Positions 1 to 58,853 of a stretch of DNA of 58,853 nt are shown here, piece by piece. How positions within the stretch are numbered: position 1 is the stretch's first letter; every line of letters starts with the position of its first letter. The position numbers were made by a program, and so were the translations under genes. The notes beneath the pieces were generated by a model. It worked only from the letters and a program-made list of their open reading frames with translations, did no database searches and was not told the DNA's origin. Origin of the DNA: a virus; the IMG/VR virus record IMGVR_UViG_3300017751_000017, positions 1 through 58,853 of that record, one strand, 5' to 3'.

Positions 1-1086
1 AGTCTCGGTATCGTCGTCTGTTGTCGTGTTGTCAGTCTTCGTGTTGTCAGTCTTCGTGTTGTCAGTCTTCGTGTTGTCTGTTGTCGTGTCGTCTGTTGTC
101 GTGTCGTCTGTTGTCGTGTCGTCTGTTGTCGTGTCGTCTGTTGTTTCTTCCTTTTTAGCAGGCTTTAATTTATTTATATGAGCGTCTGCTTGATCTCCAA
201 TTTTCTTTATAGCAACTGAAGTAGCTTGAATAGCTTCAATTTCAGGAAGGAATGCTTTAACACCTTCTAAGTCTTTAAGATCGTCAGATGCTTCTTTTTC
301 ACCGTCTGCAATTGCTTTAGCTAACTCTTTTCCTTTTTGTTGAACTTCTTTTAATTCTCCTGCAGCTTTTACTGCAGCATCTTTTTTACCCATAGCTTTA
401 AGTACCTTCGCCTTATTCTCTAAACCTTCTTCTGAGACCATGTTCTTTAAAACTTGTTTTCTTTTAAAATATACCTTTCCCAAAGGACTGTCTTTAGCTA
501 TGTTTTTTTCATTTTCTTCTAATTCAGTTTCGAATTCTTGAAGAGCATTTTTTAATTTTTCAGCGTTAACTTCTTTATTATGATCTAATTCTGTTTTAGC
601 ATTCGCTCTAGCTTCTTTAAGTTTTACCTTTTTTTCGCCTTCTGCTGCTTCTATTTTCTGATCAAACTTAGTCATTGTTTTAAATTCAGCCTGCATATTA
701 TCTGCAGCTTGTTGAGCACTATTTGCCATTAATGCAATCTTTTTATACTTTCCTAGTTTAGTTTCACATTTAGCGATAGCATAAGAAGATTTAAGAGAAG
801 TTAAAACGCTTTCTACAGAAACCTCTTCATTGATCATATAATGTTCTTTGATCTGGTTTGATAATTTAGATAAATTATTTAGGATTGCGTCTACGTCTTT
901 AATAACGTCTGCTCTTACTTTTTCGCCTTCTGCTTTTTTAACAGCATCGTCTGATTTAACATTAGTCTTATCAACAGCTACTGAACCTGTTGTGGTCTTA
1001 GAAGCTGGTGATGTGTTATTTGAAGCGTCCATTGCAGTTCCTGCGAAATCTTCAAACATCATGATTTTTTTATTAAGTTTCATCAT
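1..1086 (-). CDS. Coiled-coil protein with acidic Thr/Asp repeat tail (3' end outside window)
   Basis: An open frame runs from ATG 1086 to the window edge (362 codons) without a stop, so the C-terminus is missing. A second ATG follows directly at 1083. The N-terminus (MMKLNKKIMMFEDFAG) carries an FEDF element like the capsid-targeting-type starts elsewhere in this genome. Residues 60-300 are rich in Lys, Glu and Ala and look helical and coiled-coil. The visible end is a run of five-residue TTDDT/TKTDN units. It follows gp23 after a terminator and has its own GATATATAAA box 30 nt before the ATG, so late expression is likely. A head-internal or scaffold-like role is inferred from position only; no family was recognised. 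Confidence 0.75.
   Translation of the reverse strand, partial: MMKLNKKIMMFEDFAGTAMDASNNTSPASKTTTGSVAVDKTNVKSDDAVKKAEGEKVRADVIKDVDAILNNLSKLSNQIKEHYMINEEVSVESVLTSLKSSYAIAKCETKLGKYKKIALMANSAQQAADNMQAEFKTMTKFDQKIEAAEGEKKVKLKEARANAKTELDHNKEVNAEKLKNALQEFETELEENEKNIAKDSPLGKVYFKRKQVLKNMVSEEGLENKAKVLKAMGKKDAAVKAAGELKEVQQKGKELAKAIADGEKEASDDLKDLEGVKAFLPEIEAIQATSVAIKKIGDQADAHINKLKPAKKEETTDDTTTDDTTTDDTTTDDTTTDNTKTDNTKTDNTKTDNTTTDDDTET
11..146 (-). repeat. 15-bp tandem repeat coding Thr/Asp pentapeptides
   Basis: About nine head-to-tail 15-bp units of two kinds (coding TTDDT and TKTDN) sit in frame at the end of the partial gene. The array is coding and in phase, not spacer-interrupted, so it is not a CRISPR. 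Such arrays change copy number by slippage. Confidence 0.85.
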
Positions 1087-1115
1087 TTATGTGTATTTTT
1101 TAAAATGTCTATGGT

Positions 1116-1124
1116 TTATATATC
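1116..1124 (-). promoter_or_regulatory. Candidate late promoter box GATATATAA
   Basis: Minus-strand GATATATAA lies 30 nt before the ATG at 1086. It is one of a series of near-identical boxes before virion genes and is compared with the T4 late box TATAAATA. Promoter function is inferred. Confidence 0.5.
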
Positions 1125-1151
1125 TTATTAAATAAGCCTAAAGTTTAAAGC

Positions 1152-1178
1152 AAAAAAAAGACCCTCAAAAAGAGGGCC
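1152..1178 (-). terminator. Rho-independent terminator after gp23
   Basis: On the minus strand a 7-bp stem (GGCCCTC, loop TTTTT, GAGGGTC, one G-T pair) is followed directly by eight T. It lies about 30 nt after the stop of the major capsid gene and would end that transcript. Confidence 0.9.
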
Positions 1179-1207
1179 TTTTAATATTAAATATTGCTAT
1201 TCAAAGA

Positions 1208-2635
1208 TTATAGTTCTACACCATTCACTGTGAATCCAGAATATTGAGTTTCAGGATGGAATCCAGCCTCAACTAAAGCATATCTAGATTTTACAGCTAC
1301 TTTCGGAGCCATAGTACCTTCTGCGATAGTTTGAACTGATTCAGCCATTAAATATGGCATGAATACTAGTCCTGGAGAATTACCGTCACCTTTTCTACCA
1401 ACTAAAATATCACCTGATGCAAACGCTTGCGTTGGATCAGTGTAAATGTTGATACCTGCAACTGAACCTAATGGATAGATTGCACCTGCAACTTGGTTAA
1501 TTGTATTAGCCATTGGGTTAGGTACGAAACCTGCAACACCTTGTAATACTGAAGCAATCTTTGCAGAAACAACTGCGAAGTTACCAGCACCTCTTCTACC
1601 TTTATTAGCAATAAAGTTAGCGTGAGCTAAGATAAATGTTAAGATTCTTCTATTGTGATCACCAAAAGTGTTTCCACCAACCATATCATAATCCAAATCT
1701 AAAGTCAACATCTCAGCTTCAGCTGGAGATACACCACCTAATCTTCTCATTTCTGCTAAGATGTGTTGGTTAATAGACTGAGTCAATTCGTTAGTTAAAA
1801 CTGCTTCTACTTGAGCAACAGCGTCAACACCGAATTGTTTAAGATCTTGTACTTGCTCTCTAGTAACTGCAGCAGCAACTTGGAAAGTTTCAGCAGCAAC
1901 ACTTTTAGAGAATAAAGATAGACCCATTAATTTGTCCGGAGTTCTTTCACCAACTTCTCTCGACATTGGCTTAACAGTTGCACCTGTTGCACCTGAGAAT
2001 CCTGGAATGTGATCTTCTAACGCTTTTACTAATTCAATACCGTTATCTACAGCAGTACCTGCTTCAAATGCAGCTAGTAAAGTATCAGCGTGTGCACCAG
2101 TTTCTTCAACTTCATAGATAGCAAAACCATCAATTCTTGATGCTTTGTCTAATTTAGTAAATAAGTAACCGTCTACTGCGTTAGCAACTTGACCGTCTTC
2201 ACTTTTTGATTTGATGTAAGTTGGAGCAACACCACCATCTAATCTACCTCCTTCGTATACGAAGTCTAGGTAAGATAAAAGACCCATTGGTCCAGCCATT
2301 GGTACAACTGGTACTAAGTCTAGTGCGATAGTTTGTGCAGCAACTTGCATTGCTAAAGGTAATAACGTTGGAGACTTGTCACCAGAACCGTTAGTTCCTA
2401 CATCAGCACCGTTTCCAACTTGTGAAGGAAAAGATACAGCACCCATACCACCTATATTCATAGATCCTGGGCTATTTGGGTTTAACGCCATCATTTGAGC
2501 GTCTTCATAAAGCTTGTGATTGTGACAGTAAGTCGACATCCAAGCTAGCTTTTCTGATTCATTGATTCCTGTTGCTTCCTCAATAATAGGAGCCCAAGTA
2601 CCTCTGATTTCAGATTCATTAATTAAATTTGCCAT
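1208..2635 (-). CDS. 23: Major capsid protein gp23
   Basis: This 475-aa protein resembles T4-family gp23, the hexamer-forming shell protein with an HK97-type fold. T4 gp23 is 521 aa and is trimmed at its N-terminus by the prohead protease. Recognisable stretches are AQTIALDLVPVVPMAGPMG near residues 100-118, the following LLSYLDFVYEGG, and a basic GRRGAGNF stretch in the C-terminal half. It sits directly after the protease/scaffold gene, as in the T4 order 20-67-68-21-22-23, and ends at a strong terminator. A GATATATAA box lies 92 nt before the ATG, which would give a long A-rich leader. The N-terminal cleavage site is not obvious from the sequence. Confidence 0.95.
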   Translation of the reverse strand: MANLINESEIRGTWAPIIEEATGINESEKLAWMSTYCHNHKLYEDAQMMALNPNSPGSMNIGGMGAVSFPSQVGNGADVGTNGSGDKSPTLLPLAMQVAAQTIALDLVPVVPMAGPMGLLSYLDFVYEGGRLDGGVAPTYIKSKSEDGQVANAVDGYLFTKLDKASRIDGFAIYEVEETGAHADTLLAAFEAGTAVDNGIELVKALEDHIPGFSGATGATVKPMSREVGERTPDKLMGLSLFSKSVAAETFQVAAAVTREQVQDLKQFGVDAVAQVEAVLTNELTQSINQHILAEMRRLGGVSPAEAEMLTLDLDYDMVGGNTFGDHNRRILTFILAHANFIANKGRRGAGNFAVVSAKIASVLQGVAGFVPNPMANTINQVAGAIYPLGSVAGINIYTDPTQAFASGDILVGRKGDGNSPGLVFMPYLMAESVQTIAEGTMAPKVAVKSRYALVEAGFHPETQYSGFTVNGVEL

Positions 2636-2726
2636 TTTGTAAATGTTCTTTTTTTGTTTGTGTTTATAGTTAAACTCGACATGCTTGGGTTTTCTGCTTC
2701 TGTCACCCGTTTCGTCGATTATATTA

Positions 2727-2735
2727 TTATATATC
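2727..2735 (-). promoter_or_regulatory. Candidate late promoter box before gp23
   Basis: Minus-strand GATATATAA falls in the 103-nt gap between the protease/scaffold gene and gp23, 92 nt before the gp23 ATG. The spacing is longer than for the other boxes, so its use as the gp23 promoter is tentative. Confidence 0.45.
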
Positions 2736-2738
2736 TTT

Positions 2739-5081
2739 TTATTTCTTGAATCTTTTCTTCATAGCGTCAGCGTAGATTCCAGCGTCATATCCAAGCGTTG
2801 GCTTGTTTTCTTTTTTGGATTCTGTAACCATTGCTACTTTGTTTAAATCAATCTTAGTTTCTCTAAGATCTCTAGTTTGCCAGAAGTTTCTTACTTGATA
2901 CTCAGTATTTAAAGTATGATACTTTGATTGTGCAGCAACTTGATTTTGCTTAGCTTCGCTTAAGTTTGCCCATGTTTCTTTATATTCTAGTGGCATAGCC
3001 GCTAAGAAAAATGGTTCAGCGTTTTTATTCTCAACGATTAATTGAGATGATTCAATAATAGATGTAATTTCTCTTTCAGTCATAAAACCTCTTTTAGATA
3101 CTGCTGATCTAACTTCTGTTTTAGCGTCCTCGTTAAGAGCATTGTACTTTTCTATTGTAGATGATGATACAACTCTAAAGAAAGATGGATTTTCATTTTC
3201 TTTAATTTGAGCAGTTTCAATCAAATTGTTTAGTTTTGCAGAGATTTCACTTTTATAAGCTTCTAATGGATCTTGTGCTCCATCTTCACCTTCTGCTTCT
3301 TCTTCACCTTCACCAGATTCTACTTCGTCAGTATTACCTGTTGGTGGAATTTCTTGATCACTGTTATCTAAATCAGATTCTAAATCTTCAGCTTCTTCTC
3401 CAGCTTCATGTGCATCAACGTCGCCTTCTTTAGAATTATCTCCAGCTTCAACTTCTTCACCTTCAATTTCTTCTAAATCTTTTGCACCTTCTTCAGACTC
3501 TTCAACTTCTTCAGTTGCTTCTTCACCTTCAGCTTCAACTTCTTCTTCAGCTTCAACTTCTTCTTCAGCTTCAACTTCTTCTTCAGCTTCAACTTCGTCT
3601 TCTTCATCTACGTGATCTTCTGCATTTTCAACTTCTTCTTCAGTATCTTCTACTTTGTCATCTAGATCTTCAACTTCGCCTTTATCGTTAATGTCGTCTT
3701 CAATTTCTTCAGCTTTATCTTCTTCAAGTTCTTCAGCTGCATCGTCTTCAATTTCTTCAACTTCTTTACCGGCTTCTTCACCTTCATCTTCAGTAACTTC
3801 TTTAGCACCTTCTTCACCGTCTTCGATTTCATCTTCTAATTCGTCTGAATTATCTTCTGCTCTATCGTCAGCTTTTGCGTACTCTTCTCCGTCGCCGTCA
3901 ATAACGTCTGGTGTTTCATCAACAGTTTCATCTTCTAATTCTTCAGCGTCTACACCTGCACCATCTTCAACTACTAAGTTTTCGTTGATTGATTCTGCAA
4001 TGTATTCTGCGTATTCTGAAATAGATTGTAAGTTTTCTCTTAAATATTCTACATAACCTAAAAGATTAGCCGATGAATCAGCGCCTTCGTTATGAGATTC
4101 TGCTAAATAGTTAGCGAAATCTTTTACTTTAGTAATAGACTCAGCTAAATGCTCAGAATATTGAATACCTTGATCTACTTTCTCAGCAATGTTCTCAGTA
4201 TATGATATACCTTGATCTGCTTTCTCAGCAACATGCTCAGAATATTGAATAGATTGGTCTAATTTCTCAGCTAAATAAGTAACATACTCTGATAATGTAT
4301 TAACGTTATCAGCAATATGATCATTGTGAGATTTAATGTTTTCTACAGTCATGTCTTCACTAGCATCAGCAGCTTTAGCGTCCATTGACTCTTTTATGCC
4401 TTTAATTTCTTTTGCCAGATATTCAGAATATCTATTAAAGTCTTCGGCTTTTACGAATTCCTCCATGTTTTTATTTTCTTTTATTTCTATGTTTGTGTTT
4501 TGATTTTCAATATTTTCGGTAACATTTGCTTCGCCCATTTCATAAATGTACAAACCATTATCTGTTGTATATCCATAAGATTCATTGACTCTCTTAAGTT
4601 CTGCATTTTCAAAACCTGGGTCAGCTACTAGATCGTAAGTGAATAATTGCTTGATTTTTACTTTACCGTTTGATTCGACAGCTCCTGCTGCTCTTGATGA
4701 GATTTGTAATGGTACACCAGCATCAACTAATGCTTTAGCTTGTCTACCTGCATCAGTATCTAATAATCTGATTTTACCTCTTACTTCTTTGCTTTCTTTA
4801 TCATAAAAAAGTTCTTCAACGATGTGTGATACGTTTTTCAATGAAGTATCAAATTGTTGTGGATGATCTAATTCACCTAACAATTTAGAAGATTCAATTT
4901 TCTGCTGAAGAGCCTCAATTTGAGGAACATACTCATCTTCAGTGTAGATTCTATTGTTTCTATTTTTTTGATCAATTTGACCAAATACTCCTTCGAGAAC
5001 ATAATCTTTCTCCTCTGATGATGTTACATTCAGAGCCGATGACGACATTTCAACGATTAGCAAATCCTTTGCTTTTTTCAT
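2739..5081 (-). CDS. 21: Prohead protease gp21 fused to an acidic scaffold (gp22-like) domain
   Basis: This 780-aa protein has two parts. Residues 1-205 match the T4 prohead protease family (peptidase S80): GELDHP with candidate catalytic His73, QISSRAAG with the nucleophile among Ser128/Ser129, and YDLVADPGFENA. The protease matures the prohead by cutting after (I/L)-x-E, and its own start MKKAKDLLIVE fits such a site. Residues 206-370 hold repeated helical units (YxEHxAEKxDQGI), 370-600 are almost purely Glu/Asp/Val/Ala, and 610-780 form a more normal globular or helical end. T4 encodes protease and major scaffold separately as genes 21 and 22; here both lie in one frame. An internal ATG at 4466 (Met206) after AAAGAAAATAAAAAC could start a separate scaffold product. 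Confidence 0.85.
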   Translation of the reverse strand: MKKAKDLLIVEMSSSALNVTSSEEKDYVLEGVFGQIDQKNRNNRIYTEDEYVPQIEALQQKIESSKLLGELDHPQQFDTSLKNVSHIVEELFYDKESKEVRGKIRLLDTDAGRQAKALVDAGVPLQISSRAAGAVESNGKVKIKQLFTYDLVADPGFENAELKRVNESYGYTTDNGLYIYEMGEANVTENIENQNTNIEIKENKNMEEFVKAEDFNRYSEYLAKEIKGIKESMDAKAADASEDMTVENIKSHNDHIADNVNTLSEYVTYLAEKLDQSIQYSEHVAEKADQGISYTENIAEKVDQGIQYSEHLAESITKVKDFANYLAESHNEGADSSANLLGYVEYLRENLQSISEYAEYIAESINENLVVEDGAGVDAEELEDETVDETPDVIDGDGEEYAKADDRAEDNSDELEDEIEDGEEGAKEVTEDEGEEAGKEVEEIEDDAAEELEEDKAEEIEDDINDKGEVEDLDDKVEDTEEEVENAEDHVDEEDEVEAEEEVEAEEEVEAEEEVEAEGEEATEEVEESEEGAKDLEEIEGEEVEAGDNSKEGDVDAHEAGEEAEDLESDLDNSDQEIPPTGNTDEVESGEGEEEAEGEDGAQDPLEAYKSEISAKLNNLIETAQIKENENPSFFRVVSSSTIEKYNALNEDAKTEVRSAVSKRGFMTEREITSIIESSQLIVENKNAEPFFLAAMPLEYKETWANLSEAKQNQVAAQSKYHTLNTEYQVRNFWQTRDLRETKIDLNKVAMVTESKKENKPTLGYDAGIYADAMKKRFKK
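3542..3595 (-). repeat. 18-bp tandem repeat in scaffold region
   Basis: Three exact 18-bp copies (cttcttcagcttcaactt on the plus strand) plus a degenerate one before them encode Glu/Val/Ala hexapeptides in the acidic scaffold. The plus-strand Leu- and Ser-rich frames here are artefacts of this composition. Confidence 0.8.
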
Positions 5082-5103
5082 ATTTATGGATTTTCTATTT
5101 TTA

Positions 5104-5112
5104 ATATATATC
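5104..5112 (-). promoter_or_regulatory. Candidate late promoter box before protease/scaffold gene
   Basis: Minus-strand GATATATAT lies 23 nt before the ATG at 5081, a spacing typical of the other boxes in this genome. Confidence 0.45.
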
Positions 5113-5143
5113 CTTTAGTTATTATGTAATTATCTTATTACCT

Positions 5144-5512
5144 TTAGAGGTCTGCCAGTGGATCATCCTCACCACCTTCTTCACCGTCTCCGCCTTCTTC
5201 TTTTTCAGCTTCTTTTTCAGCCTCAGCTTCTTCAGTTTTGACGTCATTGTAATATTTAATAATCACTTCAATTTCACCTTCACCAAATGCATTCTCTCCG
5301 TATTGCTCATAGAAATACTTTTTAAATTCTTTCTCTGTAGGATAAGCTGCAATAGCTCCGATAATTTCAACAGCTCCCACTGTTTTTCCAGAATCAAGAC
5401 TTATATCATCGACATAAACTTTTGATTCCTCGCCCACTCTTGTAGCTGCTTCAATAACTTTATCGAAGTTCTTCTCTTTAGCAAACGCTTCTATTGTTTT
5501 AATTACTTTCAT
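5144..5512 (-). CDS. Small acidic prohead core protein candidate (gp67/68 position)
   Basis: A 122-aa protein with a folded N-terminal part (residues 1-90) and a strongly acidic tail rich in Glu and Gly, ending DPLADL. No family is recognised from sequence alone. It lies between portal gp20 and the protease/scaffold gene, exactly where T4 has genes 67 and 68, which encode small charged prohead core proteins. A core or scaffold role is therefore inferred from position and composition. The leader is A/T-rich with no Shine-Dalgarno sequence. Confidence 0.7.
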   Translation of the reverse strand: MKVIKTIEAFAKEKNFDKVIEAATRVGEESKVYVDDISLDSGKTVGAVEIIGAIAAYPTEKEFKKYFYEQYGENAFGEGEIEVIIKYYNDVKTEEAEAEKEAEKEEGGDGEEGGEDDPLADL

Positions 5513-5536
5513 AATAATTTATATATTCAATTTATT

Positions 5537-7135
5537 TTAGATGCCCATTCCATCGTCTTCTGCCTCAGGCTCTTCTGCTTCTTCTCTAGCTTTTGCTGCT
5601 TTTGCAGCTTCGTTTGATCTAATTTCATCATCAGACAATTTTAGATATTTTTTAACTAGGTATTCCTGATCGAAGTAATATTCTTCTTCCATTGTTTCTT
5701 GATTAGTAGTCATTAAACTATCTCTCATAGATCCAATAAATTCAAGTCTTTTTTCCATGATTTCCATGTGCTTCATTTCAGCAAACATGTTTTCTTCATT
5801 GAATCTTAAAGCTACTTGAGTTTTAAACTGTGGATCATCTACAAATTCTGGATATTTTAAACAGATTTGTAAATACAATGGCTTAACTAATATTTCTTGG
5901 AATGTAGATCTTAAACGCTTGATAAATTTACCAAACTTAATCTCATCTCTAATCATACCATCGGCTGCAAGGTTAAATTCCCCACCACCATCTTCATATA
6001 AGAATCTATTAAATGGAATCTTAGATACATGTTTTAATTTATCTGAGAAATATTTAAGTGCTTCAGTATCATTTAATTCTGGACCTTCACCTCCAAGTGT
6101 TTCTATTTCTGGTGAATCGCCGTCTTTAGAAGGTAACCAATATTCTTTACTAAACTGGAGCATTGGTTTACCATCAGTTGAAAGAGAAGCTGAGTCCCAA
6201 TCGAAATCTACTTGTTCTTTATAAGAATTCATAAGTTGAGAAAGTGATTGCTTCGCTCTTGTTTTAGATTTACCACCAACTGGGATAATAAACTTCATTC
6301 TAAATGAAGCATTGGTAACAGACCAGATCACTCTAGTGTGTTCCATAATTCTAAGTAGGTTAAATGCTCTTACTAATCTTTCTAAGTAAGAGACTCTCGA
6401 TGCTGTTGTAATAGACGAATAAGAGATGTATATGATCTGTGAATCATAAAGTTTTCTTTCTTTTACTGGATCATCTTTATATTGCACCCAAACTTTTTTA
6501 CCATCGTCGTTATTATATCCTGGGATTAACGTAACAGGATCAAGTTCTTTAAAACCTATAATCTCTTTTTGGTCTGGAGAATAAATTATCTCAAATGATA
6601 AGTAACCATCTATTAAGAATTTTCTATAATAATACCATGCTGATTGATCTTCTGTAAAACCAAAGTAGTGATAGATCTGTCTGAAATATCTATTAAGGTC
6701 TTTATTTACTTTATCAGATATATCAAGTCCTAAAACTTCAGGTTGAGCGAAGAAATTCTTCTCATCATATACTATAGTTTCATCACAAAGAATATCTAAA
6801 ATATCTTCGATCTCATCGTTGGTTGAGAATCTTCTTAATTCATCTCTCTTACTTATATAATCTTTATCAAAGAATGGTATGTTCTTCTTAAGATTAATAT
6901 CGGTCATTGACATTGCTGCAAATGCTCCGTAAATATCGTCGTTGTCGAAACCGAATGGGTTCATTTCCCCATAACCGATCTGGTCCTCCATTGGACCAAT
7001 GGCTTGTGACTGTCTAAGTACTAAATCATCATAGCGCATACCGAAGCTACTCAAGGTTTTAAGTGCGCTTGAGAGGCTAAACGGTTTTGTATTGACGCTC
7101 AATGGCCCGTTTCTTTTTTCTGTAAATCCTGCCAT
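5537..7135 (-). CDS. 20: Portal vertex protein gp20
   Basis: The 532-aa protein matches T4-family portal gp20 (524 aa in T4), the dodecamer at the unique vertex that starts prohead assembly and carries DNA in and out. Diagnostic stretches are the TNDEIEDILDILCDE region near residues 104-118, the EHTRVIWSVTNASFRMKFI segment near the middle, and IPFNRFLYEDGGGEFNL near residues 370-390. The C-terminus is acidic. It follows the gp4-197aa pair and precedes the core, protease and capsid genes, matching T4 morphogenesis order. A GATATATAA box lies 22 nt before the ATG. Confidence 0.95.
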   Translation of the reverse strand: MAGFTEKRNGPLSVNTKPFSLSSALKTLSSFGMRYDDLVLRQSQAIGPMEDQIGYGEMNPFGFDNDDIYGAFAAMSMTDINLKKNIPFFDKDYISKRDELRRFSTNDEIEDILDILCDETIVYDEKNFFAQPEVLGLDISDKVNKDLNRYFRQIYHYFGFTEDQSAWYYYRKFLIDGYLSFEIIYSPDQKEIIGFKELDPVTLIPGYNNDDGKKVWVQYKDDPVKERKLYDSQIIYISYSSITTASRVSYLERLVRAFNLLRIMEHTRVIWSVTNASFRMKFIIPVGGKSKTRAKQSLSQLMNSYKEQVDFDWDSASLSTDGKPMLQFSKEYWLPSKDGDSPEIETLGGEGPELNDTEALKYFSDKLKHVSKIPFNRFLYEDGGGEFNLAADGMIRDEIKFGKFIKRLRSTFQEILVKPLYLQICLKYPEFVDDPQFKTQVALRFNEENMFAEMKHMEIMEKRLEFIGSMRDSLMTTNQETMEEEYYFDQEYLVKKYLKLSDDEIRSNEAAKAAKAREEAEEPEAEDDGMGI

Positions 7136-7156
7136 ACTTTTAATTTATGTTATGTT

Positions 7157-7165
7157 TTATATATC
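7157..7165 (-). promoter_or_regulatory. Candidate late promoter box before portal gene
   Basis: Minus-strand GATATATAA abuts the stop codon of the upstream gene and lies 22 nt before the portal ATG. Confidence 0.5.
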
Positions 7166-7759
7166 TCATTTCTTTAAGTGGTTTCTAAATGCTTCCTGGA
7201 TCTTATTCAAGTCGCTACCGTTTATGTCTGCAAAGTCTAAAATCGCTATCTTCGCCCAACTTTCATAGGAGACTACTTTTTGATTTGATTTAAGGTTTGG
7301 AATATACTGTCTTATTGCAAAATCAAAACCATAATCTTTTAAAAATCTCTTTGCGCCTTCATATGTAAACTTAAGTTCACTTTGTTTTTTTGCATTGTCA
7401 GCTGATCCCCCTTTTTTTTGATTTTCTATTTGACCTTTCATTTGCTCATATACAAAATCTAGTAAATCTTCTTTAATTTTAGGAGGTAAAAGGTTTAGGT
7501 TAATGCCACAATCGTTTCCAAAATCTGTTGGATCTAATGCTAGAACAACAGGATTAGCATCAAACCATGCGATCCTGTCAATGTGTTTGGGTTTTTTATA
7601 TTCAAAGACATATATCTTACCTGGTTCAAATGGCCTACGTGTATCTGCAATACTCTTTGTCTTGCCTTTGTCAAACCATTTTTTAGCCTCATTAATAGCT
7701 TTATTCATGCTACCGGCATTTTTAGATAATTGTTTTATGTCCTTTTTAATTTGACCCAT
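7166..7759 (-). CDS. Conserved phage protein of unknown function next to gp4
   Basis: A 197-aa protein with a basic N-terminal helix followed by a core containing PGKIYVFEYKKPKHID and a GINLNLLPP element. This looks like a widespread phage family (P-G-x-I-Y-x-F-x-Y, then G-x-N-x-x-x-L-P-P) for which I cannot give a firm function. The start overlaps the gp4 stop by one base (TAATG), so the two are translationally coupled. Its position between gp4 and portal suggests a role in head completion or the head-tail junction; that is inference. Confidence 0.7.
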   Translation of the reverse strand: MGQIKKDIKQLSKNAGSMNKAINEAKKWFDKGKTKSIADTRRPFEPGKIYVFEYKKPKHIDRIAWFDANPVVLALDPTDFGNDCGINLNLLPPKIKEDLLDFVYEQMKGQIENQKKGGSADNAKKQSELKFTYEGAKRFLKDYGFDFAIRQYIPNLKSNQKVVSYESWAKIAILDFADINGSDLNKIQEAFRNHLKK

Positions 7760-8232
7760 TATTTAAGTGACTTTTCTGTAAGTACGATAAATCTCCATCC
7801 TCGGTTTTCTGACCAAGCCCTGGCGTACTTATATTTATCCATATTCTTAACATACTGTTCTGCTAAAAACTTATATGATTTAATGGCACCTTTGCTTCTT
7901 TTTTTAGGAGGCTGTGGTTTTTTTATCTGAGCTTCAGGTTTTATTTCAACTAGAAACTCTTCAAAACCTTCTTCTGTTTTTGTTTTCATATAGAAGTCGG
8001 GATAATATTTATGTTCTCTTTTATCAAAAGACCATATATACTTGATCTCAACAGGCTCACTTGCCCACTTAACAACATTATCTTTAGTATCGCACATTAT
8101 CATGAACTTTCTTTCCCAAGAAGATCTGTATATAATGGGTGTCGGGCCAATATATTTTTCTGGGTTTGTTGGAATAAAATATCCCTGTACAAATCCTGAA
8201 TTATTAGTTGGCTTGACATTTTTTATTGACAT
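7759..8232 (-). CDS. 4: Head completion protein gp4 (PD-(D/E)xK nuclease-like)
   Basis: The 157-aa protein matches T4 gp4 (about 150 aa), needed to finish DNA-filled heads. It carries the TnsA-like nuclease pattern of that family: YRSSWERKFM with Glu40, KYYPDFYMK with Asp79, and VEIKPEAQ with Glu96 and Lys98. The end, NRGWRFIVLTEKSL, closely follows the T4 gp4 ending. It overlaps the gp55 gene before it and the 197-aa gene after it by one base each (TAATG at both ends). Confidence 0.92.
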   Translation of the reverse strand: MSIKNVKPTNNSGFVQGYFIPTNPEKYIGPTPIIYRSSWERKFMIMCDTKDNVVKWASEPVEIKYIWSFDKREHKYYPDFYMKTKTEEGFEEFLVEIKPEAQIKKPQPPKKRSKGAIKSYKFLAEQYVKNMDKYKYARAWSENRGWRFIVLTEKSLK

Positions 8233-8609
8233 TAGATATTGAACATTCCACCATCTCCGCTAGAATCCTTTGAAGAAATCTTATCCATAGAAAGTGTGTT
8301 TTTATATTTTTGTGGGTGTATTTTATTCCAACCTTTCGCATATCCTCTTTTTGCTATCTCTGTAAAATATGCAAATGCGTTGGTATACTTAGGGTTGAAA
8401 TTACGCCAGTATTTTAGTAAATCTAACATGGCAAATTGTAAACAATCGTCTCTGTCGTCGCTATTTACATATGTTAATTTATTTATTGCTCTTTCTGCAA
8501 GTAATATTAACATCTTCTCTGCGGTAGGTGTTAACTTATCTTGATCTTTAGATTCTACTATTGCATTATAAAGATCTTTGTTATTGAGGTAATTCTTTTT
8601 TCTAGGCAT
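8232..8609 (-). CDS. 55: Late-transcription sigma factor gp55
   Basis: The 125-aa protein resembles short gp55 proteins of T4-like phages (T4 gp55 is 185 aa). gp55 is the sigma-family subunit that directs host RNA polymerase to late promoters together with the sliding clamp. The diagnostic part is the sigma region-2-like segment DCLQFAMLDLLKYW followed by FNPKYTNAFAYFTEI. The C-terminus (GDGGMFNI) is short and hydrophobic, as expected for a clamp contact, though that is inferred. The gene starts right after a terminator and leads into gp4 with a one-base overlap. It matches the GATATATAA boxes found before virion genes. Confidence 0.85.
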   Translation of the reverse strand: MPRKKNYLNNKDLYNAIVESKDQDKLTPTAEKMLILLAERAINKLTYVNSDDRDDCLQFAMLDLLKYWRNFNPKYTNAFAYFTEIAKRGYAKGWNKIHPQKYKNTLSMDKISSKDSSGDGGMFNI

Positions 8610-8638
8610 TTAATTACTTTTAGTTTAAGTTTATACAC

Positions 8639-8666
8639 AAAAAAGCCCATTTGTTTCCAAACGGGC
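8639..8666 (-). terminator. Rho-independent terminator before gp55
   Basis: Minus-strand hairpin with a 9-bp stem (GCCCGTTTG / CAAATGGGC, one G-T pair, 4-nt loop) followed by six T. It ends the transcript of the 395-aa gene upstream. Confidence 0.88.
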
Positions 8667-8692
8667 TTCAATTAATAATTTATATATGAGTA

Positions 8693-9880
8693 TTAAACTC
8701 CTGCACCTGCTTCTAATGCAACTTTGAATTTCTCAATTCTAAGAGGTTCGTCGTTTGCAAAAACAGTTAATGTGTCGTCTTTTCCAGCTGAAGCATATTC
8801 TACTGCATCAACTTTAATAGGATCACCTTCTTTTAAACCTTCTGCTTCTCTAGAAACTGTAGCATCTAGATAACCATCAGAAAGTCCAAGTAATTCTTCG
8901 TTTTGTGCATCTGTAAGTTCTTCACTTAATCTAGTGATTTCAGTGTTAATTAAATTATCAGCTGCTTTAATATCTGGAAGATTTCTATCTGCTTCGGCAA
9001 TTCTACCCTTTTGATCCTTTAAGAAAGCAATCATTTCGTGCATTAGTGAAATCTTATTTCTTTTAGCTTCTCTTCTTTCTGAAAATGATTCTAATAAATC
9101 TTCAACTAAATACGTTACATCAGCACCTGTCTGTTCTGCTACGTATTCTATTGCAGTATCTGGTAAAAGTTTACTAAATTTACCAAGAGTCGTAGTTTCA
9201 TTCATTCTCCAAACATATACGTTATGCCCTGCTTTCATAGTAGTAACAGATATGTTATTAGATTTTGACTCTACTAAGAAATCTAATCTTTTGTAAGATC
9301 CGTGGTTTTTACAAGTATTTTCAAATAAACTAAATAACGATTTATCTTGGTATTTGATATAACCTGAAGCCACGATTGTTTCTACTATAGAATTACTGTG
9401 ATTTAATAACTCAACATTATTTGCAAAATATGTATTTTCGTTAACGTTGTATGTAAACTTTATTCCTCTAGGAGATTTATTCATTGTAGAAAGAAATGCT
9501 TCTAAAAGAGCCACTTCATTCTTTGCTTCGTTTAAAGCATCTGCGCTAGATCCTCCTCCTAATTTTACAGTTTTAGTACTTTCTTTTAGAAACGCTAATT
9601 TTTCTTGAGCCTCTAGTGTTTTATTAAAGTTATCGAATGCATTTTCGTCTATTGAAGAAACTATGCTTCTTCTATTATAGTCATATATGAAATCAACAGT
9701 GGTTTCACTGATGTTAAACATTTTCTGACCAGAAAGTAAATCTGCGAAAGCCGAATTTGATTCATTGAACATACCTATGTGGCTTCCAACTACTTTGAAA
9801 TTTTGGCCAGCAACATTGAAAACATACCCGTTTGTATGCTCTAATACTGGTGAAATAATGTTTTTATTTAATTTTGCCAT
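8693..9880 (-). CDS. Virion protein candidate, unknown family
   Basis: A 395-aa protein without a recognised family. The N-terminal 90 residues look globular. Residues 90-130 and 250-320 are helical and charged (EEL, KRN and AEADR runs), and the last 60 residues look like a beta domain (KVDAVEYA, TLTVFANDEPLRI). It lies between the gp15-like tail gene and a terminator before gp55, with a GATATATAA box 25 nt before the ATG. That supports late expression and a structural or assembly role. Confidence 0.7.
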   Translation of the reverse strand: MAKLNKNIISPVLEHTNGYVFNVAGQNFKVVGSHIGMFNESNSAFADLLSGQKMFNISETTVDFIYDYNRRSIVSSIDENAFDNFNKTLEAQEKLAFLKESTKTVKLGGGSSADALNEAKNEVALLEAFLSTMNKSPRGIKFTYNVNENTYFANNVELLNHSNSIVETIVASGYIKYQDKSLFSLFENTCKNHGSYKRLDFLVESKSNNISVTTMKAGHNVYVWRMNETTTLGKFSKLLPDTAIEYVAEQTGADVTYLVEDLLESFSERREAKRNKISLMHEMIAFLKDQKGRIAEADRNLPDIKAADNLINTEITRLSEELTDAQNEELLGLSDGYLDATVSREAEGLKEGDPIKVDAVEYASAGKDDTLTVFANDEPLRIEKFKVALEAGAGV

Positions 9881-9904
9881 CTTGTTTAAGATTTTTTATT
9901 TACT

Positions 9905-9913
9905 TTATATATC
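9905..9913 (-). promoter_or_regulatory. Candidate late promoter box
   Basis: Minus-strand GATATATAA lies 25 nt before the ATG at 9880 in the short gap after the gp15-like gene. Confidence 0.5.
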
Positions 9914-9919
9914 ATTCTT

Positions 9920-10975
9920 TTATTCTTCGAATGGTAAGTCACGCCCTGTGACGTTATAATTATCGCCTAACATTGTTCTTTCTTGATCTGTTAGTTTATC
10001 TTCTAAGTTTATCGAAGAGTTACCAAGAGTAAACATTCTGTTGCTTTGTTTTCTTCTTCTGGTTATATTAACAACCTCTTCTTTTGTTTCTAGTTTCTCA
10101 CCAAGTGTTTGATTCTCGTCATCTCCACATAAACCTATTTGAACCCAAGCTGTTCCATTATATTCCCATTTTGCACCTGTTCCATTATCACAATATATGT
10201 GACCAATTGGTACACCTGAAATAAATCCATTAGGATCTACATAATCGCCAATTGCACCAAGTGCAAAGTAATCTGTAGTGTATTTTCTAATTTGATCTTC
10301 TTCAAAATTAAAGTCAGGGAGAAATGAGTTTATCTCTAGCGAGAATGTTACTTTATGATTACCCTTATCGTCAAAACCATATTCAACTGGTCTTTCTTGT
10401 GTGTAATCATCTGGCATCATATATTGAGAGCTTATTCTATAAGTTCCGTCTTCAATATGTCCAGCATCTACATGATAGAAATTAGCCTTATACATTTTTT
10501 TAATTAATGCTTCAGTTACTTTAAATAAATCTAACTGGCTAGAAACTAAAATTTCAATATCGACACCGACGACAACTGGAATCATTTGAAATTCTGCAAC
10601 AAAACCTTCCATAAATCCTTCGTCATTGATCCTGTTATAGTTACCTAAATTTCTTTTATTAACTAGTTTAGAAGGATCTACTGCGAATGAAGTTAGGTTT
10701 ACAATACCCCTTGGTACTTTATCATAATTTCCATCTGCATATTCTCCATCTGGATCACATCCAATTCCGTTAGCATTAGAAAATAAAAAGGCATCTTTTA
10801 AAAAGTTCTCATCACCACTTACCGAGTAAAAAAACGGCACATCAATGATAACTCTATTATCGTTGCTTAATTGTCTTTTAAAACTTAATTTACTATTAAG
10901 ATCTGCTAATAGACCTATAATAATATGTCTGATAACACTATCGTCTTTGTTGTATTTAAGATTATACGTAGCCAC
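9920..10975 (-). CDS. 15: Tail sheath stabilizer/completion protein, gp15-like
   Basis: This 351-aa protein has the layout of T4 gp15 (272 aa), which caps the tail tube and sheath for head joining. An N-terminal KLSFKRQ and VIIDVPFFYS segment corresponds to the T4 part around IQIKRQ and RVPITYAS. A central beta/alpha segment includes IPVVVGVDIEILVSSQ and a late strand reads KVTFSLEINSFLPDF. Residues 235-280 look like an inserted small domain (YDPNG and WEYNGTAWVQIG). The start is GTG at 10975, directly preceded by an in-frame stop, so it cannot lie further upstream. A GATATATAG box lies 30 nt upstream. The assignment rests on pattern similarity only. Confidence 0.6.
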   Translation of the reverse strand: MATYNLKYNKDDSVIRHIIIGLLADLNSKLSFKRQLSNDNRVIIDVPFFYSVSGDENFLKDAFLFSNANGIGCDPDGEYADGNYDKVPRGIVNLTSFAVDPSKLVNKRNLGNYNRINDEGFMEGFVAEFQMIPVVVGVDIEILVSSQLDLFKVTEALIKKMYKANFYHVDAGHIEDGTYRISSQYMMPDDYTQERPVEYGFDDKGNHKVTFSLEINSFLPDFNFEEDQIRKYTTDYFALGAIGDYVDPNGFISGVPIGHIYCDNGTGAKWEYNGTAWVQIGLCGDDENQTLGEKLETKEEVVNITRRRKQSNRMFTLGNSSINLEDKLTDQERTMLGDNYNVTGRDLPFEE

Positions 10976-11004
10976 TTAGTTAAATTATATATTTAATAGT
11001 TATT

Positions 11005-11013
11005 CTATATATC
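11005..11013 (-). promoter_or_regulatory. Candidate late promoter box GATATATAG
   Basis: Minus-strand GATATATAG lies 30 nt before the GTG of the gp15-like gene, just after gp46. It would separate late tail and head genes from the earlier recombination genes. Confidence 0.5.
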
Positions 11014-11019
11014 ATAATA

Positions 11020-12690
11020 TTATTCTATGCTTTCTATAGATAATTTTGAAAAGCCATTTTCTCTGTATATCTGAATCTTTTTATCAAAGATTTCATGTGG
11101 CAGTACTGTGTGATTTATGACAAATGTATTTATTTTGTTTTCTTTAATAACTTGATTTAATATCTTAAGAATATTATAGACACCATCATGATCTACTGAA
11201 GATAGCAACTCGTCTAAGAACAGCATATTTAATTGTGGAAATCTTAATTTTAATATCTTAATGATTGCAATGATGATAATAAAATCTGCTTTCTTTCTTT
11301 CACCAGTAGATAATGTCATTGGATTAATATCTTCACCTAAGTGATTAATAATACAATTAAACTTTTCATCAAATCTAATATGAAATTGTAAGTGCATGGT
11401 TTGAGCCATAGCAGCTATATTAGTATTAAGACCTGGTAAAATAGTTTTAACAGCTAAGTTCTTCACACCATCTTCTCCTAATATTTGTTCTACTACTTCC
11501 ATAAAACTATAGTCACCATTTAATGTGTCTTTGCTTTTGGATTTAGTGGCTTCTTTTTCTTCAAACTCTGTAATAAGATTTCTTAAATGATCAAAGTCTT
11601 TACCACCCGAAGTACTCTTTAATTTCATTAATTCACCTTTAAGGCCTCGCATCGTAACTTTGTGATCTGAAATTTGTCCTTCTAATTCTAATTTTGATTC
11701 TCTTGCACCTGTTACTTTTTCTGATAAAACATCCATCTCTGTTTTAAGAGATTTGATACTGTCCATATTGGTTTTGATATTTTCTTCAAATTCACACTTT
11801 TGGTTATCATGCCATTCGGTATCTAATTTGGTTTCACATGTTGGACAATGACCACTTTCATATAGTTTGAGTTTTTTATTTAGATAATCTATTTCTCTTT
11901 TAATATCTTTAGCGTCAGAATGTTTATCGTTGTATTGTGTATTAAATGCATTCATTTCACCTTCAGCACTTGTTCGCTCTGCGTCTAATGATTCTACACT
12001 AGACTTTAGTGATAATAAATTTGTTTTTAATTCTTCTATTTTTGATTTATTAGCAGTATTTGATTCTTCTAAAAGAGTGTTTAGTCTGCCTCTAACGGAG
12101 CCAATAGAATTCATTATTTCATTAAGTTCACTTTCATATGAATCAATGTCCATCTTAACCTGTCTACGCTCGTCCTTTATTTGACGTTGCATATCGTTAA
12201 GAATAGAAAAACCAAACATTTTATCGATAATTTGTTTTTTATCTTGATTAGACATCGTTAAAAATGATTTAAAATCATTTACTGATAAAATAATTATGTT
12301 TTTAAACACATGATATGGAATACCAAATACTTCTTCTTCTAAATAGTCTTGTACAGATTTTTTACCTGCTTTATCAAATTCAACTCCATTTAATTTAACA
12401 CTAAATTTATTTGGCATTAAACCTCTTTCTATTTCTATGTGTAGTGCACCACATTTTAAACCTATACGTACATAAAGTTCTTTGTTAATCCTATTTGGTA
12501 AATCTGATAATTTAACACCTTCTACTTTACCATAAAGAGCATATATCATGGCGTTAGCAATAGTAGTTTTACCATCACCGTTTTTACCAAGCGTTAAGAA
12601 TAATTCTGAATTTGTTTTTTCAAAGTCTATTCTCTGTAATTGGTTTCCATAACTTGCGAAGTTCTTAAATTCTATAAAATCTATTCTCAT
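11020..12690 (-). CDS. 46: Recombination endonuclease subunit gp46 (Rad50/SbcC-like ATPase)
   Basis: The 556-aa protein (T4 gp46 is 560 aa) is the ATPase partner of gp47. Together they resect DNA ends for recombination-dependent replication and help degrade host DNA. Walker A is GKNGDGKTT at residues 35-43. The middle is coiled coil broken by a CPTC zinc hook at Cys282/Cys285. The signature LSTGERKKADF and Walker B LNMLFLDELLSSVD lie near the C-terminus. The start overlaps the gp47 stop as ATGA, so translation is coupled. Confidence 0.95.
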   Translation of the reverse strand: MRIDFIEFKNFASYGNQLQRIDFEKTNSELFLTLGKNGDGKTTIANAMIYALYGKVEGVKLSDLPNRINKELYVRIGLKCGALHIEIERGLMPNKFSVKLNGVEFDKAGKKSVQDYLEEEVFGIPYHVFKNIIILSVNDFKSFLTMSNQDKKQIIDKMFGFSILNDMQRQIKDERRQVKMDIDSYESELNEIMNSIGSVRGRLNTLLEESNTANKSKIEELKTNLLSLKSSVESLDAERTSAEGEMNAFNTQYNDKHSDAKDIKREIDYLNKKLKLYESGHCPTCETKLDTEWHDNQKCEFEENIKTNMDSIKSLKTEMDVLSEKVTGARESKLELEGQISDHKVTMRGLKGELMKLKSTSGGKDFDHLRNLITEFEEKEATKSKSKDTLNGDYSFMEVVEQILGEDGVKNLAVKTILPGLNTNIAAMAQTMHLQFHIRFDEKFNCIINHLGEDINPMTLSTGERKKADFIIIIAIIKILKLRFPQLNMLFLDELLSSVDHDGVYNILKILNQVIKENKINTFVINHTVLPHEIFDKKIQIYRENGFSKLSIESIE

Positions 12691-13802
12691 GCTTCAGTAT
12701 CGTAGTTGTATGCACATTGAGTGTACAATTGTTTTAACTTTGCTTTAAGCTTTTGTTTCATCTCTTCGTCATCGCCTATACTATCAACATACATGTCGCA
12801 TAGATTCAAGATATTGTAATTTTTATACATCTCTTCTATTTCTTCTATGTCATGAAAGTCTTTATCAATGTAATTTTCTTCTTGATAAATATTTGGCTCT
12901 AATTTACGACTAATATGTTGTATTTTATTAATCAATTGACTAAGCGCATTTGTCGTAGCTATCTGGCTAGGTACAAATAGATCAACGAAGTTATTTTTAA
13001 TTTGTGATTTAAATGTTCCTAAAGTAATGTCAAATAATTGTGTTACATTATACTTAAGAAATTTAGGGGAAATATAATTCTCAAAAAATGATTCTTCCAT
13101 ATTTGATAAATCTACAAGATCAAAGCCCTTAGAGTTATTTGCGTCAGATCTGGTCAACTGATATGGTGTTCCAACCATTAATAACTTACCACGTTCTTGT
13201 CTAAAGTGGATGTGTCCTGAGTATACTCGTGTGTATTTATCATATACATTAGAATCTGTACCATGTTCGTTCTTAACTTTAGCGTTAAGATAAATGCCCT
13301 TAACTTCAGAATGGCAAAATACAATATCTGTTTGTGGAAAATCTGCTAGAGTTTGTGTTTCATGTTCTGCGTCTCTTCTCCATGGCATCATTAATACCTT
13401 TCTATTATTCCAATTTAATAATTCAGGTTCTTTATAGATCTGAACATTAGGAATCCATTTTAAACTATCGATCGATGTTATCTCATTCGATTTTTTAGCC
13501 CATATATCGTGATTACCACATATAACGTGGACTGGCAATATTGCACCTAGTCTTTCAAATAGATTAACTGCATAATTTAATACTTTGATATTGATTGATT
13601 GTCTATTATCAAATGTATCACCTACTTGTACTAGGACATCTCCAGGTTTTACATGTTCTTTTAATGTAGGTATAAATAAATTCTCAAAGAAATCTTTTTG
13701 AATATCTAGCCACTCCATTGAATTGGCTCTTACGCCAAAATGCAAATCGCCAAGAACCCAAACTCTATTGACCTCTTGACCTAACGTCTTTTGATCAATC
13801 AT
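12687..13802 (-). CDS. 47: Recombination endonuclease subunit gp47 (Mre11/SbcD-like)
   Basis: The 371-aa metallophosphoesterase is the nuclease of the gp46-gp47 pair (T4 gp47 is 339 aa). Metal-binding motifs are visible: GDLHFG (Asp19, His21), VQVGDTFDN (Asp62), CGNHDIW (Asn97, His98), FCHSEV and YSGHIHFRQ. The C-terminal third is helical and probably binds gp46. The start overlaps the preceding gene's stop by one base, and its own stop overlaps gp46. Confidence 0.95.
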   Translation of the reverse strand: MIDQKTLGQEVNRVWVLGDLHFGVRANSMEWLDIQKDFFENLFIPTLKEHVKPGDVLVQVGDTFDNRQSINIKVLNYAVNLFERLGAILPVHVICGNHDIWAKKSNEITSIDSLKWIPNVQIYKEPELLNWNNRKVLMMPWRRDAEHETQTLADFPQTDIVFCHSEVKGIYLNAKVKNEHGTDSNVYDKYTRVYSGHIHFRQERGKLLMVGTPYQLTRSDANNSKGFDLVDLSNMEESFFENYISPKFLKYNVTQLFDITLGTFKSQIKNNFVDLFVPSQIATTNALSQLINKIQHISRKLEPNIYQEENYIDKDFHDIEEIEEMYKNYNILNLCDMYVDSIGDDEEMKQKLKAKLKQLYTQCAYNYDTEA

Positions 13803-14239
13803 TAAAATAATTTATTAATGTTCTTTTTTCCTAAAATTCCTGTTTTCTTATCTAATTCTTGTATAAGATCTTCTTTGTATACATTAGAGAGCGAGCTATA
13901 AAATTTGGTTGGGTTAATGTCGAAATAAACACAAAGTTCACTGAATAGATCTATACGGCTAAATTTAGCAGCCATCTCATCCGAGATATATCCGTACACA
14001 TCATTAATATCTGATTTCTTTAGTTTATTACATCTTCCTAAATCATCTACTTTATTAAAGCTTTTAAATCTAGATGATTCTATTAACCCATGGATCTTAG
14101 TAGCGATCATGTCGAAGTGAATTTTTATTTCTTCATCCCTATTGTCCTTAAAATTAGGATCTAGATCAAAGGTTATGTCTGTTAATTCGAAGTCGGGTGC
14201 GTCGAATGAATTGTTAAATATTTTGTCGTTTGCTGCCAT
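13802..14239 (-). CDS. Unknown protein between gp41 and gp47
   Basis: A 145-aa protein with an acidic N-terminus (about 40 residues with many Asp) and a helical C-terminal part (YISDEMAAKFSRIDLFSELC, then YKEDLIQELDKK). No family is recognised. It is wedged between the replicative helicase (9-nt gap) and gp47 (one-base TAATG overlap), so it is expressed with the replication and recombination genes. Helicase-accessory function is possible from position but unsupported by motifs. Confidence 0.75.
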   Translation of the reverse strand: MAANDKIFNNSFDAPDFELTDITFDLDPNFKDNRDEEIKIHFDMIATKIHGLIESSRFKSFNKVDDLGRCNKLKKSDINDVYGYISDEMAAKFSRIDLFSELCVYFDINPTKFYSSLSNVYKEDLIQELDKKTGILGKKNINKLF

Positions 14240-14248
14240 AGTATTTTT

Positions 14249-15565
14249 TTATATTCCGTGTAAGTTTGAATTAGTAATGTCGTCGGTCTCGATAAGTCTC
14301 ATGTAATTCCAATTAATATTCAATTTACATTTAGTGCCTTTACCTTCACCATCTCTGATTTTTAAGACCTTTAACCAATACTCTGAATTTGCTCTCATTA
14401 AATCATCTTGAATAATACCAAACATTATATCTGCTGTATGAGAAAGTCCAGCTGATTCTGCAATGTCTGTCATTGAAATATCTGAAGAGTTATAGCCATT
14501 TCTGTTTATCTGTGTTGCAGTAACTATTAACCAATCATTCCTAATACCCATAGCTCTAAGATCTTCTGCAATTTGCTTAATCTTCATATAAGTATTTTCA
14601 GTATTTAGATTTCTATAATTGGCAAGGATATTAATATAGTCAATTACCACTGCACCTATTTTTATTTGACGTTCTTCTTCAATTTGGCTAACATATGCTT
14701 CAATATCTAATACGGTAGCCTGTGATGTTGGCATTTGCTTAATGAATAATTGTCCAGGCGGTGTGAATCCATCACCCACTGTTTCTAACCTTCTTTTAAT
14801 ATGATCTTTGGATTTTGCTTTCTCAGCATACTCACCTATGTTAACACTAAGTAAATTTGATCCAATTCTTTTTATAAATTTGTGAGCTGCCATTTCTGCA
14901 GTAATTACTACAGTGTTAGTTCCCATTTTTACAAAATTAGCTGCATCATTTGCTAAGTATATTGATTTACCAATATTTTGCTCACCTGCATATACAATAA
15001 GATTACCTCCCTTGTCATATCCGCCACCTAACATTCTATCTATAAAATTATATCCTGAACTTACCTTTTCTGTTTCTTTTTGATCATGTGCATCAACATC
15101 AAAGAAATCTAATCCAAGATCAGAGTTAAATGATATATTGTTTCTATCATTAATAAGACCTTTAACCTTTTGGATCACAGTATCTGCGTTCTCAGGTGTT
15201 ACCTTAGTAGTCTTAATAAATTCTATAGTATCTATTAGTGTGGTGTCAAATGTGCGCCATTTAATCCAAGATTCAGCTGTAGTAGTTAACCATTCTTCAT
15301 CGTATTGGTCAAGATCCGTTTTAAAAATTAAATCTAGTAAATCTTCATTGATTTTTTCTTTAGCTCTTGGATGTCTGCCTATTAATAACCATAACTGATC
15401 CTTACTTGGAGTCTCATGGAATTTATCATAAAACTTATTAGACAAATAACTTAATAGATCTATTTCTTCAGATGTATAAAAGCCTTTATTAATAGCTTGT
15501 AAGTATTTAGGCTTTACTAAAGATAACCTAAAGAATATTTTTTCAAAATCTTGACCGAATTGCAT
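14249..15565 (-). CDS. 41: Replicative DNA helicase gp41 (DnaB family)
   Basis: The 438-aa protein matches T4 gp41 (475 aa), the 5'-3' hexameric helicase of the phage fork. Residues 1-150 form the helical N-terminal domain. The RecA-like core begins near SSGYNFIDRMLGGGY, with Walker A GEQNIGKS at 194-201. It continues with VITAEMAAHKFIKRI, Walker B VVIDYINIL and TATQINRNGY (sensor/arginine region). Neighbours are a 2OG oxygenase upstream and an unknown gene downstream, whereas T4 has uvsX-40-41. Confidence 0.93.
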   Translation of the reverse strand: MQFGQDFEKIFFRLSLVKPKYLQAINKGFYTSEEIDLLSYLSNKFYDKFHETPSKDQLWLLIGRHPRAKEKINEDLLDLIFKTDLDQYDEEWLTTTAESWIKWRTFDTTLIDTIEFIKTTKVTPENADTVIQKVKGLINDRNNISFNSDLGLDFFDVDAHDQKETEKVSSGYNFIDRMLGGGYDKGGNLIVYAGEQNIGKSIYLANDAANFVKMGTNTVVITAEMAAHKFIKRIGSNLLSVNIGEYAEKAKSKDHIKRRLETVGDGFTPPGQLFIKQMPTSQATVLDIEAYVSQIEEERQIKIGAVVIDYINILANYRNLNTENTYMKIKQIAEDLRAMGIRNDWLIVTATQINRNGYNSSDISMTDIAESAGLSHTADIMFGIIQDDLMRANSEYWLKVLKIRDGEGKGTKCKLNINWNYMRLIETDDITNSNLHGI

Positions 15566-15575
15566 ATATTATTGT

Positions 15576-16160
15576 TTATCCTTCTATGTTAAACTTACCG
15601 ATTTGTTTACTGTAAGGTATTTCTTCCCATAAATTTATGGCAATTGCTAGCCTCTGGCCTTTTGTAACAACTGTAACCTTATGTACATCTTTTCCTGCGT
15701 CGAATATTATTAATCTATTTGGTTTTGCGTAAACAATTTCAGGTGGATTCTCTTCACCATTAGTGTAAATTTCTAGCATACCTCCTTCAAATTCTTCTTG
15801 ATCTGGATAATAAATAGAACCGATTATAGGTGTTTTTAATTCTCCTGTTTTTTCAAACCAAGCTTCATCTTTATCAAAATGCATTTCCAAATTATCTTCC
15901 CATTCATCGCCCATTTCTTTAGCTTCTTGAATCCCGGTCCAATATTCAAAACCTGAAATATTGAATATTTCAGTTATTGGACACCCATCGCCCCATATCT
16001 GTTTAATTATTTTCTTTGCAGTGTTATTTACAGGAGAATTATTAAACCATCCGTCATACCACTTGTATACGCCCGGATCATTAAATAAATGTGGTAAGTT
16101 AGATCGTATCTCTTCTAAAAGCGATTCATCTTTTATAAAATTATCAAATATTGTTATCAT
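15576..16160 (-). CDS. 2-oxoglutarate/Fe(II)-dependent oxygenase (prolyl-4-hydroxylase type)
   Basis: The protein (194 aa from ATG 16160) shows the double-stranded beta-helix oxygenase pattern: MHFDKD with His94 and Asp96, later VHKVTVV with His160, and TKGQRLAIAINLW with Arg170 for 2-oxoglutarate. GSIYYPD and FEGGMLEIY are typical core strands. The 16160 start was chosen because its ATG overlaps the upstream stop as ATGA. An in-frame ATG at 16187 would add nine residues. Enzymes of this type hydroxylate protein, small-molecule or nucleic-acid targets; the substrate cannot be read from sequence. It sits between the UvsX and gp41 genes. Confidence 0.88.
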   Translation of the reverse strand: MITIFDNFIKDESLLEEIRSNLPHLFNDPGVYKWYDGWFNNSPVNNTAKKIIKQIWGDGCPITEIFNISGFEYWTGIQEAKEMGDEWEDNLEMHFDKDEAWFEKTGELKTPIIGSIYYPDQEEFEGGMLEIYTNGEENPPEIVYAKPNRLIIFDAGKDVHKVTVVTKGQRLAIAINLWEEIPYSKQIGKFNIEG

Positions 16161-16456
16161 TGAAATGGATTTTGAATTATTTTCCAAGAAAGTTTACCTT
16201 TCTCGGTATTTACTGTTTCTACTATACCTAAATTTACTAGATCGTTTATAGAATCTAACAATTTAGATTCTTCTGTTTCTTGAAACCTATATGTTTTTAG
16301 GGCGTGTAGTGTAAAATTGCCCTTATGTCTATCTGGCATTCTAACACACAATTGAATCTCTTTGTAAAGTATATCGAAGCCCGTTGGATATTCAGGTAAA
16401 TCTTTTTCAATGCCCATAATGTATTTTATGGGTAGATTATCCTGGTTAATTTGCAT
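16157..16456 (-). CDS. Small winged-helix-like protein between uvsX and the oxygenase
   Basis: A 99-aa protein. The first half (DLPEYPTGFDILYKEIQLCV) is not recognised. The second half (ESKLLDSINDLVNLGIVE then a basic beta turn KGKLSWKII) looks like a winged helix-turn-helix, a common DNA-binding or protein-contact fold. Its ATG lies 11 nt inside the end of uvsX, and its stop overlaps the oxygenase start as ATGA. It holds the place of T4 gene 40 but does not resemble it. Confidence 0.75.
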   Translation of the reverse strand: MQINQDNLPIKYIMGIEKDLPEYPTGFDILYKEIQLCVRMPDRHKGNFTLHALKTYRFQETEESKLLDSINDLVNLGIVETVNTEKGKLSWKIIQNPFQ

Positions 16457-17555
16457 CTTCTTCTAATATTGAATCTAAATCTATTTCTCTTTCTTCAGTA
16501 TTGTAATTAAATACGTGCTTAATCTTTTCTTCAATTTTCTCTAAGACTTCTTGAGTAAACACTTTTTCTGAAAAGAATTCTTTGTTAGGTACTGTTTTGT
16601 CTAAATGTTTACAGATCCAATTTCTTGAAGTTGCCTTAGGGATTTTCTCGCCTTTTTCAATTATACCTTTAGTAATACCTATATCTTCCCAATCAATATA
16701 TTGCTCTAGTCCAACATATGCATTCATGCCTTCAGTAAAATGTAAATGGAATTTAATATTGTGTGGTTTTGCGAATCTGTTTTTGTTAGGTTTTGCTGTT
16801 ACTATAATACCTGCTTTTTCACCACTAGACTCTTTAAGCTGTGCCTTTCCTAGATATAAAACAATAGATGCTGCATATTCTGGTCCAGTTCCACCACCAG
16901 CTACCTGTCTTGATATAAAATCTTGAGTTTGATATGTATGGTTAGTGAAAATAAAAGGTATCTTAAGATCTGCAAGTGGAGTCATAATAATTCTAAAAAT
17001 AGATTTTAGAACCTTTGATCTGGTCATATCTGCTTTCTCAGATCCTGATCTTGCATCGTCAATTTCTTTTTGTGTTGCCAAGTTACCTGCAGAATCAAGA
17101 ATCATCATGATCTTTGGTGTTTTTCCACCATTACGTTTTACTTCTTGCATTTTGCTAGTAAGTGTAGTAACTGATGTTCTAAATTCTTGAACAGTATTAA
17201 TAGGTTGGTAATTAACTTTCGTTACATCAATTCCAAACTTTTCCATTTGATCTTTATCAACTGCTGCTTCAGAATCAAAATAAATTACATTGTAACCCAT
17301 TTCAATTGCCTTTCTAACAGAGTTTAATACTAAGAATGTTTTACCTGTACCTGATGGTCCAGCTATTGAGCATGTTCTACTGTTAGGCCATCCACCAAAT
17401 AGTGAACCACTAACACATGCGTTTAAGTGATAGTTACCAGTGTCTATCCATTCTGTAACTTCACTAAATGTAGAGTCAGCCATAATTGATCCCATTGGAT
17501 TTAATGTCTTTAACTCTGAGTTTATGTCTTCAAAACTAAAATCTTTCTTTGCCAT
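16446..17555 (-). CDS. uvsX: Recombinase UvsX (RecA family)
   Basis: The 369-aa protein (T4 UvsX is 391 aa) is the strand-exchange recombinase for phage recombination and recombination-primed replication. Walker A is GPSGTGKT at residues 66-73, followed by NVIYFDSEAAVD, Walker B IMMILDSAGNLATQKE and the DNA-binding loop region TRSKVLKSIFRII. The tail is acidic (EREIDLDSILEEDAN). The partners UvsY and UvsW are at 40.8-42.7 kb. The leader contains a TATAAT-like element 10 nt before the ATG. Confidence 0.95.
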   Translation of the reverse strand: MAKKDFSFEDINSELKTLNPMGSIMADSTFSEVTEWIDTGNYHLNACVSGSLFGGWPNSRTCSIAGPSGTGKTFLVLNSVRKAIEMGYNVIYFDSEAAVDKDQMEKFGIDVTKVNYQPINTVQEFRTSVTTLTSKMQEVKRNGGKTPKIMMILDSAGNLATQKEIDDARSGSEKADMTRSKVLKSIFRIIMTPLADLKIPFIFTNHTYQTQDFISRQVAGGGTGPEYAASIVLYLGKAQLKESSGEKAGIIVTAKPNKNRFAKPHNIKFHLHFTEGMNAYVGLEQYIDWEDIGITKGIIEKGEKIPKATSRNWICKHLDKTVPNKEFFSEKVFTQEVLEKIEEKIKHVFNYNTEEREIDLDSILEEDAN

Positions 17556-17610
17556 GTAATTATACTTTTTGTTTAAGGTTATATCACAATAACCTATTTT
17601 GTTTCTAAAT

Positions 17611-17632
17611 AAAAAACCGACTTATTCGTCGG
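17611..17632 (-). terminator. Rho-independent terminator before uvsX
   Basis: Minus-strand CCGAC, loop GAATAA, GTCGG, then six T. The stem overlaps the last codons of the 69-aa gene, so it ends the polymerase-C to 69-aa transcript and leaves uvsX needing its own promoter in the 66-nt gap. Confidence 0.8.
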
Positions 17633-17831
17633 CTTCTTTAAGATTTTCTATCAAGTTTGAGTTTGGGAATTCTACAGATTCGGCTTCTCTTATTTCTTGT
17701 AACCTTTTAATAAGACTTGAAGATTCTGATCCTAACTCGGCCAGCTCCTCTTGTATTTGGCCCATTCTATTAAGAATAAATTGATACTGTTCAACGTATT
17801 CTTTTTGCCTATCTGTTAGTTCTACGTGCAT
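17622..17831 (-). CDS. Small coiled-coil protein
   Basis: A 69-aa, highly charged protein predicted to be almost all helix (QIQEELAELGSESSSLIKRL), with heptad-like spacing of Leu and Ile. Its ATG follows the stop of the 51-aa gene after one base, so it is coupled to it. A terminator overlaps its 3' end. No family or function is recognised. Confidence 0.75.
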   Translation of the reverse strand: MHVELTDRQKEYVEQYQFILNRMGQIQEELAELGSESSSLIKRLQEIREAESVEFPNSNLIENLKEADE

Positions 17832-17832
17832 G

Positions 17833-17988
17833 TTATTCTTCTGGAAAATTAATTTTTAATTGATTTGGATCTGATGCTTCAGCTGCATCTAATTTCCAAA
17901 TTAATCTTCTTACTGCATTACCTAGTTCCATGTCATTAGGTGTTTGCTTTGTTAAACTTAAAATAGTTTCGTAAAATGTTGGTGTCAT
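17833..17988 (-). CDS. 51-aa small protein downstream of polymerase C-half
   Basis: The frame ATG 17988 to TAA 17833 encodes 51 residues starting MTPTFYETILSLTKQTPN and ending NQLKINFPEE. It is amphipathic and helical with a WKLDAAEA centre. It begins 10 nt after the polymerase C-half stop and ends one base before the next ATG, so gene spacing alone supports it. Codon use matches its neighbours. Function unknown. Confidence 0.75.
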   Translation of the reverse strand: MTPTFYETILSLTKQTPNDMELGNAVRRLIWKLDAAEASDPNQLKINFPEE

Positions 17989-17998
17989 AATGTTTTTT

Positions 17999-19207
17999 TT
18001 AAAATAACGACGATGCGTAAATTAGATTAGTGTCTAGTGTTTGTAGACCAATTGCTGTCAATACTCTATTAAGAGGATCGATCATTGCTTTTTCAAATTG
18101 AGTATCGTAATCAATTTCTGGTGCAATTTCATAAGGATGATCTCCTGGCATATATGCATATACTTCAGATATTGGTGATTTACAATTGTAGATCTTTAGT
18201 TTTTCACCGTTGCCGATAACCTTATATTTGTTTTTATATTTTTTATTTTTATTCAATAAGTAATTGTAATATCCTGCTGCTTTAACATTTGCTGGGCATT
18301 TTAGACCTATTTGAAATTCCTTCTGATCATCAACAATGTATTTGTCAATGTTGTTAGTCCTTCTATTAAAAGAGATCTCATCGATATCTGCAAGTTTAAA
18401 TTGCTTTTTAGTTTCTTTCATAAAGACTACTAATGATTGAAGATCTTCTGCAGTTGGAGTAACTCTACTTTTAAATATGATTTTAAGAGCTTCTACTAAT
18501 TTCTCTCTTGCGAATTTAGGGGTAGATGACTGGATAGTGTCGAATCCGATTGTTTTAATTTTCTTTAACGAAGTATGCCTATCTGTGATTTCTAATTTAT
18601 CATCCCATGCAATATTCTGAATGTATTTTTTCTTAGACATCCAAATACCATTATATGCAAGTGCTTCTAATTCAAACATCAAATAATTATCTGAGTTTCT
18701 TTTTTCTGCATATTTCTCCATACACTTAGTAATATAATCTCTAAGTCTAAAACCATAAAGCGCTAAAATAAACACATCGATTTCCATCTTCTCTGTTTCT
18801 TCTGGCCAAATTATAGATTCATATAGATCCTGAAATTGTACATAACATGAATCTGTATCAATATAAATTACTGATGGTTTTTCTATTTTACCTTTTACTT
18901 TAATTCCAAAGTGAGAATGTACTGCAGTATCTTTATGCCAAAAATCATTAACATATTTGTTAAGAATAGTCTCTGAATAAAGGATTGCATTTTTACCTTG
19001 TTTTGTAATTGACTCGGCAATGTCAATATTAAAAAAGTGGAACCACTTATTACCGAAGGCTCCGTATATCGAGTTTAATGTTAACTTAACTGCTTGTTCA
19101 TATGCAGTGTATTTGGCTGAAAGCTGCTTGTAGTGATCTACAAGCAGCTTCGCCTCATTATCATTTAATTCCTCGATAGATTTATTTTCTAGCGCTTCGA
19201 TATTCAT
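17999..19207 (-). CDS. 43B: DNA polymerase gp43, C-terminal half (motifs B and C)
   Basis: This 402-aa protein is the C-terminal part of the T4-type family B polymerase. It contains motif B KLTLNSIYGAFGNKW (Lys41, Asn45, Tyr48, Gly49) and motif C VIYIDTDSCYV (Asp117, Asp119). It also has the thumb-side KKKYIQNIAW region and a C-terminal IYASSLF that resembles the clamp-binding tail of gp43. The first 40 residues are a helical extension (IEELNDNEAKLLVDHYKQL) that would finish the fingers. The N-terminal half is 4.6 kb upstream at 23818-25221; together they total 869 aa, near T4's 898. The split leaves all catalytic motifs intact, so the halves should assemble in trans. Confidence 0.92.
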   Translation of the reverse strand: MNIEALENKSIEELNDNEAKLLVDHYKQLSAKYTAYEQAVKLTLNSIYGAFGNKWFHFFNIDIAESITKQGKNAILYSETILNKYVNDFWHKDTAVHSHFGIKVKGKIEKPSVIYIDTDSCYVQFQDLYESIIWPEETEKMEIDVFILALYGFRLRDYITKCMEKYAEKRNSDNYLMFELEALAYNGIWMSKKKYIQNIAWDDKLEITDRHTSLKKIKTIGFDTIQSSTPKFAREKLVEALKIIFKSRVTPTAEDLQSLVVFMKETKKQFKLADIDEISFNRRTNNIDKYIVDDQKEFQIGLKCPANVKAAGYYNYLLNKNKKYKNKYKVIGNGEKLKIYNCKSPISEVYAYMPGDHPYEIAPEIDYDTQFEKAMIDPLNRVLTAIGLQTLDTNLIYASSLF

Positions 19208-19208
19208 A

Positions 19209-19952
19209 CTATGCTGTTTGACAAGTTGAAACTGTTAGTAATGTGTTTGTATCATTTGAGTTGAATACAACTTTTGATCCTGAAACATATACTGTTTGTT
19301 CGTCTTTGTCAAGCAAGCTTAAGTATTTTTTGTATACTGTAACTTCACCATTTCCGCTTGTATCTGGATTGATAACAACGCTAAATGATTTACCACTTAC
19401 ACTTACACCTGAAACATCAGATTTAATACTAAATGTTTCGTCTTTGTCAAGTGAAAATAAGTTTTTAACTTTACCAATCATGTGAGTGTCAAAGCTAAAG
19501 TCAAACTTACTATCTTCTTTTGCAAAGATTACATCAATTTGCTCTTGAGTAAGATCTTTAAAGCCAAGTGATGGTTCTGAACAAGCTAGAGTAATTTCTA
19601 GTTCGTCATTAAAAATACGTAGCGTAGATGCTACTAATTCGTTGTCATTTTCGATGAATTCTATTTCACCTTTAATTGCGTCTGCGTCAAAGTGCTTAAT
19701 AGCTTCAATAACTTTGTTTCCTTCAAAGAATGCAATTTTCATTTCTTTGTCAGTTTCTGGCCATGCTTCTACTTGAAAAATGGTGTTAGCTTCTACAGAA
19801 TGATGCTTTACTGCATCTCTTTGTGGAAGATAAACTGTTGAATTAATTGTTCCGTCTGCAATTTTCATGTAGATGAAAGAATCGATTGGTTTTACTCGGT
19901 TGATGAATGCTGTTAAAGCATGCTGGTCAATACGATCTAATTTAAGTTTCAT
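19209..19952 (-). CDS. 45: Sliding clamp, gp45-like
   Basis: A 247-aa protein of repeated beta-alpha-beta make-up, close in size to T4 gp45 (228 aa), the trimeric clamp for polymerase and co-activator of late transcription. Consistent features are the N-terminal MKLKLDRIDQHALTAFINRV helix, TINSTVYLP strands, FDFSFDTHMIGKVKNLF, and a final strand set (VTVYKKYLSLLD, KVVFNSNDTNTLLTVS). The stop lies one base before the start of the polymerase C-half. Position next to polymerase supports the call. Sequence similarity is weak by eye, so a structure prediction would settle it. Confidence 0.65.
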   Translation of the reverse strand: MKLKLDRIDQHALTAFINRVKPIDSFIYMKIADGTINSTVYLPQRDAVKHHSVEANTIFQVEAWPETDKEMKIAFFEGNKVIEAIKHFDADAIKGEIEFIENDNELVASTLRIFNDELEITLACSEPSLGFKDLTQEQIDVIFAKEDSKFDFSFDTHMIGKVKNLFSLDKDETFSIKSDVSGVSVSGKSFSVVINPDTSGNGEVTVYKKYLSLLDKDEQTVYVSGSKVVFNSNDTNTLLTVSTCQTA

Positions 19953-20010
19953 AATTATTTGTTTTTGATAATGATTTATTATTATATAGAATTGCTTCGA
20001 AATGTTTCAT

Positions 20011-20043
20011 AAAAAAAGCCCAAGATCCTAGAAACTTGGGCTT
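20011..20043 (-). terminator. Rho-independent terminator after the beta-barrel gene
   Basis: A perfect 9-bp stem (AAGCCCAAG / CTTGGGCTT) with a 10-nt loop, followed on the minus strand by a run of T. It ends the transcript of the gene at 20069-20485 before the clamp gene. Confidence 0.92.
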
Positions 20044-20068
20044 AACTTTTAACCAAATCAGTTTTAGT

Positions 20069-20485
20069 TTAGAACTTTAAACCAAATCCGATTTGAAGGT
20101 TAGTTGTTTCCATTCCTAAATCGTAAACGATCTTTGGATCTACAAACATAGATCCTTTGTGGAATGCGAACATTTTACCTACACCTAATTGAAGTTGATC
20201 GAAATCAAAATCGTTTAGTGCTACATATCCAAAGAATCCTTTATGGAAATATCTTCCTTCTAGACCTAAGACCATGTCTTCAGTTGAGTCAGCTTGTGCA
20301 ACACTCATTCCAACCATATAGTTGTCCGAGAATGCATATCCGATTGTTGGTTGGATTGATAATTCAGTCCAAGCCGTGTTAGCAATATCGCCAGTACCTA
20401 CGTACCAGTCACCTTTTGTATTCTGTGCATTAGCACCGAATGTTGTCAAAGCCGCAAGGGCTAATGTTAAAATAAAATTTTTCAT
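20069..20485 (-). CDS. Secreted outer-membrane beta-barrel protein
   Basis: The 138-aa protein starts with a clear signal peptide (MKNFILTLALAALTTFGANA, cut before Q), followed by alternating strands: WYVGTG, LSIQPTIGYAF, YMVGMSVAQA, MVLGLEGRYF, GFFGYVALNDF, LQLGVGKMFAF, PKIVYDL and TNLQIGFGLKF. The terminal Phe and about eight strands are typical of small outer-membrane barrels, and the ANAQ cleavage style is typical of Bacteroidota. It stands alone between terminators, between nrdA and the clamp, so it is independently transcribed and looks host-derived. Phage-coded outer-membrane proteins may alter the cell surface, for example to block superinfection; that role is inferred. Antisense frames here are shadows. 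Confidence 0.85.
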   Translation of the reverse strand: MKNFILTLALAALTTFGANAQNTKGDWYVGTGDIANTAWTELSIQPTIGYAFSDNYMVGMSVAQADSTEDMVLGLEGRYFHKGFFGYVALNDFDFDQLQLGVGKMFAFHKGSMFVDPKIVYDLGMETTNLQIGFGLKF

Positions 20486-20514
20486 ATTAAAATGTTTTGG
20501 TTAAAATAAATCTA

Positions 20515-20607
20515 TCAGTCTGTGATAACAGTTCTAGGAGTAAAGATAGATGTGCTGCTGTTATTTTTAGCAGTCTTTGTTAATAAGTATAATGAAGTTG
20601 TGTTCAT
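20515..20607 (-). CDS. 30-aa small ORF before the beta-barrel gene
   Basis: ATG 20607 to TGA 20515 encodes 30 residues beginning MNTTSLYLLTKTAKNN and ending TPRTVITD, followed at once by a second stop (TAG). A TATAAT-like box (GGTATAATAG) lies 19 nt before the ATG and AACAAAGAAAA precedes it. It sits 29 nt before the beta-barrel ATG and could be a leader peptide or a small protein. The evidence is open frame and position only. Confidence 0.4.
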   Translation of the reverse strand: MNTTSLYLLTKTAKNNSSTSIFTPRTVITD

Positions 20608-20625
20608 TTTTCTTTGTTAATTGGA

Positions 20626-20635
20626 CTATTATACC
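20626..20635 (-). promoter_or_regulatory. TATAAT-type promoter for the beta-barrel unit
   Basis: Minus-strand GGTATAATAG follows a T-rich tract (CCTTTTTTATTTAG) in the only gap between the nrdA terminator and the 30-aa ORF. A host-type -10 element is the likely reading. No clear -35 was seen. Confidence 0.45.
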
Positions 20636-20707
20636 TGCTAAATAAAAAAGGTTTCACATTTTATCTAAAATAATTAACATTTAATTGTTAATATGATAAT
20701 TGGTGAC

Positions 20708-20746
20708 AAAAAAGTGAGGCCAGACAGTAGCGATACGTCTGGCCTC
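20708..20746 (-). terminator. Strong rho-independent terminator after nrdA
   Basis: A perfect 10-bp stem (GAGGCCAGAC / GTCTGGCCTC) with an 11-nt loop is followed on the minus strand by CACTTTTTTG. It lies about 54 nt after the nrdA stop and isolates nrdAB from the beta-barrel unit. Confidence 0.95.
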
Positions 20747-20799
20747 GTTCCGAGAACTATCCCGGTCCTAAAGCGTGGATTTAACCACACCTTTATTTC

Positions 20800-22632
20800 T
20801 TATCCATCGCATGCAGCACAATCTGGATCTGTAGCTGCCGCAGCAATATCTCCTCTAAGTACTGATTCAGTTCTCATGTAGTAGAGTGTTTTTACACCCT
20901 TTCTATATGCTTCTAAATGTACTTGATTAATAAATTTAGGTTCTGCCTCTTTTGGAAAGGCTAGATTTAAACTTGCAGCTTGATCAACGTATTGTTGTCT
21001 AATACCTGCTTGTCTTACTAGATCTAATTGATTAATTTCTTTGAAGGTTCTAAATACATCAGACATTGGAATATAATCAGCTTGTTCTAATGTTGGTAGT
21101 TTTTCTAATTGCTTTTTAGTTAGTGGCTTTTGAATACCTGAAGTTCCTTCATTGTCTGAAAATGATGAGACAAAATATTCTTCAATCCATGGTAATCCTA
21201 ATACTGATCCACCGTCTTCTAGGATTTTATCCCATGTTGATTTAGTATTCTTACCTATTGTATCTAAAACTTGTTCCAGTGTCGGATTCTTTCTAATAAA
21301 AGTACCTTTAGCTGTTTGTTCTGTTAGTAGATTTGCTGCCCATGGCTCAATGCCTGGAGAAACATTACCACTAAGTTTAGAATTAGTTACTGTTGGGGCA
21401 ATAGCTCTTAAGTGAGTATTTCTCATTCCAGTTCCTACACACCATAATGGTTCTCCATATTCTGTAGCTAGATCTCTTGATGCTCTTTCAGATTCTATCT
21501 TTAATTGTGAAAAGATTTTACGTGTTTCGAATTGAGCCGATAAAGAATCAAATGGAATGTTCTTTTCTTGTAAATATGTATGCCATCCTAATACACCAAG
21601 TCCTAGTGCTCTACCCTTTTCTGCAGATCTAATTGAATTTTCAAATCCTCTCATGAATTTAGCCTTTTGAATAAACTCTTCCATGACGCCATCTAAAAAC
21701 CAAGTTGCTGTGTAAATAAGATCAGTATCTTTCCACTCGTTGTACTTAGCTAAGTTTACAGAAGAAAGACAACAAACAAATGAGTGATTCTCATCTGTAT
21801 GTAATGTAATCTCTGAACAAATGTTAGTCATATAGACTTTTAATCCATTCTTTGAGTATGCTTCTGGATTTGCTCTATTGACATTTCCCTTATACATAAT
21901 GTATGGCTCTCCTGTAGATCTACGCTTCCTTAAGAGCGCAGCCCACTTTTTACGAGATTCTTTGTCACCAGCTTCAACCTTTTGCATAAAACCATCTGGA
22001 ATTACTGCACATTGGTGTAAGTTCAATGATTGTCTATTGACATCACCCTTAGGTTCTCTAATTTCTAGCCATTCCCAGAAATCAGCATGTTCAATGTCAA
22101 TATTAACACTTGCTGCTCCTCTACGAACAGAACCCTGATTAGTGGCAAGTATTGTAGAGTCAAATATTTTGCAAAAAGGTACAACTCCATCTGATGTACC
22201 GTTTCCTGTAATTTTTGCACCTGCTGGTCTAATTTGATTAATTCCTGTACCTACACCACCACCGTGTTTGGCAAGTAGCATCATCTCTAGGTTTTTAGCA
22301 CCAATATCGTGAATTGAATCCGCAACATCAATACCAAAACATGAAATAGGTAAACCTCTTTCTAATCCAGTATTTGAAAGCACAGGTGAGGCTAGATTTA
22401 ACCAACCCTTCCATATATAATCAAAGAATTTCGATGCAAGTTCAGGTTTACCTAATCTTTTAGCAATTGTAGTTGCAACTCTCCAGTATGCATCTTTAGG
22501 CGTTTCATCTTGGTAACAATATCCTTTGCTTATTGTTTTAACATATATCTCTGTGTTTCCCCATGTTGGGAAATCTACACCTAGCTCCCAACCTAAGGAC
22601 GCTCCGTAATTTACTTTATCTTCTTTGTTCAT
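20800..22632 (-). CDS. nrdA: Ribonucleotide reductase large subunit NrdA (class I)
   Basis: The 610-aa protein reduces ribonucleoside diphosphates with NrdB to supply dNTPs. It has the radical-site trio NICSE (Asn270, Cys272, Glu274). Redox cysteines are at SCFG (Cys98) and CCLSSVNL (287/288). The Tyr-Tyr radical-transfer pair is in TLYYMRTES, and the C-terminal CAAC pair is for thioredoxin or glutaredoxin. It is much shorter than E. coli NrdA (761 aa) because the N-terminal ATP-cone is absent, so dATP feedback inhibition at that site is not expected. It follows nrdB by 14 nt and ends at a strong terminator. Confidence 0.95.
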   Translation of the reverse strand: MNKEDKVNYGASLGWELGVDFPTWGNTEIYVKTISKGYCYQDETPKDAYWRVATTIAKRLGKPELASKFFDYIWKGWLNLASPVLSNTGLERGLPISCFGIDVADSIHDIGAKNLEMMLLAKHGGGVGTGINQIRPAGAKITGNGTSDGVVPFCKIFDSTILATNQGSVRRGAASVNIDIEHADFWEWLEIREPKGDVNRQSLNLHQCAVIPDGFMQKVEAGDKESRKKWAALLRKRRSTGEPYIMYKGNVNRANPEAYSKNGLKVYMTNICSEITLHTDENHSFVCCLSSVNLAKYNEWKDTDLIYTATWFLDGVMEEFIQKAKFMRGFENSIRSAEKGRALGLGVLGWHTYLQEKNIPFDSLSAQFETRKIFSQLKIESERASRDLATEYGEPLWCVGTGMRNTHLRAIAPTVTNSKLSGNVSPGIEPWAANLLTEQTAKGTFIRKNPTLEQVLDTIGKNTKSTWDKILEDGGSVLGLPWIEEYFVSSFSDNEGTSGIQKPLTKKQLEKLPTLEQADYIPMSDVFRTFKEINQLDLVRQAGIRQQYVDQAASLNLAFPKEAEPKFINQVHLEAYRKGVKTLYYMRTESVLRGDIAAAATDPDCAACDG

Positions 22633-22646
22633 TTTTATTATTTATA

Positions 22647-23657
22647 TTAATCGAATAAGTCGTCCTCGTCCCAATTCTCGTCTTCTCCTGCTTTTGCATA
22701 ATCAGTAGGTCTGATAGCAAAAAAGTCTGTGTGTGTATGTCCGCCTGTTAAATGATAGAACCAATCTAAATGACTAGCCTTTTCACTATCTAATTCCATA
22801 AATGGACCTTCTTTATATCCTAATTCAGCGATTTTTTCGTTAGCTCTTTTAATAATAAAATGTTTTAGATTTTCTGCTTCCATATTTGCAAGATCTCCCT
22901 GCTCAAACATTTTATCAATAAACTTGTGTTCCATTTCAACCATATATTCTGCAGCTTTAAGTACATCTGTGTGAATCTCTTCAGGTAATTCAGGATATTC
23001 ATTACACATTTCTCTAAATAACTGACATCCCATTTTACTATGCAATGATTCGTCTCTTACTGACCATTTCATTTGTTGTCCAATACCCTTTAACAAGTTT
23101 CTCATTTGAAACGAGTAAAGCACTGCGAATGATGAATATAATGAAACGCCCTCTGCGAATGCACTAAAAATAGCCAATGATCTTGCTACTTCTTTTCTTG
23201 CTACAGGATTTGTTTGTAAATCTTCATGTGTGTAATCTGCTGTTGTTGAAGTTAAGAATTCAAATTTTTCAGCAGTTGCAGGTTCGTGAAGAAATGCTGC
23301 GAAATCCTCCAAACCCAAAGTTTCATTAAGATATGAATATGCAACAGCATGAATTGTCTCTTGTGATCCGAACATCATTGCCATTTGTCTAATTTCATGC
23401 TTAGGAAACCAAGAAGTAACCATATTTGTCCAGTAATCAGATACTGCACATTCGGTTTGAGCGAAACCCAAAAGAATATTGCCTACTAAGTTCTTTTCAT
23501 GTGGCATTAAGTTTTCATTCCAGTCTTTTACATCACCTTGCATTGAGATTTCAGTGTGTAACCAAAAAGCTTGAGCTTGCTTAAGCCAGCCTTCGGTGTA
23601 ATATTCAGGGTATTCGAACGGCTTGTATTCTAGACGTTCTTTAAAGAGATTTGACAT
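22647..23657 (-). CDS. nrdB: Ribonucleotide reductase small subunit NrdB
   Basis: The 336-aa protein carries the radical cofactor for NrdA. Metal ligands are visible as Glu69 (FAQTE), Glu100 and His103 (QETIH), Glu169 (AFAEG), and Glu203 and His206 (RDESLH), with a radical Tyr107 four residues after His103. The first ligand is Glu rather than the Asp of E. coli. The acidic end (DENWDEDDLFD) resembles the NrdA-binding tail. It leads the nrdBA pair behind a 160-nt leader containing dyads, and sits between the two halves of the polymerase gene. Confidence 0.95.
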   Translation of the reverse strand: MSNLFKERLEYKPFEYPEYYTEGWLKQAQAFWLHTEISMQGDVKDWNENLMPHEKNLVGNILLGFAQTECAVSDYWTNMVTSWFPKHEIRQMAMMFGSQETIHAVAYSYLNETLGLEDFAAFLHEPATAEKFEFLTSTTADYTHEDLQTNPVARKEVARSLAIFSAFAEGVSLYSSFAVLYSFQMRNLLKGIGQQMKWSVRDESLHSKMGCQLFREMCNEYPELPEEIHTDVLKAAEYMVEMEHKFIDKMFEQGDLANMEAENLKHFIIKRANEKIAELGYKEGPFMELDSEKASHLDWFYHLTGGHTHTDFFAIRPTDYAKAGEDENWDEDDLFD

Positions 23658-23817
23658 ATTGCTATTATTTTTTTTAATTTTTTTTACAGAATCCAGTTGA
23701 GACTACAATGGGTCTTTATTTAAGACCCAGTCTAATCCATAATTTAGATGTATGTAAGAATAATAGCAGCGCTGCTAGTGATATTATATATCATACTATT
23801 ATTCATATTTTCTAAAT
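23658..23817 (-). promoter_or_regulatory. nrdB leader with hairpin, palindrome and promoter-like box
   Basis: The 160-nt gap before nrdB holds a GATATATAA box (23783-23791), a perfect 14-bp palindrome tagcagcgctgcta (23763-23776) and an 8-bp hairpin (TGGGTCTT / AAGACCCA, 23709-23729) without a T-run. A 20-aa frame (MNNSMIYNITSSAAIILTYI) spans the box and palindrome. The layout suggests operator or leader control of nrdBA. The hairpin is not a terminator. Confidence 0.45.
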
Positions 23818-25221
23818 TTAGGACTTTAATTTTTTTTCAAGTTCATGTGCTTTTTCATAATATTCATAAGAAGTCTTTTTATATTCTTTACGTTGACTGT
23901 ATAAATCAGCCAATATCTTTTTAAGAATACTATCTTCTTTCTTATAAACAACTCCGTTTTCACAGACAATTACATCCTTGTCCTTTCTTCTTTCTGGAAT
24001 ATCCATTTCATTTACTTGTTCAACAAATGCATCCGGAGATATATTAAATTGACGCATAATTGATGGATATAGAGATGCAAAATCAAACGCTGAAACTCCA
24101 GAGTAATAACCTACAATAGGTTGTTTAACGAATGCTCCTTCAAATTTACCGTCTTTCTTTGCATCTTCTTTATTCCATTCCATTCCAATTTTTTTATTTT
24201 GACCAATTAGCTTTCTGGCTATAAGCGCTTCCGTTACTGCCACTGGAGATGCTGCTTTATAAAGTGGCATTCTAGTTATAGTTGCTAATGTCAATAGTAC
24301 TTCCATTGATCTAAGTTGTTTATCTATATAATATACTAAACATGAATCAACCACGTTATAGTAAATATATTTTTGGAAGTTATTTTCATATAATTCTTGT
24401 AAACCACCAGTGTATTTAATCTTTGCAACATCTAATACTGCACTAGATACAAAATCTAATGAATTAGATTCTTTTACAGCAACAGATCTATCATATTTAT
24501 CATATAACTGCATGTAATCCAATATTCCCATGTGTAATGGTCTACTATCGTTTCTATCTAAAGATCCAGTGATTGCCACGTCAGTCAGGTCTATTTGTAA
24601 TCTTTTACACCTATTGACTATATACTGCCAGTCATAGTTGATGAAATTCCAACCAGTCATCATTGGGAACTTAGGTAGAAACTTATGTAAGAATGTATAT
24701 ACCATGTTATACTCGTCATCAAACTTGTAATAACTGAATTCCCAATCCTGATCATAGTCTTTAAAATGAGCGTTGGTATCATCTTCAATCTTTTTGATTT
24801 GATCTGAACTCATATCTTCTAAACCTAAAACAATTGCTTTACGTTCAGGTGTAATGATAGAGAATGATAGAATTCTGGTTTTAGCTTCTTCTGCTTTTGG
24901 GAAACCATCTACAATTTCAGTTTCAATATCCACAAAATATGTACGTGGCATATTAAATTCGAAGATTTCATCTTGATCCTTCTGCGGTAGAGAATCCATA
25001 AAATAAAGCAAACTAAATTTATTAAAACTTCTTGAGATAGATCTCTTAATTGGGCGATTATCCCAGTTTCTAAATTTAATATCTTTCCAACGATCCTTTT
25101 CTTCAGTGACTACCCAATTTTCAAATTTGTTAACAGAATATCTTTTAAATGATACTTTGCCTTCTTTATCGTAATAGCTGATTATGACTTCGTTTTCTTT
25201 TTGCTCTATATCTAATAGCAT
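23818..25221 (-). CDS. 43A: DNA polymerase gp43, N-terminal half (exonuclease and motif A)
   Basis: The 467-aa protein is the first half of the T4-type family B polymerase. Proofreading motifs are intact: Exo I FVDIETE (Asp98, Glu100), Exo II WNFINYDWQ (Asp197) and Exo III YNVVDSCLV (Tyr288, Asp292). Polymerase motif A is FDFASLYPSI (Asp380). It ends after a basic helical stretch (YYEKAHELEKKLKS) in the fingers region, with a normal stop and no intein-like ending. The other half is at 17999-19207. T4-like Aeromonas phages are known to carry split gene 43, but there the intervening DNA differs. Confidence 0.93.
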   Translation of the reverse strand: MLLDIEQKENEVIISYYDKEGKVSFKRYSVNKFENWVVTEEKDRWKDIKFRNWDNRPIKRSISRSFNKFSLLYFMDSLPQKDQDEIFEFNMPRTYFVDIETEIVDGFPKAEEAKTRILSFSIITPERKAIVLGLEDMSSDQIKKIEDDTNAHFKDYDQDWEFSYYKFDDEYNMVYTFLHKFLPKFPMMTGWNFINYDWQYIVNRCKRLQIDLTDVAITGSLDRNDSRPLHMGILDYMQLYDKYDRSVAVKESNSLDFVSSAVLDVAKIKYTGGLQELYENNFQKYIYYNVVDSCLVYYIDKQLRSMEVLLTLATITRMPLYKAASPVAVTEALIARKLIGQNKKIGMEWNKEDAKKDGKFEGAFVKQPIVGYYSGVSAFDFASLYPSIMRQFNISPDAFVEQVNEMDIPERRKDKDVIVCENGVVYKKEDSILKKILADLYSQRKEYKKTSYEYYEKAHELEKKLKS

Positions 25222-25242
25222 GTTATTGAGTGTGTTGGTTGA

Positions 25243-25707
25243 TTAATATCCTCGTTCTTGTCTGTCGTGATTCTCTGCATTCTTTGCCATGTACAAGTTA
25301 ACAATGTCTTTACTTGTCATACCAATTGAAATTGCAAAGTTCATATAAAAATGAAGACCGTCAATCCACTCATAAAATAACTCTAATTTGTCTTCTTCAC
25401 TAAGATCTTCAATTTTCATTTCAGGAGTCTTAGTATTATCCTTTTTCCAATATTTCCAACCTGCGTTACCGATACCGTCATTAATTCCTCCAAGTGCATC
25501 AAACATTTCATTAAGCTCATCGCTCATTGCATGTTTATTCACCATCCAGAAATCTGCGATCTCTTTAATGCTCCAACCCTTAAAGTCAAAACCTAATCTA
25601 GATTGTAATTCCTTTTGTTTGTCAAAGAGTAAACCAAATGTATCTTTGGTATCTTTGTGATAATCTTGAATATCAAGATCTGCGCATTTGTTGTCTATGT
25701 TCGCCAT
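25243..25707 (-). CDS. All-alpha dimeric dUTPase (dUTP diphosphatase)
   Basis: The 154-aa protein matches the all-alpha, MazG-like dUTPase family. It has a KGWSIKEIADFWMVNKHA helix, GWKYWKK, EEDKLELFYEWIDGLHFYMN with the metal-binding Glu/Asp/His set, and the ending YMAKNAENHDRQERGY, which is characteristic. It hydrolyses dUTP to dUMP, keeping uracil out of DNA and feeding thymidylate or modified-thymidylate synthesis. It lies between the PLP-enzyme cassette and polymerase, and so links the nucleotide genes to replication. Confidence 0.88.
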   Translation of the reverse strand: MANIDNKCADLDIQDYHKDTKDTFGLLFDKQKELQSRLGFDFKGWSIKEIADFWMVNKHAMSDELNEMFDALGGINDGIGNAGWKYWKKDNTKTPEMKIEDLSEEDKLELFYEWIDGLHFYMNFAISIGMTSKDIVNLYMAKNAENHDRQERGY

Positions 25708-25759
25708 GTTCTTTTTTTGTATATTATTTCTATGATCTTATTCGAGATAGTTTCAGTTT

Positions 25760-26656
25760 TTATTTGTCTATTTCTAAAACTTCTCCCCATTCTCTTTTTG
25801 AATTCGTTTTTTCTTTAGTTTCTTCTGATTCTGGATAAGGCTGTCCACCTACATTCCAAAACCAAGCTCCTTGATTTCCATGTTTAACCATAAATTCCCA
25901 AGCCTTTGCATCATAGTTCATTGCTGATGGAAAAGGAGGGGCAAATTCTGGTTTTACATCCGAAGCAAACGCTTTAGGATGTGACCAAACTTTAGCTCTA
26001 CCTAATTCACCGTTTTGAATATTTCTAGAAACCGCAACTGCATTAAATTCAGCATCTGGCCATGCAATTTGTAAAGATCTAGATAAAACACCGGTAGATA
26101 TTGCTGACCATACTTCTTCTGGATATCCGTGTTTTTCTGCTACATCATATGCAACTTTGACCGCAGCTGCAGTTACTAACTCATGTTTAAGTCCTAATGG
26201 AATAAACGTAGCGTTGTTATCTTCTGCCCATTGTTTTGCAATTCTATTTAAATTAGGCATTGCTGCAATTCTTCTAAATTTAGGTGTTGCTCCTCTTTCA
26301 ATACATATGGCTTGATGATCTGATATTACTTTACCCGATGGCATAAATAGCACTAATTTCTTATTGTATTTTTTTGCTAAATATGCAAGAGAAATTCCTG
26401 CGAATCCAAATCTTGGCTGTACATATACTAATGTATCAGTCGGTGCTTTCTGTACTAAAATATCTCCAAATCTACATTTAGATCCAAAGCCCATCATATC
26501 ATCTCTTACTACATTAAATCCTTCGTGATTCACAATAATTGGATCATCTAGTGGATCTTGCCAATCTCCTGCTAAATCTAACCATGCCTGTCTATTAGGC
26601 ATCATAAGATTTAAATCTTGATTCATTGAACTTGTTGTGTGTTTATCGTGTGCCAT
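25760..26656 (-). CDS. PLP-dependent enzyme, fold type II (ACC deaminase/D-cysteine desulfhydrase-like)
   Basis: A 298-aa protein. VVRDDMMGFGSKCRFGDIL (residues 49-67) matches the R-x-D...G-x-K-x-R pattern of tryptophan-synthase-beta-fold enzymes, with Lys60 as probable PLP Schiff-base lysine. PRFGFAGISLAYLAKKY corresponds to the substrate-loop and helix region, and ISTGVLSRSL (186-195) to the phosphate-binding loop. The family acts on amino acids. Here it lies 3 nt after the gene at 26660, inside a cassette of putative base-modification genes, so it may make or trim an amino-acid-derived DNA adduct. The substrate is unknown. Confidence 0.75.
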   Translation of the reverse strand: MAHDKHTTSSMNQDLNLMMPNRQAWLDLAGDWQDPLDDPIIVNHEGFNVVRDDMMGFGSKCRFGDILVQKAPTDTLVYVQPRFGFAGISLAYLAKKYNKKLVLFMPSGKVISDHQAICIERGATPKFRRIAAMPNLNRIAKQWAEDNNATFIPLGLKHELVTAAAVKVAYDVAEKHGYPEEVWSAISTGVLSRSLQIAWPDAEFNAVAVSRNIQNGELGRAKVWSHPKAFASDVKPEFAPPFPSAMNYDAKAWEFMVKHGNQGAWFWNVGGQPYPESEETKEKTNSKREWGEVLEIDK

Positions 26657-26659
26657 ATT

Positions 26660-27772
26660 TTATTCGTTTGGATAATCTCTACCCCATAAATGTCGAGTAG
26701 TGTCTGCGTTAACATTAATTTCTTTATCTGGATTTTTAGCTAAATTAAATTTACCATCAAATATCCATGTATATGGAATTCTTTTTGTTGGTGATTTTAT
26801 TCCATGGCTAATTGCAATGTGTTTATAGAAGAAACATGTTTTATCTTCTACATTTAAATACTTTTGACTTTCCATTGGATTGTTTGGATGATTTACAAGT
26901 ACATCCATTTGTCTTAGCCATTCTTCAGCATGCTTATTCTCTGCAATAAATTGACCATCTGAGTCAATAGAATATTTTACTTTACCATTAAGATTAACTC
27001 CACCAAATATTTGTTGCATGCCATCGAAATGTCCGGTACCTCCGAATAAAATAGATTCAGGATCAACAAGATCTGGTCTACTCATAGCTACATATCTTGC
27101 TGTGTTTTTACATGGATATAAAGGTGATCTAAAGTTTTGATGTTCTTTAAAATAAGCTTCTAATAATTTAGCAAACTCCATCATTGTATATGGCCTTTCT
27201 AGATCTTCTAGAATATGAGCCATATCTTTAGCTGCTTTTTTAGGTCCTTCAATTAACCAATCTTTAACTATTGTACCCTTAGGATAATATATCTGAAATA
27301 AATCATTCCTAGCATGTCTGTTTTCTACAAAATGCGCCCTGGTCTTTTCTTCACCTTGATTAATTAATTTAGTAATGGTTCCCCAATGCTCATTAGAGAA
27401 TGAAAACACAATAGTATAATAAAGTAATTTTTCTAGATCTGTCTCATGTTGCATCATATAACAATAAGGATGTTCATGCCAGTGTAACCTATGGGAAAAT
27501 ATTTGATAATCTTCTAATAGTAACCTATCTTCTCGTTTATCAAATTCATGACAGAATTCAAAGAATTTAGCTAATCTTAATTCTTCTGACCAATCTTTCA
27601 TCCAACTTTCTGCAGGCTTCTTTTTCTTAAATTTTATATCTGTATTAGTTCCATCATAAGTGATGTTACTGTATTCTTGATTGACATCATCATCAAACGT
27701 AAACAAAACACCTTGATCTGGTGTTTGTTTAATTTTTGGTTTGACTTCTTTTATTTTTATTTTCTCGCTCAT
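26660..27772 (-). CDS. Putative aGPT-pyrophosphorylase/glycosylase-like base-modification protein 1
   Basis: A 370-aa protein. The N-terminal 70 residues are basic and probably disordered; the rest is helical. The segment SPLYPCKNTARYVAMSRPD, then VDPESILFGGTGHFDGM, resembles the signature region of phage proteins related to DNA glycosylases that attach groups to activated hydroxymethyl-thymine (alpha-glutamyl/putrescinyl-thymine pyrophosphorylase and 5-hmdU kinase helical-domain group). The neighbour at 27769 shares the same layout, and the two overlap as ATGA. The family call comes from pattern memory and needs a profile search; the catalytic role is inference. Confidence 0.5.
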   Translation of the reverse strand: MSEKIKIKEVKPKIKQTPDQGVLFTFDDDVNQEYSNITYDGTNTDIKFKKKKPAESWMKDWSEELRLAKFFEFCHEFDKREDRLLLEDYQIFSHRLHWHEHPYCYMMQHETDLEKLLYYTIVFSFSNEHWGTITKLINQGEEKTRAHFVENRHARNDLFQIYYPKGTIVKDWLIEGPKKAAKDMAHILEDLERPYTMMEFAKLLEAYFKEHQNFRSPLYPCKNTARYVAMSRPDLVDPESILFGGTGHFDGMQQIFGGVNLNGKVKYSIDSDGQFIAENKHAEEWLRQMDVLVNHPNNPMESQKYLNVEDKTCFFYKHIAISHGIKSPTKRIPYTWIFDGKFNLAKNPDKEINVNADTTRHLWGRDYPNE

Positions 27773-28977
27773 GTTTTTGCTACCATTTTTTTATATTCTT
27801 CAACTGATACGCCTGCGCTTTGCAATACTTTATCATCAGATGGAAATTGAGTCATGTCATTGAATGTCTTTACTAAACCTAAATCTAACATAGCCTTTTG
27901 TCTACCATATGGATGATCTTTAATAGCGGACGAATTCCACAAAGTGTCCATATTTATATGTGCATAATCCTTTCCAGGTCTTAAATAATTTTCTATCCAT
28001 CTAATAAAGTCACACGCTACATCTTCTGCATTATATGGAAGTGAGCCAGTGTCTTCATAAATCTTTGTCATTACTGCGTCTAGAAACTCTTCAGACTTTT
28101 TACCTTTCTTTTCTACAGGATCTGCAAGATAACCAATACATTCTACTGCGTTAGTACCATAATAGAACATTGATTCTCTATTCATAAATTCTGGGTACCA
28201 ATCGCAAACATCTGCAATAACTGCAGCATATTGAAATCTATAAGCTCTTAAGCCATTATCTGCATTCCACTTAAACATCCATTCACCCAATTCTCTTAAG
28301 TCTTTTTTATCACCTTCTCTTAAGAAGTTTGCCATGTCTCTGGCCATTCTTGGCGCAAATTCACACAAGAAATAATCTCCACCTCTTTTATACACATATT
28401 CTGGTTTTGTAAAACTAGACATGCCTACAAACGAATCTTCATTAACTTCTGGTTTTGGTGGTTTTGGAAATGCTGGAAATTGATAACCAACTGAAGTGTA
28501 AAATGGCGTAGGATGATGTTTGATCACCTCACACATTTCTTCTATAGTTTCACATTCATGTAAATTAAATAAAATAGTGTTGTGATATCCTGATGGTTTA
28601 GTTGCATAATTAATTGCTGAGCCACATACTCTGTGAAGAATAAAGATGTAAAGCCATTCTTCTAGTCCAAATTCGTCTCTCTTAGAATTCCAATTAGTAG
28701 CCACTTCCATTCGCTGAGGTGTATATAATCCAGCTTCCATTCTTGACCAATATGGATGATCTGAATTCCAACCATAAAAACAGTCATTAATTATTTGGGA
28801 AAATCCAGCATATTTACGTTCTACGACATCATATAATTCTATGTGATGCATTAGTTCGTCATCTAGTTTTGATTCTGCATGTGGAACATGACCAAGATTA
28901 CTTAAATCTTGCTGTTTTTTGGCTAGCTCAAAATATCTTAAGAACTCATCGTAATATTTGGTTGTTGTTATGTTCAT
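27769..28977 (-). CDS. Putative aGPT-pyrophosphorylase/glycosylase-like base-modification protein 2
   Basis: A 402-aa, mainly helical protein with an early YAGFSQIINDCFYGWNS stretch, then EFGLEEWLYIFILHRVCGS. The segment RAYRFQYAAVIADVCDWYP followed by NRESMFYYGTNAVECIGYL parallels the ARYVAMSRPD and SILFGGTGHFDG block of the neighbour, so the two look like diverged paralogues. The proposed relation to hypermodified-thymine enzymes is the same, with the same caution. Two unlike copies may form a heteromer or act on successive steps. Confidence 0.5.
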   Translation of the reverse strand: MNITTTKYYDEFLRYFELAKKQQDLSNLGHVPHAESKLDDELMHHIELYDVVERKYAGFSQIINDCFYGWNSDHPYWSRMEAGLYTPQRMEVATNWNSKRDEFGLEEWLYIFILHRVCGSAINYATKPSGYHNTILFNLHECETIEEMCEVIKHHPTPFYTSVGYQFPAFPKPPKPEVNEDSFVGMSSFTKPEYVYKRGGDYFLCEFAPRMARDMANFLREGDKKDLRELGEWMFKWNADNGLRAYRFQYAAVIADVCDWYPEFMNRESMFYYGTNAVECIGYLADPVEKKGKKSEEFLDAVMTKIYEDTGSLPYNAEDVACDFIRWIENYLRPGKDYAHINMDTLWNSSAIKDHPYGRQKAMLDLGLVKTFNDMTQFPSDDKVLQSAGVSVEEYKKMVAKT

Positions 28978-28988
28978 TGTTTTTTATT

Positions 28989-29786
28989 TTATACAAAAAA
29001 ATCTTTATTGTCATGACATAAGATCAAATACATCAAACATACATGTAGATCTGCTAACCACTGAATGTGTGCATTTGGAAATTCTCTTCTTATTAAGAAA
29101 TCTATTTCTTCTGTTGTTTGGCTTATTCCTCGCCATGGTTTATTTTTTATAGTGTCATAATAAAGATCTAACATGCCCTTTACAATAGGATATCCATTCA
29201 ATATTTCTTTATTCGATGATCCTGTTTTGGCTCTATCTTTCCATTGCGGATTTGTTAATTCTCCTATTGAGACCAAATCTTTTTCTAAATAATCCCATAT
29301 ATTTTCATATTCATCCTTTACATCAAACATATATTGTTTGTGATTAAACCCAAAACTATAAGCATAGTTTTCTAATTCTTGAAGATATACTGCATCTTCT
29401 CTGTGTGTTTGTTTTAATACACCTTCTACATTGCTTAAGATTTGGTATGGATCAGTTGACCGGATATGTGTTTGTGTTATAATCAATGGAAATAAACTAA
29501 TTATACCACCGTATATAAGTCTGCTACCTATTCTATTTTTAAATGAATCTTTTTGAGCTTGTAGTGCAATATCATATGTTATTGGTAAATCTTTGGATTC
29601 GTAAACTCGTTTTGCTAATTCTCTAAATGAATCTCCTGTATTAATACCGGCAACTAGGAAGTTTTCTAGCTTTAAGTTTTTATTCTTATCGGTGTATCTA
29701 GTTGTTAATCCAGGTTTATTAGCTATAGGTTCTAGAACAAATGCTATTTGTGCTATTCTAGCTATTTCATTTGGAGATATCTGCAT
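28989..29786 (-). CDS. CitG/MdcB-like (triphosphoribosyl-dephospho-CoA synthase family) protein
   Basis: A 265-aa helical protein. The start, EIARIAQIAFVLEPIANKPG then LTTRYTD, fits the E-x-x-x-x-KPG-x-V/T-x-R pattern of CitG-type enzymes. FLVAGINTGDSFREL and DSFKNRIGSRLIYGGIISLF fit the later helices, including the N-x-x-x-G position. CitG displaces adenine from ATP and joins triphosphoribose to dephospho-CoA. No citrate-lyase genes are present, so another acceptor is likely. The context of PLP enzyme, glycosylase-like proteins and dUTPase suggests nucleotide or base modification. The call rests on motif pattern only. Confidence 0.5.
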   Translation of the reverse strand: MQISPNEIARIAQIAFVLEPIANKPGLTTRYTDKNKNLKLENFLVAGINTGDSFRELAKRVYESKDLPITYDIALQAQKDSFKNRIGSRLIYGGIISLFPLIITQTHIRSTDPYQILSNVEGVLKQTHREDAVYLQELENYAYSFGFNHKQYMFDVKDEYENIWDYLEKDLVSIGELTNPQWKDRAKTGSSNKEILNGYPIVKGMLDLYYDTIKNKPWRGISQTTEEIDFLIRREFPNAHIQWLADLHVCLMYLILCHDNKDFFV

Positions 29787-29787
29787 A

Positions 29788-29937
29788 TCAATCTATAATT
29801 TTCCAATTAAACGATGGTCTATTTCTTTGAAATTGTGTCATTGACCACTCTATGTCTTTGGTTTCTATTACTATGTTTTCGGTTTTACCTGATTCGTTGT
29901 AGGTAATTTCTATGTTGAATTTTTCGTCTGCTTTCAT
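29788..29937 (-). CDS. 49-aa small protein in the modification cassette
   Basis: ATG 29937 to TGA 29788 encodes 49 residues (MKADEKFNIEITYNES at the start, RPSFNWKIID at the end). Its ATG overlaps the upstream stop by one base (TAATG) and its stop lies one base before the next ATG, so it is tightly embedded in the operon. The alternating N-terminal strands look like a small beta protein. Function unknown. Confidence 0.75.
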   Translation of the reverse strand: MKADEKFNIEITYNESGKTENIVIETKDIEWSMTQFQRNRPSFNWKIID

Positions 29938-30998
29938 TAAAATAAAGATAGTGTTTGTTTAATTAAATTTTTATTTGCTTCGTTTTTTTCCATATTCCAT
30001 CTATAGTATTCTCTAGATATGTGGACGGACTTGGGTTTTTCCATTACATCGAAAGTTAATTCACCTTTAGTATTAAAATAAACTTCTGAATGTTTATAGA
30101 CCTTCCAGTTATTTCTTTGTGCCATGTCTTCTATTCCGGCATTAATTTCTTTAACTAATTCTGTACGTTCATTCCAAGTCCCAGCAAAAGGTGTTCCTTT
30201 ATAATACCCTGTTTTTGGTAAAGGTCTACTTTCGTTTTCAATAGGTAAAACATTTACAATTTCAATATTACTAATACCTAATCCAATAAGTTCTTCTTCA
30301 TATCTTTTTATAAGTACTTTAACTGCAGCGCTTGGATTTGACTGACGCATTAGGTGATGTCGAACATCAATATTACCCATGTAAACTGTAAGTTCATTTA
30401 TCCATGGATAAACATAACTTTGTAAACCGCGCTTAAGTGCACCGTGCATTGTTAATCCATCGTGCCTTTGACACATATATCCTGCTTGATACATTCCAAA
30501 AGAGTGACTATCGCCAAAACATAATTTTTCAGTTTTTTCAATATGATCAATCTTTTGTATTTCCATACAGATTTCTGTAGCTTCTTCAATTCTAGATTCA
30601 AGCGTTTTAAACAAATCTGTACCAGCTTTTAGTCTTGTTTTAATTAAGTTACCAATATCTGGCATGGCATGATGTAAAGAATACATTTTAACTGGTGTAA
30701 ATAACCTCATTAGTTGATGATATAAATCATCATTAGATCCTCCAAATATATTGAAGGTGCCTTTGAATTCCATACCGTGATCAATTAGAATTGCGTCGTA
30801 GTCATTCCAATCAGTTTGATTAGATGTGATTACTTCTGCATTTTCAAAACCAGCATTTTGCAATTGATTTAATAGCATGTGTGCCCATGCACCTTTATGC
30901 GATGAGATTTTTGGGCTAATTTTACCAACCAATGCACAAATGCCGACTTTAATCGACTTATCGGTTTCCTGTTCTGTAAAAAATGTTAACTCTGTCAT
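29937..30998 (-). CDS. SGNH-hydrolase-like protein with N-terminal alpha/beta domain
   Basis: A 353-aa protein. Residues 15-110 form a Rossmann-like alpha/beta unit (KVGICALVG, then DYDAILIDHGMEF). From residue about 155 the GDSL/SGNH pattern appears: KLCFGDSHSFG (block I, nucleophile Ser), ELTVYMGNIDVRHHL (block III region), and KSVHISREYY near the C-terminus (block V His). Such enzymes are esterases or acyl/acetyl hydrolases. The substrate is unknown; being in the PLP/aGPT-like cassette, it could act on a modified nucleotide or a surface glycan. The stop overlaps the 49-aa start. Confidence 0.65.
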   Translation of the reverse strand: MTELTFFTEQETDKSIKVGICALVGKISPKISSHKGAWAHMLLNQLQNAGFENAEVITSNQTDWNDYDAILIDHGMEFKGTFNIFGGSNDDLYHQLMRLFTPVKMYSLHHAMPDIGNLIKTRLKAGTDLFKTLESRIEEATEICMEIQKIDHIEKTEKLCFGDSHSFGMYQAGYMCQRHDGLTMHGALKRGLQSYVYPWINELTVYMGNIDVRHHLMRQSNPSAAVKVLIKRYEEELIGLGISNIEIVNVLPIENESRPLPKTGYYKGTPFAGTWNERTELVKEINAGIEDMAQRNNWKVYKHSEVYFNTKGELTFDVMEKPKSVHISREYYRWNMEKNEANKNLIKQTLSLF

Positions 30999-31002
30999 AC
31001 TT

Positions 31003-31314
31003 TTATTTTAATGGATCTTCACTTTCTTTATAACCGTGCTTATCTACATAGTTATCTAATGCACCTAAGTAAGCTACTGCATCTAATAAATTATCTTGTT
31101 TATAATTATATGAATGCCTGCTTAGTTTTAAAGCTACTAGCGCAGCATACATATCTGAACCGTTAAGATCTTGGCCGGTCATGCCATTGAATATCATTGC
31201 TGCGCGTCTCATACCTTCTTCGAATGGGCCATATTGGCGTGATTTTTCTTCAGAACGATTATTTACGATGTCGTTAGCTTCAGATAGAATGTTTGATTTC
31301 TTATTTTTAGACAT
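31003..31314 (-). CDS. DUF6378-like small phage protein
   Basis: A 103-aa protein with an ILSEANDIVNNRSEEKSRQYG start, MYAALVALKLSRHSY, and DNLLDAVAYLGALDNY. This order (S-E-A...R...YG...lKlaR...DN.lDa.aYl) is that of a common phage family annotated DUF6378. It is all-alpha and resembles MazG-type nucleotide pyrophosphohydrolases in the D-x-x-D-x-x-x-Y helix. It leads the cassette that runs to the dUTPase, with a TATAATA-type promoter just upstream. A nucleotide-related role is inferred. Confidence 0.6.
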   Translation of the reverse strand: MSKNKKSNILSEANDIVNNRSEEKSRQYGPFEEGMRRAAMIFNGMTGQDLNGSDMYAALVALKLSRHSYNYKQDNLLDAVAYLGALDNYVDKHGYKESEDPLK

Positions 31315-31327
31315 GTGATTTATTTAG

Positions 31328-31343
31328 TTATTATACACACAAA
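31328..31343 (-). promoter_or_regulatory. Early/middle-type promoter for the modification cassette
   Basis: Minus-strand TTTGTGTGTATAATAA lies 14 nt before the ATG at 31314. It shares TTTGTG and a TATA-type -10 box with the two 34-bp repeats at 32.2 and 32.6 kb. The 109-nt gap also holds an AGTGC-A-GCACT dyad (31378-31388). Confidence 0.5.
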
Positions 31344-31423
31344 GTATAATTTGTTTAATTATTTATTCGACTCTTTTAGTGCTGCACTCGTGCTGATGGC
31401 TGCAAAGTGCTAGTTTCCTAACA

Positions 31424-31726
31424 TTATATACGTTTAGGTTTAGATACGTTATAAATCATAGCACAGTAGAATCTGACAGCGTGCATATTGATATTGTCAG
31501 CTGAAGCCATTGTTTTGCTTAAATCATTGTCTATGACTGATTGGACAAATCCTCCTCCCATGTCATTGACATTCCATTTTTTGCACATGATCTGTGTACC
31601 GGTTGTTACGATATGATTTTCTTCCCATGAAATGATGTCATTATCATGTATAAATTGTTCTGCACTATCATCAAAGAATTTTTGTACAGCTTCTTTAACT
31701 ATTTTAATTTTATCAAATGTATTCAT
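31424..31726 (-). CDS. Unknown small protein
   Basis: A 100-aa protein with an N-terminal helix (TFDKIKIVKEAVQKFFDD) and a mixed C-terminal half (GTQIMCKKWNVNDMGGGF). No family is recognised. It follows the 86-aa gene after one base and precedes the promoter region of the modification cassette, in a run of small early-type genes. Confidence 0.7.
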   Translation of the reverse strand: MNTFDKIKIVKEAVQKFFDDSAEQFIHDNDIISWEENHIVTTGTQIMCKKWNVNDMGGGFVQSVIDNDLSKTMASADNINMHAVRFYCAMIYNVSKPKRI

Positions 31727-31727
31727 G

Positions 31728-31988
31728 TTATATAATTTTAGTTTCTTTATCTGTCAATTGAATAAACATTTCAATTGCTTTCTTTAAACCTCTGATTTTA
31801 TTTTCTATTTCTTTACTTACACCAAGCTTAATTGCCCTTGGCAGTAAATCATCATATAAATATCCATCAAAAAGTCCGTATGACATGTTTGTTAATGAAT
31901 CGTCCTCTGTTGCGTTAATGACATCCATTGTCATTGTTCTCATTTCTGAAGTAAAGCAATCGTGTCTGTTAAATCTTTTATAATTCAT
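31728..31988 (-). CDS. Unknown small helical protein
   Basis: The start at ATG 31988 (86 aa, MNYKRFNRHDCFTSEM) was chosen because it comes one base after the stop of the gene before it. An in-frame ATG at 32012 would overlap that gene. The protein is mostly helical (KEIENKIRGLKKAIEMFIQL near the end). No family is recognised. Confidence 0.7.
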   Translation of the reverse strand: MNYKRFNRHDCFTSEMRTMTMDVINATEDDSLTNMSYGLFDGYLYDDLLPRAIKLGVSKEIENKIRGLKKAIEMFIQLTDKETKII

Positions 31989-31989
31989 A

Positions 31990-32166
31990 TTATTTAATAT
32001 TAGTTGTACCATGCATTCTAAAACCCAAAACCGGAGTGTGTCCAGTTATTTTATTCTTACGTTGCTCTATCATGTTTCTTGTCATGATCAACGTTTCAAC
32101 ATCAGTTTCTGACTTTACCCAATCGGTAAATAAGTAAGTCAATAATTTTGCTTTGATTTTTTTCAT
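31990..32166 (-). CDS. 58-aa basic small protein
   Basis: The chosen start is ATG 32166 (MKKIKAKLLTYLFTDWV). The open frame extends to an ATG at 32256, but that stretch contains the 34-bp promoter-like repeat, so the longer form is unlikely. The peptide is basic, with a helical middle (VETLIMTRNMIEQRKNK). The downstream gene begins after one base. Function unknown. Confidence 0.65.
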   Translation of the reverse strand: MKKIKAKLLTYLFTDWVKSETDVETLIMTRNMIEQRKNKITGHTPVLGFRMHGTTNIK

Positions 32167-32191
32167 TTCTATTACTCTTTTAATTACTCTA

Positions 32192-32225
32192 CTAATATAC
32201 CACAAATATTTGACATAAAAAAATC
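32192..32225 (-). repeat. 34-bp promoter-like direct repeat, copy 1
   Basis: The sequence is identical over 34 bp to 32631-32664. On the minus strand it reads a T-tract, then ATGTCAAATATTTGTGG, then TATATTAG. It contains the perfect dyad CAAATATTTG and lies 26 nt before the ATG at 32166. A shared promoter with an operator is the likely reading. Confidence 0.6.
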
Positions 32226-32234
32226 TGGAGTGAC

Positions 32235-32624
32235 TTATTTTATAAAAAGTTTCCAATCTTTTTCTGCAGCGATAGCTTCCAACTCAAATGGATGAGTGTC
32301 GTATTCATATCCATCTTCGTCATACATTCTTTGCATTTCTTCTCCGTCCTGTAAATAATGTGTATATTCGTGCAATAATGTTGAGATTACCCATTCTTTA
32401 TTTTCAGCTTTAGGATAATATACAACTATTTTATTTTCTTGCCTATCGTATTCTGCATCTGGATCACAATCACCTTCGGCTTCTTCGCATCCTGTTATTC
32501 TAACATAAATGTTATGGTGAAGCTCAACTTCTGGGAATTCATGTTGATACTTAGATCTACCATAGTGATTTTTTATATCATCATAGACCTCTTCAATTAT
32601 ATTTTTGCACTTTAACTCATTCAT
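32235..32624 (-). CDS. Small HExxH (zincin-like) protein
   Basis: A 129-aa protein with STLLHEYTHYLQ (His85, Glu86, His89) and a downstream FELEAIAAEKDW with Glu114/Glu116 as possible third ligand, as in gluzincins. The body is acidic and contains CEEAEGDCD. This may be a small metallopeptidase or SprT/anti-restriction-like protein; the target is unknown. It has its own promoter-like repeat 7 nt before the ATG, so the transcript could be nearly leaderless, and it lies just after a terminator. That points to separate, probably early expression. Confidence 0.75.
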   Translation of the reverse strand: MNELKCKNIIEEVYDDIKNHYGRSKYQHEFPEVELHHNIYVRITGCEEAEGDCDPDAEYDRQENKIVVYYPKAENKEWVISTLLHEYTHYLQDGEEMQRMYDEDGYEYDTHPFELEAIAAEKDWKLFIK

Positions 32625-32630
32625 ATACTG

Positions 32631-32664
32631 CTAATATACCACAAATATTTGACATAAAAAAATC
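32631..32664 (-). repeat. 34-bp promoter-like direct repeat, copy 2
   Basis: Second copy of the 34-bp element (CAAATATTTG dyad at 32642-32651), between the terminator at 32684-32708 and the HExxH gene. No further copies were noticed in the window. Confidence 0.6.
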
Positions 32665-32683
32665 CTGGCTCACTTTTTTTCAT

Positions 32684-32708
32684 AAAAAAAGCCCACATCT
32701 AGTGGGCT
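32684..32708 (-). terminator. Rho-independent terminator ending the 32.7-40.7 kb block
   Basis: Minus-strand stem AGCCCAC / GTGGGCT with a 5-nt loop, followed by a T-run. It lies 31 nt after the stop of the 163-aa gene and separates the packaged-protein block from the early-type small genes. Confidence 0.9.
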
Positions 32709-32738
32709 CTTATTTAGTTTAATTCGATGATACTTAAA

Positions 32739-33230
32739 TTATCCTAATTTCTTAACTAATACATTTAGTTTTTCTAGAGATGCTTTAACAAATTCTCCAT
32801 AATCAGCATGCATATCTTCATCTGCATCTAATGGTTGATATTCCTTCCATTCGTTGTATTTACTAATAAACTCTTCGCTTGCGTCAATGATCTTTTTAAT
32901 ATCTGACTTAGCATATTCCTTTCCATAATACTGCTTTGGATCTACATCCATTCTTGCAGTTTCGTCCGTGAATGGATTTTTAATATCTGTTCCTTCATAG
33001 TCAAATGAAAAAGCTTCAAAACTTTTTATGTGTGATTCGTTTTTTAGCATTGCTTCTCTTTCTTTTTTTCTTTTCTTAAATTCTTCTTCAGCATCGCCTT
33101 TTCCAGCAGGAACATCTCCTGATCCACGAGAACCGTCTGCTCCATCAACTGGAAGTGCAACTGGTCCCATACCTGCCATATTGGCTGGAGTTATGTTCTC
33201 TTCTACGAATGAATTAAATGAATTTGTCAT
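32739..33230 (-). CDS. Possible head-internal protein, last gene of the block
   Basis: A 163-aa protein. The start MTNSFNSFVEE resembles the F-x-x-F-x-E peptides of neighbouring genes. Residues 12-45 are Gly/Ala/Pro-rich and probably disordered, 46-62 strongly basic (KKRKKEREAMLK), and a second IKSFEAF element follows. The C-terminal 70 residues are helical (DIKKIIDASEEFISKYNEW). It is separated from the upstream gene by 2 nt and ends at a terminator. Packaging in the head is inferred from the start motif and operon. Confidence 0.65.
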   Translation of the reverse strand: MTNSFNSFVEENITPANMAGMGPVALPVDGADGSRGSGDVPAGKGDAEEEFKKRKKEREAMLKNESHIKSFEAFSFDYEGTDIKNPFTDETARMDVDPKQYYGKEYAKSDIKKIIDASEEFISKYNEWKEYQPLDADEDMHADYGEFVKASLEKLNVLVKKLG

Positions 33231-33232
33231 TA

Positions 33233-33661
33233 TTAATACTTTGGAGTTTCGATTATCTTTAACTTAATAAGTTCACCGATAAATTCTCTGTATTTCATTT
33301 TATTAGTTCCTTTAATAATAGTTTTATCGCCTTCTACGAATTCACTACCATCAAAGTAATATGAATTACCATTATTGGCTGCTATTGTTACAACATTACC
33401 CAACATAAAATCAGAAGGACATCTTCTAGCACCTGATAAATTTTTTACAACATCTTTTCCCCATGCAGATAAACCAGCTTGTTCACCTACTTGTCCATCA
33501 TATCTAATTGGATTTCCAGGTAATGCTCTTACAGCGTCACCTTCTGGTGTTCCTTCAACTGCATAAAAGTATGCAAGAATAGCGTTAGCTAATGCTTCGT
33601 CTCTGCCTTCCTTTAATGTTGCTTCGTTAAGAAACTCTTCAAATAATTTAATATGTCTCAT
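33233..33661 (-). CDS. Unknown protein with capsid-targeting-like N-terminus
   Basis: A 142-aa protein starting MRHIKLFEEFLNEA, closely parallel to the T4 internal-protein start MKTYQEFIAEA, with a predicted cut after LNE (Glu13). The remaining 129 residues look like a small globular domain (ANAILAYFYAVEG, then RYDGQVGEQAGLSAWGKDV, later NNGNSYYFDGSEF). No family is recognised. It lies inside the block of similar starts. Encapsidation is inferred. Confidence 0.7.
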   Translation of the reverse strand: MRHIKLFEEFLNEATLKEGRDEALANAILAYFYAVEGTPEGDAVRALPGNPIRYDGQVGEQAGLSAWGKDVVKNLSGARRCPSDFMLGNVVTIAANNGNSYYFDGSEFVEGDKTIIKGTNKMKYREFIGELIKLKIIETPKY

Positions 33662-33688
33662 CTCTATATTATTTGTTTATTGTATTAA

Positions 33689-35506
33689 TTACCAAGCGTA
33701 ATCGAATGTTTTAATTTTGTTAATTCTATCCTTAATAGATTTAGCGTATGTCTTAGCTTCTCTTTCGTACCATCTTTCACCTGAACCATATTTCTTTTCA
33801 GACTCTTCAGATCTTGCAACATAATCACAGTATCTTGAGTAATCGTCTAAAATAGATGACATGTGCGAAGAAGCATCTTTTAATTTTACAGTAGAACCTC
33901 TTTTGTTTTTACCAATATAGATTTCTCCGTATTCTGTTTTCTGTCCAGCTTTTAAACCGTCTTGAATTTGTTTAGCTAATTCATCAATTGCATCTGAAAC
34001 CATTTTATCTAACGGTAATGCAGCTGCTTTAGTAGCTAATATTTGTGTGTATCTGTTTTTGTTTTCTTGTTTGAAGTCTTTATCAGATTTGAATGCAATC
34101 GCACCAGCTTTAGCACTTGATCTTTCAGATCTTTTGTTTTCTGTAGAATATTTTTGTTGTAATAGATCTACGTTGATAACAACTGCTCTATCTGAAACTT
34201 CTGCAATTCTCTTTACATTATAAAGACCAGTTCCGCCCCATCCTTTATACTTCTTAGAAATACCAATAGTATCACTTGAATTATTAGGAGTAGTTTTTAA
34301 AGTTCTGTCTCTGTCTCTGCTGGAATATCTACTAGTCCATGTGTTTGTGTAAAATTCATTACCTCCACTTGCTACAGCTAATAAGTAACCTCCACCTGGG
34401 ATAACCTTGTTACTACCATATCCATCATTAGGTGCATATGGATTATCTTTCTCATTATCTGAGATATAGAAAACAATAGTGTTTGTTTGTTTTGCCTTGT
34501 ACGCTGTCATTGGATCAGTATCAATAAGATCTTCGTCTTGTACTTTATCTAAAGCAACTTTAGTTTTACCATAAAATGCTCCGGATAATGCTTTATCAAC
34601 TTTACCTCTAGTGCTTGTAAATAACTTAGAAAGTTTCATTGAACCAAAAGCTTCGTTTAAACTTTCTAAGAAACTTGAAAAAGATTCGTGTATGTGATCA
34701 GATTCTTCAGATTCTTTAATACCTAAGAAATCAGCAGCTGCTGCCTTTAATTCGTCATAAGTATATTTACCTGTTAGTGCGTCATCAAGAATTGTTCCTC
34801 CTTTTTTACCAATCGCGTATAATGATACATGATCAAATCCTAACCAAGGTCCAACGAATTCGTCTGTTGCTTTTAAACCTATATCAACAGATAATGTCCA
34901 TGATAAAGATCTTCTTCCTAGGAATTGGTCATTGTAACCTAACTTACCAGCTTTAATATAACCTGATGCATTTACTGCTTCTTCTATAGCTTCTTCTTCA
35001 GCTTCAGCTTCTTCTTTAATTAAAACTGGAAATGTTTTACCATTAAATTCGAACTCTTTTTTACCTTCGTCTTTTGCTTTTTTAGCCGCTGCTACAAATC
35101 CTCTACCTTCTTTTACTGGGTAAGTTTCACCATCAAATTCGAATTCTTTATCTCCGTTTTCTTTGGCCTTTCTTACAGCATCACCGAAAGCATTACCTTC
35201 TTCAAGATCTGCTTCAGAAATATTAATTGTTGTTAATACTCTTTGTCCAAACTTAGAAAGAGAAACACCTGCTTCAGAAACACTAAAGTATTTTGAGTTT
35301 CTTCTTAACCATCTTCCTGAATCATTTGACATTTCTTTTAAAATAGCATCAAATTCTTCTTGAGTTAACGTACCGTCAGCAATAGCTTCTAATATTTTGT
35401 TTCTAATTTTCGCGTGTGTTCCTGCAGTTTGTGCTGGATGGTTTTCAGTATATCTTCTCTTTAGAGTGATTTTACCTTCACCAATAAATTCTTCGAATTT
35501 TTTCAT
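33689..35506 (-). CDS. Large head-internal protein candidate with tandem repeats
   Basis: A 605-aa protein starting MKKFEEFIGE, a ten-residue peptide ending in I-G-E exactly like the T4 capsid-targeting sequence. Two 30-residue repeats follow near 105-131 and 135-161, each ending EFEF(D/N)GxT(Y/F)PV. Further candidate protease sites are LEE/G at 103 and LNE/A at 285; the latter lies in a second F-x-x-F-L-E-x-L-N-E segment. The C-terminal half (residues 286-605) is a folded region with GGGYLLAVASGG, AVVINVDLLQQKY and a long charged helix end. The enzymatic role is unknown. It may be processed into several pieces during head maturation. Confidence 0.7.
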   Translation of the reverse strand: MKKFEEFIGEGKITLKRRYTENHPAQTAGTHAKIRNKILEAIADGTLTQEEFDAILKEMSNDSGRWLRRNSKYFSVSEAGVSLSKFGQRVLTTINISEADLEEGNAFGDAVRKAKENGDKEFEFDGETYPVKEGRGFVAAAKKAKDEGKKEFEFNGKTFPVLIKEEAEAEEEAIEEAVNASGYIKAGKLGYNDQFLGRRSLSWTLSVDIGLKATDEFVGPWLGFDHVSLYAIGKKGGTILDDALTGKYTYDELKAAAADFLGIKESEESDHIHESFSSFLESLNEAFGSMKLSKLFTSTRGKVDKALSGAFYGKTKVALDKVQDEDLIDTDPMTAYKAKQTNTIVFYISDNEKDNPYAPNDGYGSNKVIPGGGYLLAVASGGNEFYTNTWTSRYSSRDRDRTLKTTPNNSSDTIGISKKYKGWGGTGLYNVKRIAEVSDRAVVINVDLLQQKYSTENKRSERSSAKAGAIAFKSDKDFKQENKNRYTQILATKAAALPLDKMVSDAIDELAKQIQDGLKAGQKTEYGEIYIGKNKRGSTVKLKDASSHMSSILDDYSRYCDYVARSEESEKKYGSGERWYEREAKTYAKSIKDRINKIKTFDYAW

Positions 35507-35543
35507 TTTTAATTTTCTATATTTTATATTCTTATACTATATA

Positions 35544-37388
35544 TTAGTCTTTCTTCACAAACTGTTCAAATGTCATGAATTTTGACTCTGCAACACCCAT
35601 AGAAACCTCTAATTTTGTTCTCAATTCAGTATACATGCTATGAATCGGCCTAGGTGTTAATTTTTTAAATGTCTTTTCATCACCGTCTAGCATTGCATTT
35701 CTAACTTGTGTTGCTGAAATGTTTTTACCAGATCTAGGGATTTCAAATAAACCAAAATCTTCTCTACAATTTAAAGATTCTCTGTATTCTGGTTTATCAA
35801 CTTGATACGAATATGTTTTAAGCCTATCAGTTCCTGTTCCCCAAAGTACTGGTTCGTAACCATCAGCTCTCATTGCGTTAAACATATAATCTATTGCCGC
35901 TCTATCTAAAATGTATACCTTTTCTATTGGGTATTTAGACTTTAATTTATTAAGCATTGCTAATTGAGTTTCTTCGTCATAAGGTCTTTTAAATGCATCT
36001 TCTTTTTTCTTAGTCTTTGATTTAATCAGTATTACAACAACAGGATGTCCGTTTTGTTTACTGATAGTATCTATTACTTTAGCATGACCTAGCGTAAACG
36101 GTTGAAATCTACCAACAAACATGTTAACTGGCTTTTTACCCTGGTCTGGATAATCTACAGTTAATCCTTCCATTATTGGACTTACATCACCGTTTAATTT
36201 TTGATTAATTAGATATTTTTTAAAATCCATTACATCTTTTTCGTTTGTTTTACCCATTATGATAGATTCTATCTCTTCGACTATTTCGTTAATCTGAGAC
36301 ATAAGATCTGAATTTATAATAGCAGTTTCTTTATTTCTCTTTTTTCTAAAAGAACCGAGAGCTATCTTAAAAAGCTCTGATAACACCTTGTTTTGTACTA
36401 ATGAGATTGTTTTCTCGTTAGAGATATATGTTGTATTAAGTTCGAAGTTTTCACCTTCTGCAAAATCTGCCGAATCAAAATCTGCACCTACATATTTAGT
36501 TGCGTGTTTTTCTACATAGGCATTAAATATAGATGACATTAATTCTACATATCTAAGATCTGCGTCTTCTTCCTTTAATTCTATATCTGATATATCGAAG
36601 CTTGTTAAAAATTCAACTAAATCTAGTATAGATATTTGATACATGTCAGATGGTTTTCTAGGTTCTGATTCAATTCTATCGAATCTTTCTAGTTTAAAAC
36701 TCTTAGGATTTCTATTCTCATAGAAGTTTACTACCAACGCATCGATATCTTTATCTAAATCCAGATTTAATGCTGATTTATTTCTACCGTTATCGAATAT
36801 ATTGTATATTAATCTTGTAAAAGATTCATTCTTAAATTTAGTTTTGAATTCTGATTCACCTAACGACAATAAAGATATTAGATCTTCTTTTTGATTTAAT
36901 GCTAATTGACCCTCAAACAAAACTGATATTTGTTGTACTTCTAGTTTCGATGCCCACTTCTCAAGAATTCTAGGGTCTCTAATAACTCTTTTAACTTTTG
37001 TAGGATCTGTTGCGTTAAGTACTTGTATGTGTGTTAATATTAAATTGTTTTTTGGTAATAAGTCATATTCTATGTCGATAGTTTTCTTATCTACCATATA
37101 ATCAAATCCAAATTTCCAATCTTTTGGCATTTCATTTAACGCTTCATCTGAAATAGTGTTAAAATGTTTAATGGCATTTTCATAATATTTAACGAGAGTT
37201 CTATCTACGCGATTCATTGCCGTTTTTGAACCACTCTTAAAGAATTCAAATTTACCAACCTCTTCTTTTCTTACGTGAAAACTTGATGCTTGCACTTTTT
37301 CTGTTACAACACATATGTTATTCAATAACTCATTAAAGTCATTGATATTAGTAGATTCAAAATATGTTTTTAGGTTTTGTAGTGCCAT
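35544..37388 (-). CDS. Fusion: nucleotidyltransferase-like domain plus NMN adenylyltransferase
   Basis: A 614-aa protein. Residues 420-600 form a NadM/NadR-type adenylyltransferase domain: MFVGRFQPFTLGHAKV (His435 of the HxGH-type motif), PYDEETQLAML, EPVLWGTGTDRL, and ISATQVRNAM. Such domains make NAD from NMN and ATP. Residues 35-160 (VGKFEFFKSGSKTAMNRVDR, WKFGFDYMVDKKTIDIEYD) look like part of a ligase-type or other nucleotide-transfer domain, but weakly. SPIMEG at 403-408 is a possible prohead-protease site just before the NadM-like domain, and the extreme C-terminus (FMTFEQFVKKD) looks like a misplaced targeting peptide. It precedes other packaged-protein candidates. Confidence 0.75.
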   Translation of the reverse strand: MALQNLKTYFESTNINDFNELLNNICVVTEKVQASSFHVRKEEVGKFEFFKSGSKTAMNRVDRTLVKYYENAIKHFNTISDEALNEMPKDWKFGFDYMVDKKTIDIEYDLLPKNNLILTHIQVLNATDPTKVKRVIRDPRILEKWASKLEVQQISVLFEGQLALNQKEDLISLLSLGESEFKTKFKNESFTRLIYNIFDNGRNKSALNLDLDKDIDALVVNFYENRNPKSFKLERFDRIESEPRKPSDMYQISILDLVEFLTSFDISDIELKEEDADLRYVELMSSIFNAYVEKHATKYVGADFDSADFAEGENFELNTTYISNEKTISLVQNKVLSELFKIALGSFRKKRNKETAIINSDLMSQINEIVEEIESIIMGKTNEKDVMDFKKYLINQKLNGDVSPIMEGLTVDYPDQGKKPVNMFVGRFQPFTLGHAKVIDTISKQNGHPVVVILIKSKTKKKEDAFKRPYDEETQLAMLNKLKSKYPIEKVYILDRAAIDYMFNAMRADGYEPVLWGTGTDRLKTYSYQVDKPEYRESLNCREDFGLFEIPRSGKNISATQVRNAMLDGDEKTFKKLTPRPIHSMYTELRTKLEVSMGVAESKFMTFEQFVKKD

Positions 37389-37400
37389 ATTATTTTTATT

Positions 37401-38672
37401 TTATCTGCCGTATTTGATGATTCCCATCAATTGATTGATTGCAGCAAAAGTGCCTGTTAATTTGTAAGTATGTCCTTTATATTTAAAAACTAAACCTTCA
37501 GTTGGTATAATAGACTCTATTCCACCAATTCTTTCTAATCTAGCAAGTTCAGCTTCTACTTTTTTAATTTGATCAATTCCACCTGATTTTTTAATCTTAG
37601 CAGCTTCAGTTCTAATTTGAGTATGTAGTCTTTGCATTTCTTTATCTGGCGATGCAGCTACAAAGTTACTTGCGTTTTTCAAAATTACTGATCCTAATTC
37701 TAAGAACAGATCTTCAAATGGTCTGATGTTTTCTTTATACTTCTTTTTAACATCTTCTTTATCAAACTTCTTAATTAGTGCAGCTTTGTCTTTACCAATA
37801 GCTTTGTCTAATGATCTTAAATTTAAAGTTTTCTTATCACCATATGCCCATCTTAATAATAAACCTTCTTTATGGTTTTGTTCTAGGTCGGGGAAATTTG
37901 TGTCTATGGTTTCTCTCCACCACATTTCGTGATATCTGGAAACTTCGTCAGCATCTGTTAGTTTATAACGATTCTTTAATGCTTCTACTTGTTTAATGAA
38001 TTTTGACTTGTTTGCTTCAAAGTCAACGTCTTTAGCAATCTTTAATACCTGCGGTGGAATTATAGTAAATGTGTTTTGGACATCTTTCTTTAATTCTTTT
38101 AAAGCACCTACTAATTCTGTTGCTAGGTTTTGAGTTCCTGTTTGATTACCTTCTCCGTCTGTTTCTACTATATTGTGAAATTGAATGACATCTCTATCAT
38201 AATATATCACATTAGGGTTTTTAGAGTAGATTAATTCCATGTTAACGAAATTTAATCCATTTGCAAACATTGATTGATCCTTAAGTTTTGGTAAAGCGTC
38301 AGCTAAATCTTTTGCTGCGAAAATATATGTTTCTTCTACTAATTTAGAAGCGTGACCAGTAAACATCTTAATAATACCGTTTAGGTCTATTGGATTTTTC
38401 ATTTGACCCTTATTTCTGGCAAACATTGTTTCGCCATCTTTAACAGTTGCAAATAAATTTTGACCATCTGTTTTTTCAGTAGGATCTTCTTCAAAATTAA
38501 GTTCTCCACTTAATCCAGATTCTATAAGCTTTTTAAAATCACCAAATGTCAATGACTTGTTATCAAACGGGTGTGACATGTGACCGGCTGCTCCACCTTC
38601 TAATATTAAATTAGATTCTTGTAAGTGAACCCTTTCGGTTATAAATGTACTAAAGTCTGTATATATTTTCAT
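37401..38672 (-). CDS. Polynucleotide-ligase-like nucleotidyltransferase, probably packaged
   Basis: A 423-aa protein. EKTDGQNLFAT at 66-76 matches ligase motif I (K-x-D-G, Lys67 the likely adenylated residue), followed by FARNKGQMKNP. TEGLVFKYKG and TYKLTG near the C-terminus match motifs IV and V. A long helical region (290-385) lies between. The start MKIYTDFSTFITE resembles a capsid-targeting peptide with cleavage after Glu13, and LILE/GGAAGHMSHPFD gives a second possible cut at Glu25 just before the domain. It may join or cap nucleic acid early after injection. The substrate is unknown; T4 DNA ligase (gp30) is not the closest pattern. Confidence 0.75.
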   Translation of the reverse strand: MKIYTDFSTFITERVHLQESNLILEGGAAGHMSHPFDNKSLTFGDFKKLIESGLSGELNFEEDPTEKTDGQNLFATVKDGETMFARNKGQMKNPIDLNGIIKMFTGHASKLVEETYIFAAKDLADALPKLKDQSMFANGLNFVNMELIYSKNPNVIYYDRDVIQFHNIVETDGEGNQTGTQNLATELVGALKELKKDVQNTFTIIPPQVLKIAKDVDFEANKSKFIKQVEALKNRYKLTDADEVSRYHEMWWRETIDTNFPDLEQNHKEGLLLRWAYGDKKTLNLRSLDKAIGKDKAALIKKFDKEDVKKKYKENIRPFEDLFLELGSVILKNASNFVAASPDKEMQRLHTQIRTEAAKIKKSGGIDQIKKVEAELARLERIGGIESIIPTEGLVFKYKGHTYKLTGTFAAINQLMGIIKYGR

Positions 38673-38685
38673 AGTAGTTGAAAGT

Positions 38686-38715
38686 AAAAACTAGAGAGTG
38701 TTATGCTCTCTAGTT
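38686..38715 (-). terminator. Hairpin terminator or attenuator between the 666-aa and ligase-like genes
   Basis: A perfect 10-bp stem (AACTAGAGAG / CTCTCTAGTT) with a 7-nt loop runs into five T on the minus strand. An AATATATAAAC box (38712-38722) precedes it, so the downstream gene may use its own start or partial read-through. Confidence 0.75.
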
Positions 38716-38727
38716 TATATATTGTTT

Positions 38728-40728
38728 TTACCCTAGTGATGATTTTAAGGCACCAACCATAGCACCATAATCTCCTGAGTTTTTAGAAATTAATCCATCT
38801 ACAACTTCACCTGCCTTATCTTCGTCAAAGTCATCTCCGAATGCTTTCTTTAATACTGAAAATGCATACTCTTTAAATTCTTCATCTGAAGTAACTTCTG
38901 CTTCTGTAACGATTGATTCTTTTATTATTTCTAATCCCCAGTAATTAGCCATATCATATTTTACTGGATAGATTGCTAAATCTCCTACGTTACCTTCAGT
39001 TGCTTCTATATTCTTAGTAAGGTAAAATTCTCCGGCCGCTTCTTCATATCCGTAATCAGCAGGATCAGCTTTCATCTCTTTTTTAAATGATTTTGCTATG
39101 TTTTTAAATTTACCTATTTCAATAACTTCTACTACATTGTCATTGTAATCTACACCTTTATCGCCTACTGTTAAATCTCCTTTAGCTTCATTTAAAGCTT
39201 TAACTTTAATCTTAAAAGTTTCATTAGATTCTTCAATATATTCTCCTAATTCTGGGTCACCCCAACCATCATCAGATGCTAACACTGATTGTAGATCTTC
39301 TCTTGAACCTGTTAATTCAACTTCTGGCCATCCACTCGGTCCGTTATTATCAATGATCTCCATTGTAACCTTATATTTCTTAAGTAATTTTTTTAATACT
39401 TTAGATCCAGGATCTGTTGCATCCATAACAACAGAAGCTTCTAATACACCTTCTGCATATTTAATGGCTTCAAACATTCTAAATTCAAAGTTGTCTTTTA
39501 CTTCACCTTCAAAGAAAGAGTTAAATCTATCTAGTAAATCTTGTCCCATTTTAGCAAAGCCACACTGCTCTAAGAATAATGCAGTTCCTTCTGCAATACC
39601 TTGACCTGACCATCCAGCTGCATTTGAAATTCTAGAATATTCTTGTTCTAATGCATCTTTAATTCTTGTTGATCCAATGTTTACTGACATTTTGCCTAAA
39701 CCATCAACTATTACTGGAATAGATCCTATATTACCTTTAATAGCACCTGCACATTTTTCTCTTTCTCTATGGAAATTAGCATCTTCCATTGAATCTAAGA
39801 ATAATTTTTTAATTGCACCTAATAAAGTTTTCTTATCGTTAGATGCGCCAATTGCATTTAATTTAGAGAATAAAATTTTATTGTATTGAGTTACTACTTT
39901 TTTAGCATCTCTCTTACCTTCTACTTTAATAGCTTCATTAACTACTGATTCATTGCACATTGAAAATAATTCTTGTGCAATCTTTTTTGCTTTAGAACCT
40001 TTATGTCCATAAGATTCAACTGTATCTAAAGCATCTTCCATTTCCATGCCGTGTAATTCTCCCATGTCTCCTCCTCTTTCATCTAAAAGATCCTGTAAGA
40101 TATTTTCAGCTTCTGATTCATTAACTACTGATTCAAATGCTGGTTTTAAATCTTTATCACCTGCATAGATATCTGCCATTAACCACTTTCCTGATTTTTC
40201 ATCAAAAAGGTAAATGAATTCTGCTCCGCCTTTATCACCTGCAGTTGAAATATATCTGCCAATGTTTTTAACGTTACCTTTCATATTATCAGATCCTCCG
40301 TAGTAGTTCATTCCACTTGGATCAGCTTCTAGGCCTGAATTATCTCCGTTTTTAAGAACCATGTTTAGTGGTGAACCACCTTTTAAATATGTTTTCTTAA
40401 TAAGTGGTAGCATGTTATCAGGATATGAATCATAATGTGTATACACAGACTCTATGTTACCTCTTTTGTCTATTTTACCAAATTGTCCTCTAGTTCCTTC
40501 TATGATTAAAAAGGATTCGTTCATTTCAACACCTCTTAATTTAGTAAAGAATTCAGATTTTTGTTCTTCTGATAATTCTTTTACAGATGTAACATTAAAT
40601 TCTGATAAGAGATCCTTAAACGTATTAGCTTCAGATTCTCTTTTTGCATTTTGTTCTTCTTGTAATTGAGCTTTATCGTTTTCAGTTTTTACCTTAGCAA
40701 ACTGCTCAAATGATTTTAGTTTTTCCAT
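38728..40728 (-). CDS. Large multi-segment head-internal protein candidate
   Basis: A 666-aa protein starting MEKLKSFEQFAKVKTE, with the F-x-x-F core of the targeting-type starts. Several segments end in hydrophobic-x-E before a small residue: FLIIE/G at 77, VNE/A at 265, and ALNE/A in the last quarter. Several lie at apparent domain borders, as if the protein were cut into parts. A central helical domain spans about 270-430, a beta-rich one (TMEIIDNN, WPEVELTG) about 440-500, and the acidic helical C-terminus contains FGDDFDEDKAGEVVDGL. No enzyme family is recognised. A GATATATAA box lies 34 nt before its ATG and opens the block. Confidence 0.7.
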   Translation of the reverse strand: MEKLKSFEQFAKVKTENDKAQLQEEQNAKRESEANTFKDLLSEFNVTSVKELSEEQKSEFFTKLRGVEMNESFLIIEGTRGQFGKIDKRGNIESVYTHYDSYPDNMLPLIKKTYLKGGSPLNMVLKNGDNSGLEADPSGMNYYGGSDNMKGNVKNIGRYISTAGDKGGAEFIYLFDEKSGKWLMADIYAGDKDLKPAFESVVNESEAENILQDLLDERGGDMGELHGMEMEDALDTVESYGHKGSKAKKIAQELFSMCNESVVNEAIKVEGKRDAKKVVTQYNKILFSKLNAIGASNDKKTLLGAIKKLFLDSMEDANFHREREKCAGAIKGNIGSIPVIVDGLGKMSVNIGSTRIKDALEQEYSRISNAAGWSGQGIAEGTALFLEQCGFAKMGQDLLDRFNSFFEGEVKDNFEFRMFEAIKYAEGVLEASVVMDATDPGSKVLKKLLKKYKVTMEIIDNNGPSGWPEVELTGSREDLQSVLASDDGWGDPELGEYIEESNETFKIKVKALNEAKGDLTVGDKGVDYNDNVVEVIEIGKFKNIAKSFKKEMKADPADYGYEEAAGEFYLTKNIEATEGNVGDLAIYPVKYDMANYWGLEIIKESIVTEAEVTSDEEFKEYAFSVLKKAFGDDFDEDKAGEVVDGLISKNSGDYGAMVGALKSSLG

Positions 40729-40761
40729 TATGATTATATTTGTTTCATTATGATTATTTTA

Positions 40762-40770
40762 TTATATATC
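40762..40770 (-). promoter_or_regulatory. Candidate late promoter box opening the packaged-protein block
   Basis: Minus-strand GATATATAA overlaps the uvsW stop codon and lies 34 nt before the ATG at 40728. It suggests the 40.7-32.7 kb genes are late, in contrast to the recombination genes before them. Confidence 0.5.
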
Positions 40771-42270
40771 TCCTTCAAACGACACATTTTTTATATCGTA
40801 TGCAAACTTCTGTTCTTTATATATGGCTTGTCTAGCTTTAGCATGCCTAATTAGATAATTATCCCAGTCTGGAGATGATAAATCATCTACAAAATCTATA
40901 ATATTTACACTGTCCTTTGAACTATGTTGCCTTAGTCCACGACCAATTGATTGTCTAATTACAACCTCTGATTTAAAAGATTCTGTGAAGAATATGTTAT
41001 GTATTCTTTTTATAGAAATTCCGGTTGAAAAGGTACCATATGAAGCAACAATTACTACATCTGCATTTTCTTCCATTTTCTTTTTATATTCTTCCCTGAT
41101 CGAAGTTTCAGTTCCGCCATCAACATAATATATTGTCTTATCACTCTCTTGCCTAAGCTTAGCGTATAGTTTTTTACCATGTTCGATCCTGTGGAAAAGA
41201 ACAAGACTGTTACCTCGTACTCTGGATATAATGTTCGAAATGAAATTAAGACGCCCTTCGGAATTAATAACATAGTTTTGCTCAAATTTGAATACATCTT
41301 TACTTTCATATCTGTTTTGTGACATTTCTCTAAATGCATCCTTTGTAGATTGAGGAGCATAATCCATTTTAATAACTTTAACCTTACATTTTGCAATGTG
41401 TCCTTCATTTTGTAGGAAATTTGCAGAAACCTCAGTGATCAAAGGACCAGTATATGCCATTAGTGTAAGTCTATCTATTGTACCTTCTTTTGGAATAGTA
41501 CCAGATAAACCATATCTGTATTTAGCGTTTACACACTTTTGTAATATTGTCTTAATTGAAGTAGATTTGGCCTTATGTGTCTCATCAATTATTACTGCAT
41601 CAAATTGTTCAAAATATTCTTTATTCTTTTTAACAAGAGATTGATATGTTCCAATTACTACATTTCTACCGGGTCTTATTTTTTGACCAGAATAAATTTG
41701 TTGTACTTTTATATCTACTGAGTTTCTATAATTATAATCTAAGAAATCTTCACTAGCTTGTACAACAAGAGAAACGTTAGGTACAATAAAAAGAATTCTC
41801 TCTGATTTCTTTTTTTCTAATTGATATGCTACTGTTAAAAATGATATTAATGTTTTACCTGCAGAGGTTGCAAGCTCTGATAAACATTTTCTGAATTTAA
41901 GGATATTAAATGCTGCTTCTATTTGATAGTCGCGGGGAGTTATTTCTGATTTCTCAAAAAACTTTAAGGCCCATTCTGTAAACTCTTCCTGGTTTATTTC
42001 AGTGTCAAATAGGACAGTTATACCATTTAATTTAAGTTCATATCCGTATTCTTTACATATTGACATGACTTCTCTCCATAGTCCAGATGGAATCCACTTA
42101 TCATCCTTTATGTAAGATATGTAACCGTCCCACAATCCTTTCTTAACTAATGGATTAAATCTCCACGATTCAATTCTCTTGTTAAGGGAGATATTAAGTT
42201 GTTCAAGCTCCATTTCAGTTGCATCATCAATACGAAGCAACTGTCTATTTTCTGTTAAACTAAGTTCCAC
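40762..42270 (-). CDS. uvsW: Recombination DNA-RNA helicase UvsW
   Basis: The 502-aa superfamily-2 helicase (T4 UvsW is 503 aa in the full form) remodels forks, unwinds R-loops and shifts replication from origins to recombination. The N-terminal 100 residues are the UvsW-specific DNA-binding domain. RDYQIEAA is the Q-like motif, ATSAGKT (134-140) is Walker A, IIDETHKAKS motif II, LSGTIPKE motif III, and VIRQSIGRGLRQ motif VI. It follows uvsY closely, as in T4. Confidence 0.95.
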   Translation of the reverse strand: MELSLTENRQLLRIDDATEMELEQLNISLNKRIESWRFNPLVKKGLWDGYISYIKDDKWIPSGLWREVMSICKEYGYELKLNGITVLFDTEINQEEFTEWALKFFEKSEITPRDYQIEAAFNILKFRKCLSELATSAGKTLISFLTVAYQLEKKKSERILFIVPNVSLVVQASEDFLDYNYRNSVDIKVQQIYSGQKIRPGRNVVIGTYQSLVKKNKEYFEQFDAVIIDETHKAKSTSIKTILQKCVNAKYRYGLSGTIPKEGTIDRLTLMAYTGPLITEVSANFLQNEGHIAKCKVKVIKMDYAPQSTKDAFREMSQNRYESKDVFKFEQNYVINSEGRLNFISNIISRVRGNSLVLFHRIEHGKKLYAKLRQESDKTIYYVDGGTETSIREEYKKKMEENADVVIVASYGTFSTGISIKRIHNIFFTESFKSEVVIRQSIGRGLRQHSSKDSVNIIDFVDDLSSPDWDNYLIRHAKARQAIYKEQKFAYDIKNVSFEGDI

Positions 42271-42295
42271 ATTTAATGGGACTTTTTATTTTTAG

Positions 42296-42718
42296 TTACA
42301 GGTCTTTAAGTGCTAACCTATTTCTAATGGCAAATCCCATGTTATCTAGGGTTTTTACCGATTCTTTCATGAAATCTAATTGATTTTCTAAAAGAGATAA
42401 TTTTGTATGTTCTTGTACTAGATCGTTTTCAATAAAACGCTCTTTTTGTTTTTCGCCAAGCTTATAGTCATATTCAAAGTATCTAATATATGCCTCTCTC
42501 CACCTGGAATTTATGTTGTTTTTTTGTTCTTTAACCTTAGTATTTAGGTATGCTATTTGTTCTACCATAGTTTGTCTAGAAGATAATACTCCTGATATGG
42601 TTTCTTCCATTGCATTTATATTTCTTAGAGAACTTGCTAGATCTTTAATGTTTTTTGACCATCCAGCCCTTTGTGAACTCAATTTTTCATCGAGTGCTAA
42701 TATCTTTTCTTTACTCAT
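42296..42718 (-). CDS. uvsY: Recombination mediator UvsY
   Basis: A 140-aa, almost fully helical protein, the same size as T4 UvsY (137 aa), which loads UvsX on gp32-coated ssDNA. A basic early segment SRWREAYIRYFEYDYKLGEK suits DNA binding, and the end, NMGFAIRNRLALKD, parallels the T4 ending GFAIKHIQDMRAF. Its position directly before uvsW matches T4. Without a profile search, similarity to a generic coiled coil cannot be excluded. Confidence 0.8.
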   Translation of the reverse strand: MSKEKILALDEKLSSQRAGWSKNIKDLASSLRNINAMEETISGVLSSRQTMVEQIAYLNTKVKEQKNNINSRWREAYIRYFEYDYKLGEKQKERFIENDLVQEHTKLSLLENQLDFMKESVKTLDNMGFAIRNRLALKDL

Positions 42719-42946
42719 TTAAAATAATGATTTTTTGTTAGGATCTGGTTTTATGTGCTTAGAAGTTGTTTGTCTTTTCTTAAACTTAGGCTTGCTAAAC
42801 TCAATATCAGGTGTATTCGGGTCATCAGGAATTTCTACTGCCTCAAAGTCTATGAGTAGTTTATGCCCTTTAAATCGGTCTCTATCGTTATAAAAATCTT
42901 CTAGGTTTTCTTCAACCATAAATGTTAGTTCTTCTAAATATACCAT
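42719..42946 (-). CDS. 75-aa unknown between primase and uvsY
   Basis: The acidic N-terminal half (TFMVEENLEDFYNDRDRF) is followed by a Pro-rich middle and a basic end (KHIKPDPNKKSLF). The start overlaps the primase end by 13 nt and the stop abuts the uvsY ATG. No family is recognised. Operon position links it to recombination or priming. A terminal SLF could be a clamp-type contact, which is speculation. Confidence 0.7.
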   Translation of the reverse strand: MVYLEELTFMVEENLEDFYNDRDRFKGHKLLIDFEAVEIPDDPNTPDIEFSKPKFKKRQTTSKHIKPDPNKKSLF

Positions 42947-44016
42947 AAATCTAGTTGGCTTGATGTAAAATAGTTATTGATATTTTTAAAGGCATCTGAC
43001 TTTAACTCAAAACATTTAATCATCAAATCATTAAGATCTTTGATATTATATGTATCTAAATTACTGTCCTTTAGAAATTTGGACCACATAAATACTGGTC
43101 TTCCTTTCTTAAGCTTCTCTATCATTTTCTTTTTACCAGTGTCGTCGTTATCGAACATATATCTTACTGTTTCGATTTCATCAAATTCTTCAGTAGATCT
43201 TCCAGCTGTTGCTAACGCCAACGAGTTTGACATAAATTTAGCATCAAGTGGTCCTTCAAATAAAGTTACTGGCCTTTGAAAAGACACTCTCATAATCCCG
43301 AATAATGTAGAAATCTTTGCTAGTTGATTAGACTCTGCTTCTTCAATTTTTAAGGGTTGACCCATTTCTTCATAAAGCTTAGGTAAGTCATATGAAAGGT
43401 ATCTTTGTCCATATCCTTTCATTCTTCTAGTTTGTGCACCTATAATTTTATTATCCGTACTTAAATTTAAAATCCACAATCTATGTTCTTTGGCAGAATA
43501 TAAGAACTCGTCTAATTTTTTATGTAATAACCTATCTTTAAGTTGAAACCATATCCATTCACCTGGTTCAATAGATTTAGCCTTAAATTTTGATTTAAAC
43601 AAATCAATGTCTATTGCATGTTTTTGCACATCTTCAAATAAAGTAGGTTTAAGAACATTTTCTGATCTTACTTGTAATTTATTTTGTTGTATGTAATCTA
43701 TTACTGCAAATGAATCACCGCTTTTACTAAGCTTAATTCCATGATCCTTTAAGAATGTGTGTAGATTTGTATGGTGGCCGCAATTATAACAGTGATATTG
43801 TAGCGTGTCCCAAAATATATTACCACGTTTTGCAGTATCATCTTTATGGGAATCACCACAATAAGGGCATGCAAGGGTTATTCGCCCATGCATGCTCTTT
43901 AGTGATTGCTTATTTGGATTAGAATGTTGTTGAGTAGTTACTTGTATAAGTGCGTACTCTATTCTTTCCTTTAGCTCTTGTGTTAATTCTATGTTATTAT
44001 TAGATGTCGAGGTCAT
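42934..44016 (-). CDS. 61: DNA primase gp61-like
   Basis: The 360-aa protein (T4 gp61 is 342 aa) makes RNA primers with gp41 helicase. The N-terminal zinc ribbon uses Cys50 and Cys53 (ACPYCGDSH) and Cys76 and Cys79 (YHCYNCGHHT). The TOPRIM-type core has VTLFEGPLDAKF (Glu), ALATAGRS and RYMFDNDDTGKK (acidic pair). It overlaps the gp32 end by 17 nt and precedes the 75-aa, uvsY and uvsW genes. Confidence 0.9.
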   Translation of the reverse strand: MTSTSNNNIELTQELKERIEYALIQVTTQQHSNPNKQSLKSMHGRITLACPYCGDSHKDDTAKRGNIFWDTLQYHCYNCGHHTNLHTFLKDHGIKLSKSGDSFAVIDYIQQNKLQVRSENVLKPTLFEDVQKHAIDIDLFKSKFKAKSIEPGEWIWFQLKDRLLHKKLDEFLYSAKEHRLWILNLSTDNKIIGAQTRRMKGYGQRYLSYDLPKLYEEMGQPLKIEEAESNQLAKISTLFGIMRVSFQRPVTLFEGPLDAKFMSNSLALATAGRSTEEFDEIETVRYMFDNDDTGKKKMIEKLKKGRPVFMWSKFLKDSNLDTYNIKDLNDLMIKCFELKSDAFKNINNYFTSSQLDLWYI

Positions 44017-44926
44017 TCAAGAAAGAATCAAGATCATCATCTGTACTAACTGCAGCAGTTTCTTTTGATTCTGTCTTTGCAGGAGCCGGAGCTGCTGCTT
44101 CAACTACTGTTGTTGCACTTGTAGTAGCTTTCTTTGGTGTAGATGTTGAACTACTTGTCATCGCAGAGATAGAATCTCCAGGATTTAAGTACATTCTTAG
44201 TACATCGTTTACAAAAGACCTAGTATCTTCGTCCCATGCTTTGTAGTCATAGTTCACGAGAGATGGTGCATTCTCAAGCTCAGTTTTAATTGCAGTCATT
44301 GTCTCTTTGTTTCTTTCTGCTGGAGAATCGCCCATTAAAATTGCAGAAGTACTAGCAGAGAACTTAGATTTATCGTAGTTGTTATATTCACCTTGGCGAG
44401 TAATGATCAATTCGAAGTTTTTGCCTTCAAATAGGTCAAACACCTGTGTTGGTTCACCGAAATCTGGCTTAAGCTCAGCATCGATTTTTTCTTTGATCTT
44501 GTAACCGAATTTGAATACTTTGTAAGTACCTTCTAATTCTGGATTTTGTGGATCTTTTACGATCTTAATTAAAGAATAGTACTGCTGACGTCTCTTTAAT
44601 TTCTCTGATGACTTGCGATCTACTGCTGAATCTGATTTTCTCAGTTTCCAGAATACATCTGCAATTGGGCATTTTTCACCTATTGAAGATGGTGAATCTA
44701 CCAATTTACCGTCACCACTAGAATTAGTTAACCAGTGTACGTATTTTTGAATTAGAGAATTTCTTGGATTCTCTGGATTTGGAACAAAGCGGATTAGTGC
44801 TTTATAAGTTCCGTCTTTGCCGTCATCGGCAGTTGGTTTGTAAACTTCGTTTACTGTTGTTCTTTCGGGCTGATGCGTTTCTACGTCTTCTACGCCCAAG
44901 TTAAAAATGTCAAATGATTCGCTCAT
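44000..44926 (-). CDS. 32: Single-stranded DNA-binding protein gp32
   Basis: The 308-aa protein has the T4 gp32 layout (301 aa): a basic N-terminal cooperativity region, an OB-fold core (TYKALIRFVPNPENPRNSL, YYSLIKIVKDPQNPELEG, VFKFGYKI, SKFSASTSAI), a Pro/Ala/Thr linker, and an acidic protein-binding tail DDDLDSFLNDLDI. The core zinc site of T4 gp32 (His and three Cys) is not visible. Only EKCPIADVF remains, so metal binding is probably lost. It coats ssDNA and organises the fork and UvsX loading. It leads the primase-uvsY-uvsW operon. Confidence 0.9.
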   Translation of the reverse strand: MSESFDIFNLGVEDVETHQPERTTVNEVYKPTADDGKDGTYKALIRFVPNPENPRNSLIQKYVHWLTNSSGDGKLVDSPSSIGEKCPIADVFWKLRKSDSAVDRKSSEKLKRRQQYYSLIKIVKDPQNPELEGTYKVFKFGYKIKEKIDAELKPDFGEPTQVFDLFEGKNFELIITRQGEYNNYDKSKFSASTSAILMGDSPAERNKETMTAIKTELENAPSLVNYDYKAWDEDTRSFVNDVLRMYLNPGDSISAMTSSSTSTPKKATTSATTVVEAAAPAPAKTESKETAAVSTDDDLDSFLNDLDI

Positions 44927-45012
44927 AATACCTTTAAATTGTTTAATTGTTTAATACTTGAAATTACTTTAATGTTCTTTCGTTACCTTATAGTGTATAA
45001 TAATAAATAGTT

Positions 45013-45183
45013 TCAACTTATTTCTAAGATTGCTCCTGAAGGTTCCTTCCATCTATTTTCCTCTAACTTAATCAGTCCTGACTTGTGAAGTAACTCTGAC
45101 GCTTCCTTTTCAGTAAGCTGGTTCGCTATCACCATTTTTTCGAGGATCTTAATTAGACGAAGGTATTCAATAGTAATCAACAT
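45013..45183 (-). CDS. 56-aa small protein before gp32
   Basis: ATG 45183 to TGA 45013 encodes 56 residues (MLITIEYLRLIKILEKM at the start, KEPSGAILEIS at the end), with a helix-turn-helix-like middle (NQLTEKEASELLHKSGLIK). A GATATATAA box lies 30 nt before the ATG, the same spacing as for virion genes. It stands alone in a 405-nt gap between RuvC and gp32. Codon use is normal, so it is probably a real gene; function unknown. Confidence 0.65.
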   Translation of the reverse strand: MLITIEYLRLIKILEKMVIANQLTEKEASELLHKSGLIKLEENRWKEPSGAILEIS

Positions 45184-45212
45184 ATAAATTAATACTTTAA
45201 TTATTATACATA

Positions 45213-45221
45213 TTATATATC
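45213..45221 (-). promoter_or_regulatory. Candidate late-type promoter box before the 56-aa gene
   Basis: Minus-strand GATATATAA lies 30 nt before the ATG at 45183. A second TATAAT-like string (GTATAATAA) follows closely. The rest of the 45184-45331 gap holds only an 8-bp inverted repeat (TGTTTCAT / ATGAAACA, 45234-45281). Confidence 0.5.
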
Positions 45222-45331
45222 TTAGTTCCCAATTGTTTCATGGAGAGGCTTATTAAAAATAAATAATAAAAAAATGAAACAGTTTCTCGCAACTAGCATA
45301 TAACAAATGTTATCTAAGTCTGGAGGAAAGA

Positions 45332-45985
45332 TTAGGTGGAGGGGTTTGAAACGTATGTAACCAAGAAATATGCATCGACTAGGTCGTCTAACGGCTTCGG
45401 GATCTTTTTCCCAATTTCCAAGTTTTTAACCATAGAATGCAAGGGGCTTCGAGCCAAGATTGGGTCATCGTTCACATTTTGCTGATAAGCCTCAAACAAC
45501 TGAAGCTTGTTCATGTTACCTTTACCAGCAAACTTTTTAATAGTTGTAGGAGCCACAGTCAATATGTCTTTAACGTGAAGTTGAGTAATCATCTGTTCTT
45601 TAAGAATAGCCGCACCTGCAGCCATGTCAATTATATTGTTAGTTCCCATTTTAGAACCATAAGAAGTACCTTCAAATGCAACTATATAATCTTGTTTAGA
45701 TTTTGTAACATTAAGGATAATATTAATAATAGCGTCAGCAGTTGCCATATATCTTCTTACCTTTGCTAACTCATTCTTTGAATAATCTCCAAATGTGGTC
45801 TTCCAATCTTCTTGATAAATTAATGTGACATCATCTAATAAGCCTATATCTTCCTGAAGCTTTTGTTCCTTTTTGGTACCTAAACCTGGTTTAACGTAAC
45901 TTATATAATGATGTGTGTTGGATTCTGTATTGAAAATACAAATACCTGGAGAATTTAAAGAAAAATCTACTGAAACGTAATTCAT
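45332..45985 (-). CDS. RuvC-like Holliday junction resolvase
   Basis: The 217-aa protein has the RNase H-fold resolvase pattern: SVDFSLNSPGICIF (Asp7), YIVAFEGTSYGSKMG (Glu105), VAPTTIKKFAGKGNMNK (typical RuvC helix) and PLDDLVDAYFLV (Asp200/201 and Asp204). T4 itself uses endonuclease VII (gp49) to resolve branched DNA; here a RuvC-type enzyme may do so before packaging. It follows the 122-aa membrane-like gene by direct abutment. Confidence 0.88.
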   Translation of the reverse strand: MNYVSVDFSLNSPGICIFNTESNTHHYISYVKPGLGTKKEQKLQEDIGLLDDVTLIYQEDWKTTFGDYSKNELAKVRRYMATADAIINIILNVTKSKQDYIVAFEGTSYGSKMGTNNIIDMAAGAAILKEQMITQLHVKDILTVAPTTIKKFAGKGNMNKLQLFEAYQQNVNDDPILARSPLHSMVKNLEIGKKIPKPLDDLVDAYFLVTYVSNPST

Positions 45986-46354
45986 TTAGAATCTTTTACC
46001 AAGACTAGCACCTAGTGCGGCACCGACAAGTCTTGAAGTTAATAAATCATATAATATACCCTTTTGAATACCTAGTACTCTAGCTAATAATTTACCAACC
46101 GATTTACCTAAGGCAAAACCAGTTAAACCACCTATTATTGATCCTAAAAGACCTTCATTTGTCATCTCTTCATTAAGCTTATCTAAATCATAAGTACCGT
46201 CTTCCTTTTGATATGTATTACAAAATTCATCGATAGCTGCATCTATTTTAGCCTCTAATTCAGGAGACCATTCAGAGTTTAGATTCTCTTTAAGAATATC
46301 CATGTCTTGATCAGTAATCTTCTCTTCGACTAAGTATTTATTAAATGTTTTCAT
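45986..46354 (-). CDS. Small protein with capsid-targeting-like start and glycine-rich hydrophobic tail
   Basis: A 122-aa protein starting MKTFNKYLVE, ten residues ending in L-V-E and very close to the T4 internal-protein start MKTYQEFIAE. The middle is acidic and helical. The last 55 residues are a Gly-zipper-like hydrophobic segment (GSIIGGLTGFALGKSVGKLL, later VGAALGASLGKRF) that could insert in a membrane. A head protein that is injected and acts at the host membrane is a reasonable guess. It abuts RuvC. Confidence 0.7.
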   Translation of the reverse strand: MKTFNKYLVEEKITDQDMDILKENLNSEWSPELEAKIDAAIDEFCNTYQKEDGTYDLDKLNEEMTNEGLLGSIIGGLTGFALGKSVGKLLARVLGIQKGILYDLLTSRLVGAALGASLGKRF

Positions 46355-46374
46355 ATTGTATATATCTTTCTTTA

Positions 46375-46926
46375 TTATGCTCCAGAGAAATCTTTAAAAG
46401 GAAGTTCTGTTTTATGTTTCTTTACAAATTCTTTATATGCCTTTTTCTTTTCGGCACTTTTTAAAACCTTATACATTTCTCTTAATCTATCAGCATGTGC
46501 TGATCCACTTTTATATGATCTGTTATCATCTGCATATTGATAGTGTTTATCAAATGATTTCATAGATGCTAAATATTGATCTAGCGGTGATACAAACTTT
46601 TGTAAGAACATTTGTTGAATTTCATATTCAGAAGATTTTTTCTTGTTTAAATAGAATTCATATTGTCCTCTCCAGTTAGTTCTTTTATATGCGTGTAAAA
46701 TATCTTTACCTTCAGCGTGTTTTATAGTAATTTCCCACTTAATACCTTTATCGCTCGATTGATCTACATATATAACATCATCTAAGTTATCTGCAATATC
46801 AGCATATGTTAGTAATTTAATAATACTCATACGTAAATCTTCTTCTATTTCGGATGGAGTTCCCCATCTTCCTCTTTCAAAATCTTTGTAAGAATAATAA
46901 CTTTCTAATGTAAGTAAATGTTTCAT
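46375..46926 (-). CDS. Unknown 183-aa protein
   Basis: The start MKHLLTLESYYSYKDFERG is loosely like the targeting-type starts but lacks a clear hydrophobic-x-E cut. The body is mixed (DDVIYVDQSSDKGIKWEITI) with a long basic helical end (REMYKVLKSAEKKKAYKEFV). No family is recognised. It is followed by the small packaged-protein candidate at 45986 and preceded by the tail-tube-like gene, so expression is probably late. Confidence 0.65.
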   Translation of the reverse strand: MKHLLTLESYYSYKDFERGRWGTPSEIEEDLRMSIIKLLTYADIADNLDDVIYVDQSSDKGIKWEITIKHAEGKDILHAYKRTNWRGQYEFYLNKKKSSEYEIQQMFLQKFVSPLDQYLASMKSFDKHYQYADDNRSYKSGSAHADRLREMYKVLKSAEKKKAYKEFVKKHKTELPFKDFSGA

Positions 46927-46936
46927 ATCTTATATA

Positions 46937-47488
46937 TTAGTCTAATTCTATTCTTAGTTTAAGTTGATTGTAATAAAAATTAATTTCAAATGTACTGAAT
47001 TCAGATATGTTGTCTGAGAAGTTTAAATTAAGTTCATTAATAGAGTTCATTATTGGTTTAGCAAACTGCATATATGCAACTGATGCACCTTCAGAATCTA
47101 AAATCCTTAACGTTAAAGGTTCTGTATATGGCTCTGTGGTTGATCTTGCATAATAATATAACAAAGTGTCCATCATTATCCAATAATTTATAAAACCGTC
47201 TAACAGTTGCATAGTTACTGTAAACTGTCTTTCAATTGTATTTTGAATAGGAACTGCACCTCTTTGGTATCTTATAGAACCATCATTATCTGCTTGTGAT
47301 ATAGGGTCGAAAGAAACACCTGGTATATTTACACCTTGTATAGAATAATTAACAAAATCTATAGGTTCTGCTAACATTGATCCAGGCACCTTTGTTAGGT
47401 ACGTTTTATATTTCTCGGCTACTTCTGCTGGTATAAAATTCCTAGGGAACTTAAAGTCAAATGTATTATTCCTACTATTTAAAATCAT
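46937..47488 (-). CDS. Tail-tube-fold protein, gp19/gp54-like
   Basis: A 183-aa, beta-rich protein. The run VNYSIQGVNIPGVSFDPI, RQFTVTMQLLDGFINYWIMM and the ending SINELNLNFSDNISEFSTF, then EINFYY, parallels T4 gp19 (163 aa). T4 gp19 has IPAGIVEKIPV, FDDWTVTVMND, and NVGELQLDWDSNNEIQTFEV in the same order. T4-like phages encode several proteins of this fold (tube gp19 and baseplate caps gp48 and gp54), so which one this is cannot be decided. It sits next to other tail genes. Confidence 0.6.
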   Translation of the reverse strand: MILNSRNNTFDFKFPRNFIPAEVAEKYKTYLTKVPGSMLAEPIDFVNYSIQGVNIPGVSFDPISQADNDGSIRYQRGAVPIQNTIERQFTVTMQLLDGFINYWIMMDTLLYYYARSTTEPYTEPLTLRILDSEGASVAYMQFAKPIMNSINELNLNFSDNISEFSTFEINFYYNQLKLRIELD

Positions 47489-47489
47489 A

Positions 47490-49556
47490 TTATGCTTTTA
47501 TAAATTCTCCAGAGGTCACATACGTTTGTTCAATACCATTGTCTACACTAATATAAAACTTGTTGTTGCTCATGTTTCTAATTGCTTTAGCGTTAGCTTC
47601 GTTTATTTTAAATAAAACTTCACCTTCACCCATATCTATGTCTTTATTAGATATATGATTAAATACTAATTTATTTGTGCCATCTCCAAACGATAATACT
47701 AATCTTTCAGCATTTTCAAAAGAAATAAATTGAATATCATCTCCTATTTTTTTAGAAATTACAAATTTAAAATAACATGCAAATGGTGGAATACTAATTC
47801 TAATATCTCCTTCAACCATAAATGCAGAAGTTTCAATTTCTTCTACATCTTTGATCATTGGATTTTCACCTTCACCTTCTAATTTAACCTTAGAAGATGT
47901 TGCTATAATATTGTGTCTTTCCATAAATGCAGGCACAACTTTAACAGATCTAGGCACACTATCCATAATCAAACTTTTAATTACTTTATTACCTGACAAA
48001 TTGGGTAATATATTGTAAACCTCAGTCATTATATTAGGGCTATTGATTTTTAGTGCCGAAAGTTTTTTACCGTATTTGCCAGCCTGATTTAAAATCATAC
48101 TAGCTCTTTTAACTATTTGTGTATTGTCTGTTTGATTATAAATTCGCATAGTTACTTCAATAGAAAAGTTAACAGCAATATTTGCATTTTTTATAATAGG
48201 TCTAAACAGTATAGGATCATTAAAATCTTCATACTGTGTAAATGTTAATTCATTAGTCTTTACATATGCAGTACCTATTTGTTCAAATACATCTACATCA
48301 AATATTGCTATTATATCATCTGATGTTGTTTGAATTCTTTCTAACACATATGCCTCGAATGCCCCTATAGAGTTATCTTTTTCGCCATATATTTTAAAAT
48401 AGTCTCCATCATTTGCATCTTCTATTACAACAGTAAAATCTTGATACTCATCTTCTCTAGAAACACTAAACTTATTTTCTTCACTTGTGTAAAAATAATC
48501 AAAACCATTACCGACCTCTAACCTGTCTATTAGTTTAAAACTAATTCCATAGTTTGTAGCCGGATCTAAATCACTTGATCCTATTGTTCCATCTCCATAA
48601 AATCTATCTTTAAATTCTGAATTCTGACCTATGATAGAAGGAATTTTAATTTCAATAAATTTGCTCCACAAAGTTTCACCTAAAATAAAAGGTCTTGGAT
48701 TAGCATATTCGTAATTACTAGTGTTAAGATACACTAACTGTGTTAAATAATTTTTAATTCCAGTTGTTCTATCTGCTGTAACTTCTAATAAGAAACCTTC
48801 ATAGTCTCTTGCAGAAAAGCTATATCCGCTTTTTAAATGCAACCTTATAGAATCATATTGAATGTAATTAATATTTTGAGTAGCTTCTACTTGGTAATTA
48901 ATAAGATCAGCTTCATTACCACCTGTCCAACCTGCATTGTTGTTTATGTAATTAAACATTTCATAATATCCTGTTGAATCATATCCTAATAATGCATATC
49001 TAGATTCATCATTAGGTACTTTAACACCATGATATCTTCCAATTGGTTGATTAATATCATTACCAGTAACTTCATCTGGTGTAGAAAACAGAGGATTTGC
49101 TCTAGTATCTACTATTACTTTACCACCAATAAGATTTGGGTAATTATATTCAACTGTTCCGTTTTGATTAGGAATATATTTACCTATTTTAGTAACGGAT
49201 GAATATGACCATATTCCTAAAGTTCCACTAACTGAGAATAATTCAGGATTATCTAATGCAGATAAATCAAATTTATAGGTTTTACCATTTTGTAAAAGTA
49301 AAGTTCTTGCAGCAAAGTTTTCAATAGATAAATATCCACTAATTGTTGTAACGTCAAAGTTTACAACATCACTACCTAGTTCATTTATTAAATGCCTAGA
49401 GGCAGTTGGTACATTTCTTACAGTGTCTAAGAATTTTACTTCACTGCCGTTATCGTCTACTTCAATTTTAGTAGCGTCTGGATTACTTTGATCGTGATAT
49501 ATGAATTCTAATAAAACGTCTTCGTCTATCCTGAAATATCTTGATGATTTTGCCAT
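47490..49556 (-). CDS. Large beta-rich virion protein, tail or baseplate
   Basis: A 688-aa protein without recognised family. Composition and pattern are strand-rich throughout (EVKFLDTVRNVP, SGYLSIENFAARTLLLQNG, YFKFVISKKIGDDIQFISF), with YDSTGYYEMFNYINNN in between and no signal peptide. It follows the spanin-like gene by 5 nt and precedes the tube-fold gene by 1 nt. Position in the tail block supports a structural role. Confidence 0.7.
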   Translation of the reverse strand: MAKSSRYFRIDEDVLLEFIYHDQSNPDATKIEVDDNGSEVKFLDTVRNVPTASRHLINELGSDVVNFDVTTISGYLSIENFAARTLLLQNGKTYKFDLSALDNPELFSVSGTLGIWSYSSVTKIGKYIPNQNGTVEYNYPNLIGGKVIVDTRANPLFSTPDEVTGNDINQPIGRYHGVKVPNDESRYALLGYDSTGYYEMFNYINNNAGWTGGNEADLINYQVEATQNINYIQYDSIRLHLKSGYSFSARDYEGFLLEVTADRTTGIKNYLTQLVYLNTSNYEYANPRPFILGETLWSKFIEIKIPSIIGQNSEFKDRFYGDGTIGSSDLDPATNYGISFKLIDRLEVGNGFDYFYTSEENKFSVSREDEYQDFTVVIEDANDGDYFKIYGEKDNSIGAFEAYVLERIQTTSDDIIAIFDVDVFEQIGTAYVKTNELTFTQYEDFNDPILFRPIIKNANIAVNFSIEVTMRIYNQTDNTQIVKRASMILNQAGKYGKKLSALKINSPNIMTEVYNILPNLSGNKVIKSLIMDSVPRSVKVVPAFMERHNIIATSSKVKLEGEGENPMIKDVEEIETSAFMVEGDIRISIPPFACYFKFVISKKIGDDIQFISFENAERLVLSFGDGTNKLVFNHISNKDIDMGEGEVLFKINEANAKAIRNMSNNKFYISVDNGIEQTYVTSGEFIKA

Positions 49557-49561
49557 ATTGT

Positions 49562-50365
49562 TTAGAATCTCAAAAATTTAGGTGACCAATACACTCCTAA
49601 ACCAATAGAAGGACCAGTACTAATTACTTGATTATTATTTAAGTTTATTCCATAACCAACTCCAATTCCAATAGACCATCCTGATTTCTTTTCAAGTTTT
49701 CTATTTAAACGAGTGTTGATTAAGTTTATGTTTTCAATGTCTTTAATTTCTATACCAGGATAACTAGTACTTAATTTTAATTTATCTGCGCCGTCTACGC
49801 TTTCTATAGCAGCAAACAAACTTAATGTTTGTTTTAATTCAAATTTACTATCTAAAACTCTAAATTGACCGAAATCATATTTTAATGTAGAAGTTCCAAA
49901 TAGAGATCTGCTGTTACCACTACCATAATCTTTAAATGATTCATATTTAACTTCAGCAGTGGTTGAATCTATTTGAGTTACGCTTGTATTTGCTAGTAAA
50001 CTATCTTTAATTTCTAACTCAGCAGATATCAATGAATTAACATCTGATAAATCATCATTTAAGTCTAGTGCTTTTTTATACTTATTAGTCATCTTGATGA
50101 GTTTATTATCTTTAATTGATAAATCAACTTTATAAGATCTTATTTGTGCCAATTGATCACCGTTATCATTTTTTAAAACTGTAACAGAATCTTGGGCAGC
50201 TAATAAATTATTTAAAGAAATATTAGCATCTTCTTGTGCATATTTAACATCTTGTTTCAAAGAGGCCACTTGGTTGCATTGTCTTAAAAATAACAACACA
50301 AAAAGAGCACCCAATACAAATGTAAGGGTGTTCTTATTGCCAAATATTTTCTTAATTATTTCCAT
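49562..50365 (-). CDS. Membrane-anchored coiled-coil protein, candidate spanin
   Basis: A 267-aa protein. Residues 12-28 (NTLTFVLGALFVLLFLR) are one transmembrane helix with a basic N-terminus (KKIFGNK), giving an N-in inner-membrane anchor, followed directly by Cys30. Residues 35-130 are a periplasmic coiled coil with LKQDV and LAQIRSYKVDLSIKDNK heptads. The last 40 residues form amphipathic strands (WSIGIGVGYGINLN, GPSIGLGVYWSPKFLRF), ending in Phe like an outer-membrane hairpin. A protein reaching from inner to outer membrane suits lysis (unimolecular spanin type). Alternatives are a phage-coded envelope or tail-associated protein. Confidence 0.65.
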   Translation of the reverse strand: MEIIKKIFGNKNTLTFVLGALFVLLFLRQCNQVASLKQDVKYAQEDANISLNNLLAAQDSVTVLKNDNGDQLAQIRSYKVDLSIKDNKLIKMTNKYKKALDLNDDLSDVNSLISAELEIKDSLLANTSVTQIDSTTAEVKYESFKDYGSGNSRSLFGTSTLKYDFGQFRVLDSKFELKQTLSLFAAIESVDGADKLKLSTSYPGIEIKDIENINLINTRLNRKLEKKSGWSIGIGVGYGINLNNNQVISTGPSIGLGVYWSPKFLRF

Positions 50366-50368
50366 TTT

Positions 50369-51070
50369 TTATCCGTTAAATTTAACGCCTCCCTCATCGT
50401 CTTCCTCCGGGAGTGATGTACCTTGAATTCTATAGAAGAAGCTTTCACCAACAGTTAAACCTCCGAATGTTAATGCAATGTCACCATCTATGTCGTTTTC
50501 AGCGGAAATTGTAGGATTTATCGTATAAGTTCCAGTCCATGTTGTTACTTGGCCTTTACTTGTCTGTTGTGAACTACCTGATACGTTTCCGTCCATTACC
50601 ACACTCATGTTAGAGTTACTTACGTCATCAGGGTTTGTTGGAAATATGTTTTCTCCAACACCCGTTAATGTAAACCCAAGACTTAGAGGGTAACTACCAG
50701 TGAATCTTGTACCGGAGGAATTATGATCATCCAGTATAATTCCAATACTACTCGCCGGCTGAGATTCAGATGGTGTAGGGGTTGGGGTTGGAGTTGCACT
50801 CGCACTCGATGTTGGAGTTGGAGTTGGACTCGCCTGTACGCTGCCACTACCTGCTTGATTTACTGTAATAGAATTAGTGGTTGCACCATCGGAATGATTA
50901 ACTGTTAATACTGCTGATCTGTTCTGATTGGTTGTATTATCAGATACCGTAATCTCCCACGTATCAGAGCTTCCAACTTGATTAATGGCTATCCATCCTG
51001 CAGGATTTTGCCATTCATAATTATCATCGCTTGGAACTACTGTTACTGTTCTTGTGTATGTATGTGCCAT
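50369..51070 (-). CDS. BACON-domain virion protein with Pro/Thr linker
   Basis: A 233-aa protein. Residues 1-75 fit the BACON Ig-like domain found in Bacteroidota and in crAss-like phages: NPAGWIAINQVGSS, TWEITVSDNTTNQNRSAVL and NSITVNQAGSGS, with the typical R-x-A-x-L and Q-A ending. A PTPTPTSS-type linker (80-105) follows, then a second beta domain. BACON domains are thought to bind glycans or mucin. The same linker type occurs in the next gene, so the two may be parts of one adhesion system. There is no signal peptide. Confidence 0.8.
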   Translation of the reverse strand: MAHTYTRTVTVVPSDDNYEWQNPAGWIAINQVGSSDTWEITVSDNTTNQNRSAVLTVNHSDGATTNSITVNQAGSGSVQASPTPTPTSSASATPTPTPTPSESQPASSIGIILDDHNSSGTRFTGSYPLSLGFTLTGVGENIFPTNPDDVSNSNMSVVMDGNVSGSSQQTSKGQVTTWTGTYTINPTISAENDIDGDIALTFGGLTVGESFFYRIQGTSLPEEDDEGGVKFNG

Positions 51071-51113
51071 TTTTTATTTTGTTTTATTTCTTTTATATTT
51101 ATATTTATTAATC

Positions 51114-52724
51114 TTAAGAAGATGTACTATAATCACTACATTTATTTGTAGTCATTTCTAAGCCTAGTCCACCTACTCTATTGAACCAAACATCTTCACC
51201 GTTAGAATGATCTATATAATATTTACCTTCTTCTGCTTGTGTTGAAGAACCATTGGCTCCTACATATAATATCGTTCCGTTTTGCCAAACTGCATCAGCT
51301 GATGAATATACACTTGATCCGTTTCCTATTTCACCACATGCAGCTTGTGCACTACTACCTTTATAAACGTTAAAGTCAATACAAGTAAAGGCTTGCATTA
51401 AACCACCGATTAAAGTATAAGTTGCATTACTATTAGTAGGGTGTGCTATTATTAAATCGTCTAACTGTAAACCATTTGCTGGACATCCACCAGTATCTAT
51501 ACTGTCGATGTGTATATTACCATATGTTCTCAGACCTGCATATGTACCGTGAGTAAATGTAACACTAATTCTAGAATCGGCTTGAACAACCGTCGGTACA
51601 TCATTACCAGATGTTTGTCCACTATAATTATAAGAATATGTTAGTGAGGCTGAGCCAGGCCCTCCTCCTTTTCCACCATTATCATCATCTAATGTATATT
51701 GAGCAAGTGATGTGTTATTAAATGTAACAAATATATCGTCTGCCGATGCCGAACTACTTGGAGTCGGAGTCGGAGGTATTGCACTTGAACTTGGAGTCGG
51801 TGTTGGAGTCACCCAACTACCTCCAACTGGAGTTCCATCTGCGTTTGCATCTATATTTCCACCACCTATAACTACAGAGTTAGATACTCCGGCTCCACAC
51901 TCAGTACATAGTTCTTTCCACTCATTACTAGCAAAATAACCTTCAAATGTATTGGTGTTTGAATTATATCTAATCATACCAGCACTTGGTGCTATTGGGT
52001 CTGACGTATTATTTAATTTAACATACCCTTTAAATTCAGCATTCGAATCTACATCTAATATTCCATTTCCTAAAGTTTCTAATTTAATATTAGAGTCTCC
52101 TCCAGACTGAATATTAACACCAGATCCACCTGTAATATTTGTATTATTATTAGAATCTAAATCTATATAATCTACACTTATTGCAAATTGAATATTAGAA
52201 GCTTGAAATGCATTTTGAATAGCAAATCTAGTTATAGATTGACCAGGATCATATGATCCTGTAAATACTATTTTTTCACCACTTATATCATCTAATAATG
52301 TAATATAATTATCAAAGGCAATAGAATCTTTCTTTATAGTTAATTTAGAGTTGATTCCAGTGTTTGTTCCATCTTGCGTTAAAGTTTCATCGAAAGTTTC
52401 ATCACCTATAAAAACCACAGGGGTGTAAGTTAAACCTAATCTCTTTGGTTTTAAAATTTTATAAGTGGTGTCGTTACTTGGATCTACAGAAGACCATGGA
52501 GTATTAGTAGTACCAGTTTCACCTTTTAGTCCCTGATCACCCTTTATTCCCTGGTCACCTTTAGTTCCAGTTAAACCTGGATTTCCCTGGTCACCTTTTT
52601 GTCCCTTTAGTCCTCTTGGACCACCTCCGTTTGCAAGTATCTGGTCAAAATTATAGTTGATTTTCTCAAACTTAATAGAATCAGAATCACTTGGATGTAA
52701 TATTTCTCTAATGTTGATTGCCAT
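51114..52724 (-). CDS. Collagen-repeat tail fibre protein
   Basis: A 536-aa protein. Residues 1-33 form an attachment domain (REILHPSDSDSIKFEKINY). Residues 36-71 are Gly-x-y collagen-like repeats (GPRGLKGQKGDQG, GIKGDQGLKGETG), and residues 150-260 are beta-helix-like repeats (NITGGSGVNIQSGGDSNIKL, ILDVDSNAEFKGYVKL). A PTPTPSSS linker occurs twice near 310-330, and a Cys-containing C-terminal domain follows. Collagen-like stems with distal domains are common in phage fibres and bind receptors. It is adjacent to the BACON gene. Confidence 0.8.
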   Translation of the reverse strand: MAINIREILHPSDSDSIKFEKINYNFDQILANGGGPRGLKGQKGDQGNPGLTGTKGDQGIKGDQGLKGETGTTNTPWSSVDPSNDTTYKILKPKRLGLTYTPVVFIGDETFDETLTQDGTNTGINSKLTIKKDSIAFDNYITLLDDISGEKIVFTGSYDPGQSITRFAIQNAFQASNIQFAISVDYIDLDSNNNTNITGGSGVNIQSGGDSNIKLETLGNGILDVDSNAEFKGYVKLNNTSDPIAPSAGMIRYNSNTNTFEGYFASNEWKELCTECGAGVSNSVVIGGGNIDANADGTPVGGSWVTPTPTPSSSAIPPTPTPSSSASADDIFVTFNNTSLAQYTLDDDNGGKGGGPGSASLTYSYNYSGQTSGNDVPTVVQADSRISVTFTHGTYAGLRTYGNIHIDSIDTGGCPANGLQLDDLIIAHPTNSNATYTLIGGLMQAFTCIDFNVYKGSSAQAACGEIGNGSSVYSSADAVWQNGTILYVGANGSSTQAEEGKYYIDHSNGEDVWFNRVGGLGLEMTTNKCSDYSTSS

Positions 52725-52725
52725 T

Positions 52726-55700
52726 TTATGACTTTATTTTTATCATAGGTTTTATATCATAAGAGTAGCCTAATCTTTTATTATATATCAACCTAAAATT
52801 CATTGGCTTTTGCACATGACTTCTATACGCAAAATTATTCTTGTCAAGAGTAAATCCGTCACTGTCTAATTGATCAATAGTTACCGCATTTATAATCTTA
52901 GAACCTTTACCTTTAAATTGTTTAGTGTACAATCTAATAGAATCTAAAATATATGTTTCTATTAAATTATTTTCAGCATACATTAATGCATCATCGTTTA
53001 ATGTTTCTTTATTTCCAGCCGAATTAGATGGAGTAACATATTGTGAAATACTTTCTAGTACACCTTCTTTTGCTAGTTTAGTAATTAAAATATCAGCTAC
53101 ATAAAAATCTGCTATTATGTAATTTATATTTTCATATACTACAACGTCACTTGTGTTAGCGCTGTTTATCAGAATTTCGTCCAATTCTTCTTCAGAATTA
53201 ACATAAGATGTATTAAAATCAAGAAGTTCATATGAATATTTAGGCTTCATAATAGTTGATGCTAAATAAGATCTTTCTTCATGTGTATCAAATGTACCAG
53301 GTATGTTGGTAGAATTTCCACCAGCTAATGACCTAGTATAATATTCAGAATCCCAAGAGGATCTAAATACATTAATGTCTTTTTTATCAATAGCAATCTC
53401 TCCAATAAGAGGGTATAATGGTAATTTATCACTCGTTGTTGAAAGTTTAGTTACACCACTTGGATTAATTTCATTTACTTTATGATAGAAATGATTTTGA
53501 ATCAATCCCCAGTTTGAATCATGTGTTCCATCGTCACTAATAAAACCTAAGTTAAACATAACGCCACATCTGTTATATCTTCTGTAGTATGCATCTGCTC
53601 TATTAAATTCACTTAAGTTTGTTAAAGAGTGTTTATATAGCAATTCCTCAAATTTAAGTTCATTTGCATTATTTGTCAAGTGTAATCTATTAACTTTAAA
53701 GTGAGAATATGGATCTGTAAATGTAACGACAGGTTTCATGTCTACTGTGTAGTTTCCATTATGTCTAATTAAAAATGGATAGTATTCAGATTCTGACATT
53801 AAATTATAACCTATATTACCTTTAAACAATTTAAAACTTTTAGGTTTATCAGTATCTTCTTCTATATTAAGCTCAGACCTTTGTATTACTTCTGTTCCAT
53901 CACTAAAGTTTATAACAAATCTATTGTTATGTGTAGTTCCATCAACATCAATCGTAGTGTATACAATCTCGTCGTTGTTTAGGTTAACTAAATCTGCAAC
54001 TGATTTTGCTGTTAGTTTTTCTAAAATAACTTTGTGTGCGTTGGCTCCACCGCCAACATATGTGTATTCTGCACCCCTTTGAATAGAATTAGGTAAAAAT
54101 TCAACATTTAAAATATCAGTACTATCAGATATATTGACAGGTTTACCAGATATCTTTAATGAATTATCTGAATCTACCGCGGTTACTGAAACTTTATAGA
54201 TAGAATTAGTATCGTCATTTGGAAATAAATCTAAAAGAATCTCTCCATATAAACCATCATCACCCAATGTTATTTGAGAATCAAATTTTGGTAAAGATCC
54301 ATTTATGTGTGACATGCCCGGAATTGTGTAAGGTCCTTCGTCTGACCAGTTAATAGAAGGGTCATTAAATTGTAATGCACCATTAAATTTAGTATCTGCA
54401 TATGTAAAATCTTCTTGGTCAGAATCAAACACTATTTTGTGATTTAATTCATAAAGAAGTTTTCTATTCATATTATTATCAATCCAATAATCACCTAAAT
54501 TCAACGTAATATACATTATAACGAATTTAAACTTTTTATTTTGAATTACCTCATATGATATGCTATTTGTATCGGCATCTTCGTTTACTTTAAGTAACAC
54601 ACTAAATTTATAACCATTGAATTCACTGCTCTTCACAACTTCTGTTGCAGTTGTTTCTAAAAATTCTTTTCTATTTTTGAAATCAACTTTAATTCCTTTA
54701 AATATAGTACTAGCATGTGACATATTATTACCACCACTTATTATTGAATATTTTTTTAGTATATTAGTTTTAATAAATGAAGTAATTGAACTTCCTATTG
54801 AATTTATTTCAGGATCACCTTCTAAAATATCATCGTAAATATCCACTAAATCTTCTTCAGTAAGTGTTTTTTCAAAACCATCGCTTATCATAAATGCATT
54901 AAAATAATCATTGGTTGTGCTTTTAAATAAGTTGGCACTTAAATCAAATCCCTCTATAAAATTAACATAACTAAAAGTATCGTTGATTTCGTTATACTTT
55001 AAATATTTTGGTGGTTTTTCCATGTAAAACCACTCATGCGTCATTGATTCTCTATTTCTTTCAGATACAGTTAAATCTGGAGAAAAATTAGTTCTACCGA
55101 AAGCTTCATTAACATTTAAATAGTATGGTTGCTCTCTAACAGTTACTGTATCTTTAAGTACCCATTTATTAATATTTGGTACTATTCTAGAATTAATAGC
55201 ATACTGCTTTAGGTTATTTTCTTTAAGTCTATCATACTCCGAAGTTATTTGATTATTTTCTTCATCATCTACTGACTCTTCAGTTAGTATCTTAGATAGA
55301 TTAGAAAAATAATCAATAGGATCTAATTCAAAATCCTCGCTAAAAATATCACTAGCTCCTAATATTGTGGTTTCAATTCCAGTAGTAGGATCTACATTAT
55401 TTATGGCATTTGTGTAAGGCTCATAATCTATTTCGGATTGAGTCTCATATACTAATTCTTTTATGTCAGAATTAGAAGTATCATAAAAATCAACGTTTAA
55501 GTCATATATGTTGTATGCAGAAAATAAACCAAGTCTAACTTCGTTTTCGTAATAAACTTTACTGTCACCATCCTTTAAGTCGTTTTTGTTTTCTAATATT
55601 ACTTTAGAATATTCACTGTCTGTTCTAGTAATATCTTCTACTACATCGATCACTTTGTTATAAACGCCCTTGTATTCTGTTTCTATATAATCATTAGCAC

Positions 55701-58700
55701 TTATTTCACTAATTGTTTCATTATTTACAAATACTGATTTTCCAGGTGCATTTCCTCCAGATAAGAAATAAGAATCATAATTTTCTAGAATAGCACAACC
55801 AGGTAATATATCTATAGACTCTCTTAATTGTAATCTATTAAATGTGTCAGCATTATCTATGCTTAAGAATTCGTTAACATTACCCTTTCCTAACAGTAAA
55901 CAAGATTGCATTAATTCATAACCTGAAACAGAGCTTACGATATAAACCGAAGATCCTACATTATATGCTGAAAATCTAGTTTCGTTACTATCAATACAAG
56001 CTGCCAACGCCACCGCTATATCAGTAGACGTACCCTGATTAGAGTATCTATATCCTTCGAATCTCTTTGATTCTAACTGTGATTCTGCTCTGTATATGCT
56101 ATTTTGTAGATTTAAATTAGTTTGGATTTCATCGTTTCTAATAATACAATCTCCTTGTGAAATTATCCTTAGATTTAAATCACCTAAATTTGCTATTTTT
56201 TCTGTAAAAAAGAAACTTTTAACACCCTGTAGATGTACGCTATCAAACGTTATATCAAAAATATCTCTAAATAATTCAGAATCTTCCAAATCTGAATCTG
56301 TATTTCCAGCAGGAAGAGGCTGATCGTTTAAATCCGTTCCGGCAGTTACTTTATTAAAAATAGATTTAACAGTTGTTGCCATTTCAGCAGATGTCGTTAT
56401 TGAAAATGTTTTAGGTGTACTTAGATCTAGAGGATTATCAATAGCAAATACAATTACCTCGCCCTCAACATGCTTAATAAATGTAAATTTATTAGCTTCC
56501 TCTTTAATATTAGTGATCCCTAGTGAATCGTTAGTGTATGGCGCATTTACTACATTTAGCTTAATGAAGTCGTAGCCATGATCATTGTTTTCAACCAGAT
56601 CAATTGACCTACCAGTTTGTTTTATACCTAGTTGACTAGATATGTAATTATCGCTATCTTCTATTGCAACCTTCCATTCACTATCATCGTATACAGTATT
56701 GCTAGAAATATTGAAAAATCTATTACCTGCGTTTGCATACGCTAACATCGGCATAGTAGTAACCTGCTTATGTGATGGTATTGCTGTTTCTGGTAATGAT
56801 GGATCTACTAAAGAATTTAATTCTTTAAATTGATGAATCTTGCCGTCTATTGAAAATATTCTACCATATCCAGAATCTATTTCATCTACGAATAATCCAA
56901 AATATCTATTTACACTATAATCTGCTGCTAGGTCATCATTAAATAAAAATTCTAAATTAATTAGATTTGCCGAGGCAATTTCATTTCTTCTAAAGGCATC
57001 CGTGATATAATCATTAGCTTCTATTAAAGGCTTATCGGTTAATATGTAGTCTTTATATAAGTATTCGCCCTTACTGGTAAATCCACCTTTAATAAGATCT
57101 ATACCGTTAAAGCTAGATTTTTCTTTCTTTTCAAAATTAACAGTAATCGGAGATTTAGGGAAAGTTTCATCTTGGACGTGGTTTCTTAAATACGTACCAA
57201 TGTTAGAACTTCTAGTTAAATCAAATGATTTAATAATCTCTGCGTTTTGAAGAAGATTCTGTATTCTTCTAAAATTATCAGCAGCGTTGTCCTTTAGATC
57301 CAAAGAACCCACGGGATCATTAACTCTGTAGATAACAAAATTTCTAGGTATATGTGTATCTAACCAAATTGGAGCAAAAATTCTAAAGTCTTCTTCATGT
57401 GCTTTAGAAAAATTGTAATTAGCACCATATTGATATGATTCCTCGATTTGTTTTTCATAACTATCTAAAACAGTAATATCAGAATAATCTCTTTTAGTTT
57501 GGAACATGATCTTATTAGGAGTCATGTTTACATTATAAAAATTAGCAACGTCATATGAATATTTTCCATCTTTATTAATTGGAAACTTCTTATACTCAAT
57601 TGATGCCAATTCTTTAGTTGCGTTTATACTTTCTAAATATAGATTATCGCTTTCGTTTACTACTAACTTAATATTTGTTGTAAGTTTAGGATTTGTTCTT
57701 AAGAGGGGTTTAGAAACATTGTCTAACTTATAATTAGTTTCTAGATTAAAGTTAGGACCTAATGCTTCAATAACATCACCATCAATAAACGGTAAAGTGT
57801 ATGTTGATAATGGTGTGTTATCATCTTTACAAGAATTGCATGCATCTCTTCCATATGAATAAATTTCATTCTCACTTCTAAAGCCTATATCACCCGCGTT
57901 AATAGCAGATATCTTAATTCCTTTTCTATCGAATCCTCTGGCTTTAACAACGTTTATTGCATCGCTTATCGTTTCTGACCATACAGTGTGTACATATGTT
58001 AAGCAGCCAAATCCATTTGGTTTGAATGTTGCTGGGTCGTTAGGTCCCAAGTTAAGGCTTTCTAAAAATCCTTTAAGTGGACTTTCTCCTACTTCCACTG
58101 AATTACCTTCATCTGTTAGCGTCATGTCAAAGCCAGCATCTACTACATATAAATTCCAATATTGAGAAACTGTTCCTAACGTATTGTCTTGATCGGTATT
58201 TGCAGTACATGAATAAAACGCATAATATACATTAGTGTCATTTAATCCACCGTCACCTGTTGTTACACCGACATTACTGTTCATATCAGGTCTAACATAT
58301 TGTGCACAATTTCCAGGTTGTGTAATTTGTGAATCTTTTACAAATTGATTTTGACTATTAAAGCCATACCAATTATATTCAAATCCGTCACCTTCGTTGT
58401 TCCATACAAAATATTCATCTACATCTATTGAGTATACTCCGCTTGGAGCCAAACCTTCTGTTAAGTTTTCAGTGGCTGCGTTTTCACTTATAAATACTGG
58501 GATATTGCCCTGTGCTATTTCAAGTAGAGTTGCGGGTGGAGCAGTTACTCCATCAATCTCAGGTAATCTATACCATATTTCATTACTTTCAGTGTTTGAA
58601 TTACAAAGATCATCAACATTAGTATCATAACTTAAGAAACCTAAACTATATGTGTTATACTCAATAGGATCAGGGCACTTAAATTGATAACTATTTCCGG

Positions 58701-58853
58701 AAAATATAATCCAAGAATCATCACCACCTCTTTTAAAGTAATAAAGCGCTTCATTAAATGCTTGATATAAACCTGCGGGTATTAAACCTTCTAAATCATT
58801 GTTAAATCCGTTAGCATACTGATTTGCTCTATAACTACTAACAAACAATGGTG
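52726..58853 (-). CDS. Giant virion protein (5' end outside window)
   Basis: The frame is open to the window edge and the first codons lack an ATG, so the true start lies beyond 58853. At least 2042 codons are present. It is strand-rich and Asn/Asp/Tyr-rich, with no repeats seen by eye. Features include Cys pairs (DACNSCKDD), GFGCLTYVHTVWSETIS, and many YxxNxxY-type stretches. Such very large proteins in T4-like phages are baseplate or fibre components; position before the collagen fibre gene supports that. No catalytic motif was recognised. The stop is one base before the fibre-gene ATG. Confidence 0.75.
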   Translation of the reverse strand, partial: PLFVSSYRANQYANGFNNDLEGLIPAGLYQAFNEALYYFKRGGDDSWIIFSGNSYQFKCPDPIEYNTYSLGFLSYDTNVDDLCNSNTESNEIWYRLPEIDGVTAPPATLLEIAQGNIPVFISENAATENLTEGLAPSGVYSIDVDEYFVWNNEGDGFEYNWYGFNSQNQFVKDSQITQPGNCAQYVRPDMNSNVGVTTGDGGLNDTNVYYAFYSCTANTDQDNTLGTVSQYWNLYVVDAGFDMTLTDEGNSVEVGESPLKGFLESLNLGPNDPATFKPNGFGCLTYVHTVWSETISDAINVVKARGFDRKGIKISAINAGDIGFRSENEIYSYGRDACNSCKDDNTPLSTYTLPFIDGDVIEALGPNFNLETNYKLDNVSKPLLRTNPKLTTNIKLVVNESDNLYLESINATKELASIEYKKFPINKDGKYSYDVANFYNVNMTPNKIMFQTKRDYSDITVLDSYEKQIEESYQYGANYNFSKAHEEDFRIFAPIWLDTHIPRNFVIYRVNDPVGSLDLKDNAADNFRRIQNLLQNAEIIKSFDLTRSSNIGTYLRNHVQDETFPKSPITVNFEKKEKSSFNGIDLIKGGFTSKGEYLYKDYILTDKPLIEANDYITDAFRRNEIASANLINLEFLFNDDLAADYSVNRYFGLFVDEIDSGYGRIFSIDGKIHQFKELNSLVDPSLPETAIPSHKQVTTMPMLAYANAGNRFFNISSNTVYDDSEWKVAIEDSDNYISSQLGIKQTGRSIDLVENNDHGYDFIKLNVVNAPYTNDSLGITNIKEEANKFTFIKHVEGEVIVFAIDNPLDLSTPKTFSITTSAEMATTVKSIFNKVTAGTDLNDQPLPAGNTDSDLEDSELFRDIFDITFDSVHLQGVKSFFFTEKIANLGDLNLRIISQGDCIIRNDEIQTNLNLQNSIYRAESQLESKRFEGYRYSNQGTSTDIAVALAACIDSNETRFSAYNVGSSVYIVSSVSGYELMQSCLLLGKGNVNEFLSIDNADTFNRLQLRESIDILPGCAILENYDSYFLSGGNAPGKSVFVNNETISEISANDYIETEYKGVYNKVIDVVEDITRTDSEYSKVILENKNDLKDGDSKVYYENEVRLGLFSAYNIYDLNVDFYDTSNSDIKELVYETQSEIDYEPYTNAINNVDPTTGIETTILGASDIFSEDFELDPIDYFSNLSKILTEESVDDEENNQITSEYDRLKENNLKQYAINSRIVPNINKWVLKDTVTVREQPYYLNVNEAFGRTNFSPDLTVSERNRESMTHEWFYMEKPPKYLKYNEINDTFSYVNFIEGFDLSANLFKSTTNDYFNAFMISDGFEKTLTEEDLVDIYDDILEGDPEINSIGSSITSFIKTNILKKYSIISGGNNMSHASTIFKGIKVDFKNRKEFLETTATEVVKSSEFNGYKFSVLLKVNEDADTNSISYEVIQNKKFKFVIMYITLNLGDYWIDNNMNRKLLYELNHKIVFDSDQEDFTYADTKFNGALQFNDPSINWSDEGPYTIPGMSHINGSLPKFDSQITLGDDGLYGEILLDLFPNDDTNSIYKVSVTAVDSDNSLKISGKPVNISDSTDILNVEFLPNSIQRGAEYTYVGGGANAHKVILEKLTAKSVADLVNLNNDEIVYTTIDVDGTTHNNRFVINFSDGTEVIQRSELNIEEDTDKPKSFKLFKGNIGYNLMSESEYYPFLIRHNGNYTVDMKPVVTFTDPYSHFKVNRLHLTNNANELKFEELLYKHSLTNLSEFNRADAYYRRYNRCGVMFNLGFISDDGTHDSNWGLIQNHFYHKVNEINPSGVTKLSTTSDKLPLYPLIGEIAIDKKDINVFRSSWDSEYYTRSLAGGNSTNIPGTFDTHEERSYLASTIMKPKYSYELLDFNTSYVNSEEELDEILINSANTSDVVVYENINYIIADFYVADILITKLAKEGVLESISQYVTPSNSAGNKETLNDDALMYAENNLIETYILDSIRLYTKQFKGKGSKIINAVTIDQLDSDGFTLDKNNFAYRSHVQKPMNFRLIYNKRLGYSYDIKPMIKIKS

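Follow-up and report, generated by a model that had tools for sequence, protein, structure and literature searches.

Introduction

Phage-encoded outer-membrane proteins (OMPs) are already known as a kind, and include Lom of phage lambda, a number of annotated barrels and the curli pores of marine myophages (PMC9004378). The lambda lom gene is expressed during the lytic cycle and is transferred together with a holin gene (PMC9836094), and a role in lysis has been proposed for the CsgG/CsgF outer-membrane pore genes carried by the marine T4-like phages HTVC008M and Melnitz (PMC9004378). Such proteins are often annotated and rarely explained. Here we analyse an OMP gene in the window, by which we mean the whole stretch of 58,853 nucleotides of viral DNA from IMG/VR record IMGVR_UViG_3300017751_000017. 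The gene very probably encodes an outer-membrane barrel carried in a mobile cassette. As far as our searches reach, the family to which it belongs is undescribed: it has no Ail/Lom or PHROG match, and its behaviour as a cassette is unusually clear.

Results

The virus and the setting of the gene

The window encodes head, portal and head-protease proteins, and comparison of nrdA places Flavobacterium phage immuto (58%) closest among sequenced phages. We infer that it represents a large T4-like phage, most likely with a host in the Bacteroidota. The OMP gene is read from 20485 to 20069, the plus strand of this interval containing many stops, and it lies within a replication region, as the earlier note on this DNA had described; the gene order is nrdB-nrdA-OMP-clamp-polB(C part)-UvsX-gp41 (Table 1). 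The family-B DNA polymerase is split in two ORFs (23818-25221 and 17999-19207) that stand 4.6 kb apart, with nrdB, nrdA, OMP and the clamp gene between them. Elsewhere in the window, PLP-enzyme-like, CitG-like and unassigned genes together with a 2OG-Fe(II) oxygenase (25760-29786 and 15576-16187) possibly form a putative base-modification set, and a 614-aa protein (35544-37388) has a C-terminal domain resembling cytidyltransferases and nicotinamide-nucleotide adenylyltransferases.

Table 1 Features of the OMP cassette and its flanks in the window
Feature	Position	Strand	Remarks
OMP gene	20069..20485	minus	138 aa, ATG start; signal peptide and predicted eight-stranded barrel
OMP signal peptide	20426..20485	minus	predicted cleavage ANA|Q (from sequence; A20 and Q21 invariant)
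OMP 5' leader, about 130 nt	20486..20622	minus	contains TCCTAGAA, the reverse complement of the OMP terminator loop
OMP promoter, TGAAAC-N17-TATAAT	20628..20656	minus	class enriched in window; TATAA kept in relatives
nrdA-side intrinsic terminator hairpin	20716..20746 (T tract 20708-20713)	minus	z -4.15
Intrinsic terminator hairpin behind OMP	20016..20043 (T tract 20011-20017)	minus	loop TTCTAGGA
Cassette absent from the L286 empty site	20016..20708	minus	~0.69 kb
Same-class promoter in front of the sliding-clamp gene	19982..20009	minus	
nrdA, upstream neighbour of OMP	20800..22632	minus	
Sliding-clamp gene, T4 gp45-like, downstream neighbour	19209..19952	minus	named from sequence and context

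A predicted eight-stranded outer-membrane barrel

The signal peptide, MKNFILTLALAALTTFGANA|Q, has no lipobox Cys, and the ANAQ cut given in the earlier note fits A20 and Q21, both invariant across 90 distinct phage homologues. The AlphaFold2 model (mean pLDDT 80.2, pTM 0.71) consists of a helix (residues 2-20) and eight strands (26-35, 46-51, 56-63, 72-81, 84-91, 99-108, 113-122 and 127-137). Its best structural matches in VIA-align 2 are the N-domain of OprF (Z 13.7 over 110 residues, 3.0 A) and the transmembrane domain of OmpA (Z 12.6), and OmpW, NspA and OmpX are also among the matches. Foldseek alone gave no match to the model with E below 0.001 in the PDB, and a sequence search of solved structures returned nothing significant. 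Designed soluble barrels (Z 11.7) and avidins (Z 10.6) also aligned; these matches were discounted in view of the signal peptide and the invariant C-terminal Phe. The terminal Phe, already remarked on in the earlier note, is not chance, because all 156 complete homologues, a few of them cellular, have Phe last.

The same note had read about eight amphipathic strands from the sequence. Their number agrees with the model; the amphipathic alternation did not hold up, since in the single sequence hydrophobicity alternates no more strongly than expected by chance (360 of 2000 shuffles were equally strong). The claim for the fold therefore rests on the family-based model, the structural match and family-wide features. 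Structure prediction, which the note had named as a check for a closed barrel, returned an eight-stranded model with OprF and OmpA as the top matches. Among Pfam families, OMP_b-brl (PF13505) is the commonest weak match, found for 31 of 46 family members (best E 5.8e-5), and the window's protein (P0001) scores 17.6 bits against a curated cut-off of 28.7; Ail/Lom (PF06316) is absent among the matches of P0001 at E up to 10 and of the 46 members at E up to 0.1. The prediction shows a signal peptide, eight strands, a closed barrel and a C-terminal Phe, all as in OmpA/OmpX-type proteins, and on this model the protein would be exported through Sec and would then form, in the outer membrane, a closed barrel of eight strands and short loops.

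Promoter, terminators and leaders

The gene has a TATAAT promoter of its own, as had been claimed (TATAAT at 20628-20633, TGAAAC at 20651-20656), and the window contains six TGAAAC-N15..19-TATAA sites where 0.79 are expected, a count that none of 100 shuffles reached. The flanking terminators, claimed at the same time, are found as hairpins on both sides. The one on the nrdA side folds far better than shuffles and is kept in relatives and at the empty site of L286; the hairpin and T7 behind OMP are weaker (z = -1.6 only), and the stem is kept in near relatives through compensating changes (CCCAAG/CTTGGG, CCCAGG/CCTGGG, CCCGAG/CTCGGG). A pattern scan missed both hairpins, whose loops are longer than its 8-nt limit. 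At some distance, the intergenic stretch 44926-45332 of the window contains three promoter-like TGAAAC-TATAA sites, distributed over both strands, which may mark a control region or a divergent promoter.

The 5' leader could in principle pair with the terminator loop, and CTAGA lies upstream in all 56 loci having the loop TTCTAGGA. As a candidate kissing loop, the cognate pairings of leader TCCTAGAA with the terminator loop showed no clear gain in length over shuffled ones (355 of 5000 permutations were as long), and several leaders mismatch the loop. Two sequence-unrelated structured leaders were observed about 150 nt upstream of OMP (L034, L036, L058, L061, L070, L076, L153 and L154; L013, L037, L046 and L051). 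The consensus folding energies of the two leader groups are -37.3 and -30.1, versus -7.9 and -14.8 for column-shuffled alignments; both groups show compensatory pairs, and the window's group is weaker in the leader alignment. Rfam gave no match at any OMP leader in the window and ten related loci. The structured leaders are possible candidates for new regulatory RNAs of phage OMP genes.

An empty site and a swappable slot

The cassette lies behind the nrdA terminator and in front of the promoter of the clamp gene. In the close relative L286, whose clamp is 86% identical, both flanks of the window are matched and the cassette is missing. As in a moron, the gene has its own promoter and terminator and is absent from the same site in this relative. 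The slot is empty in L286, L301, L302 and L304-L307 (search with the clamp protein). Elsewhere it is filled by a one-TM coiled-coil protein (L287-L289), by a Pfam holin (PF23987, E 2e-18; L292), by small proteins similar to the L292 holin (L294-L296) or by a serA-like gene (L290), and contig IMGVR_UViG_3300047369_000502 has the coiled-coil protein in the slot (L289) and an OMP elsewhere (L020). The absence of the cassette from relatives shows evolutionary dispensability only.

Mobility, selection and extent of the family

The order nrdA-OMP-clamp is common to the window's near relatives, and OMPs 83-91% identical to that of the window stand amid unrelated genes in L006 (between tRNA genes), L013, L020 and L025. 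Among loci that share flanks with the window, five (L007, L008, L010, L021 and L042) give a dS of about 0.6-0.7 for OMP, whereas the flanking genes range from 1.1 to over 2, a pattern that exchange following the divergence of the lineages would produce; in L029 and L031 it is not lower than that of the neighbours. The cassette is mobile between phage lineages, and the gene, with a dN/dS of about 0.1, is under purifying selection.

Scans of viral contigs returned 171 and 96 related stretches, from which the loci kept amount to about 90 distinct complete phage proteins. Members occur in well over a hundred contigs of uncultured viruses, the loci of which are not independent, some contigs having been fetched twice and many sequences being near-identical. 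Two family members, and a two-TM protein often encoded behind OMP, had no sequence match in 50,697 phage records, PHROGs and NCBIfam gave sub-threshold matches only to the family, PADLOC had no match for OMP or the two-TM protein, and a description of the family was not found in the openly licensed literature.

Cellular relatives

A genome scan found OMP relatives at about 30-35% identity in Flavobacteriales/Bacteroidetes MAGs, where the genes around the copies examined are ordinary chromosomal ones, CTP synthase (named from sequence) among them, and a profile search matched 35 of 399 genomes of the order. A search of viral contigs with a cellular relative as query found none. In a tree of 88 rows, which is unrooted, has few columns, is uncertain in its finer order and samples cells partially, a single branch with a long stem (96/92) separates all 60 phage rows from the others. 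L082, which comes from a MAG bin and matches at 93%, looks like a phage contig, because its genes match those of virus contig L006. On these sequence comparisons the OMP gene appears to be of cellular type, the direction of transfer being unrooted.

The search for host homologues that the earlier note had recommended turned up distant chromosomal relatives, and no host homologue close enough to resemble a copied receptor, the nearest cellular relatives being those at about 30-35%. The moron-like layout that it had proposed is strengthened by the empty site, the swappable slot, the mobility between unrelated phages and the chromosomal relatives.

A conserved putative outer face

Conservation across the 90 distinct phage proteins is highest in strands 1, 2, 7 and 8 and in loops 1 and 2. 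The periplasmic turns are variable, as are loops 3 and 4, with loop orientation assumed from the usual OMP topology. Mean entropy is 0.75 bits in loop 1 and 0.70 bits in loop 2, and 1.17-1.43 in the periplasmic turns. Residues W39, T40, Q64, T127 and N129 are invariant, and conserved outer-face motifs are N-x-A-W-T-E in loop 1, Q-A-D-S in loop 2 and T-T-N at the start of strand 8. Given the usual topology, the conservation of loops 1 and 2 suggests a conserved site on the outer face of the cell and would point to a surface function. A periplasmic partner would call for the opposite pattern.

Partner genes in other phages

Directly behind OMP, 79 of 146 classified loci encode a conserved protein of 74-80 aa with two predicted TMs, and a further 17 encode a one-TM coiled-coil protein of the same type as the slot occupant of L287-L289. 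OMP stands upstream in 78 of the 80 loci found by searching with the two-TM protein, a proportion biased by a query taken from OMP-linked copies. The pair lies downstream of amidase and holin in L061, in L118 it is flanked by genes for a prohead protease (PF03420) and a scaffold-like protein, and in many other phages the OMP gene adjoins late, lysis or membrane-protein genes. The two-TM partner was not found in the window's record or in the related records searched. In one viral contig (L093:6846-7193), a tmRNA gene lies directly behind the OMP and two-TM genes.

Discussion

Our overall explanation, to which we give a little less than even odds, is that a T4-like phage of Bacteroidota carries an insulated, movable OMP cassette of cellular type that is made to change the host surface. 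The OMP would be made during infection from a promoter class that also precedes the clamp gene and would sit in the host outer membrane, where its conserved extracellular face would alter the surface of the infected cell. The outcome would most likely be less re-adsorption or superinfection, or the binding of a common host surface component. As to function, surface change or superinfection exclusion is our leading guess, held tentatively. Receptor masking, superinfection exclusion or permeability change would be consistent with the conserved extracellular loops; physical masking of a receptor is not obvious, because every loop is short and loops 3 and 4 vary.

A surface or exclusion role fits the conserved outer loops best, whereas a lysis or envelope role fits the partner genes better, and the late, lysis and membrane-gene neighbours in other phages fit the latter at least as well. 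In this alternative, which has almost as much support and which we rank only slightly below the leading guess, the barrel and small inner-membrane proteins (the 75-aa two-TM protein, holins and the one-TM coiled-coil protein) would time or complete envelope failure at the end of infection. It draws on the two-TM protein and the coiled-coil protein behind OMP (79 and 17 of 146 loci), on the OMP upstream of the two-TM gene in 78 of 80 loci (found with an OMP-linked query), on the holin and coiled-coil protein that hold the window's slot in L292 and L287-L289, on the amidase and holin that precede the L061 pair, and on the co-transfer of lambda lom with a holin gene (PMC9836094). Yet the window's clade is without the two-TM partner in the records searched, the promoter of its OMP is of the class found at the clamp gene, conservation is lower in the periplasmic turns than in loops 1 and 2, and L061 already has a holin and an amidase. 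A wider reading, unlikely in full, is an undescribed two-membrane phage module, widespread in uncultured Bacteroidota phages, in which a cell-type barrel with a conserved extracellular site, usually together with the two-TM protein and structured leaders, is moved as a cassette to reprogramme the host envelope.

It is unlikely that the barrel serves to admit small nutrients or to stabilise the outer membrane during the shutdown of host synthesis. The model does resemble OmpA/OprF/OmpW/OmpX-type barrels, and the gene is mobile, under purifying selection and present in many phages, but such a role would leave the conserved extracellular loops unexplained, eight-stranded barrels rarely form wide pores, and no function is known for the cellular relatives. 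A secreted soluble eight-stranded barrel of avidin- or lipocalin-like type is highly improbable: avidins, lipocalins and designed soluble barrels align with the model (Z about 8.7-11.7) and strand alternation is not significant in the single sequence, but OmpA-type barrels rank first structurally, OMP_b-brl is the commonest weak Pfam match (31 of 46 members, best E 5.8e-5), and the C-terminal Phe occurs without exception, with a last strand G-x-G-L-K/R-F, as expected for barrel-assembly recognition.

Whether for surface change, our preferred reading, or for its alternatives, the family offers a tractable case, with a small single-domain protein, an exact empty site, alternative slot occupants, a conserved extracellular patch and chromosomal relatives as controls, and it would allow a direct test of the role of a phage OMP in lytic infection.

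Among described systems, lambda Lom (Ail/Lom, PF06316) is likewise a phage-encoded eight-stranded outer-membrane barrel and an accessory gene. The window's protein differs from Lom in being without an Ail/Lom Pfam match, and its cassette has its own promoter and terminator in the replication region of a T4-like phage; lambda is temperate. The annotated OMPs of Vibrio phage nt-1, Cellulophaga phage phi17:2 and Synechococcus phage S-CBWM1 are also phage-encoded predicted barrels, but they show weak fold similarity only (Foldseek E 1.6e-3 to 1.7e-2) and, in the phage records searched, no sequence match, the best viral Foldseek match being a 139-aa uncultured-virus protein (E 3.9e-6). CsgG/CsgF forms a lipoprotein secretion pore, in contrast to the monomeric eight-stranded barrel predicted here. 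The chromosomal OMPs of Flavobacteriales (L083-L091 and L165-L194) differ in loops 1 and 2, in their identity of about 30-35% and, in the copies examined, in their chromosomal gene setting, but they share with the phage family full-length homology, the motifs Y-L/V-G-T-G-D and P-T-V/I-G-Y-A, and the terminal Phe.

Follow-up and report, generated by a model that had tools for sequence, protein, structure and literature searches.

Tagged ligase-fold and NMNAT-like proteins as probable injected enzymes of a T4-like ocean virus

Two adjacent genes in a 58,853-nucleotide stretch of IMG/VR virus record IMGVR_UViG_3300017751_000017 (the window, positions 1 to 58,853 of that record) raise the question of whether a phage particle carries ready-made enzymes into its host, and what those enzymes might do there. 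A preliminary description of the sequence had read the products, of 423 and 614 residues, as a possibly injected ligase-like enzyme and NMN adenylyltransferase with protease sites at domain borders. Both open reading frames and every motif position in that description proved correct (Table 1), and its reading is, overall, partly supported by the analysis reported here.

Table 1. Positions in the window of the enzyme genes, their domains and candidate cut sites, and associated head and late-expression features
Feature	Position	Strand	Evidence
423-aa ligase-fold nucleotidyltransferase gene	37401..38672	-	ORF, invariant motifs, fold matches
Ligase residues 1-25: disordered propeptide to LILE, with head-targeting-like tag MKIYTDFSTFITE (helix 7-14)	38598..38672	-	
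Candidate gp21-type cut E25/G26 (LILE/GG)	38597..38598	-	48/48 near relatives
Motif I K67-T-D-G70, candidate adenylated lysine	38463..38474	-	K67, D69, G70 invariant (31 sequences)
Largely helical insertion, ~residues 205-385, motif IIIa to IV	37518..38060	-	Model secondary structure; borders approximate
Motifs IV and V, EGLVFKYKGHTYK, residues 392-404	37461..37499	-	E392, G393, V395, F396, K404 invariant
614-aa fusion: Rnl2-like and NMNAT-like domains joined by a linker, with a C-terminal tag	35544..37388	-	ORF, model, fold searches
RNA-ligase-2-like domain, ~residues 1-360	36309..37388	-	Foldseek T4 Rnl2 2hvr; column counts
Disordered linker, ~residues 380-409	36162..36251	-	pLDDT 39-47
Candidate gp21-type cut E407/G408 (IME/G)	36167..36168	-	47/47 near relatives
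NMNAT-like domain, residues 418-597	35598..36137	-	Pfam, PDB sequence and fold matches
Candidate gp21-type cut E601/S602 (VAE/S)	35585..35586	-	Site-then-tag in relatives
C-terminal head-targeting-like tag S602-D614, SKFMTFEQFVKKD	35547..35585	-	Pattern in 47/47
605-aa neighbor, N-terminus MKKFEEFIGE/G	33689..35506	-	
666-aa neighbor, tag-like start MEKLKSFEQFAK	38728..40728	-	Six conserved candidate cut sites
Late-promoter-like ATATATAA upstream of ligase gene	38715..38722	-	Only 15% of ligase relatives
Late-promoter-like ATATATAA upstream of cluster-heading 666-aa gene	40762..40769	-	85% of 40 relatives
gp21-family prohead protease, long acidic tail, proposed cutter	2739..5081	-	PHROG head maturation protease E 6e-33
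gp55-like late sigma factor	8232..8609	-	PHROG late sigma E 1.2e-11

The 423-residue protein is, on its predicted structure (pTM 0.80), a divergent nucleotidyltransferase of the RNA/DNA ligase fold, whose chemistry we infer. A fold search with this model reached a Z of 8.8, with ligases or capping enzymes filling all of the best 50 rows; RNA ligases top the structural ranking (Foldseek E 1.8e-3) and DNA ligases match too. The K-x-D-G and EGLVFK motifs (the latter at residues 392-397) from which a ligase had first been proposed hold up well: K67, D69, G70, E392 and G393 are without variation across 31 sequences with identity down to ~31%, and KxDG, EGxVF and KxTG are all invariant in the family, so that motif I, the EGxV of motif IV and the lysine of motif V are present. 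T4 RNA ligases 1 and 2 and the Naegleria RNA ligase, the best structural matches, share the fold and motifs I, IV and V, whereas the 423-residue protein has a helical insertion of ~180 residues and matches no Pfam or PHROG profile. Pfam RNA_ligase (PF09414) and the adenylation profile of the NAD+-dependent ligase LigA (PF01653) find no match in it or in 14 relatives, and the A4 scan against PDB sequences returned nothing useful. A separate gp30-like ATP-dependent DNA ligase is encoded in the records of 7 of 14 relatives, close ones included, so the 423-residue protein is not simply the replicative ligase, and we dropped it as a candidate for the phage's sole DNA ligase.

Its 614-residue neighbor had been taken for a NadM-type enzyme, which suits residues 408-614 but overlooks the RNA-ligase-2-like domain ahead of them, the C-terminal tag and a third candidate cut site. 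The N-terminal domain matches T4 Rnl2 (2hvr) with a Foldseek E of 3.2e-7 over 364 columns at low TM, and the match takes in the Rnl2 C-terminal domain. K31 is kept in 47 of 47 relatives, the motif lysine being lost in the LR756500 homolog; the motifs are altered in comparison with the T4 and Naegleria RNA ligases, with KVQA as motif I (KxQA for KxHG) and D for E in motif IV. Comparison of profiles detected no mutual relation among the 423-residue ligase, this Rnl2-like domain and the cyanophage DUF6267 family, leaving the KWDG and EGFV motifs as the whole basis for calling DUF6267 a ligase.

The assignment of residues 408-614 to the NMNAT fold type is supported by the model and by the nearest solved sequences, which are the archaeal and cyanobacterial NMNATs MjNMNAT (1f9a, E 2.6e-5) and NadM/Nudix (2qjo, E 4.6e-5); NMN would be the presumed substrate. 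GRFQPFTLGH lies at residues 426-435, with TxGH at 432-435, and ISATQVR at 557-563, with SATQVR at 558-563. R427, T432, G434, H435, S558, T560 and R563 are kept in 47 of 47 relatives, and the (H/T)xGH and SxTxxR signature is thus present. NadM/NadR and the NARP2 system have the TxGH, SxTxxR and fold in common with this domain, but the 614-residue protein is without their Nudix or kinase domain, and NadV was not found in 14 relatives' records.

Both proteins carry short, conserved terminal segments that resemble capsid-targeting tags at the level of sequence. Of 40 distinct N-termini in the ligase family, 82% show the tag pattern, compared with 5% in shuffles and 0% in the uvsW, uvsY, primase, SSB and RuvC families, and residues 1-30 are disordered in the model (pLDDT 32-44). 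At the other end of its partner, T[FY]xx[FY][ILMV] occurs in 47 of 47 relatives (35 distinct 30-residue C-termini) versus 0.2% of shuffles. The preliminary description had placed protease sites at LILE/GG and IME/G, just before the catalytic domains, and both are conserved: E25 has a hydrophobic P3 and small P1' in 48 of 48 near relatives, and E407 has I, V or L at P3 and G or A at P1' in 47 of 47. Each is the sole conserved site of this form in its own protein (among 34 and 53 glutamates, respectively). Control enzymes have conserved sites of this form too (two in uvsW, one in primase, none in uvsY, SSB or RuvC), and so the hydrophobic-x-E motif by itself proves nothing; the predicted placement of E25 and E407 in disordered borders, the latter in the inter-domain linker, adds weight to their reading as cut sites. 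The third candidate, E601, is followed by the tag in 40 of 47 relatives versus 0.06% of shuffles, and cutting there and at E407 would free the NMNAT-like domain almost exactly (residues 408-601).

There are exceptions among more distant proteins. E25 is near-invariant in fused distant relatives, with LLLM/GG instead in three loci (L140, L149 and L182); LR756508 is missing the ligase cut site despite encoding the protease; and the LR756500-type protein has T, which is not hydrophobic, at P3 of the E407 site and is without the C-terminal tag. The cutting enzyme of gp21 type that had been supposed is at hand, a gp21-family (gp21/S77) protease being encoded in the window and in 14 of 14 records tested. 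T4 provides precedents for the tags, for cutting by an L/I-x-E rule and for trimming at a C-terminus (PMC9026906): IPI, IPII, IPIII and Alt likewise have a short N-terminal tag followed by a hydrophobic-x-E site, and Alt undergoes a further cut close to its C-terminal end, as we propose for the 614-residue protein. The T4 internal head proteins are inhibitors or an ADP-ribosyltransferase, whereas in the present pair cleavage would set individual enzyme domains free. The T4 ligases are not known to be head proteins.

The flanking 666- and 605-residue proteins are, from their sequences, likely internal head proteins, the strict tag pattern being found in only 14% of distinct relatives of the former. 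Exact matches to the T4 late promoter TATAAATA show no enrichment in the window, and an ATATATA variant was scored in its place. This late-promoter-like motif marks the 666-, 605- and 122-residue gene families and not replication genes (0-3% before uvsW, uvsY, primase, RuvC and SSB); it precedes 15% of ligase-gene relatives and none of the NMNAT-fusion genes, so that late expression of the pair would rest on read-through. The replication genes uvsW, uvsY, primase and SSB lie upstream of the pair, and there are no tRNA genes in the window.

The two enzymes travel together. The ligase is followed by the NMNAT-fusion gene in 71 of 71 testable loci, and in 21 of 22 complete distant relatives the nucleotidyltransferase and ligase are joined in one open reading frame. 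P-loop kinase, zinc-protease-like or other pieces are also found attached in distant fusions. Those distant fusions that we inspected, that of the cultured Microcystis phage Mel-JY01 included, directly precede terminase- and portal-like genes. Six loci from genome contigs checked for cellular origin all come from MAGs, and two of the MAG loci (L185 and L187) adjoin terminase- and portal-like genes. Polyvalent proteins (PMC5512222) are likewise multi-domain late proteins near virion genes, but here the domains are split between two genes and would apparently be cut by a prohead protease rather than an internal peptidase.

Mass spectrometry has detected NMNAT-like homologs in virions of the cyanophages S-SM1 (PMC3037559), S-CREM2 (PMC10665884), S-SZBM1 (PMC9146016), S-SCSM1 and S-CBWM1 (PMC9602691), with the caution from the authors that abundant proteins may be carried over (PMC10665884, PMC9602691). 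These NMNAT-like proteins or cytidylyltransferases (T4-GC190; S-CREM2 gp154, S-SZBM1_140, S-SCSM1 ORF91, S-CBWM1) are also HIGH-type nucleotidyltransferases of T4-like phages. S-CREM2 gp154, three genes after uvsW, starts MKNFSSFLTEA, a tag of the same kind that is shared with the P-RSM1-type family (MKxFxxFLxEA); the nucleotidyltransferase is downstream of uvsW in the window as well, and in P-RSM1-type cyanophages it lies beside a KxDG-bearing DUF6267 protein. The cyanophage tag is N-terminal whereas here it is C-terminal, and, unlike in the cyanophages, the nucleotidyltransferase here is C-terminal to an Rnl2-like domain and its ligase partner is of a different family.

Given tags and protease sites at domain borders in both proteins, the particle of this T4-like ocean virus probably injects both enzymes ready-made, and on conserved sequence features their proposed packaging and processing are well supported. 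We lean, with some reserve, towards a late, head-packaged, protease-trimmed and injected enzyme module for nucleic acid ends and pyridine nucleotide. The module would be expressed late, its tags, at the ligase's N-terminus and the fusion's C-terminus, would direct it into the prohead, and a gp21-type protease would trim it at the conserved hydrophobic-x-E/(G/A/S) sites, giving three packaged parts: ligase-fold 26-423, RNA-ligase-2-like 1-407 and NMNAT-like 408-601. These would enter the host with the phage DNA. Their most likely early job would be to seal or modify broken nucleic acid ends, with RNA (such as tRNA) a likelier substrate than DNA, while the NMNAT-like enzyme, presumably acting on NMN, would supply or recycle pyridine nucleotide. 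A polynucleotide kinase-like AAA_33 protein was not found in 13 of 14 relatives, and thus a full RNA-repair set is not seen.

We consider it unlikely that the two are instead ordinary intracellular enzymes whose tags and sites, as short and degenerate motifs, would mean little. The same-form sites of uvsW and primase and the replication genes upstream speak for such a reading, but the tags stand far above shuffles and are absent from control replication genes, the sites fall in predicted disorder at domain borders, homologs are found in cyanophage virions (PMC10665884, PMC9602691, PMC9146016, PMC3037559), and distant fusions sit within a terminase/portal cluster.

Quite unlikely, too, is a pair that modifies nucleic acid, protein or a metabolite rather than repairing ends, the transferase using another substrate (such as a phospho-sugar or an RNA or DNA end, together with CTP or ATP) and the ligase a target other than for ligation. 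Pfam (CTP_transf_like, E 3.7e-9) and PHROG both label the HIGH-type transferase a cytidyltransferase; PPAT folds score almost equally to NadD/NadM (VIA Z ~14) against the NMNAT-like model; capping enzymes are among the ligase fold matches; and the helical insertion is unusual. Against this, the closest solved sequences are NMNATs and the closest folds to the partner are end-joining RNA ligases.

The preliminary description had also proposed a supply of NAD against NAD-depleting defenses, and an injected NMNAT that rebuilds NAD+ when host NADases fire, as in a NARP2-like kit, fits the fold and the NadV/NadM salvage already known from phages (PMC9503650). We now hold this to be very doubtful, since NMNAT needs NMN and no NAPRTase or NadV family member was found in 14 relatives' records (100-212 kb, which may be fragments); in the survey all NadM phages also carry NadV (PMC9503650), NADase products are nicotinamide and ADP-ribose and not NMN (PMC12774641), and the partner here is a ligase and not a phosphoribosyltransferase. 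It is similarly a long shot that the two are coupled, with the pyridine dinucleotide made or recycled by the NMNAT-like enzyme serving as adenylate or NMN donor for its ligase-fold partner on RNA ends. The set, matured by the protease and delivered at entry, would then be an NAD-coupled system packaged in the head for repairing or capping RNA ends. That the 423-residue protein works as a ligase of DNA ends or nicks and so prepares the incoming genome, for which its fold, the DNA ligases among its matches and delivery along with DNA might speak, is improbable in the same degree, with RNA ligases first in the ranking, a separate DNA ligase in half of the relatives' records and an Rnl2-like domain in its companion.

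The injected module that we favor would provide enzymes that act before any gene is expressed. If it is real, nucleic acid ligases join the injected repertoire, and the recurrent, unexplained NMNAT-like proteins of virions gain a constant partner in a ligase. The arrangement further suggests that the prohead protease serves to part enzyme domains from one another and that a targeting tag may lie at a C-terminus.

The window is part of a T4-like phage, and the T4-like set recognized in it comprises gp23, gp21, gp20, gp4, gp55, gp46/47, gp41, UvsX, gp43, RNR, SSB, primase, and UvsW; gp43, the T4-type DNA polymerase, is split, with RNR and other genes between its two parts. The 423- and 614-residue proteins and every motif listed in the preliminary description were found where it placed them, and structure prediction, which it proposed as a check, gives ligase-type matches for the former and NMNAT-type matches for the C-terminal domain of the latter.

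Coordinates of features in the window and in related phages
Feature	Position	Strand	Remarks
gp21-family protease	2739-5081	-	780 aa, long repetitive acidic tail; ATATATA[AGT] ahead
head or tagged gene	5537-7135		ATATATA[AGT] ahead
head or tagged gene	8693-9880		ATATATA[AGT] ahead
gp43, one part	17999-19207
gp43, other part	23818-25221
605-aa protein	33689-35506	-	ATATATA[AGT] ahead
614-aa fusion protein	35544-37388	-
423-aa ligase-fold protein	37401-38672	-	ATATATA[AGT] present
666-aa protein	38728-40728	-	ATATATA[AGT] ahead
122-aa protein	45986-46354		starts MKTFNKYLVEE (tag-like), present in 88% of distinct relatives
LR756500 127-aa protein	L099:10260-10643		FIKTFNEFKTEYK at its C-terminus, which may be a further head-targeting tag
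giant marine phage ORF	L150:1347-6275		nucleotidyltransferase + ligase
giant marine phage ORF	L124:3438-7298		nucleotidyltransferase + ligase
giant marine phage ORF	L117:570-4091		nucleotidyltransferase + ligase
LR756508 (huge phage) 915-aa protein	L100:4483-7230		segment reading like ParB + nucleotidyltransferase + ligase; no EGG site
cyanophage DUF6267	L102:3941-4831		ligase-like KWDG and EGFV motifs; nucleotidyltransferase adjacent

Pfam and PHROG searches assign no family to the 423-residue protein. In its model (pTM 0.80), one domain follows 30 disordered N-terminal residues that include a short helix at 7-14; Foldseek ranks T4 Rnl1 first with weak E-values, and a second look with VIA places Naegleria RNA ligase at Z 8.8, all 50 of 50 rows being ligases or capping enzymes. 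An alignment of 31 sequences shows conservation of K67-x-D-G70, R86, E146, E392-G-x-V-F, and K404-x-T-G, and a mostly helical insertion of ~180 residues separates motifs IIIa and IV. In the model of the 614-residue protein, a disordered linker at about 380-409 separates two domains. Foldseek matches the N-terminal one to T4 Rnl2 (2hvr, E 3.2e-7) and tRNA ligases; its motif I lysine is present in 47/47 near relatives, but because other ligase motifs are changed and the lysine is gone from the distant LR756500 homologue, it is uncertain whether this domain is active. Pfam identifies the C-terminal domain as a CTP_transf_like/HIGH-type nucleotidyltransferase. Among solved sequences it is closest to Methanocaldococcus jannaschii NMNAT and the bifunctional NMNAT/Nudix enzyme 2qjo; in structural comparison NadD and NadM score a Z of about 14 and PPAT about 13.

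The preliminary description proposed that both enzymes are injected as a repair and NAD-supply kit. Packaging into the head and processing of both are well supported but unproven, with several independent lines in agreement. T4 offers precedents: gp21 cleaves after L/I-x-E, ten residues of IPIII are enough for targeting, and Alt loses material from each of its termini (PMC9026906). A tag pattern, resembling capsid-targeting stretches, occurs in 82% of 40 distinct ligase-family N-termini versus 5% of shuffles, and is absent from the uvsW, uvsY, primase, SSB, and RuvC families in the same comparison. A conserved hydrophobic-x-E|small site occurs exactly once in each enzyme (E25 in 48/48 and E407 in 47/47 near relatives), although this count is not decisive by itself since control enzymes have zero to two. 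All 47 relatives of the 614-residue protein carry a C-terminal T[FY]xx[FY][ILMV], preceded in 40 by a hydrophobic-x-E|S/G/A site; cuts at 407 and 601 would release residues 408-601, almost the structural NMNAT domain (418-597). Mass spectrometry of virions detected cytidylyltransferase/NMNAT-like proteins in S-SM1 (PMC3037559), S-CREM2 (PMC10665884), S-SZBM1 (PMC9146016), and S-SCSM1 and S-CBWM1 (PMC9602691), with the authors' caveat of possible carry-over into virion preparations (PMC10665884, PMC9602691). S-CREM2 gp154 begins MKNFSSFLTEA, and its gene lies three places after uvsW.

The fusion gene directly follows the ligase gene in 71/71 loci with enough sequence (median gap 10 bases); in 66 of them uvsW lies upstream in the same orientation. 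The proteins encoded around the pair are variable, and several begin with a tag-like stretch. The upstream 666-residue neighbor, variable in length among relatives, has six conserved candidate hydrophobic-x-E|small sites, resembling a core polyprotein that is cut at several points. A late-promoter-like ATATATA[AGT] precedes 85%, 60%, and 52% of the 666-, 605-, and 122-residue families and 0-3% of replication genes; in front of the ligase gene it occurs in the window, but in just 15% of relatives. In the window it lies about 14-41 bases 5' of head and tagged genes, including others beyond those tabulated, and it may be the late promoter of this clade, replacing TATAAATA. The S77/gp21 protease is present in 14/14 records tested; the window's version, with its long acidic tail, is possibly a protease-scaffold (gp21-gp22) fusion. 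Frames in relatives span roughly 635-831 residues.

Among distant relatives, the ligase and NMNAT-fusion genes are likewise adjacent in LR756500 (462 kb), and Microcystis phage Mel-JY01 joins nucleotidyltransferase and ligase in one protein with IIAE|GG between, the terminase following seven genes further on. Such fusions account for 21/22 complete distant ORFs, several also with a P-loop kinase-like domain, and in the sole exception (L116) the gene immediately upstream encodes the nucleotidyltransferase. Inspected distant fusions immediately precede terminase- and portal-like genes, identified by reading their sequence. The three tabulated giant ORFs are 1.2-1.6 thousand residues long, some with a P-loop kinase-like domain, and terminase- and portal-like genes directly follow. 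In cyanophage P-RSM1 the nucleotidyltransferase adjoins the KWDG-bearing protein DUF6267, whose relatives occur in 465 phage records; profile comparison found no similarity between DUF6267 and the window ligase.

In the records of 14 relatives we found no NadV, no NAD+-dependent ligase, and almost no AAA_33 kinase, and thus neither a salvage pathway against NADases nor a complete RNA-repair set is demonstrated. That the ligase and the NMNAT-like enzyme are kept together or fused across many arrangements argues for a shared task. We infer its biochemical nature, and RNA end sealing is our first choice, since both ligase-type domains match RNA ligases best and a separate DNA ligase is encoded in 7/14 relatives.
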